The notes beneath the pieces are model-generated. The model searched no databases, was not told where the DNA came from, and saw only the letters and a list, made by a program, of their open reading frames with translations. The position numbers were made by a program, and so were the translations under genes. This document shows, in pieces, positions 1 to 40,159 of a DNA stretch of 40,159 nt; the first letter of the stretch is position 1; every line of letters starts with the position of its first letter. The DNA lies in the NCBI GenBank assembly GCA_015661185.1, contig JACVXU010000033.1, positions 1 to 40,159 of the forward strand, written 5' to 3'. The DNA comes from Bacteroidota bacterium (GTDB lineage: Bacteria > Bacteroidota > Ignavibacteria > UBA10030).

Positions 1-744
1 GGAAACCTGGATTCAACGCGGAGCGCAGTGCTCACCGGATTAGCATACACGGTTTTCTATGACAGCGCGCATGCGCCAGCTACAGCATCCCGGGCTCGGG
101 CGGGAAATCGGTACTACGACAACTTTAACTCAACGGCACTCCTTGTGCCCGGGCAAAACGTGGGGCCGATCTACAAAAAGATTGTGCTGGTTCCTTTTGC
201 GGAGCGAATCCCGTACGCAGAAACGTTCAAGTTCCTTATCGAGCCCCTCAAGTGGAACGTGGGAATCGGAATGTGGGGAAAGGGTAGCGACACGGTCGTT
301 TTTTCGCTCCCGTCACCCAACGGATCGGAACGCAGGTTCGCATCCATGATTTGTTACGAATCCGTCTATCCTGATTTCGTTAGGCAGTTTGTCCAACGGG
401 GAGCGCAATTTCTTGTGATCATCACGAATGACAGCTGGTGGGGTAATACGTCCGGTGCCTATCAACATGCCAGCTACGCATCCATTCGCGCAATCGAGAA
501 CCGGCGCTGGATTGTTCGCGCCGCGAACGGCGGTATTTCGGGTCTCATCGATCCGAGCGGAACATTGCGCGATAGGACAGAACTCTACACCACAGCAACA
601 TTTCACGGCAGCATTGAGCCGCGCACAGAGTTGACCTTCTACGCACAACATGGTGACATATTCGCGGGTGCGTGCGTCTGTTGCGCCACGCTCTTGTTTC
701 TTCTGACATTTATTCCTCAGCGCAAACAATCCGGACAGACATGA
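1..744 (+). CDS. lnt: Apolipoprotein N-acyltransferase, C-terminal part (partial)
   Basis: Lnt transfers the third acyl chain onto the N-terminal cysteine of lipoproteins at the periplasmic face of the inner membrane. The reading frame is open from base 1, so the gene enters from the left edge and lacks its N-terminal membrane bundle and the first catalytic residue (Glu). The nitrilase-like domain is well preserved: [14 protein letters not shown] carries the catalytic-lysine region and [11 protein letters not shown] the nucleophile cysteine. They match the Lys and Cys of the E. coli Glu-Lys-Cys triad. ITNDSWWG and the [12 protein letters not shown] segment are also typical of the family. A hydrophobic stretch near the C-terminus ([15 protein letters not shown]) is the last membrane helix. 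The stop overlaps the start of the threonine aldolase gene (ATGA), so the two are probably co-translated. Identity is secure; the missing part lies outside the window. Confidence 0.93.
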
Positions 745-1781
745 ATACAGAGATCATCGATCTGAGAAGCGACACAATAACCAGGCCAACGGACGCTATG
801 CGGCAGGCCATGGCGCAGGCCCCCGTTGGGGATGATGTGTTCGCCGAGGACCCTACCGTCAATCTCCTTCAACGGAGGGTCGCAGAATTGCTTGGGAAAC
901 CGGCTGCACTTTATGTCCCATCGGGCGTGATGTCGAATCAATTAGCTATCAAGGCTCATACCCAACCTGGCGACGAGGTGATCGTTGAAAAAGACTCGCA
1001 CATTTTCAACTACGAGACCGCGGCGCCGTCGATCTTGTCAAGCGTTCAGCTCCACGTTCTTTCAGGACAACACGGGATCCTGCGCGCCGAACAACTCGCA
1101 CCCGCTGTTCGGCCTTTCGAATACTACATGCCGCGGACGGCACTCGTCTGCCTGGAAAACACCCACAACCGGGCTGGAGGTACGATCTATCCGATTGAGG
1201 AGATCAGGAGAATTCGGGATTTTGCCAAAGCACTTGGAATCCGGCTGCATCTGGACGGAGCGCGGCTTTGGAACGCGTCCGTCGCAACGGGCATCGCCCC
1301 CCGGGAGTATGCCGAGTGCTTCGATACTGTCTCAGTCTGTTTCTCTAAGGGTTTGGGCGCACCGGTTGGATCAGCCCTTGTCGGAACGGAGGAGTTGATT
1401 CAGCGGGCCCGCCGCTTCCGCAAGATCCTCGGCGGCGGAATGCGCCAGGCCGGGATTATTGCTGCGGGTGCACTCTACGCACTCGAGCACCACATCGACC
1501 GGTTGAAAGAAGACCACGAGAAGGCACGTCTCTTCGCAGAGCGCGTGGCAAACAACCCCGTGCTCGGAATCGATCTCAAGAATGTCCAGACAAATATCGT
1601 CGTCATAGACATTGCACAAACAGGAAAATCGACGGGCGAACTATTGGACCTCTTGCGCGCAAATAATGTGCTTCTCACAGATGCCAACTATACATCGCTC
1701 CGTGCTGTGACACACCTCGATGTGACGACTGAGCAGGTGGTCCGCGCCGCAGAAATCGTTGCCAACTCAATACGCTCTTGA
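741..1781 (+). CDS. ltaE: Low-specificity L-threonine aldolase
   Basis: This PLP-dependent fold-type I enzyme cleaves L-threonine or allo-threonine to glycine and acetaldehyde. The 346-residue protein has the family's opening [12 protein letters not shown], the motif [11 protein letters not shown], the PLP-stacking histidine in KDSHIFNYE (about residue 87), the PLP-binding aspartate in [10 protein letters not shown] and the Schiff-base lysine K203 in [12 protein letters not shown]. The ATG at 741 is chosen because it overlaps the lnt stop by four bases and places the conserved RSDT motif at residues 10-13. A longer frame upstream lies inside lnt and adds nothing conserved. Length is normal for the GLY1/LtaE family. 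The pairing with lnt has no obvious functional logic and looks like simple transcriptional coupling. Confidence 0.93.
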
Positions 1782-1813
1782 GCCGGCAATGGGATCGTTC
1801 GAAGTCAAAAGTT

Positions 1814-1846
1814 GCCAAATCATTTGGCCCGCTCTTAAGGTATAGT
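1814..1846 (+). promoter_or_regulatory. Palindromic operator-like site and -10 upstream of trpE
   Basis: A perfect 15-bp palindrome, GCCAAAT-C-ATTTGGC (1814-1828), lies 12 bp before a -10-like TATAGT (1841-1846). It would cover roughly the -35 region of a transcript starting near 1853. No TTG -35 element is present at the usual distance, and the palindrome occupies that place. This suggests a regulated promoter for trpEG. The binding protein is unknown. If TATAGT is the -10, the TTG codon at 1846 cannot be the trpE start, which favours the ATG at 1867. Confidence 0.4.
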
Positions 1847-1866
1847 TGTCAATTCCAATTCACGAT

Positions 1867-3399
1867 ATGACGACATTCGAAGAATTCAAGCAACTGAGCA
1901 ATGGGGGAAACGTCATCCCGGTGTACGAGACGCTCCTCGCCGATACGGAGACACCCGTTTCGGTCTACCTGAAAATTCAGAAGGAGAGTCCGTACTCGTT
2001 TCTTCTGGAAAGCGTTGAAGGGGGCGAACAAGTTGGTCGCTATTCCTTCATCGGGTTCAACCCGTTCATGAGTTTTTCGATACGGGATAAGCGCTTTACG
2101 CTTGAAGCGTACCATGACGATGTCAGTGTCCTGCCGACTCTCGTCTCAGAGGACGATCACCCTCTCGTCGCACTGAAAAAGATCTTCTCGCACATCAAGA
2201 CAGTGCGGAGCCCCGGGCTTCCGAGACTTTCCGGCGGTGCCGTAGGGTACTTTGGATATGAGAGCGTACAGCTCGTCGAGGACGTTCCCATTCTTGGGCC
2301 TGATGAGTTCGACATCCCGGATGCACTGCTTCTTTTCTACGATGTCGTCCTTGTCTTCGACAATCTCCGACATCAGATCTTTCTCGTGGCAAACGCGTAT
2401 CTCCCGGAAGCCGGGAGATACGAACAGATTCTTCAGTCCGAATACCGAAAAGCTTCCGAAGAGATTGCTCGTCTGAAGCGACTCCTTAGCGTGACGATTT
2501 CTCCGGAGATCGGGCACGCTGAGCTCAGCGGCCCGCTTCGGCAAATCACTTCGAAACTTGAATTCTGCGAATCAGTCAATCGTTCTCGGGACTATATCGC
2601 CGAAGGAGATATCTTTCAGGTCGTCCTCTCCCAACGCCTTGAACAGAAAGCGACTGTTGCTCCGTTCGATCTCTATCGGACACTCCGGATGATCAACCCA
2701 TCACCGTACATGTACTTCCTGCATTGCAGGGATTTCAGCATTATCGGCGCCTCACCGGAGATGCTCGTCCGGGTCGAGAACGGCGTTGTCGAAACAAGGC
2801 CTATCGCGGGAACTCGGCGTCGGGGTAAGACGAAGGGGGAAGACGACCAGCTCGAAAAGGAATTGGCCAACGATCCCAAGGAACGGGCGGAACACCTGAT
2901 GCTCGTCGACCTTGGAAGAAATGACCTCGGACGCATCAGCGAGTATGGTACGGTGGTCGTGCGAGACCACATGTCCATCGAAAAGTATTCTCACGTTATG
3001 CATCTCGTAACGAGTGTTCAGGGCCAACTCCGGAAGGATCTCACTCAGATTGACGCGCTGTTTTCGTGCTTCCCGGCGGGCACTCTGACGGGAGCCCCAA
3101 AGATAAGAGCGATGGAGATCATTGCCCAACTTGAGCACATGCGGAGAGGCGTCTATGGAGGTGCCATCGCATATATCGACTTTTCCGGCAACCTCGACTC
3201 GTGCATAGCAATACGAACCGTCGTCATGCAAAGAGATGTCCTTCGATTTCAGGCCGGTGCGGGCATCGTGTACGATTCAACTCCTGAACGGGAATTTGAA
3301 GAATCGATGGAGAAGCTCCGGGCAAACTTGAAAGCGCTGGAGATGTTGACACCGTTAGAGCCACGAGAATCGGGTGAAAAGCCGGGCACGCCAGCATGA
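1867..3399 (+). CDS. trpE: Anthranilate synthase component I
   Basis: TrpE converts chorismate and ammonia (supplied by TrpG) to anthranilate, the first step of tryptophan synthesis. The N-terminal part (about residues 1-180) is the TrpE regulatory region. It contains the LLES motif in [18 protein letters not shown], which in known enzymes belongs to the tryptophan feedback site. The chorismate-binding domain fills the C-terminal half, with [55 protein letters not shown] and GGAIAYIDF. Length (510 residues) is usual for TrpE. The LLES motif argues against the paralogue PabB. I chose ATG 1867 rather than an in-frame TTG at 1846, because the TTG lies inside a likely -10 element. The TTG does have AAGG five bases upstream, so the start is not certain. 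The stop overlaps trpG by four bases. Confidence 0.93.
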
Positions 3400-3962
3400 T
3401 ACTCGTGATCGACAACTACGACTCATTCACCTATAATCTCGTCCAATACGTGGGTGAACTCGGAGGAGAGCTGACGGTCGTCCGCAATGATCAGATTACG
3501 ATTCCGGAAATTAGGCTGCTGAATCCTGAGAAGATTATCGTGTCTCCAGGGCCATGTACTCCATCGGAGGCAGGCGTGTCGCTCGAGGTGATCCGGGGAT
3601 TGCACAAGGAGTACCCGATTCTTGGTGTCTGTCTGGGGCATCAGGCAATCGGTGAAGCGCTTGGGGGTAAGGTCGTCAAAGGAGGGGAGATTGTCCATGG
3701 GAAGACGTCGGCGATACTTCATACGGGTACGGGAATTTTTGCTGATATTCCATCCCCCTTCACTGCTACCCGGTATCATTCCCTCATAGTGGACAGGAAG
3801 ACGCTGCCGCTCTGTCTGGAAGTGACTGCGTGGACGTCAGACGGAGTCATCATGGGACTCCGACACAGAGAGTACCTGACATTTGGCGTTCAATTCCATC
3901 CGGAATCAATCGCGACGGAACACGGAAAACAGATCTTGAACAACTTTCTCTCCATACGATAA
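3396..3962 (+). CDS. trpG: Anthranilate synthase component II (glutamine amidotransferase)
   Basis: This is a class I glutamine amidotransferase that hydrolyses glutamine and channels ammonia to TrpE. The triad is visible: nucleophile C79 in GVCLGHQ, and H168 and E170 in FHPES. The oxyanion-hole motif [12 protein letters not shown] and the opening [15 protein letters not shown] are characteristic of TrpG/PabA. At 188 residues it is a stand-alone subunit, not fused to TrpD. The ATG overlaps the trpE stop (ATGA), so equimolar translation is expected. The remaining trp genes are not downstream in this window, so the protein may also serve 4-amino-4-deoxychorismate synthesis as an amphibolic TrpG/PabA; this is an inference from context only. 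Confidence 0.93.
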
Positions 3963-4009
3963 CCGCCGTTTCTCTCAATCTTCCATATTCTGGACAAGAA
4001 GGGGCTTCT

Positions 4010-4726
4010 ATGGATACTCCGTTGGAACGTTCTGCTCATGACATGAAACAGGATGTACAGTTACGATCACTGATCAACGCGCAGGACGACGTGTGGCGCA
4101 TTTTCCGAGTGATGGCAGAATTCGTTGACGGATTCACTCTTCTCTCAAAGCAAGAGAGTCTGGTGTCAGTCTTTGGCTCCGCTCGAACGGCACCCGGAGC
4201 ACCATACTATGAGTTGGCTGAGCGCGTCGCTCAGGAGCTCGTCAAGAGAGGATTCAATATCCTCACAGGTGGTGGACCGGGAATCATGGAAGCAGCGAAC
4301 AAAGGAGGGCAGAATCAAGGCGGCGCGTCGGTAGGGGCAAATATCGAGCTTCCTCACGAGCAAGGCTCCAATCCCTACATCGATAAAGAACGGCTGGTGA
4401 CATTCCAACATTTCTTCGTTCGCAAAGTAATGTTCGTGAAATATGCACACGGATTCGTCGTTCTCCCCGGAGGGTTCGGCACACTTGACGAGTTCTTCGA
4501 GGCCATAACACTTATCCAAACAAGGAAGACGAAACCTTTTCCCGTTATTCTGATGGGGTCCAGCTACTGGAACGGGCTGATCAGTTGGATCAGGGATGTC
4601 GTTGTGCCTTCGGGCAACATCTCTCCGGAGGACCTGTCCCTCTTTCGCATAGAGGATGATCCTTCAAAAGTGGCTGAAATTGTTGATAATTTCTATCGGG
4701 AGATCAAGATGGTCACGAATTTCTGA
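4010..4726 (+). CDS. LOG family protein (TIGR00730-type Rossmann fold)
   Basis: The protein belongs to the LOG family, often mislabelled lysine decarboxylase. Characterised members are cytokinin riboside 5'-monophosphate phosphoribohydrolases or general nucleotide 5'-monophosphate nucleosidases. Signature motifs are present: GGGPGIMEAANKG and LPGGFGTLDEFFE, the latter being the PGGxGTxxE active-site motif. A nucleotide-binding opening VSVFGSARTAPG precedes them. ATG 4010 is chosen because AAGGGG sits five bases upstream and the longer frame runs back into trpG. This gives 238 residues, with about 50 before the Rossmann core. It follows trpG by 47 bases on the same strand and probably ends that transcript, since a promoter and a strong hairpin follow. 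The substrate in this organism cannot be read from sequence. Confidence 0.85.
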   Translation: MDTPLERSAHDMKQDVQLRSLINAQDDVWRIFRVMAEFVDGFTLLSKQESLVSVFGSARTAPGAPYYELAERVAQELVKRGFNILTGGGPGIMEAANKGGQNQGGASVGANIELPHEQGSNPYIDKERLVTFQHFFVRKVMFVKYAHGFVVLPGGFGTLDEFFEAITLIQTRKTKPFPVILMGSSYWNGLISWIRDVVVPSGNISPEDLSLFRIEDDPSKVAEIVDNFYREIKMVTNF

Positions 4727-4737
4727 AGCGAAAATTC

Positions 4738-4766
4738 TTGCTTCTTGAAGGTCGTTTACATATATT
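4738..4766 (+). promoter_or_regulatory. Putative promoter of the rimP-nusA-infB operon
   Basis: TTGCTT (4738-4743) is followed after exactly 17 bp by TATATT (4761-4766). The same TTG-N20-TATATT layout recurs at three other gene starts in this window. A start site would fall near 4773, about 55 bases before rimP and just upstream of a terminator-like hairpin. This is a sequence match only; no transcript data are available. Confidence 0.5.
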
Positions 4767-4783
4767 ATACCACCTCGCAGTAG

Positions 4784-4814
4784 AAATAGCCCGCCTCACC
4801 GGGCTATTTTTTTT
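4784..4814 (+). terminator. Rho-independent terminator or leader attenuator before rimP
   Basis: A perfect 10-bp stem AAATAGCCCG/CGGGCTATTT with a six-base loop (4794-4799) runs directly into eight consecutive T residues (4807-4814). It is a strong intrinsic terminator by sequence. It can end the trpEG-LOG transcript. Because the putative promoter lies upstream of it (4738-4766), any transcript from that promoter must read through it, so it could also act as an attenuator of the rimP-nusA-infB operon. Confidence 0.8.
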
Positions 4815-4827
4815 GGAATTCGGCTAA

Positions 4828-5283
4828 ATGAATGAAATCAGAGAAAAAGTAGAGATACTGCTTTCAACAATCCTCGAGCAGCACGAGGCATTCCTGGTCG
4901 ATCTTTCAATTCGAAGCGAGCGAGGAGAGAAACTCCTCCAGGTATTCGTTGATACGGACAAAGGCATCACGATCGAGTCATGTACTCAGATCAGTCGGGA
5001 ACTCGCCAACGGCCTTGAACGTGACGGCATCATCCAGGGGGCGCACCGCCTGGAAGTTTCCTCACCCGGTATCGACAAACCATTGCGGATGCTGAGACAA
5101 TATAAGAAGAATGTCGGAAGGCGTTTCAAGGTCATTCACCAGGCGCCCGACACGCAGCTCATGCTTGTCGGAACGCTCGAGGCCGTCGAAGAGGAGAGGT
5201 TGACGTTTCAGACTGACGACGGACGGACCGTTACACTTGATTTCTCGAAGATTATCGAATCTAAAGAAGAGTTGCCCTGGTAG
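4828..5283 (+). CDS. rimP: Ribosome maturation factor RimP
   Basis: RimP assists maturation of the 30S subunit. The 151-residue protein has the usual N-terminal domain with FLVDLSIRSERGEKLLQVFVDTDKGITIE written across residues 22-50, the conserved HRLEVSSPGIDKPLR segment (about 73-87) and a small C-terminal SH3-like barrel ending in DFSKIIESKEELPW. Length and gene order (rimP directly before nusA) are typical. The ATG at 4828 starts just after the hairpin described upstream, and only 13 bases separate the T tract from the start codon. It is the first gene of the rimP-nusA-infB-rbfA-truB-ribF-rpsO-pnp series. Confidence 0.95.
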   Translation: MNEIREKVEILLSTILEQHEAFLVDLSIRSERGEKLLQVFVDTDKGITIESCTQISRELANGLERDGIIQGAHRLEVSSPGIDKPLRMLRQYKKNVGRRFKVIHQAPDTQLMLVGTLEAVEEERLTFQTDDGRTVTLDFSKIIESKEELPW

Positions 5284-5319
5284 GCAGCTCGGTGAAGAGT
5301 ATATTGTTCGGAGGCTTTC

Positions 5320-6819
5320 ATGAATCACGAGATTGTCGAATCATTTGCCCAAATGGTTCGAGAAAAAGGCATCGACAAGGATATCCTCGTCGGCATTGTA
5401 GAAGATATCTTTGGCATGATGGTTCGGAAAAAATACGGACCGACTGCCAAGTTTGATGTCGTTGTCAACATGGAAAAAGGAGATATCGAAATCTACCTTG
5501 AGCGCGAAGTCGTCGAGGAAGTGATTGATCCAATTGTTCAGGTCGACATAAAGGAAGCGCGTAAAAAGTCGGGTGAAGATATCGAAGTCGGTGAGGAATT
5601 TGTTGAGATCGTGCCGCTCGACAGCTTTGGACGACGGCTTGTCGTCAGTGCGAAGCAAAACCTCAATCAGCGAATCAAGGAAATCGAGCGGGAGGCAATT
5701 TACAATGAGTACTCGACCTCCTTGGGCGAGATTGTGGTCGGGGAGATCTACCAAATCCGAAAAGGGAAGGGAGAAATCCTTGTCATTCACAACAAGAACG
5801 AGCTGATTCTCCCTCGCAGCGAGCAGATCTACAAAGAACGATACAAGAAAGGGGATACTCTTCGAGCCGTCGTGAAGGAAGTCAGGAAAGGTGCAGGGAA
5901 CCCTGTGGTGATCATTTCCCGAACCGACCCGCAATTCCTCATGCGACTTTTTGAGATTGAGATACCTGAGATCTACGATGGTATCATTGAAATTAAGGCA
6001 ATCGCTCGTGAACCGGGTGATCGCGCGAAGGTTTCGGTTCTTTCCCATGACGACCGCATTGATGCCGTGGGCGCCTGCGTCGGTATGAAAGGAGTCCGAA
6101 TTCATGCCATCGTCCGTGAGCTCAACAACGAAAACATCGACGTCATCAATTGGACCGATGATCCGCTCGTATTCATCACGCGATCACTTTCTCCCGCCAA
6201 GCTCAAAGAAATTCAGCTCGACAAAGAGAACAAAAGGGCGAACGTCACGGTTGCTGCCGACCAGGTTTCCCTTGCCATCGGCAAGAACGGCCAGAACGTG
6301 CGCCTTGCCTCCAAGTTGACGACATATGATATTCAGCTGATCAAGGAGGGTGGCGAGGAAGAAGAGTACGACATGGATCTCTCTGAATTCCGTGAAGAAC
6401 TCGGCGATGTCATTTTCCATAAGTTCTTCGACGAGGGTTACGAATCCGTTCACGATGTCATCGATACGACTGTTGAGGAACTAGTGAACACGCTTGGCAT
6501 TGAAAAAGAGAAGATTGAAGAGATCGTTGGTCTTCTCAAGAAGGGTCTCGAGGACGCAGAGATCGAAGATGCAGAGGATGGTGGCGAACCTGCCGCGCCA
6601 ACTGCTCAACCTGAGACTCCCGGCTTGGAAGCTTCAACTGAGAAGGCTGAGCCTGCAAGTGACTTGGGTGAGACGGAGAGTACTGAGCCGAACGAACCGG
6701 TGAGAGAGTCAGATGAGTCAAAGAGCACAGAGCCGAACGAACCGGTAAGCGAATCAGATGAGGCAAAGGGCACTGGGCCGACCGAAGCACCTGTCGACGA
6801 GGAAAAGCAACCGCAGTAA
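5320..6819 (+). CDS. nusA: Transcription termination/antitermination factor NusA
   Basis: NusA binds RNA polymerase and nascent RNA and modulates pausing, termination and antitermination. Domains in order: N-terminal RNAP-binding domain (about residues 1-125), S1 domain (about 135-200, VGEIYQIRKGKGEILVI), KH1 with VGMKGVRIHAI (about 255-270) and KH2 with AIGKNGQNVRLASKL (about 322-336). A region near residues 365-410 resembles the helix-hairpin-helix or acidic C-terminal repeat (EELVNTLGIEKEKIEEIV). The last 80 residues form an acidic, proline- and threonine-rich tail encoded partly by a 45-bp tandem repeat. GGAGG precedes the ATG. In E. coli, NusA autoregulates this operon; the hairpin upstream of rimP makes a similar loop possible here, but this is inferred. 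Confidence 0.95.
   Translation: MNHEIVESFAQMVREKGIDKDILVGIVEDIFGMMVRKKYGPTAKFDVVVNMEKGDIEIYLEREVVEEVIDPIVQVDIKEARKKSGEDIEVGEEFVEIVPLDSFGRRLVVSAKQNLNQRIKEIEREAIYNEYSTSLGEIVVGEIYQIRKGKGEILVIHNKNELILPRSEQIYKERYKKGDTLRAVVKEVRKGAGNPVVIISRTDPQFLMRLFEIEIPEIYDGIIEIKAIAREPGDRAKVSVLSHDDRIDAVGACVGMKGVRIHAIVRELNNENIDVINWTDDPLVFITRSLSPAKLKEIQLDKENKRANVTVAADQVSLAIGKNGQNVRLASKLTTYDIQLIKEGGEEEEYDMDLSEFREELGDVIFHKFFDEGYESVHDVIDTTVEELVNTLGIEKEKIEEIVGLLKKGLEDAEIEDAEDGGEPAAPTAQPETPGLEASTEKAEPASDLGETESTEPNEPVRESDESKSTEPNEPVSESDEAKGTGPTEAPVDEEKQPQ
6679..6792 (+). repeat. 45-bp tandem repeat encoding the NusA acidic tail
   Basis: Two near-identical 45-bp units (6679-6723 and 6724-6768), followed by a degenerate partial third, encode STEPNEPVRESDESK and STEPNEPVSESDEAK and then GTGPTEAPV. 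The unit is a multiple of three, so copy-number changes would keep the frame. The product is low-complexity, acidic and probably disordered. Confidence 0.85.
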
Positions 6820-6863
6820 GAGCGTGAATTGTACATCAGTACCCAGATCGGACAATAATCTGC

Positions 6864-9515
6864 ATGCCTGAAACTGCAGTCAAGAAAATCAAGATCTACA
6901 AGCTCGCGACCGAGCTGAACCTTTCGAGCGAGACGCTCATAGAGTTCTTGCACAAGAAAGGCTTTGAAGTGAAGAGCCACATGTCTTCGGTAGACGACGA
7001 TATGTTGGCTGCAGTAATGGGACACTTCAAGAAGGAAAGAGATGTCGCCGAGCGGCATCAGCGGAAGCTTCAGGAATTTCGGACTTCCCGCAAGAAGGAA
7101 CCCGCGGAAAAGCCCGAGAAAAAGCAAGCTGCCGAAGAGGCGCCGGTTGCTCTGCCTCCTGACGAGGAGCAGATTCCATCGGAACCGGCCAAAGCGCCGA
7201 TCGCCAGTGCCGGAGAAGCACCGGCCGAGCTCGTTGTTCAGGGAGAAGTAGATGGAGTTTCGACGCCACCAGTCGCGGAGGAGACTCTTCCTCCTGGCGA
7301 GGCACCGTCGCCGGCGGAACCTGCCGAACCGAAAAGGCCGGAGGCGCCCCGTCTGCGAAAACCCCTGACGCCGCTGGAACATGCATTGGCAAGACCTCGT
7401 ATGGGCCTGACCATCAAGGGCAAGATTGAATTCGCACGCCCTGCACCCGTAATCCTTCCGGCGGAAGAATCCGAAGACGACAAGAAGAAGAAAAAGAAGA
7501 AAAAGAAAAAAGTTCGTGAGGAGGCAAAGAAGGCTCCTGGCCGCGTAGCTGGTGTTGAGGACGAGGGCGGAGTAAAAGGAAAGAAGCGCAAGAAATCTCG
7601 TCATGCGGAAGTGAATGTGGTGGAAGTCGAGAAGGCAATTCGCGAAACCCTGGCCGAAATGGTCGATGATTCGCTAGGCGGCCGGGCAGCAATCCGAAAG
7701 AGGAAGAAGAAGGAACGGGAAGAAGAGGAACTGCGGCTGATTGAGGAGAAAGAGCGCGATAAGATGCATATTCGCGTGACTGAGTTTGTAACCGTCGGAG
7801 AGCTGGCTGATTTGATGCGTACTTCGGTGGCGGAGGTCATTCAGAAGTGTATGAGCCTGGGCATCATGGTATCCATCAACCAGCGGCTGGAAAAGGACAC
7901 GATCCAGGTGGTTGCCGACGAATTCGGATTCCAGGTAGTCTTCGAATCGGAGTTTACGTCCGATGTCCTGTATGACGCGGCGGACGACGAGGCCGAGTTA
8001 AAGCCTCGTGCACCTGTCGTCACGATCATGGGGCATGTTGATCATGGAAAGACATCGCTGCTGGATTACATCCGGAGCTCGAATGTCGTCGCAGGCGAAG
8101 CAGGCGGTATCACACAGCATATCGGTGCATATGAAGTGACTCTTGGAGAAGGCAAACAGATTACGTTCCTCGACACTCCGGGCCACGAAGCGTTCACAGC
8201 GATGCGTGCACGCGGAGCTCAGGTCACCGACATCGTGGTTCTGGTGGTTGCCGCAGACGATAGTGTCATGCCGCAAACAGTTGAGGCGATCAGCCACGCT
8301 CAGGCTGCCTCCGTTCCGATTGTCATAGCTATCAACAAAACGGACAAAGCCGACGCCAACCCCGAACGCATTCGCCAACAGCTCTCCGAGAAGGGCGTAC
8401 TCGTTGAAGAATGGGGCGGAAAGTATCAAGCGGTTGAGCTGTCGGCAAAGACCGGCAAAAATGTCGATCAACTGATGGAGCGGATCCTTCTCGAAGCGGA
8501 GGTCCTTGAGCTGAAGGCAAACCCTGACAGACTCGCCCGAGGTGTCGTTATTGAGTCTGAACTCGACAAGGGAAAAGGGATTGTGGCAACGGTTCTTGTT
8601 CAAAAGGGTTCATTGAGAATTGGGGACTCTTTCATCTGCGGAATCTGGAGCGGGCGCGCCCGGGCAATGTTTGATGAGCGGGGTAAACGAGTGGAAATCG
8701 CTCATCCGTCGCAGCCTGTCCAGCTTATTGGCTTTGATGGAATCCCGCAAGCGGGCGATGACCTCGTTGTTCTCGAGAACGAACGAGAAGCGCGAGAGAT
8801 CAGTAACAAACGGCAACAGCTTAAACGGGAGCAGGATTTCCGTCAGCGAAGAATGATCACCCTTGATGATATTTCCAAACAAATCAAGGAAGGCCAGGTC
8901 AAGGATCTGCCTATCATCGTCAAAGGTGACGTGGATGGCTCAGTCGAGGCACTTTCTGATTCACTCATGAAGCTTTCAACGGGCGAGGTGAAAGTCCTGG
9001 TCATTCATAAGGGGGTCGGCGGAATTTCCGAATCAGATGTTCTGCTGGCGGCTGCCTCAAGGGCCGTTATTATCGGATTCCACGTCCGGCCGAACTTGAA
9101 TGCCCGTCGCCTCGCTGAGTCAGAAGAAGTTGACATCCGTCTCTACAACATCATCTATGATGCCATCAACGAAGTCAAGAGCGCCCTTGAAGGTATGCTT
9201 GCACCGTCGCTGACCGAACAGGTGCTCGCAACTGTCGAAGTCAGGGACGTGTTCAAAATTTCCAAAGTGGGTACGATTGCCGGGTGCTATATGCAGGACG
9301 GCAAGCTCGTTCGAAACAACAAAGTTCGCCTTGTCAGAGACGGACTGGTGGTTTTCGACGGCACCATTGCCTCTCTCAAGCGTTTCAAGGAGGACGTCCG
9401 GGAGGTAGAGCAGGGATTCGAATGCGGTATCGGGCTTGAAGGATTCAACGATATCAAGTCCGGCGACACAATCGAGGCATACACAATCGTAGAAACAAAA
9501 CGGAAGCTGGCGTAA
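6864..9515 (+). CDS. infB: Translation initiation factor IF-2
   Basis: IF-2 is the GTPase that brings initiator tRNA to the 30S subunit and promotes subunit joining. The protein has 883 residues. An IF2_N domain (about residues 1-55, [19 protein letters not shown]) is followed by a long Ala/Pro/Glu- and Lys-rich linker (about 60-270) that includes ten consecutive lysines (7482-7511). A second IF2_N-like domain lies around 300-360. The G domain shows GHVDHGKT (390-397), DTPGHE and NKTD. Domains II, III and IV follow, with the late motif [11 protein letters not shown] close to the C-terminus. No clear ribosome binding site precedes ATG 6864, but [15 protein letters not shown] is a normal beginning. 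A 44-base gap separates it from nusA. Confidence 0.96.
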
Positions 9516-9529
9516 CAAGGAGCGTAGGC

Positions 9530-9889
9530 ATGTCGGTGCGAACGGAGAGGGTTGCCTCGCTCGTGAAACAACTGATGAGCGAGATAATCCAGCAGAACTT
9601 TCGAATGGAAGAGTTCGGACTGGTGACGGTTACCGAGGTACGGATGAGTCCCGATCTGAAGATCGCTAAGATATTCGTGAGTGTCTTCGGAGACGAGGAG
9701 AAAAAGAAGAAGCTGCTGGCTCATCTTGCCGTCGAAAAAGGAGCGATCCGTTCCCAACTCGGCCGTAGCATGAATCTGAAATTTACACCGGCGATTTCCT
9801 TCTACCTGGATGCATCGCTCGATTACGCTATGAAGATCGAGGATCTGTTGAATAAAATCCACAAAGATCCTCCAGAGAGCAAAGAGTAG
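9530..9889 (+). CDS. rbfA: 30S ribosome-binding factor RbfA
   Basis: RbfA is a small KH-type protein needed for late 30S assembly and 16S processing. At 119 residues it has normal length, with the opening RTERVASLVKQLMSEII, the central strand TVTEVRMSPDLKIAKIFVS and the C-terminal ISFYLDASLDYAMKIEDLLNKI (read across residues 90-111). AAGGAG lies upstream of the ATG, giving a good ribosome binding site. It sits 14 bases after infB and 7 bases before truB, its usual neighbours. Confidence 0.95.
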   Translation: MSVRTERVASLVKQLMSEIIQQNFRMEEFGLVTVTEVRMSPDLKIAKIFVSVFGDEEKKKKLLAHLAVEKGAIRSQLGRSMNLKFTPAISFYLDASLDYAMKIEDLLNKIHKDPPESKE

Positions 9890-9896
9890 GCGGTTC

Positions 9897-10658
9897 ATGC
9901 CGATAGCCTCACAGAGCACAACGGGCGAGAACGATGAGGGGGAGATGTATCTCCTTGACAAACCGCTGAATTGGACGTCATTCGATGTGATTCATCGGCT
10001 CCGACAATCACTGGAGGTCGAGAAAGCCGGACATGCCGGGACACTTGATCCCCGGGCAACCGGCCTCCTGATTGTGTGCACAGGAAAGCAAACGAAGCGC
10101 ATCGATCAGTTTGCGAATCTCGAAAAGGAGTATACTGGAACGTTTCAGCTTGGCATTCGCACGCCGAGCTTCGATATGGAAACGCAAGTAACCGGGCGGG
10201 CAGACTACTCCGCTGTGAGACGCGAGGATCTCGCGTCTGTCGTCCTGTCTTTCGTCGGACGGCAGCTCCAGATACCTCCAATGTACTCTGCGGTGAAACA
10301 TCTTGGGAGACCCCTCTATAAGTATGCGAGGAAGGGGAGAACAATAGACCGTAAAGCGAAAGAAATTGATGTCCGTGAGTTTTCGGTGTTGTCGTTCGTT
10401 CCCCCGGAGGTTGGATTCCTTGTGGTGTGCTCAAAAGGGACCTATGTTCGATCTCTCGTGAGCGAAATTGGCGACAGACTGGGTTGCGGGGCCGCCTTGA
10501 CCTCTCTCAGGCGCACCCGCATCGGGACGAGCCTGCACAGCCGCCGCCACCTCTGGGACTACGGTTGTAAGCGTGGGCACGTTCGACGGGGTTCACCTTG
10601 CCCATCAGCAACTTCTGAAAGAAGTTGTCACGCGAGCTCGGGCAAGGACAGGACGTAG
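9897..10658 (+). CDS. truB: tRNA pseudouridine(55) synthase, C-terminus apparently lost
   Basis: TruB makes pseudouridine 55 in the T-loop of tRNA. Conserved parts run from LLDKPLNWTSFDV through the catalytic motif GHAGTLDPRATG (D51), KEYTG, QIPPMYSAVKHLGRPLY and GTYVRSL to SLRRTRIG (residues 203-210). After that point, from about base 10527, the translation no longer resembles TruB. The frame continues through the start of ribF and ends at 10658, so the last 43 residues are probably not genuine TruB sequence; the last 86 bases overlap ribF in another frame. The usual short C-terminal segment after RTRIG is missing. ATG 9897 is used; ATG 9945, right at the LLDKP motif, is possible. The catalytic core is complete, so activity is conceivable. 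Confidence 0.82.
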   Translation: MPIASQSTTGENDEGEMYLLDKPLNWTSFDVIHRLRQSLEVEKAGHAGTLDPRATGLLIVCTGKQTKRIDQFANLEKEYTGTFQLGIRTPSFDMETQVTGRADYSAVRREDLASVVLSFVGRQLQIPPMYSAVKHLGRPLYKYARKGRTIDRKAKEIDVREFSVLSFVPPEVGFLVVCSKGTYVRSLVSEIGDRLGCGAALTSLRRTRIGTSLHSRRHLWDYGCKRGHVRRGSPCPSATSERSCHASSGKDRT

Positions 10659-11475
10659 CGTAGTCCTGACCTTCGACCCCCATCCAAAAGAGGTCTTGAC
10701 AAGCAAGACGATGCACCTTCTGACGACCATTGATGAACGTCAGCAGATCTGCGAACAGTTGGGAATCGATGTCTTCTACCGCATAGGCTTCACGTATGAG
10801 TTTTCACGCTTGACATCCCGCGAATTCTACCTCCGCTATGTCATTCAGGGATGTGGGGTGAGTGAGGTGGTCGAAGGGTACGATCATCATTTCGGCAGAG
10901 ACCGTGAAGGCAGTGTCGAAGAACTGTTGAAACTCGGCCGGGAGTTCGAGTTCTCCGTTGCCGCATTGAAGCCAGTGTATGTCGATGAGGAAATAGTAAG
11001 CAGCCGCCAAATCAGGCAGCATCTTCTGCAGGGAAGAGTAGACCGTGCACATCGGTTGCTCGGCAGGCCGTACTCCGTAAGCGGCATCGTCATTCGCGGC
11101 GATGGAAGGGGACGCCAGCTGGGATATCCTACAGCGAACCTGAATCTCACGCATGGCAAGATTATACCTCAGGACGGGATCTATTTCGCGCAGGTTGACA
11201 TCGGCAGCAATACGGTTTATGGCATGGTCAGTATCGGCATCAGGCCGACCTTCTTCGCGCAAGGGCAACGGACTGTCGAGGTAAATCTCCTGGATTTCGA
11301 CGGAGATCTCTACGGGAAGACACTTACGCTCCGATTCTTGAAGCGTCTAAGAGAGGAGCGCAAGTTTGAAAGTGCTCAGCAATTGGTTGAGCAGATGCAT
11401 CTCGATGAGCAACAGAGCCGCGCACTCGAAGAGGAATACCGATCTCAGGTACGGAAATCGGGCAGCACAAACTGA
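10573..11475 (+). CDS. ribF: Bifunctional riboflavin kinase/FAD synthetase, N-terminus doubtful
   Basis: RibF phosphorylates riboflavin to FMN and adenylylates FMN to FAD. The N-terminal nucleotidyltransferase domain shows GTFDGVHLAHQ (family GxFDGxHxGH; the second glycine is alanine here), LTFDPHPKEV and SSRQIRQHLLQG. The C-terminal flavokinase domain shows GDGRGRQLGYPTANL and GIRPTFF, and ends near LRFLKRLREERKF. The only start available after the in-frame stop at 10498-10500 is GTG 10573, which begins the protein at MGTFDGV. The first beta strand (TVVSV, encoded just upstream in the same frame) would then be untranslated. Together with the truncated TruB this suggests lost sequence between 10527 and 10560. 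The 3' part is intact, and rpsO follows as usual. Confidence 0.85.
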   Translation: MGTFDGVHLAHQQLLKEVVTRARARTGRSVVLTFDPHPKEVLTSKTMHLLTTIDERQQICEQLGIDVFYRIGFTYEFSRLTSREFYLRYVIQGCGVSEVVEGYDHHFGRDREGSVEELLKLGREFEFSVAALKPVYVDEEIVSSRQIRQHLLQGRVDRAHRLLGRPYSVSGIVIRGDGRGRQLGYPTANLNLTHGKIIPQDGIYFAQVDIGSNTVYGMVSIGIRPTFFAQGQRTVEVNLLDFDGDLYGKTLTLRFLKRLREERKFESAQQLVEQMHLDEQQSRALEEEYRSQVRKSGSTN

Positions 11476-11517
11476 AAATAAACACACAGTATCATTAGTC
11501 AATTCTAAGGAGTTGCG

Positions 11518-11787
11518 ATGCCAATCACTAAAGAGCAAAAGACAGAGATTATTACCAAGCACGGGAAAAGCGCAACTGACACGGGCAGCCCCGAAGTCCA
11601 GATCGCAATTCTCACCGCACACATCAATATGCTATCGCCCCACCTCGTGAGTCACAAAAAGGACAATCACAGTCGGGCTGGCTTGTTGAAACTCGTTGGA
11701 AAGCGGCGACGCCTTCTGGAGTACCTTGTGAAGAAAGACATTAGCCGATATCGAAAAATCATTCAAGAGCTTGACATCCGCAAATAG
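11518..11787 (+). CDS. rpsO: 30S ribosomal protein S15
   Basis: S15 is a primary 16S rRNA-binding protein of the central domain of the 30S subunit. The 89-residue protein matches the family throughout: [37 protein letters not shown] and [16 protein letters not shown] lies seven bases before the ATG, one of the best ribosome binding sites in the window. Its place between ribF and pnp is the common bacterial order. S15 often represses its own translation; no known S15 binding fold could be recognised in the 42-base leader. Confidence 0.97.
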
Positions 11788-11814
11788 TTTGCGCATTGTC
11801 CTGCTCCCATCCCG

Positions 11815-11841
11815 AGCTGCAAGTGCAGCTTTCATTGAAAG
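11815..11841 (+). promoter_or_regulatory. Two small hairpins between rpsO and pnp
   Basis: AGCTGCA-AG-TGCAGCT (11815-11830) is a seven-base-pair inverted repeat. The overlapping CTTTC-ATT-GAAAG (11829-11841) can form a second, weaker stem. They lie 15 bases before the pnp start. In E. coli the pnp leader carries an RNase III-cleaved hairpin used in autoregulation. A similar role is possible by position only; the stems are short and no T tract follows, so a terminator is unlikely. Confidence 0.35.
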
Positions 11842-11856
11842 AAAGAGCCAAGCACT

Positions 11857-14028
11857 ATGGTCGTAACTAAAGAAGTTGAAGTCGGCGGCAAAACGTTCTC
11901 ATTTGAGACCGGCCGCTTTGCAAAACAAGCCGACGGTGCCGTGATGGTCCGGTACGCCGATACGATGGTGTTGGCCACTGTTGTCAGCGCCAAAGAAATA
12001 AAGGAGGGGCAGGACTATTTCCCTCTCCAGGTGGAATATCGGGAGAAAACCTCTGCCGCGGGAAAAATTCCCGGAGGGTTCTTCAAGCGCGAAGGCCGTC
12101 CGACCGAGAAAGAAATACTCTCCTCGCGGCTTATCGACCGCCCCATCCGGCCGATGTTCCCTGAGGCCTACTTCAACGAAACCCAAGTCCTCGTAACAGT
12201 GTACTCATCTGACTCACAGCACGACTCGGATGTCCTCGGCGCCTGTGCAGCGTCGGCTGCATTGATGGTGTCCGATGCTCCCTTTGACGGCCCGATTGCA
12301 GAGGTACGCGTCGGCCGGATTGACGGACAGTTCGTCATCAATCCCACTCACGATGAACTCGAGCATAGCGACCTGGATGCCATCGTCGCCGGGACTGAGA
12401 CCTCCATCGTCATGGTAGAGGGGGAGTCGAAAGAGATTTCCGAAGCGGATATGATCCAGGCGCTCAAGGCAGCCCACGAAGCCATAAAGACCCTCTGCAG
12501 GGTTCAAGTAGAACTTGCGCGCGAAGTCGCCAAGTCCAAGCGCCCAGTGGTACCAAAGCAGTTTCCTGAAGATTTAGCTTCGGATGTAAAACGTCTCGGC
12601 GCAACGAAGATCAAGGAACTCAGCTTGACTGTCTTGGCTAAGGAGCAACGCGCAGAATCTACTGCAAAAGTGTACGAAGAAGTAAACCAGGCACTTGCGG
12701 AAAAATACCCCGAGCAATCTGAGACCATCAACACGATTCTCCACGACCTCGAGTATCACGCTATGCGCTCGACCATCCTGGAGCAAGGAAAACGCCTTGA
12801 TGGTCGCGGCCTAACGGATATCCGCAAGATTACCTGTGAAGTGGGATTGTTACCTCGCACGCACGGCTCGGCTCTGTTCACGCGTGGAGAAACTCAAAGT
12901 CTTACGACAGTAACCCTCGGGACGAAGCGTGACGAGCAGACCCTGGAAGGCTTGATGGAAGAGACCACGAAGCGATTTATGCTGCACTACAACTTCCCGC
13001 CTTTCAGCGTTGGCGAAATTGGCCGCGTGATGGGTCCGGGAAGGAGAGAAATTGGTCACGGAAATCTTGCCGAACGTGCTCTCAAAAACCTTATTCCCTC
13101 AGAAGCAGAATTCCCGTACACGATCCGTATTGTATCTGACATCCTGGAGTCGAATGGCTCTTCATCGATGGCCACTGTGTGCGCAGGCTCCCTCGCTCTC
13201 TTCGATGCCGGCGTGCCGAACAAACGTCCGATAGCAGGCATCGCGATGGGTCTCGTGAAGGAAGGGGACAAGGTAGCGATCCTCAGCGATATCCTCGGGA
13301 ATGAAGACCACCTGGGCGATATGGACTTCAAGGTGGCCGGCACAACTGAAGGCATTACAGCATTCCAGATGGATATCAAGATCCAGGGTATCACGCTCGA
13401 GATCATGGAGAAAGCTCTTGCGCAGGCGAAAGTAGGGCGTTTCCATATTCTTAGCGTGATGAGTCAATCACTAGCGAATCCGCGACCGGAGCTTTCAGAG
13501 TTTGCACCGCGGCTGCAGACCATCAAGATCCCAGTAGATATGATAGGTTCGCTCATCGGCCCCGGAGGCAAGAACATACGGCAGCTCGTCAAGGACAGTG
13601 GAGCCGAAGTCAACGTCGAGGACGATGGCACTGTCACTGTTGCAGCCGTCCTGAAAGAATCCGCTGACAAAGCTATGGACTATATTCGCAAGTTGACTGA
13701 AATGCCCGAGGTCGGTAAGGTTTATCCGGCTACAGTGAAGAAGATCATGGAGTTCGGAGCGTTCGTCGAGATTCTCCCCGGCAAAGAGGGCTTGGTTCAC
13801 ATTTCTCAGCTCGATACAAACCGTGTCGAGAAAGTCGAAGACCTCTTCAAGGTCGGTGACGCCCTTGAAGTCAAATTGATGGCGATCGACTCTGAGGGCC
13901 GGCTCAGCCTCAGCCGTAAAGCTCTGCTTCCAGGCGGAGAGAATGCTCACGAGGAAATGAAGAAGGCACGTGAACGTCGAGCTTCGTCCCCACGCGACGG
14001 GCATCGGTCTGATAGTAGGAGACGCTAG
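11857..14028 (+). CDS. pnp: Polyribonucleotide nucleotidyltransferase (PNPase)
   Basis: PNPase is a phosphorolytic 3'-5' exoribonuclease of mRNA decay and a degradosome component in many bacteria. The 723-residue protein has RNase PH domain 1 (about 10-140, with FFKREGRPTEKEILSSRLIDRP), a helical linker and RNase PH domain 2 (about 310-530). Domain 2 includes FTRGETQSL, GRREIGHGNLAERAL and the active-site aspartates in DILGNEDHLGDMDFKVAG. A KH domain follows with GSLIGPGGKNIRQL (about 563-576), then an S1 domain (about 619-690, VYPATVKKIMEFGAFVE), and a short basic Arg/Ser-rich tail. Length is standard. A hairpin with a T tract follows the stop. Confidence 0.97.
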   Translation: MVVTKEVEVGGKTFSFETGRFAKQADGAVMVRYADTMVLATVVSAKEIKEGQDYFPLQVEYREKTSAAGKIPGGFFKREGRPTEKEILSSRLIDRPIRPMFPEAYFNETQVLVTVYSSDSQHDSDVLGACAASAALMVSDAPFDGPIAEVRVGRIDGQFVINPTHDELEHSDLDAIVAGTETSIVMVEGESKEISEADMIQALKAAHEAIKTLCRVQVELAREVAKSKRPVVPKQFPEDLASDVKRLGATKIKELSLTVLAKEQRAESTAKVYEEVNQALAEKYPEQSETINTILHDLEYHAMRSTILEQGKRLDGRGLTDIRKITCEVGLLPRTHGSALFTRGETQSLTTVTLGTKRDEQTLEGLMEETTKRFMLHYNFPPFSVGEIGRVMGPGRREIGHGNLAERALKNLIPSEAEFPYTIRIVSDILESNGSSSMATVCAGSLALFDAGVPNKRPIAGIAMGLVKEGDKVAILSDILGNEDHLGDMDFKVAGTTEGITAFQMDIKIQGITLEIMEKALAQAKVGRFHILSVMSQSLANPRPELSEFAPRLQTIKIPVDMIGSLIGPGGKNIRQLVKDSGAEVNVEDDGTVTVAAVLKESADKAMDYIRKLTEMPEVGKVYPATVKKIMEFGAFVEILPGKEGLVHISQLDTNRVEKVEDLFKVGDALEVKLMAIDSEGRLSLSRKALLPGGENAHEEMKKARERRASSPRDGHRSDSRRR

Positions 14029-14054
14029 AACGAAACGTACCTCGTAGAATCTAC

Positions 14055-14113
14055 AATCCTCACGCGGACGAGCTGCCTCACAAGGCGGAGCCAAGTGTGA
14101 GGATTTCTTTTTT
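14055..14113 (+). terminator. Terminator-like hairpin after pnp, abutting the aroA start
   Basis: AATCCTCAC (14055-14063) pairs with GTGAGGATT (14097-14105), a nine-base-pair outer stem. The 33-base interior can form a further small stem (GCCT/AGGC). It is followed by TTTCTTTTTT (14104-14113). This fits an intrinsic terminator of the pnp operon. Its T tract ends two bases before the aroA start codon, so the element also shapes the aroA leader. Confidence 0.65.
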
Positions 14114-14115
14114 GA

Positions 14116-15408
14116 ATGCGAATGGACACGCGAATCTCGACATCAAGAGGGCTCCGGGGAGCAGTCATAGTCCCAGGCGACAAATCCATCTCCCATCGCG
14201 CCCTCATGATCAGTGCGCTGGCCGACGGACCCTCCGAAATTCTTGGACTTCTTGATGCCGCTGACCCACGCAGCACGCTTCACTGCCTCCGAAAGCTCGG
14301 TGTCGATTTCGAAAAGGTTAACACTGCTCTTCGAGTGAAAGGACGTGGACTCCACGGCCTTCGTGCCCCGATGAACGTACTTGATGCCGGCAATTCAGGT
14401 ACTACCATCAGGTTGCTGACCGGCATCCTAGCCGGTCAGCCATTCCCATCTACGATCACCGGTGACGAATCCCTTCGACAACGACCAATGAAACGCATCA
14501 TTGAACCGTTGTCTCTAATGGGTGCCAGGATTGAGGGAACTGCGAATCAGACGGCTCCATTGAAAGTCAACGGCACGTTCCCATTGAAGGCCACCAACCA
14601 CCGGATGCATATATCCAGCGCTCAGGTGAAATCGGCCGTCCTGCTCGCGGGATTGTTCGCCGACGGGACAACGCGCGTCTCCGAGCTGGTTCCAACGCGG
14701 GATCACACTGAACGGATGCTCGGACTCACGCCTGTCAAGTCCGCCGACTCGTACACTGTCGACGTCGTTGGAGGTGCAGGGATCCAACCGCAGCAATTCC
14801 GGGTTCCCGGCGATATCTCATCTGCTGCCTTTCTCATCGCAGCAGCTCTCCTCGTTCCGCAATCCGAACTCCGCATTCTCAACGTTGGACTCAACCCAAC
14901 AAGAACTCGCATACTTGACTTCTTCCGTTCCGTGGGCGGATCTGTAGAGACCATTCGAGAAACGATCGTAGCAGGGGAGCCTATCGGTGATCTTCTCGTG
15001 AAGAGCTCACAGTTGCAGGGGGGCATCGAACTTCAGGGGAAACAAGTCGCGGAGCTCATAGATGAGATTCCTGTGCTCGCAGTAACTCTGGCGCTCTCTG
15101 GTTGCAGCCTGACTGTTCGAGGGGCATCGGATTTGCGAAACAAGGAATCGGATCGAATTCGCTCACTCGTGATCAATCTTCGTAGGCTCGAACTCGATGT
15201 GGAGGAGTTCGCAGACGGATTTGCTTTTCAGGGCAAAAACACATTACTTCCTGCGGAATGTGACAGTTTTGAAGACCATCGTATCGCCATGGCATTCGGC
15301 GTCGCCGGACTAGTGCTGAAGGGCGAAACGGTAATAAGGCAATCGGAATGTGTCGATATCTCGTTTCCATCATTCTGGAATCTGCTCCGCAGTATTGAGC
15401 GTCGATAG
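14116..15408 (+). CDS. aroA: 3-phosphoshikimate 1-carboxyvinyltransferase (EPSP synthase)
   Basis: AroA condenses shikimate 3-phosphate with phosphoenolpyruvate in the sixth step of the shikimate pathway. The substrate-binding motif GDKSISHRA (residues 21-29), DAGNSGTTIRLL, ITGDESLRQRPMKR, SSAQVKSAVLLAGL and the late DHRIAMAFG are all present. The NSGTT motif, instead of NAGTA, and the RPMKR segment resemble class II (Bacillus subtilis-like) enzymes. That class is often less glyphosate-sensitive; tolerance is not demonstrated here. Length (430) is normal. No Shine-Dalgarno sequence is visible; the ATG follows a T-rich tract, and a second ATG lies at 14122. How transcription reaches the gene through the preceding hairpin is unclear. 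Confidence 0.94.
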   Translation: MRMDTRISTSRGLRGAVIVPGDKSISHRALMISALADGPSEILGLLDAADPRSTLHCLRKLGVDFEKVNTALRVKGRGLHGLRAPMNVLDAGNSGTTIRLLTGILAGQPFPSTITGDESLRQRPMKRIIEPLSLMGARIEGTANQTAPLKVNGTFPLKATNHRMHISSAQVKSAVLLAGLFADGTTRVSELVPTRDHTERMLGLTPVKSADSYTVDVVGGAGIQPQQFRVPGDISSAAFLIAAALLVPQSELRILNVGLNPTRTRILDFFRSVGGSVETIRETIVAGEPIGDLLVKSSQLQGGIELQGKQVAELIDEIPVLAVTLALSGCSLTVRGASDLRNKESDRIRSLVINLRRLELDVEEFADGFAFQGKNTLLPAECDSFEDHRIAMAFGVAGLVLKGETVIRQSECVDISFPSFWNLLRSIERR

Positions 15409-15426
15409 CATCGGGAGGATTTCGCA

Positions 15427-16536
15427 GTGGCAAACGTTCGTCTTGAGAATATAAAGAAGGTCTATGAAGGCAACGTCGTTGCCGTACACGAAATGGATCT
15501 TGAAGTGAAAGACAAGGAATTCGTGGTTCTTGTAGGCCCTTCCGGCTGCGGGAAATCAACAACCCTGCGTATGATTGCAGGATTGGAGGAAATCTCTGGC
15601 GGCGACCTTTACATTGACGGACAACGAGTCAATGATGTGCCGCCGAAGGATAGAGATATTGCAATGGTGTTTCAGAATTATGCTCTCTATCCGCACATGT
15701 CGGTCTATGAGAATATGGCGTTCGGGCTGAAGCTCCGCAAATTGCCAAAGGAGGAAATTGACGAGAGAGTTCGTGCAGCCGCCGCGATCTTGGGCATTGG
15801 AGATTACCTCGACCGAAAACCTAAGGCTCTGTCCGGCGGTCAACGTCAGCGCGTCGCGGTGGGAAGGGCTATAGTACGGAAACCGAAGGTCTTCCTTTTC
15901 GACGAGCCGCTGAGCAATCTGGATGCCAAGCTGCGCGTCCAAATGCGAACGGAAATCTCGAAGCTCCATCAACGCCTCGGTGCGACGATGATTTACGTGA
16001 CTCACGATCAGACCGAAGCGATGACCATGGGTGACAAGATCGTGCTGATGAAGGATGGCGTCGTTCAACAGATTGATACTCCGTTGGAGATCTATGCCAA
16101 ACCGCTAAACAAGTTCGTTGCTGGATTCATCGGCAGTCCGGCCATGAATTTCTTCGTAGGGCTGCTCGAGAAGGGGAAGACGATGATGTTCGCGGAACAC
16201 GAGGGAGGACTCCGACTGCCAATCCCGAAAAAGGATCAGGCACGACTGAAGAGTTACATCGGAAAGGAATTGACAGTCGGCCTTCGCCCGGAGCAAATCT
16301 CCATCGCAGGCACGAATGTCATAGGGGCATCTCGAACGAAGGCAAAGGTAACAGTGGAAGTCGTTGAGCCGATGGGGAATGAAACCTACATCTATTTCTC
16401 AACTCGGAAAGATAGTACACAGTTCGTTGCGCGGGTCAATTCAACTAAAAAGCCGGCCACCGGCAGACCATTGGACCTTGTATTCGATATGGGCTGCGCC
16501 CATTTTTTCGATCAACAAACCGAGAAGACAATCTAG
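15427..16536 (+). CDS. Sugar-type ABC transporter ATP-binding protein (UgpC/MsmK/MalK-like)
   Basis: The protein is an ATPase of the carbohydrate-importer class, with a nucleotide-binding domain (about residues 1-235) and a C-terminal regulatory OB/TOBE domain. Visible motifs: Walker A GPSGCGKST (37-45), Q-loop FQNYALYPH, signature LSGGQRQ (135-141), Walker B VFLFDE with E160, D-loop SNLD and switch histidine H193. The TOBE part contains VGLRPEQISI. The start is GTG 15427, supported by GGGAGGA upstream. No permease or solute-binding protein gene lies nearby, so it is an orphan ATPase. Such proteins (MsiK-like) can energise several sugar importers encoded elsewhere. It is separated from aroA by only 18 bases. 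Confidence 0.88.
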   Translation: MANVRLENIKKVYEGNVVAVHEMDLEVKDKEFVVLVGPSGCGKSTTLRMIAGLEEISGGDLYIDGQRVNDVPPKDRDIAMVFQNYALYPHMSVYENMAFGLKLRKLPKEEIDERVRAAAAILGIGDYLDRKPKALSGGQRQRVAVGRAIVRKPKVFLFDEPLSNLDAKLRVQMRTEISKLHQRLGATMIYVTHDQTEAMTMGDKIVLMKDGVVQQIDTPLEIYAKPLNKFVAGFIGSPAMNFFVGLLEKGKTMMFAEHEGGLRLPIPKKDQARLKSYIGKELTVGLRPEQISIAGTNVIGASRTKAKVTVEVVEPMGNETYIYFSTRKDSTQFVARVNSTKKPATGRPLDLVFDMGCAHFFDQQTEKTI

Positions 16537-16569
16537 AATACCTATCTCACGAACGGACCATCGCGTCCA

Positions 16570-18225
16570 CTACAACCGGATGACCTGATGTTTGAAGAGG
16601 TCTATCTTGAGTTCGCCGTACAGCCAGCGCAGGAATTCCAACCCATATTTGTTCAGGAAATACACGACATTCAGCTCTCGCTCCTGAAAGTTTGACTGCG
16701 GGAATACCAGGTTCGCGACTTTTTCAATCTGTCGTAACGAAACTTCGTGCTGACGCTTCTGGGCCGCCACCGCGCGCTCTTTCAATCCTTCGATATTCAC
16801 CGTGGTTTTCCTGCTCACATTTTCCAGAGCTCCCAGCAGCGTCGGGTCGATCGTCTGAAGAACGGGCGCTATTCTCTCTAGGGCTTCTTGTATCGAGAGA
16901 AGCGTCCCACCGAACACTTCATCCAGATTCAGTTCTGCGACTTCGCCTGCTACCTTCTGCTTTACAATCTCGACATCCCTGAAGAGATCAACCAGCGAGA
17001 TAGAGAAGCGCTCGAGCACCTTTCCCGCTTTCTCCTCAAGAATGGTAGCGCTCGCCCGTGGGTAAATGATAGGCACAGGGATGTTCACAGCGTCATAAAG
17101 CGGTTTGAGCTGAGCAAAGTAGGCCGTTTCGGCCGGACCGGCGACATAGGCAAGTGTCGGTAGGAGCCAATCCTGGCAAATCGGCCTCAGCACAACATTT
17201 GAACTGAAAAGCTCCGGGGAAGTCTTTACAGCTTGTTCGACGAATTCCTTCGTGAGATGTTGCCGCGTCCCCTTTAGCGAATACCCATCCAGTCGTGGCT
17301 CCAGCAGATACCTTCCACCATGGTGGAAGAAGAACAGGTTGAGGGACTTTGGCTTCACTTGGGCGTGGTATTGTCTCTCAAGCTCGGCGCTCTGGTCTAT
17401 GACCATTTTGCAGAACCTCGGAGTCTCAGCGAGCTCCTGTGCAAAGAGTGGAGCCAGCAGTCGTTTGACTTCCTTGTCATTTGGATCCAGAAAGACGAGC
17501 CCTGAGTTCTCAAGCAAGACGTTCATGAGATGTGCGAAGGCTCGATTGAATGTCATTCCCTTCTGATATGCAGTTCGAAACAACTCGAGCACTTTCGGCT
17601 TAAACTCTGTTTGTATCAAGGATTCATCGAGTTTACCGAATAACGATTCTATGGTGTCGTCGAATTCGATTTTCCCAACAGCTCCCAGGTTCTGCTCATC
17701 CGAGGAGCGCTTCAGCTCATACCGGAGCTCCTGAACATCGTTCGATGCTGAGAGCGTTTTGATCGAATTAACTTCCTCAAAATCGTGATCTTCCCCCTCG
17801 AGCCAGAATACCGGGACAAAGTTGTAGTCCGGATATCGCTGTGTCAGGGTTTCAACCAGCTTGAGCGTCGTCAACGTTTTGAGAATAGTGTAAAGCGGGC
17901 CGGTGAAGAGCCCCACTTGCTGCCCGGTCACGATCGCTACGGTATTGTCATTAAGAAGCAGATCAATATTGGCCAGGGTTCGCACGCCGCAATGGAAATT
18001 GCGATTTTGGTCTCCCAGAATCTGGACGATGGATGACCGGTCAAGGGATCGCTGCGTGACCCTCTTCAGGAGCGATTTCCAGTGGGATTCATCGCGAAAA
18101 TTCCCTCCGTAAAATTGTTGCACATTGCCGAATTCGCCGATGTAGTCGACAAAGAGGGAAGAAAAAGTGCCGCTGACCGAGTGCAGTTCTCGGTAGTCGA
18201 TTCCGTTGGTTTGTTCGTAGCCCAT
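16570..18225 (-). CDS. bshC: Putative bacillithiol synthase BshC
   Basis: BshC is the putative enzyme adding cysteine to GlcN-malate in the last step of bacillithiol synthesis. The 551-residue protein matches the family: IVTGQQVGLFTGPLYTILK (about residues 95-115), FVPVFWLEGEDHDFEEVN, LPTLAYVAGPAETAYFAQL, the strand PIIYPRASATILEEK and a helical, coiled-coil-like segment before the C-terminus. The BshA and BshB genes are not in the window. It is the last gene of a minus-strand run cdd-tdk-punA-bshC and starts 15 bases after punA. It converges with the ABC ATPase gene, with only 33 bases between the two stops and no clear terminator. Confidence 0.92.
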   Translation of the reverse strand: MGYEQTNGIDYRELHSVSGTFSSLFVDYIGEFGNVQQFYGGNFRDESHWKSLLKRVTQRSLDRSSIVQILGDQNRNFHCGVRTLANIDLLLNDNTVAIVTGQQVGLFTGPLYTILKTLTTLKLVETLTQRYPDYNFVPVFWLEGEDHDFEEVNSIKTLSASNDVQELRYELKRSSDEQNLGAVGKIEFDDTIESLFGKLDESLIQTEFKPKVLELFRTAYQKGMTFNRAFAHLMNVLLENSGLVFLDPNDKEVKRLLAPLFAQELAETPRFCKMVIDQSAELERQYHAQVKPKSLNLFFFHHGGRYLLEPRLDGYSLKGTRQHLTKEFVEQAVKTSPELFSSNVVLRPICQDWLLPTLAYVAGPAETAYFAQLKPLYDAVNIPVPIIYPRASATILEEKAGKVLERFSISLVDLFRDVEIVKQKVAGEVAELNLDEVFGGTLLSIQEALERIAPVLQTIDPTLLGALENVSRKTTVNIEGLKERAVAAQKRQHEVSLRQIEKVANLVFPQSNFQERELNVVYFLNKYGLEFLRWLYGELKIDLFKHQVIRL

Positions 18226-18240
18226 AGTGTTTGTTTGGTA

Positions 18241-19080
18241 TCAGTCCTTGATTCGTAAAATCGTTTCTTCCAAGAGTGCAGTAAAGATCTCCTTCACACG
18301 ACCAGCTGCTACCGCAACCTCTTCATGTGATAACCGCCCCTCCGACAATCCAGCTGCCATGTTTGAGATGAGTGAGATTGCCCCTGTCCGCATACCGAGT
18401 TCTGTGGCAAGAATGACCTCCGGAACCGTCGACATCCCGACAGCGTCAGCACCCAGTCTGCGTAACATCTCAATCTCCGCTTTCGTTTCATATGACGGAC
18501 CCTTCAGCCAGCAGTACGTTCCACGACGGAGAGTGATCCCAAGAACTGCGGACGCATCTGTGATGTAACCAGAAATCTGTTTATCAAGATAGTGTGGGAC
18601 GCTTGCGTGGAAGAGAGTTGTGGTTGAGGAGTGATTTTCTTGATGAGGGTTCAAGAAAGACAGATCCATGAAATCCTCTATCAGCATCAGGTCTCCCTCG
18701 GAGAAAGCGGGGTTGATGCCTCCCGCAGCATTCGTTGCCAGAAGGAAACGAGCGCCAAGAGCTTTGGCCACAGAGATAGGAAAGGTCGTAGCCTTCAGAT
18801 CGTTGGTTTCGAAGAAATGAACGCGACCTTTGAATATCAGCAGAGGAAGGGATTCCTTGGTTCCAGTCTTCAGCTTTCCAAAAATCAGTTTGCCCTCGTG
18901 TCCGGCCACACTTGAAATGGGGTAGGAGGGGATGGAACTGGCGGTGATCTCAATCGGGTCAACAACGCGATCGGCGAAATCACCGAGTCCGGAACCGAGA
19001 ACGACAGCCACAGCGGGTCTTTGAGTGATACGCGAAGTTATGTGCGTTATCGCCTTTTCCAGCCTGGAATTATCTGTCAA
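18241..19080 (-). CDS. punA: Purine-nucleoside phosphorylase
   Basis: This enzyme cleaves inosine, guanosine and their deoxy forms with phosphate to give the base and (deoxy)ribose 1-phosphate. The trimeric PNP family motifs are present: VVLGSGLG, the GRVHFFE loop, ATNAAGGIN (phosphate/base region), GPSYETKAE and VGMSTVPEVILA. Length (279) fits the family. The first possible start after an in-frame stop is TTG 19080, with GAGGA immediately before it. The spacing is unusually short, so the exact start is uncertain. It lies 144 bases downstream of tdk, and that interval shows no gene or clear hairpin. With cdd and tdk it forms a nucleoside salvage group. Confidence 0.92.
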   Translation of the reverse strand: MTDNSRLEKAITHITSRITQRPAVAVVLGSGLGDFADRVVDPIEITASSIPSYPISSVAGHEGKLIFGKLKTGTKESLPLLIFKGRVHFFETNDLKATTFPISVAKALGARFLLATNAAGGINPAFSEGDLMLIEDFMDLSFLNPHQENHSSTTTLFHASVPHYLDKQISGYITDASAVLGITLRRGTYCWLKGPSYETKAEIEMLRRLGADAVGMSTVPEVILATELGMRTGAISLISNMAAGLSEGRLSHEEVAVAAGRVKEIFTALLEETILRIKD

Positions 19081-19224
19081 TCCTCATTTCCCTCTTGTTG
19101 GAGATTGTGATCTGCTAAATCGGGTCGCTCGCGACTTTCGAGGACTGCTCTGCGAAAGAACCACTTGCGTCCGCTGCTGGCGTTACAACGAATGGGCGGG
19201 GACTCCGGGGCAGGAAATGATCAA

Positions 19225-19800
19225 CTACTCCGAAGGAGGCTCAAAACAGTGCCGACAACGGGCTTCGTAGATGTCTTTCGCACCAACAACAACGCGATCG
19301 GCATGGTGCGTCTTGCGCTGTGTCCGATCTGCCGGATTTCCGCACACAACGCAGATGGCCAAAGTCTTTGTGATGTATTCAGCGACCGCCAAAAGTTGCG
19401 GCATCGGCTCAAAAGGTTTGCCTCTGTAATCCTGATCCAATCCCGCTACGATTACGCGCTTGCCCTTATTCGCGAGCAATTCACACACGTCTACGAGATT
19501 GGCTTTGAAGAACTGACCTTCATCGACACCAATAACCTGCGCATCCTTGCTGAGTTCGATGATTTCTGAAGCATCCTCTACCACCTGCGAGGTCAACGAC
19601 TGCTCGCTGTGTGATACGATATGTTGGGCGCTGTACCTGTTGTCAATCCGCGGTTTGAATATCGCCACCTTCTGCTTCGCTATTTCAGCCCTCCGTAGAC
19701 GTCGTATCAATTCTTCTGTCTTGCCGCTGAACATGCAGCCGCAAACGACTTCGATCCATCCCGTATTGCGCGGAACACTGTGGAGCTCTGACGTATCCAT
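19225..19800 (-). CDS. tdk: Thymidine kinase
   Basis: Tdk phosphorylates thymidine with ATP for dTMP salvage. The 191-residue type II thymidine kinase has the P-loop GCMFSGKT (21-28), the Walker B-like [10 protein letters not shown], the lasso/substrate region [13 protein letters not shown] and a zinc ribbon of four cysteines, CVVC and CRHC near the C-terminus. It starts three bases after the cdd stop. The cdd-tdk pairing makes sense, because deamination of deoxycytidine and phosphorylation of thymidine both feed pyrimidine deoxynucleotide salvage. Confidence 0.95.
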
Positions 19801-19803
19801 TCT

Positions 19804-20223
19804 CTACCTGCTTTTTTTCCTCGTTCGTTCGAGATTCTTCTGGCCAAACGCGTGCGGGAGAAGTTCTCGCATCTTGAGCACTTTGACCTTCCCTTTTCCG
19901 TTGACCATCAGAAAGTCAATATTGCCGGCGAGATCCATCAGTACCTGGCGGCAAGCGCCGCAAGGGGGAGTATATCCGGGATCGTCTGAGACCACCGCTA
20001 TCGCCTTGAAGTGATGGTCACCTTCCGATATCGCTTTGAAAATCGCGGTGCGTTCAGCACATATCGTCAACGCGTACGTGCTTATTTCCACGTTGCAGCC
20101 TTTGTAGATCTTGCCGTTCGATGCCAGCAACGCTGCACCCACCCGGAACCGGGAATAGGGTGCATACGCTCGCTTCTTTGCGGCCAAGGCATCCTTGACG
20201 AGCTTCTCGTATTCAGGTCGCAC
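19804..20223 (-). CDS. cdd: Cytidine deaminase
   Basis: Cdd deaminates cytidine and deoxycytidine to uridine forms. The zinc site is visible: CAE (55-57) in TICAERTA, with the proton-shuttle glutamate, and PCGAC (87-91). YAPYSRFRVGAALL and the N-E substrate motif in GCNVEIS are typical. I start the gene at GTG 20223, which gives 139 residues beginning MRPEYEKLVKDAL, as in homologues. The longer frame to ATG 20319 is unlikely: that ATG lies inside the -35 element of a good promoter (20291-20319), so the extra 32 residues would not be transcribed. GAGG lies about 12 bases upstream of the GTG. It is the first gene of the cdd-tdk-punA-bshC run. Confidence 0.92.
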   Translation of the reverse strand: MRPEYEKLVKDALAAKKRAYAPYSRFRVGAALLASNGKIYKGCNVEISTYALTICAERTAIFKAISEGDHHFKAIAVVSDDPGYTPPCGACRQVLMDLAGNIDFLMVNGKGKVKVLKMRELLPHAFGQKNLERTRKKSR

Positions 20224-20290
20224 TTCTGAATTTCGCCTCGTTGTTGCCGAATGTGAATCCTGGATTCTCCGACACTCAGAAAACCGTGAA

Positions 20291-20319
20291 AATATAGGCA
20301 AGATTGGACTGAAATGCAA
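20291..20319 (-). promoter_or_regulatory. Putative promoter of the cdd-tdk-punA-bshC run
   Basis: On the minus strand TTGCAT (20319-20314) is followed after 17 bp by TATATT (20296-20291), the same layout as the promoters of rimP, the PASTA gene and lrp-glnA. A start site near 20284 would leave a leader of about 60 bases before GTG 20223. A 14-bp inverted repeat TCCGGT-GG-ACCGGA (20328-20341) lies just upstream of the -35 and could bind a regulator. Confidence 0.6.
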
Positions 20320-20410
20320 TTGAGTCGTCCGGTGGACCGGAGAAGGTGGGGACCTCGGGATACGATGTTCTCAATCCGACTCCGTGACGATTACCAGTTG
20401 GAACGAATTG

Positions 20411-21109
20411 TCAGGCAGACGGGACTTGCCGCAGCTCGATGAGAGAGAGTGTTTCAAAGAAGAGTCTCTTCGTCTTGACGATCTGAAAAGTGAACTGGTT
20501 TTCCTCGAATGGCTGCAAGCACGCATAGATATCGATATCAGAGGTTAGCACAACAACAACCGACGCCCCGGGAAGAAGGAACTTGGGCAGATCCCTCGCC
20601 AATCTTACCATGAAACTGTTAGCATGACCACCTCTGAATGCCTTCTCTGCAATAGTCTTTGCTTCTCCGCCATAGAAAGGTGGATTGCTGAAAACAAAAT
20701 CAAAACCATGCACCGCCGGATCCAATCGATCCAAAACGTCACTTTCGAGAGCACAAATATTATCAGCGAGACCGTTTTGCCGGGCATTCACAGAAGTGGC
20801 CCTAATAGCAGCTGGATTGATGTCAATGCTTGTTACACTACCCCGAGCGCGCGCTGCAGCAAGAGAGAGAATGCCCGAGCCGCATCCAATGTCGAGAATT
20901 CGCTTCCCGCGGAGAGGCATCGTTTGAATGAACTCCGCGAAGAATTTACTCGTGAAATAGAATTTCGGGTGGAAGACGGTTGGAGGTACAACAATTGAAA
21001 ACCCGAGTAGATCAGTCGTGACAGTCCTTGACGTGGTCGGCTTCACCCATCCGTAATATGCGATGAGAAACAAAATACGTCGGATGGTTTTCATGATGCG
21101 GATGTGCAC
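20411..21109 (-). CDS. Class I SAM-dependent methyltransferase (N-methylase-like NPPFY motif)
   Basis: The protein has a Rossmann methyltransferase core with motif I RILDIGCGSGILSLA (about 70-84), the acidic end of strand 2 in SIDINPAAI, and motif IV SNPPFY (141-146). NPPY/F motifs occur in enzymes methylating exocyclic or amide nitrogens (HemK/PrmC, RsmC, MTS families), so an N-methyl target in RNA or protein is possible. An N-terminal hydrophobic segment (ILFLIAYYGWV) precedes the core. The substrate is not recognisable. The start may be ATG 21109 or ATG 21094. It follows the radical SAM gene 39 bases upstream and may end the cluster transcript; it could also be an unrelated housekeeping methylase. 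Confidence 0.75.
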   Translation of the reverse strand: MHIRIMKTIRRILFLIAYYGWVKPTTSRTVTTDLLGFSIVVPPTVFHPKFYFTSKFFAEFIQTMPLRGKRILDIGCGSGILSLAAARARGSVTSIDINPAAIRATSVNARQNGLADNICALESDVLDRLDPAVHGFDFVFSNPPFYGGEAKTIAEKAFRGGHANSFMVRLARDLPKFLLPGASVVVVLTSDIDIYACLQPFEENQFTFQIVKTKRLFFETLSLIELRQVPSA

Positions 21110-21148
21110 GACAATAAGGGATCTAACGAACTGATAATCGAAAACAGG

Positions 21149-22618
21149 TCAAAATCCTTCTATCTCAGGCTGTCGATATCTGAAAAGGCGTTGCATCACT
21201 GCGAGTTCGTACGGGGCTGTATAGATCTTCATCTTGTAGCGCCAGGACCCGAGCAAATGCAGGAGTTGTCGACGGAAACGCGTGAGCTTCAAATCGGAAT
21301 TCGTCGGGGAGTATGCATTTAATACCCGCTCGAAGTTTTTGATCAGCGCGATATTGTTCCGTTTGAGCCACGGTGTTACCGGATTTTTGCGCAAATCATG
21401 GAGCTGCCACTGTGGAAGGAGCCAATCGTCCAATTTCTCAGGGAATTGAAATCCCTGACTCTGTGAGGCGTGAAAAAGATCAGACTCCTGAAAATGCACA
21501 GGAGAGTAGGTATAAATGACGATCTCACTCTCAGGATTTATTTCTTTGATCTTTCGAATGTAATGAATATCCTGCTCAAGATCGTCTTGAACGGAGTTTG
21601 TAGGGTTGCCGAGAACGAAGGACAACTCCGGCACAATCTTGTAGAACTTCATTTTATCAACGAGCGCGAGCACAGTGTCGGGAGTTTGCGTTCCCCCTTT
21701 GTTCATCAGGTTCAGGACCTGTTGAGAACTTGATTCCGCGCCGAAGAAGATCATTTTGCATCCGGATCGCTGCAACATCTTCCAGGTGGCATCGTCATAC
21801 TGCAGCATCGTATCCGGGCGGGCTTCGCCCCACCAGCCAAAATCCTGCCCGACAATACGCTCTGCAAATTCAAATGTGCGCCGTTCCGACGTGAAGAAGT
21901 TGTTGTCGTGAAATTCAACTGCGTTGACGTTGAAGTTCTTTTTGAACCAGACCAGGTCATTCGCAATTCGTTCAGGCGCCAAGCCAATCCACCGCGCCTT
22001 GTAGACCGCAGCCACAGCACAAAATCCGCAGAGGAACGGGCAGCCTACACTTGAGTGGTAGTTGACAGTCCGAGTTCCGAGATATGTTTTCCCGATGTAA
22101 GGAGTGATATTCAGCTTTGAATAGGGAAGGGGAGGCAGATCGTTGGGATCGATGAGTTCTTGTTTCTGATTGTGCTGAATGGACCCGGCCTTGTACGACA
22201 ATCCTCGAATAAGGCTGAGGTCGCCACCGATCTCCAGAGAGTCAATCAAACTTCGAAAAGATAAGTTACCCTGATCACGGATGACAAAATCGACATAGGG
22301 AGCTCTCAAGACCACATTCGTATGTAAGGTCGGGAAATAGCCTCCCCAGATTATTTTGACAGAAGGGAAACGCTCCCGGATCATCCTGGAGAGGAGAATC
22401 GACTGGTGCAGTTGAGGGCCAGGCATGACAGTAAAACCCACGTATCGTATCGATCGCTCAACGATGAGCTTCGTCAAAGTGGTGGCGATATCCCTATCAA
22501 TGTTCCCGTCAAGAATATCATAGGAGTATCGTCCCTCCAATGAAGCTCCAATGGAAAGGAGAGAAAGCGGGATTCTATATCGCCAGTTCGTCGCGTGCGG
22601 ATTTACGAGAGCAATCAT
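21149..22618 (-). CDS. B12-binding-domain radical SAM protein
   Basis: The 489-residue protein has an N-terminal cobalamin-binding-type Rossmann domain (about 1-140; LVNPHATNWRYRIPLSLLSI, then KIIWGGYFPTLHT). A radical SAM domain follows with the cluster cysteines C193, C197 and C200 in CPFLCGFC. The segment FFGAESSSQQVLNLMNKGG and the B12-radical SAM layout resemble BchE/HpnP/HpnR-like enzymes, which carry out methylations, cyclisations and other radical reactions on unactivated carbons. The C-terminal 120 residues are helical and not assigned. The start lies four bases after the GT87 gene, so translation is coupled. The reaction is not predictable. It is more distant from the two other radical SAM proteins in this cluster than they are from each other. 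Confidence 0.85.
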   Translation of the reverse strand: MIALVNPHATNWRYRIPLSLLSIGASLEGRYSYDILDGNIDRDIATTLTKLIVERSIRYVGFTVMPGPQLHQSILLSRMIRERFPSVKIIWGGYFPTLHTNVVLRAPYVDFVIRDQGNLSFRSLIDSLEIGGDLSLIRGLSYKAGSIQHNQKQELIDPNDLPPLPYSKLNITPYIGKTYLGTRTVNYHSSVGCPFLCGFCAVAAVYKARWIGLAPERIANDLVWFKKNFNVNAVEFHDNNFFTSERRTFEFAERIVGQDFGWWGEARPDTMLQYDDATWKMLQRSGCKMIFFGAESSSQQVLNLMNKGGTQTPDTVLALVDKMKFYKIVPELSFVLGNPTNSVQDDLEQDIHYIRKIKEINPESEIVIYTYSPVHFQESDLFHASQSQGFQFPEKLDDWLLPQWQLHDLRKNPVTPWLKRNNIALIKNFERVLNAYSPTNSDLKLTRFRRQLLHLLGSWRYKMKIYTAPYELAVMQRLFRYRQPEIEGF

Positions 22619-22622
22619 TTGA

Positions 22623-23861
22623 TCATGACGAAATAGGATGAGGATTTTTGTGCCAGCCGTCTGACTTGACCAGGCCGGTGATCGTCAGGAAGAGACCCAG
22701 GAGCAGGTAAAGCCGGGGATATGCAAGAAGTTTCCAGGCACGTTCCAGGCTCAACGCCTCCAGAGCGCCTGCTGGTACTCCCCCGAGCCCACAAAAGCAG
22801 ATTAGGACAAGAGCCAATGGAACAAACTGTCTGGACTCGAGCAGGATAGAACTCAATATGGCAACTGGAATCGTGAGCACCAGGAAATGATACGTTGCTG
22901 TCGCAGGAGCTACGAGCAACGCAAAGGAGAAGAGGATTCCGACAAAGAACGAAAAGTGCGCTCCCTGCTTGAATCCGATTCGAGCGGCACGGAGCAGAAC
23001 CAATGTCAGGCCGGTGATGACCAACCCCCTGGCATAAGAAAATCCAGCGGACCAATCGACAAACGGATGCGGGTTAAGGGGATAGTCTTTGACAAAAAGG
23101 GACCTCAATAGGCTGTTCCAGGATTGATACGTGGCAGAAAAAGGATTCACCATCTGGCCATCAAGATGTTCGACCAAGACTACACGGAGAAATGAACTAT
23201 GCAGGGCAGGTCCCAAGGTCAGCACACTGACACCGAGCACAACAAGAACTGCGAGTGCAGTACTCGCTGCGGCGATCCAACGCTTTTCAAACAGGAAGAA
23301 GACAACCAAAGCCAGGGGGAAATACTTGATCGGAATGAATAGTCCGGCCAGTATGCCACTCAGCACATCTTTCTTTTGTGTGTAGAACCGAATGCTGAAA
23401 GCGAGACAGAGTGTCAAGAGAAGATAGGATTGGCCGAGATAGAAATTGTTGATGAGTGCGAAGCCTGAACCAAGCAGAACCAGGAAGGAATGGGAATAGT
23501 CAAGCTTGCTGAGCCTGGAAAGCACCGATACCAGGGCGGCCAGGATGCCCAGATTAATCACGGTCCAGAGTGTCTTGGCTGTTCGCATGTCAAAGAATGC
23601 CAGCGGCACCATCAGAAGTGCGGTGGGAGGAGGAAAGGGCTGGAAGATTCCTCCTTCAGGGCCTCCCAACATTCTTGCTCGTTGGCTGAACCATTGGGAG
23701 TCATAGAGCCTTTCAACGTTTCGGCTCTCGTGGACCAGCACATACGAACTTGTATAGTAGTTCGAAAAATCTGTCCCGATCGTAGTAAACGCCGGTATGA
23801 TTCCTTTCACGAGGAGCAGAATGGTGAGTGCCACCATGAGAAACACTCTCGCAGCTTTCAT
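22623..23861 (-). CDS. GT87-type integral membrane glycosyltransferase (DUF2029)
   Basis: The 412-residue protein is very hydrophobic, with about nine or ten transmembrane segments, starting with one at residues 6-25. The DUF2029/GT87 hallmarks are present: an acidic residue after the first helix in GTDFSNYYTSS, FPPPTALLMVPLAFF, GQSYLLLTL and IPIKYFPLAL. Characterised GT87 members (mycobacterial PimE and relatives) are GT-C transferases using polyprenyl-phosphate sugars on the outer face of the inner membrane. Donor and acceptor here are unknown. The start overlaps the GT9 stop by four bases, and the next gene begins four bases downstream, so it is embedded in the operon. Confidence 0.82.
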   Translation of the reverse strand: MKAARVFLMVALTILLLVKGIIPAFTTIGTDFSNYYTSSYVLVHESRNVERLYDSQWFSQRARMLGGPEGGIFQPFPPPTALLMVPLAFFDMRTAKTLWTVINLGILAALVSVLSRLSKLDYSHSFLVLLGSGFALINNFYLGQSYLLLTLCLAFSIRFYTQKKDVLSGILAGLFIPIKYFPLALVVFFLFEKRWIAAASTALAVLVVLGVSVLTLGPALHSSFLRVVLVEHLDGQMVNPFSATYQSWNSLLRSLFVKDYPLNPHPFVDWSAGFSYARGLVITGLTLVLLRAARIGFKQGAHFSFFVGILFSFALLVAPATATYHFLVLTIPVAILSSILLESRQFVPLALVLICFCGLGGVPAGALEALSLERAWKLLAYPRLYLLLGLFLTITGLVKSDGWHKNPHPISS

Positions 23862-25045
23862 GAAGCCGCCTCCATCAACGTTTCGTTCGAAACGTCCTCC
23901 CTCAAGAGAACGCGGGCTGCATCGACGACTTGTTCAACCGAGATGTCTCTCATACATTTTGCATTGATCGGGCACCGGAACACTTTTGCATTGTACACGT
24001 TCAGACACGGGCTGCAGGGGAGGGATGCAAAAAGATTGATGGACTTGTTGCCGAGAGGGCCGTAGAATTCAGGAGACTCGGGACCAAACAGCGCGACAGT
24101 CGACAACCCGACCGCAGCCGCAATGTGCATCGGTCCGCTGTCATTTGTTATCAGGAGCCTGGCTCGGGAGAAGAGAGCCATGAGTTCCTTAAGAGTCAAT
24201 TGTCCGGCGAGGTTCACAATGCGGGTCGATCTGAACATCATCTTTTCGACAACGCCCTCGACGTAGGCCCTTTCCTCAACTGAGCCAATGAGGCAGAAAA
24301 GGGCATCTGGATTGTCCAGCTGAAGTATGTCGATTGTGCGTGCAAAGCAGTCGCCACTCCAGCGCCGGTCAAGTGAAGTCTCACCAGCATTTGCATCAAC
24401 GCAGATAATCTCTTCATGCGGAGAAGCTGCAGGCAATCCGGGAAGAGTACCACTCGCGGCTTCATTGATGCGAATGCGGGGGAGCACAAGATCCGAGCCA
24501 TCGATCCCAAGTGGAGCTACTGTGCGCAGGAATGTTTTTGACACATGGCGATCGTTCTTGAGAGAGATCGAATCTGTCAGGTTCCATGATCGCCAGCGCG
24601 TCGGAAGAGCAAAGCCAATGTGCTTTCCTGGTCGGGCAATTGCCCCCAAGAATGTAGAGAACTTCGAGAAAAACTCGAGATCGAGGACGACATCGATCTT
24701 GGTCGTAACCAGCCGGCTCACGATGACGACGAACGATTTAAGAAAAGAGCGGGGCGTCCGTGCGTCGATGAGCCATCGCTCATCGATCATGGGTATCTCT
24801 TCGACAAGCTCAGAATTTGACGAAAACGTGAGAAAGGTGACTCTTGCCTCTGGAAACTGTATCCGCAATAGTCGAAGCGCAGGAGTGGCCAGCAGGATGC
24901 TCCCAAGTCCGAAGAACTTAATGACCAGAATCGATTCGACAGTCTCCCCAGCCCTCCGCTTGAACATCATTCTGACAAGTCCGGAGATCCAACAGAGCGG
25001 GAGGCCGAGAAATCGGTCAATGTGACGCATAGATGAGATCCTCAT
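23858..25045 (-). CDS. Glycosyltransferase family 9 (heptosyltransferase-like)
   Basis: The 395-residue protein has the GT-B fold of family 9. An N-terminal half begins with ILVIKFFGLGSILLATPALRLL, equivalent to the GD(A)xLxTP motif of heptosyltransferases. A C-terminal half contains LITNDSGPMHIAAAVGLSTVALFGP, the classic GT9 donor-binding segment (read here in two parts around residues 300-325). A cysteine-rich loop, SLPCSPCLNVYNAKVFRCP, with further cysteine after it, is found in many GT9 proteins. Family members add heptose or other sugars to lipopolysaccharide core or similar glycans at the cytoplasmic face. The start overlaps the methyltransferase stop by four bases. Acceptor and donor are unknown. 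Confidence 0.87.
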   Translation of the reverse strand: MRISSMRHIDRFLGLPLCWISGLVRMMFKRRAGETVESILVIKFFGLGSILLATPALRLLRIQFPEARVTFLTFSSNSELVEEIPMIDERWLIDARTPRSFLKSFVVIVSRLVTTKIDVVLDLEFFSKFSTFLGAIARPGKHIGFALPTRWRSWNLTDSISLKNDRHVSKTFLRTVAPLGIDGSDLVLPRIRINEAASGTLPGLPAASPHEEIICVDANAGETSLDRRWSGDCFARTIDILQLDNPDALFCLIGSVEERAYVEGVVEKMMFRSTRIVNLAGQLTLKELMALFSRARLLITNDSGPMHIAAAVGLSTVALFGPESPEFYGPLGNKSINLFASLPCSPCLNVYNAKVFRCPINAKCMRDISVEQVVDAARVLLREDVSNETLMEAAS

Positions 25046-25851
25046 CGCAGCCTCTTTCGGAGGACCATCACATTATGATCACCGATGGATCGGAGAACAG
25101 GGAGACGGCAAAGCAGGTCATCGATAGCCTCTAGTCCAGCTGTGAGTGCTGGGAAGCGCTTTGCAGCCTTCCAGGCATGAGGTGGAGGGCTGAACACGTT
25201 TAGGCCAAATGTCTCTATGACCTCAAATCCGGCTGAGAACGCCCGAGCCACCTGCCCGGGAGAGTAGTAGTAGACTGTGAAGCTGATGCCATTCAGTTGA
25301 GTTACCGTTCCGGCTCGATTCAGCCTACGGAGCGCCTTTTTGAAATCTCTCCTAATCGCGAAAGAGAAGGTCTCCCACAAGGAGAATGACGGCATCACGA
25401 CTGCGATGAAGTACCCGCCTGGCTTGAGCCGGTCTGCAACTTGTTTCCCCACCTCTGTGAGGTCCCGCGTGCAATTCAGCCCGCCGAAGTTTGAGAGGAC
25501 CAGATCAAATTCATTCGCTGCGATATGATCGAGGTTCTCATAGGATGCTACAAGGAACTGAGCATTTGGGAGCCCTTGAGATTTCCGGTTGGCTTCTGCT
25601 ATCATTCGAGACGAAAGATCAACCGCAACAATTGAAAAACCTTTTTCCGCAAGATGGATCCCGTCTGTCCCGGTCCCGCAATTGATATCCAAAATCTTTG
25701 CCGGAGGACGCACCCAGAAATCAATCGTTGAATAGATTTTTTGGCGAAGTCTCTCGCTAATTGCATTGTGCCCGAACAATGCGTCATATTGCCCGGCAAG
25801 GGAATCGAATGCTGATGCAACTTCGGGATGATCGTGTGCCAGTTGCGCCAT
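25042..25851 (-). CDS. Class I SAM-dependent methyltransferase
   Basis: The 269-residue protein is a small-molecule-type methyltransferase. It has motif I AKILDINCGTGTDGIHLA (about 51-68), motif II VAVDLSSRMI, motif IV FDLVLSNFGGLNC and motif VI LKPGGYFIAV. The unusual N in DINCGTG replaces the more common V/L/I-G pair. The start is taken as ATG 25851, four bases after the stop of the upstream radical SAM gene; the longer frame would run back into that gene. The region after the core (PGQVARAFSAGFEVIETFG) resembles ubiquinone/menaquinone- or sugar-methyltransferase tails. The target is unknown but probably shared with the surrounding glycosyltransferase and radical SAM genes. Confidence 0.83.
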   Translation of the reverse strand: MAQLAHDHPEVASAFDSLAGQYDALFGHNAISERLRQKIYSTIDFWVRPPAKILDINCGTGTDGIHLAEKGFSIVAVDLSSRMIAEANRKSQGLPNAQFLVASYENLDHIAANEFDLVLSNFGGLNCTRDLTEVGKQVADRLKPGGYFIAVVMPSFSLWETFSFAIRRDFKKALRRLNRAGTVTQLNGISFTVYYYSPGQVARAFSAGFEVIETFGLNVFSPPPHAWKAAKRFPALTAGLEAIDDLLCRLPVLRSIGDHNVMVLRKRLR

Positions 25852-25855
25852 GGTT

Positions 25856-27247
25856 TCAACTCTTCGAAAACTTCGTCGACAGCATACCGAGATGAGCAAC
25901 TTTTGCTTTCGTAAAAGCTGATACCCTGTCCAGCATCCGGCCATGCTTGCTGCTTGTCAACGAGTGGAAAAGGACTTCATTCGTCAATCTTCGCTGAGCA
26001 AACCAGTAAAAGAGGTCAGAATGTCTTCCTCGAATCCGCACATCTCTCTCAGTTCGTTCTTCCCAGGGCTTATTTGCCTCTACGAGTCCTTCGTTTTCGG
26101 TGTGATACGCCGTTCCTTTGATCGGATAGGCAACCGTGGTAAGAAATGTGTTGGCCTGCGTCAGTTTCAGATGGTCGATCGTTGCGTCGATGTCCTCGAT
26201 CGTTTCTCCTTCATATCCAAGCATCACGAAGAGGCCGGCTTCTATCCCATGACGCTGGGCACGTCGGGTGGCTTCTCGGATCTCGGCGACAGTGACTCCG
26301 CGAGACATCGCGTCAAGTACGCGTTGTGAACCGCTCTCGGAGCCAAACCAGATGCGAAAGCAACCCAGGTTCGCCATCACATCCATGACCTGCTCATTCA
26401 GGCGATCAGCCCGCGAAATGCACTCGAATGGTATATGCAAATTGCGCCGTTTCATCTCGGCCGCGTACTCGTGCAGCCATTTGTGGTTGATCGTGAAGAC
26501 ATCATCGGCAATCCACAGCATGTCGGGTTTGTAGCGGCTTACAACAAGCTCGATTTCATTCACCACGTTCTCGGGGCTTCGCCGCCGGTGAGAGAAGCCG
26601 TAGACTCCGTGGCTGCACCATTTACATGTGTAGGGACATCCGCGTGCCGTGATCAACGAAAGCGATCCTCGTCCGTGATGTGCGCGCCATGTCGACACAT
26701 AGCGATCAATGTCGATTGCCTCCCGATCAGGAAACGGAAGCGTATCGAGGTCCTGGACCAATGATCGCGGGGGAGTGCGTATGATAGTACCTGATTCGTC
26801 TCTGAAAGCAATCCCGTGAACATCGTGGAGTCGATGGACACCAGCCCTCACAATACTGTGCATGACAGATTCAGTTGTGATCTCTCCCTCGCCATTGATG
26901 ATCACATCAGCACCTGAGTCAATGAACTCTTTGGCGTAGGAAGATGGCTCCGGGCCACCAAGCAGGACTGTTGACCCGATGGATTTGCACAGTCTGATCA
27001 TCGCCAAAACGTTCAGCTTCGTCATCAGATTGCAGTAGATCCCGACGATCGAAGGGCGGTGTTCCCGGAGATAATCTGTGAAATCTTCCATGCGGCGAAA
27101 CGTCGAGTCGAACACGGTGACGTTCACCTCTTTGGACTTCAAGTATGCTGACAGATACAGGATCCCCAATGGCGGATATGGCTTCATCACGCGTTTCTCG
27201 TGTTCATCCTTCGCGAGGAAGTAACCATGGGTCAGAAGCAATTCCAT
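25856..27247 (-). CDS. B12-binding-domain radical SAM protein (paralogue of its upstream neighbour)
   Basis: The 463-residue protein has a cobalamin-binding-type domain (about 1-140; MKPYPPLGILYLSAYLKS, VLLGGPEPSSYAKEF, VIINGEGE) and a radical SAM domain with C204, C208 and C211 in RGCPYTCKWC. RSPENVVNEIE, WIADDVFTIN and FGSESGSQRVLDAMSRG follow the usual pattern of BchE/HpnR-like enzymes. It is clearly related to the gene directly upstream, with aligned blocks across both domains, so the pair probably arose by tandem duplication. Its ATG overlaps the upstream stop by one base (TGATG), a sign of translational coupling. The reaction is unknown. The all-intact domain set suggests it is functional. 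Confidence 0.87.
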   Translation of the reverse strand: MELLLTHGYFLAKDEHEKRVMKPYPPLGILYLSAYLKSKEVNVTVFDSTFRRMEDFTDYLREHRPSIVGIYCNLMTKLNVLAMIRLCKSIGSTVLLGGPEPSSYAKEFIDSGADVIINGEGEITTESVMHSIVRAGVHRLHDVHGIAFRDESGTIIRTPPRSLVQDLDTLPFPDREAIDIDRYVSTWRAHHGRGSLSLITARGCPYTCKWCSHGVYGFSHRRRSPENVVNEIELVVSRYKPDMLWIADDVFTINHKWLHEYAAEMKRRNLHIPFECISRADRLNEQVMDVMANLGCFRIWFGSESGSQRVLDAMSRGVTVAEIREATRRAQRHGIEAGLFVMLGYEGETIEDIDATIDHLKLTQANTFLTTVAYPIKGTAYHTENEGLVEANKPWEERTERDVRIRGRHSDLFYWFAQRRLTNEVLFHSLTSSKHGRMLDRVSAFTKAKVAHLGMLSTKFSKS

Positions 27248-28536
27248 CAGCGTGTGCTCGAGTCTTTCTTCTCTTGATGTTCCTGCGATGCGAGGGCATT
27301 GAGCCTGGAGTGAATGCTGGGTGCCGTAAGCATGTGAAATGCGGATTTCGCCAGCCGTTCGAGATCGGCTTTGCCCAATGACCGCGGCCTGGCAAGCGCT
27401 TTTCTCAGGATGTTGCTCGCCTCCCAGATCCTGAACTTTTTGTGCGTGAATCTGTGAAGCAAGCGATAGAATTCTGGAGTGTAGGTTCCCCGAAACATCA
27501 GTGCGAGGTCGCCGCTGTCGATCCAGTTCTGCTTCTGTTCCAGCTCCGCCTTCACTGTCTCAAAAAGCTTTGTGCCGGGGAGTGGGTAGGAAACTGAAAT
27601 TCCAATTTCATCAGGCATACACTCCCGCACCATTCGGAGCGTTCGCTCGATGTCATCGCGGGTTTCGCCGGGATAGCCGTACTGCAGGAAAAACCCGACC
27701 CGAATGTTGTTCTGGTGAAGGCGGGAGGTGGCCTCATAGATTTGTTCCACCGTTGTTCCCTTCTCCATTGCGTCCAAGACCTTTTGCGAACCGGATTCGG
27801 CTCCAATCCAAACTGTTTGGCATCCTGCATTCCTGAGGTGGCGGATGTTGTCTTCCTTCAGGAGGAGGTCTGCCCTTGAAAGACACTTGAACGGAATCGC
27901 TGCATTTCGGGCATTGACGAGCTCATCGAAACGGCTGATCCAGCCCGGTTTCAGCCCAAAGATATCGTCAGTAAACCACACATAATCTGGATTCGCTGTT
28001 TCCCTCAGAACCAGCATTTCTTCCACCACATTCTCAGGGCTTCGGCTGTGATAAACCTGTCCATAGATCGGTTTTGCACACCAATTGCAGTGGAAAGGGC
28101 AACCCCGTGTCGTCACCATATTGAGTGAGAAGTACCCATGCCTTTGCTTCCAGGCCTCCCGGTATCGTTCGAATTCCACAAGGTCCCACGCCGGAAAGGG
28201 GAGGAGGTCCAGGTTTTCTAAAATCTTGCGCGGGGCTGTCCGGACGACCTCGTTGCCCTTCATGAACGCAAGACCGTGGATTAATTCGACGGGAGAACCT
28301 GAATTTCGCAGAAGGTTCTCCATCAATTGCCGTAGCGTTTCCTCGGCTTCTCCGCAGATCACATAATCGGCTCCGTGGAGAAAGTACTTTTCGACGTGAT
28401 CGGATGAGTCAGAACTGAATATGACGACCTTGCACCCCCGCAACTTCGCGATTTTCGTCATCGCAAACGCCGCCTCTCGCATTCGCGTCAGACACATTTT
28501 TGTAAGGTAGTTAAACTGATCGTCATAGATGACCAC
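27247..28536 (-). CDS. Radical SAM protein, main part of a gene interrupted by an in-frame stop
   Basis: This uninterrupted part (429 codons from GTG 28536) holds the second half of a B12-binding domain (KVVIFSSDSSDHV, YVICGEAEETLRQL) and a complete radical SAM domain. The cluster cysteines are C146, C150 and C153 in RGCPFHCNWC, followed by RSPENVVEEM, WFTDDIFGL and WIGAESGSQKVLDAMEKG. The first part of the same gene continues upstream in the same frame (28579-28743) and is separated from it only by TAA 28579-28581. GTG 28536 is therefore probably not a natural start. Restoring the stop would give about 499 residues, similar to the downstream paralogue plus a tail. Either the gene is a recent pseudogene, or the base is an error, or the stop is read through. 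Confidence 0.8.
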   Translation of the reverse strand: MVIYDDQFNYLTKMCLTRMREAAFAMTKIAKLRGCKVVIFSSDSSDHVEKYFLHGADYVICGEAEETLRQLMENLLRNSGSPVELIHGLAFMKGNEVVRTAPRKILENLDLLPFPAWDLVEFERYREAWKQRHGYFSLNMVTTRGCPFHCNWCAKPIYGQVYHSRSPENVVEEMLVLRETANPDYVWFTDDIFGLKPGWISRFDELVNARNAAIPFKCLSRADLLLKEDNIRHLRNAGCQTVWIGAESGSQKVLDAMEKGTTVEQIYEATSRLHQNNIRVGFFLQYGYPGETRDDIERTLRMVRECMPDEIGISVSYPLPGTKLFETVKAELEQKQNWIDSGDLALMFRGTYTPEFYRLLHRFTHKKFRIWEASNILRKALARPRSLGKADLERLAKSAFHMLTAPSIHSRLNALASQEHQEKKDSSTR

Positions 28537-28578
28537 AACCTCCGGATGATGATGGGCGAGCGCCTCCGCAATGTCGTC

Positions 28579-28743
28579 TTAATGATGAGAAAGCATAACG
28601 TCATGCAACGCTACCGAGAACCCGGAGCTTCGAAGGTAACTCGCTGCGTAGAGCGTCCCCAGCGGAGGATACGGCATCATCGCCCGAAGTTCTTTCGGGT
28701 CAAAATGCAGGAAGTATGAATGCGTTAGAAGGATCTGTGCCAT
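28579..28743 (-). pseudogene. N-terminal fragment of the interrupted radical SAM gene
   Basis: Fifty-four codons from ATG 28743 encode the start of a B12-binding domain: ILLTHSYFLHFDPKEL, then MMPYPPLGTLYAASYLRS. This aligns directly with MELLLTHGYF and MKPYPPLGILYLSAYLKS of the paralogue at 25856-27247. The frame ends at TAA 28579-28581 and continues without shift as DDIAEALAHHHPEVVVIYDD into the main part. A single-base change of the TAA codon would restore one gene of about 499 codons. ATG 28743 is preferred over the TTG at 28767, which overlaps the upstream gene, because it matches the paralogue's start. Confidence 0.8.
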
Positions 28744-28763
28744 GACTCGTTCTGAATTCGCTC

Positions 28764-29726
28764 TCAATTGCGTTGTTCGAAGCCCAAGATACTATAGTGC
28801 CGGAGCCTGTATGCATACTGCGCGAGCACCTTCTGTTGAAAATCCTCACCGTACGCGGTCGAGATACAGGAGTCACAACGAAACTTGTGATTCCGCTCTT
28901 CTTCGCTCAGGTGAGCGTAGCGCCGCTGCCACACCTGCCTCCAACGACCGAGAAGCCATGAGTCCAGTTCGTCTCCGGCGATTTCCGGCAGGAATGATTC
29001 GACGACTCGTTGAACAATGCTTCTCGAGTCCTCTTCCTCGACACAGCCGGTTGATCCCATGTCCCAATGAGGGAAGAATTCTCTGATCCACTGATTTGCT
29101 CTGATGTACTCCATATACAGTGGATGATTGTAAAGAGGTTTGAGCGTCGCGATTTCGGTCGCCGAGTAGATATTTCTCAACTCAACCGTCAGGCGATCCT
29201 CAGTGATGAAATGGTTCAGGCAAAAGTACTTCTTACTGTTGAAGAGAAAGACTTTCTTAAAGAGGATCAGCAAAGACCTGCAAATCCATAGTCTGCGTTT
29301 TTCGGTGACAATCACAAAATCGATATCGCTGTTCTTGCTGGCGACGCCTTTTGAGAGTTCGCCTGAAAGCATCACAGCGCGCACGAAGGGGAACATGCGT
29401 ATGAAGCGTGCCACTGCCATCGCAGTCTTAGTCCTCCGTCTGGCCAGTCGCTCCTTCTTCAGCCGTGTCTCAACGCACGATTCGGTCGCGGAATGAAGGA
29501 AATAGTGCCCTTTCCTCGATTTTACTATCCGTTGAAGGGAGTTCGATTCCAGCACTCTCCGAAGTTCTTCAAGCGTGATCACAGTGCAAGGAAAGAATGA
29601 AAATATCTCTGCGGCTGTCAGGGGATGATCAAAGATGTTGAAATAGAGGAGCACTCTGAGAATGCTCTGCTCATGAGGCGACAATCCGGGGACGGATTGA
29701 GGTGCATGGACAATCGGTGCGTTCAT
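28764..29726 (-). CDS. Nucleotidyltransferase-fold protein with N-terminal helical/winged-helix region
   Basis: The 320-residue protein carries the polymerase-beta/MNT-type nucleotidyltransferase signature, SGELSKGVASKNSDIDFVIV (residues 121-140), with the two metal-binding aspartates D134 and D136. The 80 residues before it (SILRVLLYFNIFDHPLTAAE) look like a winged-helix segment. The C-terminal half contains no motif I recognise, but has a Cys pair in RCDSCIS. Relatives annotated only as nucleotidyltransferase-domain proteins are often found in sugar or lipid gene clusters. The substrate is unknown. It is the first gene of the minus-strand cluster and ends 20 bases before the radical SAM ATG at 28743. 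It could be a toxin-antitoxin MNT-like protein, but no HEPN partner is nearby. Confidence 0.72.
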   Translation of the reverse strand: MNAPIVHAPQSVPGLSPHEQSILRVLLYFNIFDHPLTAAEIFSFFPCTVITLEELRRVLESNSLQRIVKSRKGHYFLHSATESCVETRLKKERLARRRTKTAMAVARFIRMFPFVRAVMLSGELSKGVASKNSDIDFVIVTEKRRLWICRSLLILFKKVFLFNSKKYFCLNHFITEDRLTVELRNIYSATEIATLKPLYNHPLYMEYIRANQWIREFFPHWDMGSTGCVEEEDSRSIVQRVVESFLPEIAGDELDSWLLGRWRQVWQRRYAHLSEEERNHKFRCDSCISTAYGEDFQQKVLAQYAYRLRHYSILGFEQRN

Positions 29727-30016
29727 TACGTCGTGCTCCGCGGGAGTAGAATCGACTCTTGCTTATGATGAAAAGCGTGTTTCACCAAAAAGCAAATTCA
29801 TATGTCGAATCAAGGATCAAAAAAGGGAGACATCGTCTGATCTTGTCAGCTTTTCGAGCAACGTCGCCGGAGGAATTGAACTCGAGATAAGTGACTTGCA
29901 ATCCTGATGCCAGGAGAGTGTTGCGACGGATCTACGTTTCAGCCCAATTTCCTTGACATCTGAATCTAGGAAGCGGCTGGAAGTGTGGAAAAAACACAAC
30001 ATGCGTACATGATTGT

Positions 30017-30032
30017 GAGGAATAAATTCCTC
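30017..30032. promoter_or_regulatory. 16-bp palindrome, possible operator
   Basis: GAGGAAT-AA-ATTCCTC is a perfect inverted repeat with seven-base arms. It lies 31 bp upstream of the -35 of the PASTA gene promoter and between two divergent units, a typical place for a regulator site. The binding protein is unknown. Confidence 0.35.
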
Positions 30033-30063
30033 GCGATTGAAGGTCAGGCCCCGATCGCTGATG

Positions 30064-30092
30064 TTGTAACTCTGACGAAGTTTGGCTATATT
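30064..30092 (+). promoter_or_regulatory. Putative promoter of the PASTA-rpe-nagA unit
   Basis: TTGTAA (30064-30069) and TATATT (30087-30092) are separated by 17 bp, and TATTTTTG at 30089-30096 also fits the FCB-type TAnnTTTG. A start site near 30100 would leave a leader of about eight bases before ATG 30108. This rules out the longer frame beginning at 29985. Confidence 0.5.
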
Positions 30093-30107
30093 TTTGAAGT
30101 TATTCGA

Positions 30108-30434
30108 ATGACATCATGGAAGAACATACGGCTTAAGGACCTTCGAACACCCGCAATCATACTCGGGGTATTCCTGGTTCTCTTGTACATCTTTAACAAC
30201 ATCGTGATGCCTCGGTACGTTCAGCAGGGAAAGACCACGACGGTGCCGAATGTGGTTGGAAAGGCGCTCGATGAAGCTGTCACGATGCTTGCCGAGGCAG
30301 GCCTGCCGGGAAAAAAAGCTGACGTTCGCAACGACAAGCAATACCCCGAGGGAACAGTCGTTGTTCAGAATCCGCCGGCTGGTGCCGAAGTCAAGTTTGG
30401 ACGCGGAGTGTATCTGACCGTCAGTGGCGCGTGA
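30108..30434 (+). CDS. PASTA-domain membrane protein, N-terminal part (gene broken)
   Basis: From ATG 30108 this fragment encodes a short cytoplasmic segment, one transmembrane helix (AIILGVFLVLLYIFNNIVM, about residues 17-35) and a first complete PASTA domain, from TVPNVVGKALDEAVTML to YLTVSG. PASTA domains bind muropeptides or act as structural spacers at the cell surface, here in the periplasm. The frame ends at TGA 30432-30434 shortly after the first domain. The second and third PASTA domains continue in the next frame from about 30427, with about 15 residues of the expected second-domain start missing. It therefore looks like a three-PASTA protein split by a small deletion with frameshift. 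Confidence 0.75.
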   Translation: MTSWKNIRLKDLRTPAIILGVFLVLLYIFNNIVMPRYVQQGKTTTVPNVVGKALDEAVTMLAEAGLPGKKADVRNDKQYPEGTVVVQNPPAGAEVKFGRGVYLTVSGA

Positions 30435-30831
30435 TGCAACGTTCGCCTTGGAACGGTTTGCTCTTGTGATGGGTTCGGCGACATATCAGGTCTCTGAAGA
30501 GTATCCGCAAGGCACAATTATCGATCAGGATACACCCGAGAATTCGAAGGTTCCGAGCGGAATGGTCATCAATGTCACCGTCAGCCAGGGGAAGAGCGCG
30601 GATCAGGTGCCTGTTCCTGATGTAACCAAGAAAACGTTCTCTGAGGCTGAGCGCGTTCTGATTCAAGCAGGTTTTCGCGTTGGCAACATCACGTATCAGG
30701 TCAATGCAGATCTCTTGCCCAACACCGTCCTCGAGCAATCCCCCAAAGCCGGACAGTCGATCCCTGCCGGACAAGCCATCGACCTCGTCGTTGCGCAAAA
30801 GGGAGAGAAGCCAAACGATCTTCAGAACTAG
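30424..30831 (+). CDS. PASTA-domain protein, C-terminal part (gene broken)
   Basis: This frame (GTG 30424, 135 codons) holds the rest of a second PASTA domain (RDATFALERFALVMGSATY to INVTVSQG) and a full third domain (VPVPDVTKKTFSEAERVLI to IDLVVAQKG), and ends just before rpe. It has no membrane anchor or signal of its own, and its GTG overlaps the upstream fragment, so independent translation is doubtful. The second domain lacks its usual opening (VPxLxG). This places the lesion at about 30424-30430. The placement directly upstream of rpe is what one expects of the intact gene in related bacteria (recollection, not verified here). Confidence 0.7.
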   Translation: MARDATFALERFALVMGSATYQVSEEYPQGTIIDQDTPENSKVPSGMVINVTVSQGKSADQVPVPDVTKKTFSEAERVLIQAGFRVGNITYQVNADLLPNTVLEQSPKAGQSIPAGQAIDLVVAQKGEKPNDLQN

Positions 30832-30840
30832 TCCGGACCT

Positions 30841-31512
30841 ATGATCTACATCGCCCCTTCAGTTCTCGCCGCCGATTTTTCCCATCTCGCAGATCAGCTA
30901 GCACAAGCCGAAGCCGGCGGAGCCGATTGGATACACCTCGACGTAATGGACGGGCAGTTCGTTCCAAACATCACCATTGGTCCTTTTATCATTAACGCAG
31001 TTCGTCAATCGACGAAGCTCCCCCTGGACACTCATTTAATGATCGTGAACCCCGATAAGCACCTCGAAACGTTTCGCGGTGCTGGGGCGGATTATATCAC
31101 AGTTCATCAGGAAGCGTGCACGCATCTGCATCGGACCATCACGCAGATCAAACATCTCGGCGCAAAGGCTGGTGTGTCAATCAATCCAGCGACGCCATGT
31201 TCGACTTTAAAGGAGATCATCTCGGAGGTTGATCTCATCCTCATCATGTCCGTCAATCCTGGATTCGGCGGGCAAACGTTTATCGAAGGGACACTGCGGA
31301 AACTCCGTGAGGCGAAGTCAATGATCGAAGAGTCCGGCCGTGATATCAGGCTTGAGGTCGATGGAGGCATTGACATGGTCACAGGACCACGAGTGGTTCG
31401 GGCGGGGGCCGATGTACTTGTGGCTGGTACCTCAATCTTTAGAAAACCTGACATCAAGAAAGCAGTCGCGGAGCTGCGATCAATCATTGAATCAGGAGCA
31501 ATGAAGAAGTAA
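30841..31512 (+). CDS. rpe: Ribulose-phosphate 3-epimerase
   Basis: Rpe interconverts ribulose 5-phosphate and xylulose 5-phosphate in the pentose phosphate pathway. The 223-residue TIM barrel has SVLAADFSHLADQL, the metal/active-site segment HLDVMDGQFVPNITIGP, LDTHLMI, SVNPGFGGQTF and LEVDGGI, with both catalytic aspartates (in DVMDG and VDGGI). It begins nine bases after the PASTA frame and ends five bases before nagA, so the three probably share a transcript. Confidence 0.95.
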   Translation: MIYIAPSVLAADFSHLADQLAQAEAGGADWIHLDVMDGQFVPNITIGPFIINAVRQSTKLPLDTHLMIVNPDKHLETFRGAGADYITVHQEACTHLHRTITQIKHLGAKAGVSINPATPCSTLKEIISEVDLILIMSVNPGFGGQTFIEGTLRKLREAKSMIEESGRDIRLEVDGGIDMVTGPRVVRAGADVLVAGTSIFRKPDIKKAVAELRSIIESGAMKK

Positions 31513-31517
31513 CGCGC

Positions 31518-32690
31518 ATGACCTTTGCCATTCGAAATGTCGATATCGTAACGCCCTTCCGTATTATTCCAAAAGGATCGATTCTCGTTGAAGGGAAGAA
31601 GATCGCCGCTATAGGAAAAACCTCGGAGGTCGCGATTCCTTTGGGAACAAAGACTTTTGATCTCGACGGGATGGTGCTTACTCCTGGCTACATCGATCTC
31701 CTTGTCCACGGAGGCGGCGGCTTCGGATTCGCTGATATGAGCATAGAGGCCGTTGAACACATCTCCCAGCACTTCTTTCAGCACGGCACGACAGGGCTCC
31801 TTGCATCACTCTACAGCAAGCCCGAAAAAGATATGCTGGCCGACGTAACGAGAATTGCCGAATTCTGCAGCGCTTCGAAGAACTCGAATGTCTGGGGCAT
31901 GCACTTAGAAGGCCCATTCATCAACAAGAAATGGCACGGTGCGATGTTGGTCGACTACCTCTGGCAGCCAAGTGTCGAGGGATGGAAAAAGCTTCACGCA
32001 GCGGGCAATGGATATATTCGCCTTATGACGCTCGCTCCCGAGCTTCCGGGAATGGAGGACGTGATGCGGGCGGCTGCCAAGAATGGCGTGGTTTTGTCGA
32101 TCGGACATTCCGCTGCAACCTTTGAAGAGGTCCTCGTTGCGATCGATAACGGAGCGGCCCATATCACACATATGTTCAATGCGATGACTCCATTCCATCA
32201 TCGCCAGCCGAGCGTCACAGTGGCAGCACTGCTTCAGAATGAGCTCAAGGTGGAGTTGATCGCTGATGGGTTTCACGTTCATCCCGCCGTGATGAAGCTG
32301 ATCTACAATATCAAGGGAGATGGGGGAATCGTCCTGATAACCGATGCAATCCGAGCCAGCGGGATGCCGGATGGTGAATATGCATTTATGGACCAGAAAA
32401 TCATTGTCAGGCAGAAAAAAGCCTACCTGGAGAATGGAACCCTGGCGGGAAGCACCTTGACGATGGAACAGGCAGTGAAAAATATGGTTGAGCTCGTTGG
32501 AGTGCCCCTGACCGATGCGGTTCGAATGGCTTCACTCAACGGCGCCAAGGTCCTTGGTCTCGAGCACAAGAAGGGTATCCTCGCCGTCGGCAAAGATGCA
32601 GACCTCGTCGTACTGAACAAGGACTTCGACGTCCAAATGACCATCTACGAAGGAACCATCAAGCACAACGCCCTCACGGCTGCCTCCTGA
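31518..32690 (+). CDS. nagA: N-acetylglucosamine-6-phosphate deacetylase
   Basis: NagA removes the acetyl group from GlcNAc-6-phosphate in amino-sugar catabolism and wall recycling. This amidohydrolase has GYIDLLVHGGGG, the metal-binding glutamate in HLEGPFI, IGHSAA and THMFNAMTPFHHRQP with the metal histidines, IADGFHVHP, and the catalytic aspartate in LITDAI. Length (390) is normal. One position is odd. In E. coli the glutamate of HLEGP is followed 12 residues later by substrate-binding His143; here the same spacing gives Met (WHGAM). The substrate preference may therefore differ. No nagB is nearby. A terminator follows the stop by about 30 bases. Confidence 0.9.
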   Translation: MTFAIRNVDIVTPFRIIPKGSILVEGKKIAAIGKTSEVAIPLGTKTFDLDGMVLTPGYIDLLVHGGGGFGFADMSIEAVEHISQHFFQHGTTGLLASLYSKPEKDMLADVTRIAEFCSASKNSNVWGMHLEGPFINKKWHGAMLVDYLWQPSVEGWKKLHAAGNGYIRLMTLAPELPGMEDVMRAAAKNGVVLSIGHSAATFEEVLVAIDNGAAHITHMFNAMTPFHHRQPSVTVAALLQNELKVELIADGFHVHPAVMKLIYNIKGDGGIVLITDAIRASGMPDGEYAFMDQKIIVRQKKAYLENGTLAGSTLTMEQAVKNMVELVGVPLTDAVRMASLNGAKVLGLEHKKGILAVGKDADLVVLNKDFDVQMTIYEGTIKHNALTAAS

Positions 32691-32721
32691 AGCCCCAGCT
32701 CATCGGAAAAGTCTTTCGGAT

Positions 32722-32752
32722 GCCCCGTCGCATACGCCGCGGGGCTTTTTTT
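32722..32752 (+). terminator. Rho-independent terminator after nagA
   Basis: GCCCCG (32722-32727) pairs with CGGGGC (32740-32745) across a 12-base loop and is followed by seven T residues (32746-32752). It closes the PASTA-rpe-nagA unit just upstream of the lrp-glnA promoter. Confidence 0.8.
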
Positions 32753-32766
32753 GTTACAGAAAAGAC

Positions 32767-32797
32767 TTGACATGAAGCAACCTGTACCTTATATTTG
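32767..32797 (+). promoter_or_regulatory. Strong putative promoter of lrp-glnA
   Basis: A consensus TTGACA (32767-32772) is separated by 17 bp from TATATT (32790-32795), and the latter continues as TATATTTG, a perfect TAnnTTTG with TTG-N20 spacing. It fits both the general sigma-70 and the FCB-group consensus. A start near 32803 gives a leader of about 68 bases before ATG 32871. Confidence 0.7.
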
Positions 32798-32870
32798 TAG
32801 GTCAGAAGCACGTTATGTCTTAGTTTGTTAAGTATTCCCCCCATATTCCTAATAAATTACCGAATTGACC

Positions 32871-33329
32871 ATGCTTGACGACATCGACCACAAGATCCTT
32901 GACATTATTCAGAAAGAGGGACGAACGAGAAGAAACGACCTCGCGGATCGCGTTGGTCTCTCTCTCCCCTCGGTCAGCGAACGACTCAGAAAGCTTGAGG
33001 ATGCCGGCATCATCACGGGCTATTTTGCCAAGCTGAATCACCAGAAACTTGGGAAGGACATTACGGCGTTCGTGCTCGCCACCGTTGACTCATCGAAACA
33101 CTATAACTCGTTTGTAGAACATGTGGGAGGGACAGACGATGTTCTCGAATGTCATGCTATTACCGGAGAAGGGACACATCTTCTGAAGATCCGGACGGAG
33201 AACACCGCAAGTCTGGAGAAACTTCTCGCAAAGATCCAATCGTGGACCGGCGTTGTGAAAACCACCTCAAGCGTTGTCCTCTCCAGCCCAAAGGAGACGA
33301 GTGTCATCAAAATTCACTATCACAAATAA
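32871..33329 (+). CDS. Lrp/AsnC family transcriptional regulator
   Basis: Members bind DNA through an N-terminal helix-turn-helix and sense amino acids through a C-terminal RAM domain. In this 152-residue protein the HTH covers about residues 5-50 (DHKILDIIQKEGRTRRNDLA, then GLSLPSVSERLRKLEDAGII). The RAM domain follows, with DDVLECHAITGEGTHLLKI as the ligand region. ATG 32871 is preferred over a TTG six bases upstream. No ribosome binding site is evident. It sits 27 bases before glnA in the same orientation and shares its promoter, so it may control glnA and itself in response to glutamine or another amino acid; this is inferred from position. Confidence 0.9.
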   Translation: MLDDIDHKILDIIQKEGRTRRNDLADRVGLSLPSVSERLRKLEDAGIITGYFAKLNHQKLGKDITAFVLATVDSSKHYNSFVEHVGGTDDVLECHAITGEGTHLLKIRTENTASLEKLLAKIQSWTGVVKTTSSVVLSSPKETSVIKIHYHK

Positions 33330-33356
33330 CAGTTCGTCCACCAAACGAGGAGTCTC

Positions 33357-34793
33357 ATGGCCACAAAAGGAAAATCGACATCGGGAGTGGAGCACGTTCT
33401 GAAGTTGATCAAGGAACACTCCATCAGAATAATCGACCTCAAATTCACTGATCTGATCGGCCAATGGCAGCATTTTTCCGTCACAGCTACGGAGTTTTCG
33501 GCCGACATTTTCGAGCAAGGCATTGGATTCGACGGCTCGAGCATCCGTGGTTTCCAGAAGATCCACGAGAGCGACATGCTTCTTTTTCCTGATCCGTCAT
33601 CCGTATTTTTGGACCCCTTTACGGCGGTGCCAACGCTTAGCCTCGTCTGTGACATTGCTGATCCCATAACTCACGAGAGTTATTCCCGGGATCCCAGGCA
33701 TATTGCCAAGAAGGCAGAAGCGTATCTGAAAACCACTGGCCTGGCCGATGTCGCTTTGTTTGGACCGGAGCCTGAGTTCTTCATCCTTGACCATGTGCGG
33801 TTTGATCAGTCCCACCAATTCGGATACTACTATCTCGATTCCGAAGAAGGTTCTTGGAACAGCGGCGCGAACGAGGAACAGAACCTCGGCCACAAGCCAC
33901 GGCTGAAGGAAGGATACTTCCCGACATCTCCCATCGACAGTTTGCAGGACCTCCGATCTGCCATGGCTTTGACGCTCGAAGCCGTCGGAATTCCGATTGA
34001 AGTTCACCACCACGAAGTCGCCACAGCTGGACAAACCGAAATCGATATGCGGCGCGACACGCTGGTCAAAATGGCAGATAATTATCTGCTTTTCAAATAC
34101 GTCACAAAAAACGTCGCCAAGAAACACGGCAAAACGGTGACATTCATGCCAAAACCGATCTTTGGTGACAATGGCTCGGGAATGCACGTCCACCAGAGTC
34201 TCTGGAAGGGAGGGAAACCCCTCTTCGCTGGCAATGGCTATGCCGGCTTGAGTGAAATGGCTCTGTATTACATCGGCGGGCTCCTTAAGCACGCGCCTGC
34301 TCTTTGCGCCTTCACCAATCCGACAACGAACTCCTACAAGCGCCTTGTTCCCGGTTTCGAAGCACCTGTGAACCTCGCCTACTCCCAACGTAATCGTTCT
34401 GCCTCGGTTCGTATCCCGATGTACTCCTCCAACCCGAAAGCAAAACGAATCGAATTTCGCTGTCCGGATCCGACCTGCAACCCCTACATCGGTTTCGCGG
34501 CATTGTTGATGGCAGGCCTCGATGGCATCATTCACAAAATCGACCCGGGAAAGCCATTGGATAAAGACATTTACGATATGACGCGAGAGCAATTGCGCGA
34601 CGTTCCTTCCACGCCCGGCTCGCTCGCCGAGTCGCTGGAAGCGTTACAGAACGATCACGAGTTCCTCTTACGCGGCGATGTTTTCTCCGAGGATGTCATC
34701 AGTACATGGATCGAATATAAAACGGAGAAAGAGGTACAGCCGATGCAACTCCGGCCGCATCCGTATGAGTTCTTATTGTACTACGATGCTTGA
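33357..34793 (+). CDS. glnA: Glutamine synthetase, type I
   Basis: GlnA makes glutamine from glutamate, ammonia and ATP. The 478-residue protein has the beta-grasp N-terminus ([19 protein letters not shown]), [10 protein letters not shown], the catalytic segment [22 protein letters not shown]-like [56 protein letters not shown] and [20 protein letters not shown] (20 residues or fewer each). Y406 in [11 protein letters not shown] aligns with the adenylylated tyrosine of E. coli (NLYDLPPEE), so regulation by an adenylyltransferase is possible (GSI-beta type). GAGGAG gives a good ribosome binding site. A long hairpin follows the stop. The upstream Lrp-type gene probably regulates it. Confidence 0.96.
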
Positions 34794-34825
34794 TCTTTTA
34801 TTCTGCATCGTTGCGTAGAATACAT

Positions 34826-34858
34826 GAAGGTCCCGGCTCTCGAGTCGGGACCTTCTTT
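34826..34858 (+). terminator. Hairpin terminator after glnA
   Basis: A 13-base-pair stem with one G-U pair, GAAGGTCCCGGCT/AGTCGGGACCTTC (34826-34838 and 34843-34855), closes on a CTCG tetraloop. The following T tract is short (TTTGCTTCT), so release may be weaker than the very stable stem suggests. Confidence 0.75.
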
Positions 34859-34874
34859 GCTTCTGCCGGCTTCC

Positions 34875-34903
34875 TTGCATTTCAGGCGCCTTCTTGGTAC
34901 TTT
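34875..34903 (+). promoter_or_regulatory. Weak putative promoter of the enoyl-CoA hydratase-apt unit
   Basis: TTGCAT (34875-34880) lies 17 bp from TACTTT (34898-34903), keeping the spacing and -35 sequence of the stronger sites in this window but with a poorer -10. It follows the glnA terminator and would start transcripts about 14 bases before ATG 34924. Confidence 0.35.
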
Positions 34904-34923
34904 CATTCACGGCAACTCACACT

Positions 34924-35706
34924 ATGGACTATACCCGAATCAAATATCAGACCGATCGCCGCGTCTGCACGATAACGCTCAGCCGGCCGGATAAACACAA
35001 TGCACTCGATGACCTGATGATCACAGAGTTGACGTCAGCGTTCCAGACTGCACAGCGCGACGCCGACGTGAAAGTCATTCTGCTCAAAGGAGAAGGAGAA
35101 TCGTTCTGCTCCGGCGCAGATCTTGCTTACATGCAACGAATTACAAAGTACGACTTCAATCAGAACCAGGAAGATTCCAACCACCTGATGCGGCTCTTCC
35201 TCCAGATCTATACGCAGCGCAAACCCGTCATCGCACAGGTGCAGGGTAATGCTCTCGCGGGCGGATGTGGACTCGCTACGGTGTGTGACATTGTAATCGC
35301 CTCAAAAGAAACGGCGCATTTCGGCTATACCGAGGTCAAGATCGGCTTCATTCCGGCAATCGTTCTCTTCTTTCTTGTTCGCCGGGTCGGAGAGGGAAGG
35401 GCGCGTGAACTTACGCTCCGCGGCAACATCATTTCAGCGGAAGAAGCATATCGGACTGGACTGGCTAACTACGTGGTACCGGAAACAGAGATCGAACAAT
35501 TCGGCATGAACCTGGCCGAAGAAATTGTGAAGAATTGTAGTTCTTCATCTCTCGGATTGATCAAGGAGTTGCTTTCCCGCATCCACGGCATGTCCGTCAC
35601 CGACGCGCTCAGCTATGCCGCCAATTTGAACGCCCTCACGCGCATGACTGACGACTGTAAGAAGGGGATCGACGCGTTCCTGAAGAAGGAACCCATAAAA
35701 TGGTAG
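34924..35706 (+). CDS. Enoyl-CoA hydratase/isomerase family protein
   Basis: This crotonase-fold protein acts on an acyl-CoA thioester. ATG 34924 gives 260 residues starting MDYTRIKYQT; the longer frame begins inside the likely promoter. The oxyanion-hole segments are present: SFCSGADLAYM and GNALAGGCGLATVCD. Of the two glutamates of mitochondrial enoyl-CoA hydratase, the one equivalent to Glu164 is kept (AHFGYTEVKIGFIPA), whereas the Glu144 position is glycine (GGCGLA instead of GGCELA). That pattern, with the IPA segment, is seen in 3-methylglutaconyl-CoA hydratase-like members (LiuC/AUH), so a branched-chain degradation role is possible. The exact substrate is not certain. apt follows after 27 bases. 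Confidence 0.85.
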   Translation: MDYTRIKYQTDRRVCTITLSRPDKHNALDDLMITELTSAFQTAQRDADVKVILLKGEGESFCSGADLAYMQRITKYDFNQNQEDSNHLMRLFLQIYTQRKPVIAQVQGNALAGGCGLATVCDIVIASKETAHFGYTEVKIGFIPAIVLFFLVRRVGEGRARELTLRGNIISAEEAYRTGLANYVVPETEIEQFGMNLAEEIVKNCSSSSLGLIKELLSRIHGMSVTDALSYAANLNALTRMTDDCKKGIDAFLKKEPIKW

Positions 35707-35733
35707 TTCGCTCACTCCCTTCGCCCTCACCTT

Positions 35734-36270
35734 ATGAATACTGAACGCCGCACTCTCGCTTCCGTTATACGGACCGTCCCCGACTTCCCAAAGAAGGGAA
35801 TCATGTTTCGTGATATCACCACACTCCTGAAAGATCCGGAAGCGTTCCGGGAGGCGGTAGACATTTTCTGCTCGCGCTATGCAGATCAGCGGATTGATAA
35901 GATCGTCTGCGTGGAATCCCGAGGCTTCATCCTTGGCGCTGCTATCGCCCTCAGGCTCAACGCAGGTTTTGTCCCGATCAGAAAAAAGGGGAAACTCCCT
36001 GCAGCCACATTGCGGCAGGAATATGCGCTGGAGTACGGGACTGACGTGATAGAGATCCATCAGGATGCCGTCTCCCCGGGCGAACGTGTTTTGATGCATG
36101 ACGATCTGCTCGCAACAGGAGGCACCATCTCAGCGGCCTGCAAACTGGTCGAGAATCTGGGCGGGACGATAGCGGGGCTCTCATTCCTGATCGAGCTAAA
36201 TTTTTTGAAGGGAAGGGCAAAGCTTGGCGCGTACGATGTTTTTTCCATCATTCAGTACGATGCTGAATAG
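35734..36270 (+). CDS. apt: Adenine phosphoribosyltransferase
   Basis: Apt salvages adenine to AMP using PRPP. The 178-residue protein has the family opening [35 protein letters not shown], the flexible-loop region [20 protein letters not shown] and the PRPP-binding motif [13 protein letters not shown], with the acidic pair DD. Length is typical. It adds to the salvage genes cdd, tdk and punA found elsewhere in the window. A hairpin follows the stop. Confidence 0.95.
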
Positions 36271-36288
36271 GAACTCAGTTGTATGTCA

Positions 36289-36316
36289 CCCCTCTCCGTG
36301 AGGGGATTTTCATTTT
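36289..36316 (+). terminator. Probable terminator after apt
   Basis: CCCCTC (36289-36294) pairs with GAGGGG (36300-36305) across the loop TCCGT, followed by ATTTTCATTTT. The stem is short and the T tract is interrupted, but position and composition fit an intrinsic terminator. Confidence 0.6.
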
Positions 36317-36324
36317 GCGAAGAA

Positions 36325-36355
36325 GGGCGTGCTCAACCCCGGGTGCAAGACGCCC
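36325..36355 (+). promoter_or_regulatory. Composite inverted repeat in the tnaA leader
   Basis: GGGCGT (36325-36330) and ACGCCC (36350-36355) can pair around an inner ACCC/GGGT stem. No T tract follows, so it is not a typical terminator. It lies 47 bases before tnaA. I searched the leader for a tnaC-like peptide: the best small frame (from 36284) has no tryptophan codon, so classical tnaC control is not supported. Confidence 0.3.
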
Positions 36356-36402
36356 GAACTTGAAAACCGTCGCGCTGTTGGACGTTTGAACAGGACATCT
36401 TG

Positions 36403-37773
36403 ATGAAAACAATCATCGAGCCATTCAAAATCAAATCTGTCGAGCCCATTCGCTTTACTACGCCTGAGGACAGGGAGGCAATTCTCCGCACGGCATGCTT
36501 CAATCCGTTCCTCATTCATGCAGACGACGTGCTGATCGATCTGCTCACGGACAGCGGGACTTCCGCCATGAGCGCAAAACAGTGGGCTGGAATCATGGAC
36601 GGAGATGAAGCGTACGCTGGATCAAGGAGTTTCTTCCGCTTCGAAGCAGCCGTACGGAACCTGACCGGATTCAAACATATCATTCCGACCCACCAGGGGA
36701 GAGCTGCCGAGAAAATTCTGTTCACAATCGTTGGCGGAAAGGGGAAGTACATCCCCAATAATACGCACTTCGATACTACGCGTGCGAACATTGAATTCTC
36801 TGGAGCAGAGGCTTTTGACTTTCAAACAGAGGAAGGGAAAAGACCGGACTTCATTGCCGACTTCAAAGGCAATATGAACATTCCTGCGCTGGAAGAATTT
36901 ATCAAGAAGGTTGGACCGGCGAATATTCCGCTCTGCCTGATCACCGTTACGAACAATTCCGGCGGAGGTCAGCCAGTGTCGATGGCAAACATACGGGAAA
37001 CAAAGAGAGTCCTCGAACACTACGCTATTCCGCTTTTTCTCGACGCCTGCCGATTCGCCGAAAACGCGTATTTCATCAAGACACGCGAACCGGGCTATGC
37101 TACAAAATCGGCAGAGGAAATTGCACGGGAGATGTTTTCATACGCGGATGGCTGCACCATGAGCGCAAAAAAAGACGCACTGGTCAATATGGGGGGCTTC
37201 CTGGCGCTGAACGATGATACCATCGCTTTGAACGCACGCAATCTCTTGATCGTGACAGAAGGCTTCACAACCTACGGCGGCCTGGCAGGGAGAGATCTTG
37301 AAGCCATTGCACAGGGCTTGGAAGAAGTCCTGGATGAGCACTATCTGACTTATCGCATTCGCTCTGTAGGGTATCTCGGAGAGAAGCTCGTCGCGGGAGG
37401 AGTACCGATTGTTGAGCCTCCAGGGGGACATGCCATTTACCTTGATGCGAAACGATTTGCCGCGCACATCCCACCTCACCAGTACCCTGGACAGGCGATC
37501 GTGTGCGAACTCTATCGTGCCGGAGGGATTCGATCCGTGGAGATAGGGAGCGTGATGTTCGGGAAATATGATGCGGACGGCAAACTGATACCCCCACCGA
37601 TGGAACTGGTCCGGCTAGCCATACCTCGCAGGGTCTACACTCAGAGCCATATTGACTACGTGATCGAGGTCGTTCTTGACGTGTTCGCCCGAAGGATGGA
37701 TCTGCGTGGTCTGAAGATCACCGAAGAGGCACCGATCCTCCGGCATTTCACGGCGAAGTTCGCGTTGATTTGA
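36403..37773 (+). CDS. tnaA: Tryptophanase (tryptophan indole-lyase)
   Basis: This PLP enzyme of the beta-eliminating lyase family has 456 residues, the same length as Citrobacter tyrosine phenol-lyase (TPL), which makes numbering directly comparable. The Schiff-base lysine is K257 in MSAKKDA; Y71, the THQGR motif and DACRFAENAYF are conserved. At the three positions that separate the two enzymes it follows tryptophanase: D124 (Thr in TPL), I381 (Arg in TPL) and H448 (Phe in TPL). I therefore call it tryptophanase, yielding indole, pyruvate and ammonia, although stretches such as MFSYADGCTM and SAKQWAG look more like TPL. ATG 36403 is used; a TTG lies directly before it. No ribosome binding site stands out. 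Confidence 0.85.
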   Translation: MKTIIEPFKIKSVEPIRFTTPEDREAILRTACFNPFLIHADDVLIDLLTDSGTSAMSAKQWAGIMDGDEAYAGSRSFFRFEAAVRNLTGFKHIIPTHQGRAAEKILFTIVGGKGKYIPNNTHFDTTRANIEFSGAEAFDFQTEEGKRPDFIADFKGNMNIPALEEFIKKVGPANIPLCLITVTNNSGGGQPVSMANIRETKRVLEHYAIPLFLDACRFAENAYFIKTREPGYATKSAEEIAREMFSYADGCTMSAKKDALVNMGGFLALNDDTIALNARNLLIVTEGFTTYGGLAGRDLEAIAQGLEEVLDEHYLTYRIRSVGYLGEKLVAGGVPIVEPPGGHAIYLDAKRFAAHIPPHQYPGQAIVCELYRAGGIRSVEIGSVMFGKYDADGKLIPPPMELVRLAIPRRVYTQSHIDYVIEVVLDVFARRMDLRGLKITEEAPILRHFTAKFALI

Positions 37774-37818
37774 GAACAAAAATCCACCGGTCCAAAACGC
37801 CAAATAGCGAGAAAACCG

Positions 37819-37847
37819 TTGCATCCGAGGCTCAATCTTCATAAATT
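37819..37847 (+). promoter_or_regulatory. Putative promoter of the Yip1-zincin group
   Basis: TTGCAT (37819-37824) is followed after 17 bp by TAAATT (37842-37847). A start near 37854 leaves about 18 bases, including GGAG, before ATG 37872. It excludes the TTG codon at 37848 as start of the following gene. Confidence 0.5.
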
Positions 37848-37871
37848 TTGCGAGAAATTCTCCGGAGCGCG

Positions 37872-38585
37872 ATGATAAAATGCACCGTCTGTCTTACAGA
37901 AAATGATGATTTTGCCATTACATGTCCGAGCTGCAAAGCGTTTCTGCAGGACCGTATCCCAAATCTAGATCTGTTTGACATGGGGTGGAGGGTGCTGGAG
38001 TCGCCCAGGAAAGCATTTCGGACGATCACCATCGCTGATCACAAAAACTATGCTCTCCTCCTCTTTACTCTCTTTGGCATAAGCCTTTCGTTTACCGGCT
38101 TCTGGTACTTCCGCCTCGGAACTCAATTCGCGTCCCTTCTCGATTTGATGCCAGCGGCAGTTGGCGTCGGAATCATCCTCGGCCTTGTTGCGTCAGTACT
38201 TATTACAGTTGTTTATTACGCATTTGCGAAACTTTTTGGCGGAGCGTCTGGATTCCGGGGATCACTCGGAGTGCTCGGTTATTGCCTAACTCCCATTGCA
38301 CTATCGCTGTTTATCGTTCTCCCTATCGAACTGCTCACATTTGGAATGTTTCTCTTTACCTCGAACCCTAGCCCCTATGCTATCAAACCTGTTTCGTACA
38401 TGCTCCTCGTGGGGTTCGATGTTATGATTTCCCTGTGGAGCATCGCGCTTGCAGTTCTCGGTACGCACGTGGGGCATAGAATAAGCATGATGAAGTCCAT
38501 CGTTGTGGTGCTTGCGACACTCGGGGTATTCTTTGGTGGCCTGCTTCTGGTTGCACAGCAGTTGCATCTGACTGATCGCGTCTAA
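37872..38585 (+). CDS. Zinc-ribbon plus Yip1-domain membrane protein
   Basis: The 237-residue protein begins with a small zinc-ribbon-like motif of two CxxC pairs (C4, C7, C18, C21). After a linker with MGWRVLESPRKAFRTI it continues as a Yip1-type domain with five or six transmembrane segments (for example LLFTLFGISLSFTGFWYF, VGVGIILGLVASVLITVVYY). The GYCLTPIALS segment is typical of bacterial Yip1 proteins. The function of bacterial Yip1 proteins is not established; several are linked to membrane organisation or transport. ATG 37872 is supported by GGAG and by a promoter just upstream. The zincin gene follows after 19 bases. Confidence 0.78.
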   Translation: MIKCTVCLTENDDFAITCPSCKAFLQDRIPNLDLFDMGWRVLESPRKAFRTITIADHKNYALLLFTLFGISLSFTGFWYFRLGTQFASLLDLMPAAVGVGIILGLVASVLITVVYYAFAKLFGGASGFRGSLGVLGYCLTPIALSLFIVLPIELLTFGMFLFTSNPSPYAIKPVSYMLLVGFDVMISLWSIALAVLGTHVGHRISMMKSIVVVLATLGVFFGGLLLVAQQLHLTDRV

Positions 38586-38604
38586 TCGCGGAAGTGGGGG
38601 AGGC

Positions 38605-38982
38605 GTGACGCGAGAACAATTTGAGGAGATTGCCCAGCGTGCCTTCGACAGTCTCCCTGATACATTCAAACACAACGTCGAGAACGTACAAATCGTGGTC
38701 GAGGATTACCCTTCCGACGATGCGTTATCACGAACACGATCAGGTAAACGCGGTCTTCTCGGGCTCTACCAAGGCGTGCCGCTCCCGCATAGGGGAACAT
38801 CGTACGGCATGTATCCCGTCGGACCGGACAAGATAAGTCTCTACCAGAAGAACATCGAGAGCACCTGCTCGACCAGCGAAGAAACTGAACGTCGAATTGT
38901 GGAGGTGCTGTTTCACGAACTTGGACACTACTTTGGAATGAACGAACGAGAAGTCCGAGAGGCCTTAAGAGATTTCGAATAA
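38605..38982 (+). CDS. Small zincin-like metallopeptidase family protein
   Basis: The 125-residue protein contains HELGHYFGMNE (residues 104-114), the HExxHxxGxxE signature of metzincin-like zinc sites, close to the C-terminus. The opening MTREQFEEIAQRAFDSLPD, the LGLYQGVPL segment and the size fit the family of minimal bacterial zincins (PF06262-like). Substrate and true proteolytic activity are unknown. The start is GTG 38605, preceded by a G-rich GGGGGAGG that lies unusually close. It is 19 bases after the Yip1 gene. Confidence 0.82.
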   Translation: MTREQFEEIAQRAFDSLPDTFKHNVENVQIVVEDYPSDDALSRTRSGKRGLLGLYQGVPLPHRGTSYGMYPVGPDKISLYQKNIESTCSTSEETERRIVEVLFHELGHYFGMNEREVREALRDFE

Positions 38983-39017
38983 GAGGACCATGCACCAAAC
39001 TACGGAGAAATCAGCCT

Positions 39018-39317
39018 ATGCCGAAAGTCCTGTTACAGATTTCCTATGATATCGATCCTGAGAAGCGCGACCAGTTTCTCGCACTTGTGATGGAAATGAA
39101 GGCTCACTTTAGCCAGGAGAGAAAGAAGAACTATGTCGTGTACGAGCAGAAGGGGAAGAAGAACTCCTTTGTGGAGGAGTTCACATGCGCTTCAATTGAG
39201 GAGTATGACGCTCTTGAAGACAACCTCGACGAGAAGAGCGAAGATCTCGTGAACAAGCTTGAGAGCATTCTCAAGGGGGGAAAAGCAAAATACACGACGC
39301 TCACTGAAATCGAATGA
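39018..39317 (+). CDS. Small protein, possibly dimeric alpha/beta-barrel (ABM-like)
   Basis: I do not recognise this 99-residue protein with certainty. The opening VLLQISYDIDPEKRDQFLAL, the central YVVYEQKGKKNSFVEEFTC and the helical C-terminus have the length and strand-helix pattern of ferredoxin-like dimeric barrels such as antibiotic-biosynthesis monooxygenases or NIPSNAP-like proteins. No catalytic residue can be assigned. It is rich in Lys and Glu and has no signal peptide. GGAG is found upstream of the ATG. It follows the zincin gene by 35 bases and is probably the last gene of that group; a long inverted repeat follows. Confidence 0.65.
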   Translation: MPKVLLQISYDIDPEKRDQFLALVMEMKAHFSQERKKNYVVYEQKGKKNSFVEEFTCASIEEYDALEDNLDEKSEDLVNKLESILKGGKAKYTTLTEIE

Positions 39318-39324
39318 AAACAAA

Positions 39325-39371
39325 GTGACCGTCACCTTGCCTCAGCGGTGGGCAGGTCAGGTGACGGTCAC
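39325..39371. terminator. Long inverted repeat between convergent genes
   Basis: GTGACCGTCACCT (39325-39337) and AGGTGACGGTCAC (39359-39371) are perfect 13-base inverted repeats, and TGCC/GGCA inside them can extend the stem. Each arm is itself nearly palindromic (GTGAC-N-GTCAC), so the arms are also direct repeats. For minus-strand transcripts the hairpin is followed by TTTGTTTTC, so it can terminate the M28 peptidase gene. The plus-strand side has no T tract. Confidence 0.6.
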
Positions 39372-39395
39372 CCTGCAAGGCTCCAGTGTTCCCCC

Positions 39396-40159
39396 CTAGT
39401 TTCTCTTCTCCAGTTTCACTCGTACTGTCTTCGTCTCGGTTCCCCGCCTGATCACTACATCCACTTCGTCTCCTGGTTTGTACTCGCCGAGCGCATAGGA
39501 ATAATCGTAGAGATTCTTGATCTCGACCTTTCCAAATTTTATGATGATATCACCTCCGACCATGCCAGCCTTCGCTGCAGGGCTTCCTTCCCGAACTCCG
39601 GAAATCTTCATTCCCTGGACTTGCTCACCGAAATCAGGGATCGTCCCCATGAATACCCGCGTGCCGCGGCCTGCACCGGGCTGCCGTGGGGCTTCTACGG
39701 CGACGTACTGCGGACGATCAGTCGACTGGCTAAGTTCCTCTGCAATCCCCGCGATGTAGCGAACAACCTGCTCCTCCCCCTGGTAGTTCAGCTTATCATA
39801 CGTATCCGAAGGCCTGTGATAATCTGAATGGATGTCTGTAAAGAAATGGAATACGGGAATCTGTTTTCCATAGAATGAGGCGTGATCACTCGGACCAAAT
39901 CCATCTTTGTTCAACTTGAGCGCGAAAGCAGAATCCCTGTTATGTCTCTTGACAAGTTCCTCGAATCCGGGCGAAGTGCCAACACCGTACACGATCAGTG
40001 ACTTGTTGTTGAGCCGCCCTATCATATCCATGTTGATCATTGCGACCGCTCGTTCAAGCGGTAGAAGGGGGTGATTGACATAGTAGCCGGAACCCAACAG
40101 CCCCAGTTCTTCACCTGTGAATGCGATGAACAGGAAACTCCGTTTCAAAGCGCTTTTCG
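39396..40159 (-). CDS. M28 family zinc metallopeptidase with C-terminal PDZ domain (partial)
   Basis: The frame is open to the right edge, so the N-terminal part, including a likely signal peptide and the first metal ligands, is outside. The visible part has the M28 core: FIAFTGEELGLLGS with the catalytic glutamate, MINMDMIGR with a metal aspartate, GPSDHASFYGKQIPVFHFF and the last histidine ligand in IHSDYHRPSD. A PDZ domain occupies roughly the last 100 residues (GMKISGVREGSPAAKAGMVG, then VDVVIRRG). Such proteins are usually exported aminopeptidases of diderm bacteria. The gene is convergent with the small gene at 39018 and shares the inverted repeat between them. Confidence 0.9.
   Translation of the reverse strand, partial: KSALKRSFLFIAFTGEELGLLGSGYYVNHPLLPLERAVAMINMDMIGRLNNKSLIVYGVGTSPGFEELVKRHNRDSAFALKLNKDGFGPSDHASFYGKQIPVFHFFTDIHSDYHRPSDTYDKLNYQGEEQVVRYIAGIAEELSQSTDRPQYVAVEAPRQPGAGRGTRVFMGTIPDFGEQVQGMKISGVREGSPAAKAGMVGGDIIIKFGKVEIKNLYDYSYALGEYKPGDEVDVVIRRGTETKTVRVKLEKRN

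Follow-up and report, generated by a model that had tools for sequence, protein, structure and literature searches.

A facultative gene unit of radical SAM enzymes and glycosyltransferases, probably for a modified envelope glycan or glycolipid, in a Bacteroidota bacterium of the Ignavibacteria

A gene unit carried or missing as a whole

The window (the whole stretch of 40,159 nucleotides analysed here) carries on its minus strand eight neighbouring genes that form a real unit, present or absent as a whole in relatives (Table 1). We interpret this run (20411-29726), with a probability of roughly 0.6, as a facultative cassette whose genes make a modified glycan or glycolipid of the cell envelope. 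The gene order, re-read from the coordinates, is NTase, rS1, rS2, MT1, GT9, GT87, rS3 and MT2, and adjacent genes overlap by 1-4 bp or are separated by 4-39 bp, as described in the first-pass annotation. NTase and rS1 either overlap by 4 bp or lie 20 bp apart, according to which start codon is used. The ORF of MT1 was listed from 25944; the start at 25851 lies 4 bp past the rS2 stop. Pfam returns the families originally assigned (radical SAM for the three radical SAM proteins, GT87, GT9 and methyltransferases). All eight genes were located, although one feature had been overlooked: rS1 is split by an in-frame TAA.

Table 1. Features of the gene run and its flanks (window coordinates)
Feature	Position	Strand	Remarks
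NTase, winged-helix (wHTH) and MNT/ANT-like nucleotidyltransferase	28764..29726	-	First gene of the unit; motif LSGELSKGVASKNSDIDFVIV
rS1, B12-binding-type radical SAM protein	27247..28767	-	Start TTG 28767 or ATG 28743; interrupted by TAA
In-frame TAA within rS1	28579..28581	-	Lacking in the other aligned homologues
rS2, B12-binding radical SAM protein	25856..27247	-	Paralogue of rS1; optional member
MT1, class I SAM methyltransferase	25042..25851	-	Core member
GT9, heptosyltransferase-like glycosyltransferase	23858..25045	-	PF01075, 89.3 bits (cut-off 22)
GT87, polytopic glycosyltransferase of the polyprenyl-phosphate-sugar type	22623..23861	-	PF09594, 91.7 bits (cut-off 25)
rS3, B12-binding radical SAM protein	21149..22618	-	Often paired with MT2
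MT2, class I SAM methyltransferase	20411..21109	-	Last gene of the unit
Interval absent from same-genus genome G002	20324..30063		385 bp in that genome; extent of the cassette
Right flank, outside the unit	16570..20319	-	CDA 19804-20319, TK 19225-19800, PNP 18241-19080, BshC 16570-18225
Left flank, outside the unit	29985..31512	+	PASTA gene (frameshifted here), ribulose-phosphate 3-epimerase

That the genes constitute one unit is supported by more than their spacing: their order is conserved across genera, the empty sites are clean and the genes co-occur genome-wide. Seven cassette-free relatives, two of them from the same genus, have an empty site in which the PASTA gene adjoins CDA-TK-PNP-BshC and 9.7 kb are missing. 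In the alignment with G002, window position 20323 corresponds to L158:10895 and position 30064 to L158:11280. Because the empty sites of cassette-free relatives are clean, the unit can be equated with the reported run, whose extent coincides with that of the natural presence/absence unit. CDA, TK, PNP and BshC were considered as possible members and ruled out; they are backbone genes and are retained where the cassette is absent. A scan of the run for promoters and terminators gave matches no commoner than in shuffled sequence, a result that does not address internal promoters.

A constant core with exchangeable partners

NTase, rS1 and MT1 form the constant core of the unit, while rS2, rS3 and MT2 are optional, recurring members. 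rS1 is the most conserved gene of the unit and is found across several phyla, with closed Bacteroidota genomes such as G091, G286 and G340 among the hits. Every genome that carries rS1 also carries the NTase, both among 296 genomes of the phylum (24/24, p about 1.6e-31) and among 61 relatives (28/28, p about 2.6e-14). The NTase lies immediately upstream of rS1 in 25/26, 56/71 and 11/15 loci, with a median overlap of 4 bp; the two genes are usually adjacent, with this 4-base overlap, in Ignavibacteriota/Bacteroidota, Chloroflexota, Acidobacteriota and KSB1. MT1 lies downstream at a distance of up to 4 kb in 17/20, 40/57 and 11/14 loci. The glycosyltransferases vary from locus to locus (GT9/GT87, GT4 or GT2, elsewhere together with Wzx/Wzy). 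Conserved synteny of eight families in the same order had been proposed as a check on the unit. The full order does recur in one relative outside the window (L044/L067), but as a general expectation it is too strict: what is conserved is NTase-rS1-MT1, accompanied by rS2, rS3 and MT2 as optional members and by exchangeable glycosyltransferases. The divergence of the core tracks that of the backbone RPE (r = 0.64-0.73), and a search of a plasmid collection with rS1 gave no match at E <= 1e-30.

The interrupted rS1 gene

The TAA separates the start of the B12 domain of rS1 (ORF 28579-28767) from the remainder of the frame. Aligned homologues elsewhere have a sense codon at this site, mostly Glu. 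Two nearby genes of the contig carry lesions as well (the PASTA gene is frameshifted and an enoyl-CoA hydratase shows a frame change) and the stop may therefore be a consensus or assembly error. It could also be taken, together with these two lesions and the repeated clean absence of the cassette among relatives, as a sign that rS1 is a pseudogene in a decaying or artefactual cluster heading for loss. This we find very improbable. The remaining seven reading frames are uninterrupted, and dN/dS values are low (0.13-0.19 in five genes and 0.39 in MT1, indicating purifying selection), including in both halves of rS1. Consensus errors in a metagenome assembly of 445 contigs would explain the three lesions equally well and, in any case, decay would bear on this genome and not on the function of the unit.

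The radical SAM proteins

PF04055 scores over its cut-off in rS1, rS2 and rS3, and the B12-binding family PF02310 does so in rS2 and rS3. The CxxxCxxC motif already noticed in the first reading is present in all three proteins; in rS1 its three cysteines are invariant in 18 homologues. The B12 domain of rS1 has a signature of its own, YDDxFNYLxKMC, which is largely invariant. In structural comparison, the model of an intact rS1 homologue aligns with cobalamin enzymes from its first residue on and with B12/radical SAM enzymes along its full length (Z 19-24). The combination in rS1 of an N-terminal B12-type Rossmann domain, a radical SAM barrel and CxxxCxxC, as in class B-like cobalamin-dependent radical SAM enzymes, occurs in BchE, HpnJ, OxsB, TsrM, MgmA, CysS and TokK and in the related AprD4. 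AprD4 is a relative of the cobalamin radical SAM enzymes that is not known to use cobalamin and, since it is among the best matches, the fold of rS1 alone is no proof of B12 use. The genome has one match to PF01497, the family of BtuF-like binding proteins, which is too broad to indicate B12 uptake.

In contrast to the known cobalamin-dependent enzymes, the radical SAM proteins of the window fall below every curated cut-off. For the NCBIfam equivalogs of BchE, HpnJ, HpnR and the ladderane radical SAM proteins, the best score, that of rS2 with the BchE model, is 142 bits, where the cut-off is 481. As the three proteins resemble several families of differing function without reaching the cut-off of any, each may catalyse either a methylation or a rearrangement.

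The distant scores of rS1-rS3 with HpnJ, HpnR, BchE and ladderane models, and the use of lipid-linked donors by the GT87 family, would also suit a cluster in which the radical SAM proteins alter a membrane lipid or polyprenol (by hopanoid-, ladderane- or tetraether-like chemistry) and the glycosyltransferases make the head group. We regard this as quite unlikely: every match is far under the equivalog cut-offs and the unit includes no fatty-acid or isoprenoid genes. The hopanoid option raised in the first-pass annotation is unlikely in this lineage and was dropped. The genome itself has no match to squalene-hopene cyclase, and none of 61 genomes (this one and 60 relatives) exceeds the family cut-off, which is a weak negative by itself because the control genomes also fell below it.

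Glycosyltransferases and envelope context

The GT9 protein shares its domain with the lipopolysaccharide heptosyltransferases (TIGR02201, TIGR02195) but does not reach the NCBIfam equivalog cut-off for RfaC/F/Q, scoring 119.5 bits against 170.2 for TIGR02201, the heptosyltransferase III model. The genome encodes an ADP-heptose kinase (HldE domain). GT87 has at least 8 hydrophobic segments, 8 of them strong.

Glycosyltransferases are enriched in the run of rS1: they make up 72/286 non-core genes within it and 65/1011 outside it, an odds ratio of 4.9 in a test that counts related loci as independent. They are present in 12/26, 25/80 and 6/15 runs, so that some NTase-rS1-MT1 loci have no recognised glycosyltransferase; contig ends and diverged glycosyltransferases may explain part of these. 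Neighbours at other loci include Wzy_C, a Wzx-like flippase, GT2, GT4, SPASM radical SAM proteins, an arylsulfotransferase and ABC transporters. Wzx-like and Wzy-like genes each occur within the rS1 run at 11/80 loci; Wzy_C and Wzx-like genes adjoin the core in Chloroflexota, and Wzy_C does so in one Bacteroidota locus. The glycosyltransferase enrichment and the Wzx/Wzy-type genes in Chloroflexota lend contextual support to the original suggestion of a modified glycolipid or envelope glycan, short of demonstrating it.

Wzx/Wzy polysaccharide and LPS/LOS loci likewise combine a constant set of genes with exchangeable glycosyltransferases and vary by presence or absence at a fixed chromosomal site. 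In contrast to these, the unit in the window has no recognised flippase, polymerase or initiating sugar-phosphate transferase, and we found no described locus of either type defined by a core of nucleotidyltransferase, B12-type radical SAM protein and methyltransferase. A literature search of open-licence papers returned no described cluster or named pathway of such make-up, which is weak evidence of absence.

The nucleotidyltransferase

The NTase has the motif LSGELSKGVASKNSDIDFVIV; across 24 homologues, the DxD catalytic acids D134 and D136 are invariant and E176 is nearly so. The Pfam score (19.3 bits) is under the 21-bit cut-off, and a profile of the NTase run against the sequences of solved structures gave no match up to E = 1. 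The structural model shows the MNT/ANT nucleotidyltransferase fold and matches MntA and ANT structures. The NTase has this fold and the two catalytic aspartates in common with the MNT antitoxins and aminoglycoside nucleotidyltransferases (MntA, AadA, ANT(4') and HalB). It differs from them in its extra N-terminal winged-helix domain, in its tie to a radical SAM gene and in having no HEPN partner gene: Pfam scans of the run show none beside it, and at nearly every locus rS1 is the gene next to it. The first motif is often G-E, whereas the classical MNT/ANT form is G-S.

This likeness to ANT/AadA enzymes and MNT antitoxins, and AprD4 with paromamine as the solved structure of highest Z for the rS1 model (24.3), could suggest a small-molecule natural product, such as an aminoglycoside- or nucleoside-like pseudo-oligosaccharide. 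In such a cluster rS1 would be an AprD4-like sugar deoxygenase, the methyltransferases and glycosyltransferases of the unit would perform tailoring and the NTase would be a self-resistance ANT. However, AprD4, OxsB, TsrM and MgmA differ by no more than about 2 Z units for the rS1 model, Foldseek ranks MgmA first, and ANTs do not have the winged-helix domain of the NTase. The unit also has no scaffold gene (cyclitol synthase, NRPS/PKS or sugar aminotransferase), GT87 is a membrane enzyme and the Chloroflexota loci lie in a Wzy/Wzx context. A natural product of this kind is unlikely.

Proposed function

For the envelope glycan or glycolipid that we favour, we infer the product class, the order of steps, the types of reaction and the role of the NTase. 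The glycosyltransferases would build a short glycan linked to a lipid carrier: GT9 would act on the cytoplasmic side with a nucleotide-activated sugar such as ADP-heptose, and GT87 in the membrane with a sugar from a polyprenyl-phosphate donor. Next, the radical SAM enzymes, B12-dependent and up to three in number, would alter the glycan or its carrier at unreactive carbons, either by C-methylation or by rearrangement or deoxygenation (as in OxsB or AprD4), and the two ordinary methyltransferases could modify heteroatoms of the glycan or carrier. The NTase might attach a nucleotide to an intermediate or to a protein partner, or serve as a regulator linked to its winged-helix domain. The core NTase-rS1-MT1 would supply a common element and the exchangeable glycosyltransferases the strain-specific sugars.

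More tentatively, NTase-rS1-MT1 may be an unrecognised biosynthetic core shared across phyla (Bacteroidota/Ignavibacteriota, Chloroflexota, Acidobacteriota and KSB1); its product would be a sugar or lipid-carrier element, modified by radical chemistry, of a type so far undescribed for bacterial envelopes. The core would connect to differing glycosylation machineries in both LPS-bearing and non-LPS lineages, with the nucleotidyltransferase as obligatory partner of the B12-type radical enzyme. Why a winged-helix nucleotidyltransferase is so strictly paired with a single B12-type radical SAM enzyme is a specific puzzle for enzymology, and one that can be tested. Natural empty sites already delimit the unit, and sister genomes with and without the genes offer a direct comparison of envelope chemistry. 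If the proposal is true, B12-radical-SAM chemistry belongs to envelope glycans in large groups that are for the most part uncultured.

Gene content and boundaries of the cassette

The eight minus-strand genes of the first-pass annotation are present as it described them, with Pfam domains that agree, except that rS1 is interrupted in the window by an in-frame TAA (28579-28581), which that annotation missed.

Genes of the cassette and their positions in the window
Gene	Position	Strand
NTase	28764-29726	minus
rS1	27247-28743/28767	minus
rS2	25856-27247	minus
MT1	25042-25851	minus
GT9	23858-25045	minus
GT87	22623-23861	minus
rS3	21149-22618	minus
MT2	20411-21109	minus

The cassette is a real unit, as first proposed, because relatives have empty sites, NTase and rS1 co-occur and gene order is conserved. 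In seven cassette-free relatives, including two of the window's own genus (G002 and G004), the PASTA-RPE side abuts CDA-TK-PNP-BshC; the G002 counterpart of window interval 20324-30063 is 385 bp. The boundaries are therefore those of the reported run, which rules out the downstream nucleoside-salvage genes (CDA-TK-PNP) as members. The amidohydrolase gene (31518-32690) that separates RPE from the glutamine synthetase gene in the window is absent from this position in G002 (L158) and some other relatives.

NTase and rS1 were each searched independently. Every rS1 carrier also has NTase, both among 61 relatives (28/28; Fisher p ~2.6e-14) and among 296 genomes of the phylum (24/24; p ~1.6e-31), with genomes treated as independent of phylogeny. 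The four NTase-only genomes of the phylum set gave the weakest or fragmentary matches. NTase lies immediately upstream of rS1 (median overlap 4 bp) in 25/26 relatives, 56/71 public-genome loci and 11/15 wider-phylum loci, and MT1 at most 4 kb downstream of rS1 in 17/20, 40/57 and 11/14, respectively; some contigs are common to the first two sets. The expectation of eight families in conserved order holds in part: the full order recurs in one relative (L044/L067), but the constant core is NTase-rS1-MT1 and the rest varies, with rS2, rS3 and MT2 as recurring members.

Distribution and history

A single scan of genome contigs with an rS1-alignment profile found 417 relatives, the best 80 of which belong to Ignavibacteriota, Bacteroidota, Balneolota, Chloroflexota (Anaerolineae, Ardenticatenia), Thermomicrobiota, Acidobacteriota and KSB1. 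In the tree of these 80, Chloroflexota, Acidobacteriota, KSB1 and Thermomicrobiota form one clade (SH-aLRT 100) separate from the Bacteroidota/Ignavibacteriota lineages, with phylum labels still partly mixed.

The cassette is more likely to be ancient and repeatedly lost than recently transferred, since carriers of at least two families share one chromosomal site, core divergence tracks that of the backbone gene RPE (Mantel r 0.64 and 0.73; 0/2000 permutations as high) and content is variable. In relative G006, GT2 genes and an LPG_synthase_TM protein occupy this site in place of the cassette (L165, 3033-9520); envelope genes may therefore have a hotspot here.

Interruption of rS1

The TAA is the sole break between the first 62 codons (ORF 28579-28767) and ORF 27247-28536, which share a frame. 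Among the aligned homologues it is unique to the window genome; all others have a sense codon, mostly glutamate. dN/dS is low on either side (0.12-0.14) and over whole genes (0.13-0.19 for NTase, rS1, rS2, GT9 and GT87; 0.39 for MT1), which is compatible both with a recent lesion and with consensus errors in the source metagenome assembly (445 contigs). The adjoining PASTA gene (29985-30831) has a frameshift near 30429 and is a single ORF (257-284 aa) in relatives; the enoyl-CoA hydratase (34815-35703) has its N-terminus in a different frame (change near 34921) compared with relatives' intact copies (L043).

Predicted functions

NTase falls below the Pfam cut-off (19.3 versus 21 bits). Its AlphaFold model (mean pLDDT 87.9) starts with a winged-helix domain (wHTH matches reach Z 9.9), continues with a nucleotidyltransferase of the MNT/ANT type and ends in a helical C-terminal region; ANT(4'') matches with Z 8.7 across 112 residues, and the top Foldseek match is MntA with AMP-PNP (E 0.008). 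It is probably catalytic, because D134 and D136 do not vary among 24 homologues and E176 hardly does. Second, stand-alone copies without rS1 (L053, 2408-3364; L034, 1907-2968) lie close to a histidine kinase-like gene and an NtrC-like response regulator.

The predicted architecture of rS1-rS3 is like that of cobalamin-dependent radical SAM enzymes. An rS1 model from an intact homologue (pLDDT 81) matches AprD4, OxsB, TsrM, MgmA, CysS and TokK over its full length (Z 19-24), while every match of the three proteins to NCBIfam BchE, HpnJ, ApyD, PhpK and ladderane models is far under cut-off. Known relatives mostly methylate inert carbons; BchE, OxsB, HpnJ, PbsB and the proposed ladderane enzyme instead perform ring closure or rearrangement (PMC13142503). 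A secreted aminoglycoside-like product is worth keeping in mind, given the AprD4 and ANT folds among the structural matches, but the cassette has no scaffold gene and its context is membrane or polymer assembly. The hopanoid role first considered is unlikely, since squalene-hopene cyclase is under cut-off in all 61 genomes, as it is in control genomes.

Glycosyltransferases depend on lineage: the window has GT9/GT87 and other family members GT4/GT2, whereas Chloroflexota loci combine GT2 with Wzy_C and a Wzx-like flippase and Bacteroidota loci have GT4/Wzy_C. Their homologues make up 25% of non-core genes inside the rS1 run versus 6.4% outside (odds ratio 4.9). Such variation and enrichment typify loci for surface glycans or glycolipids. 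The modified glycolipid or envelope glycan suggested by the first-pass annotation is thus the probable product class, with the enrichment and the Wzy_C/Wzx-like context in its favour. The window genome and almost all relatives encode ADP-heptose kinase, whether they carry the cassette or not; a heptose donor is thus available, yet this does not discriminate. Accessory genes at rS1 loci include SPASM radical SAM proteins, an arylsulfotransferase and ABC transporters. A PNP/MTAN-superfamily phosphorylase in the run at 8/80 loci (for example, L137, 13545-14348, and similar Chloroflexota loci) plausibly removes 5'-deoxyadenosine or SAH from the radical enzymes.

The cassette is assigned to no named pathway and, in line with the first-pass annotation, no named cluster of this make-up was found in the open-licence literature. 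We file it as an envelope-glycan or glycolipid locus of known type with an undescribed NTase and B12-type radical SAM core, in which the radical SAM enzymes would most likely alter a sugar or the lipid carrier, by methylation or by rearrangement, while a lipid-linked glycan is assembled, and MT1 and MT2 would add heteroatom methyl groups.
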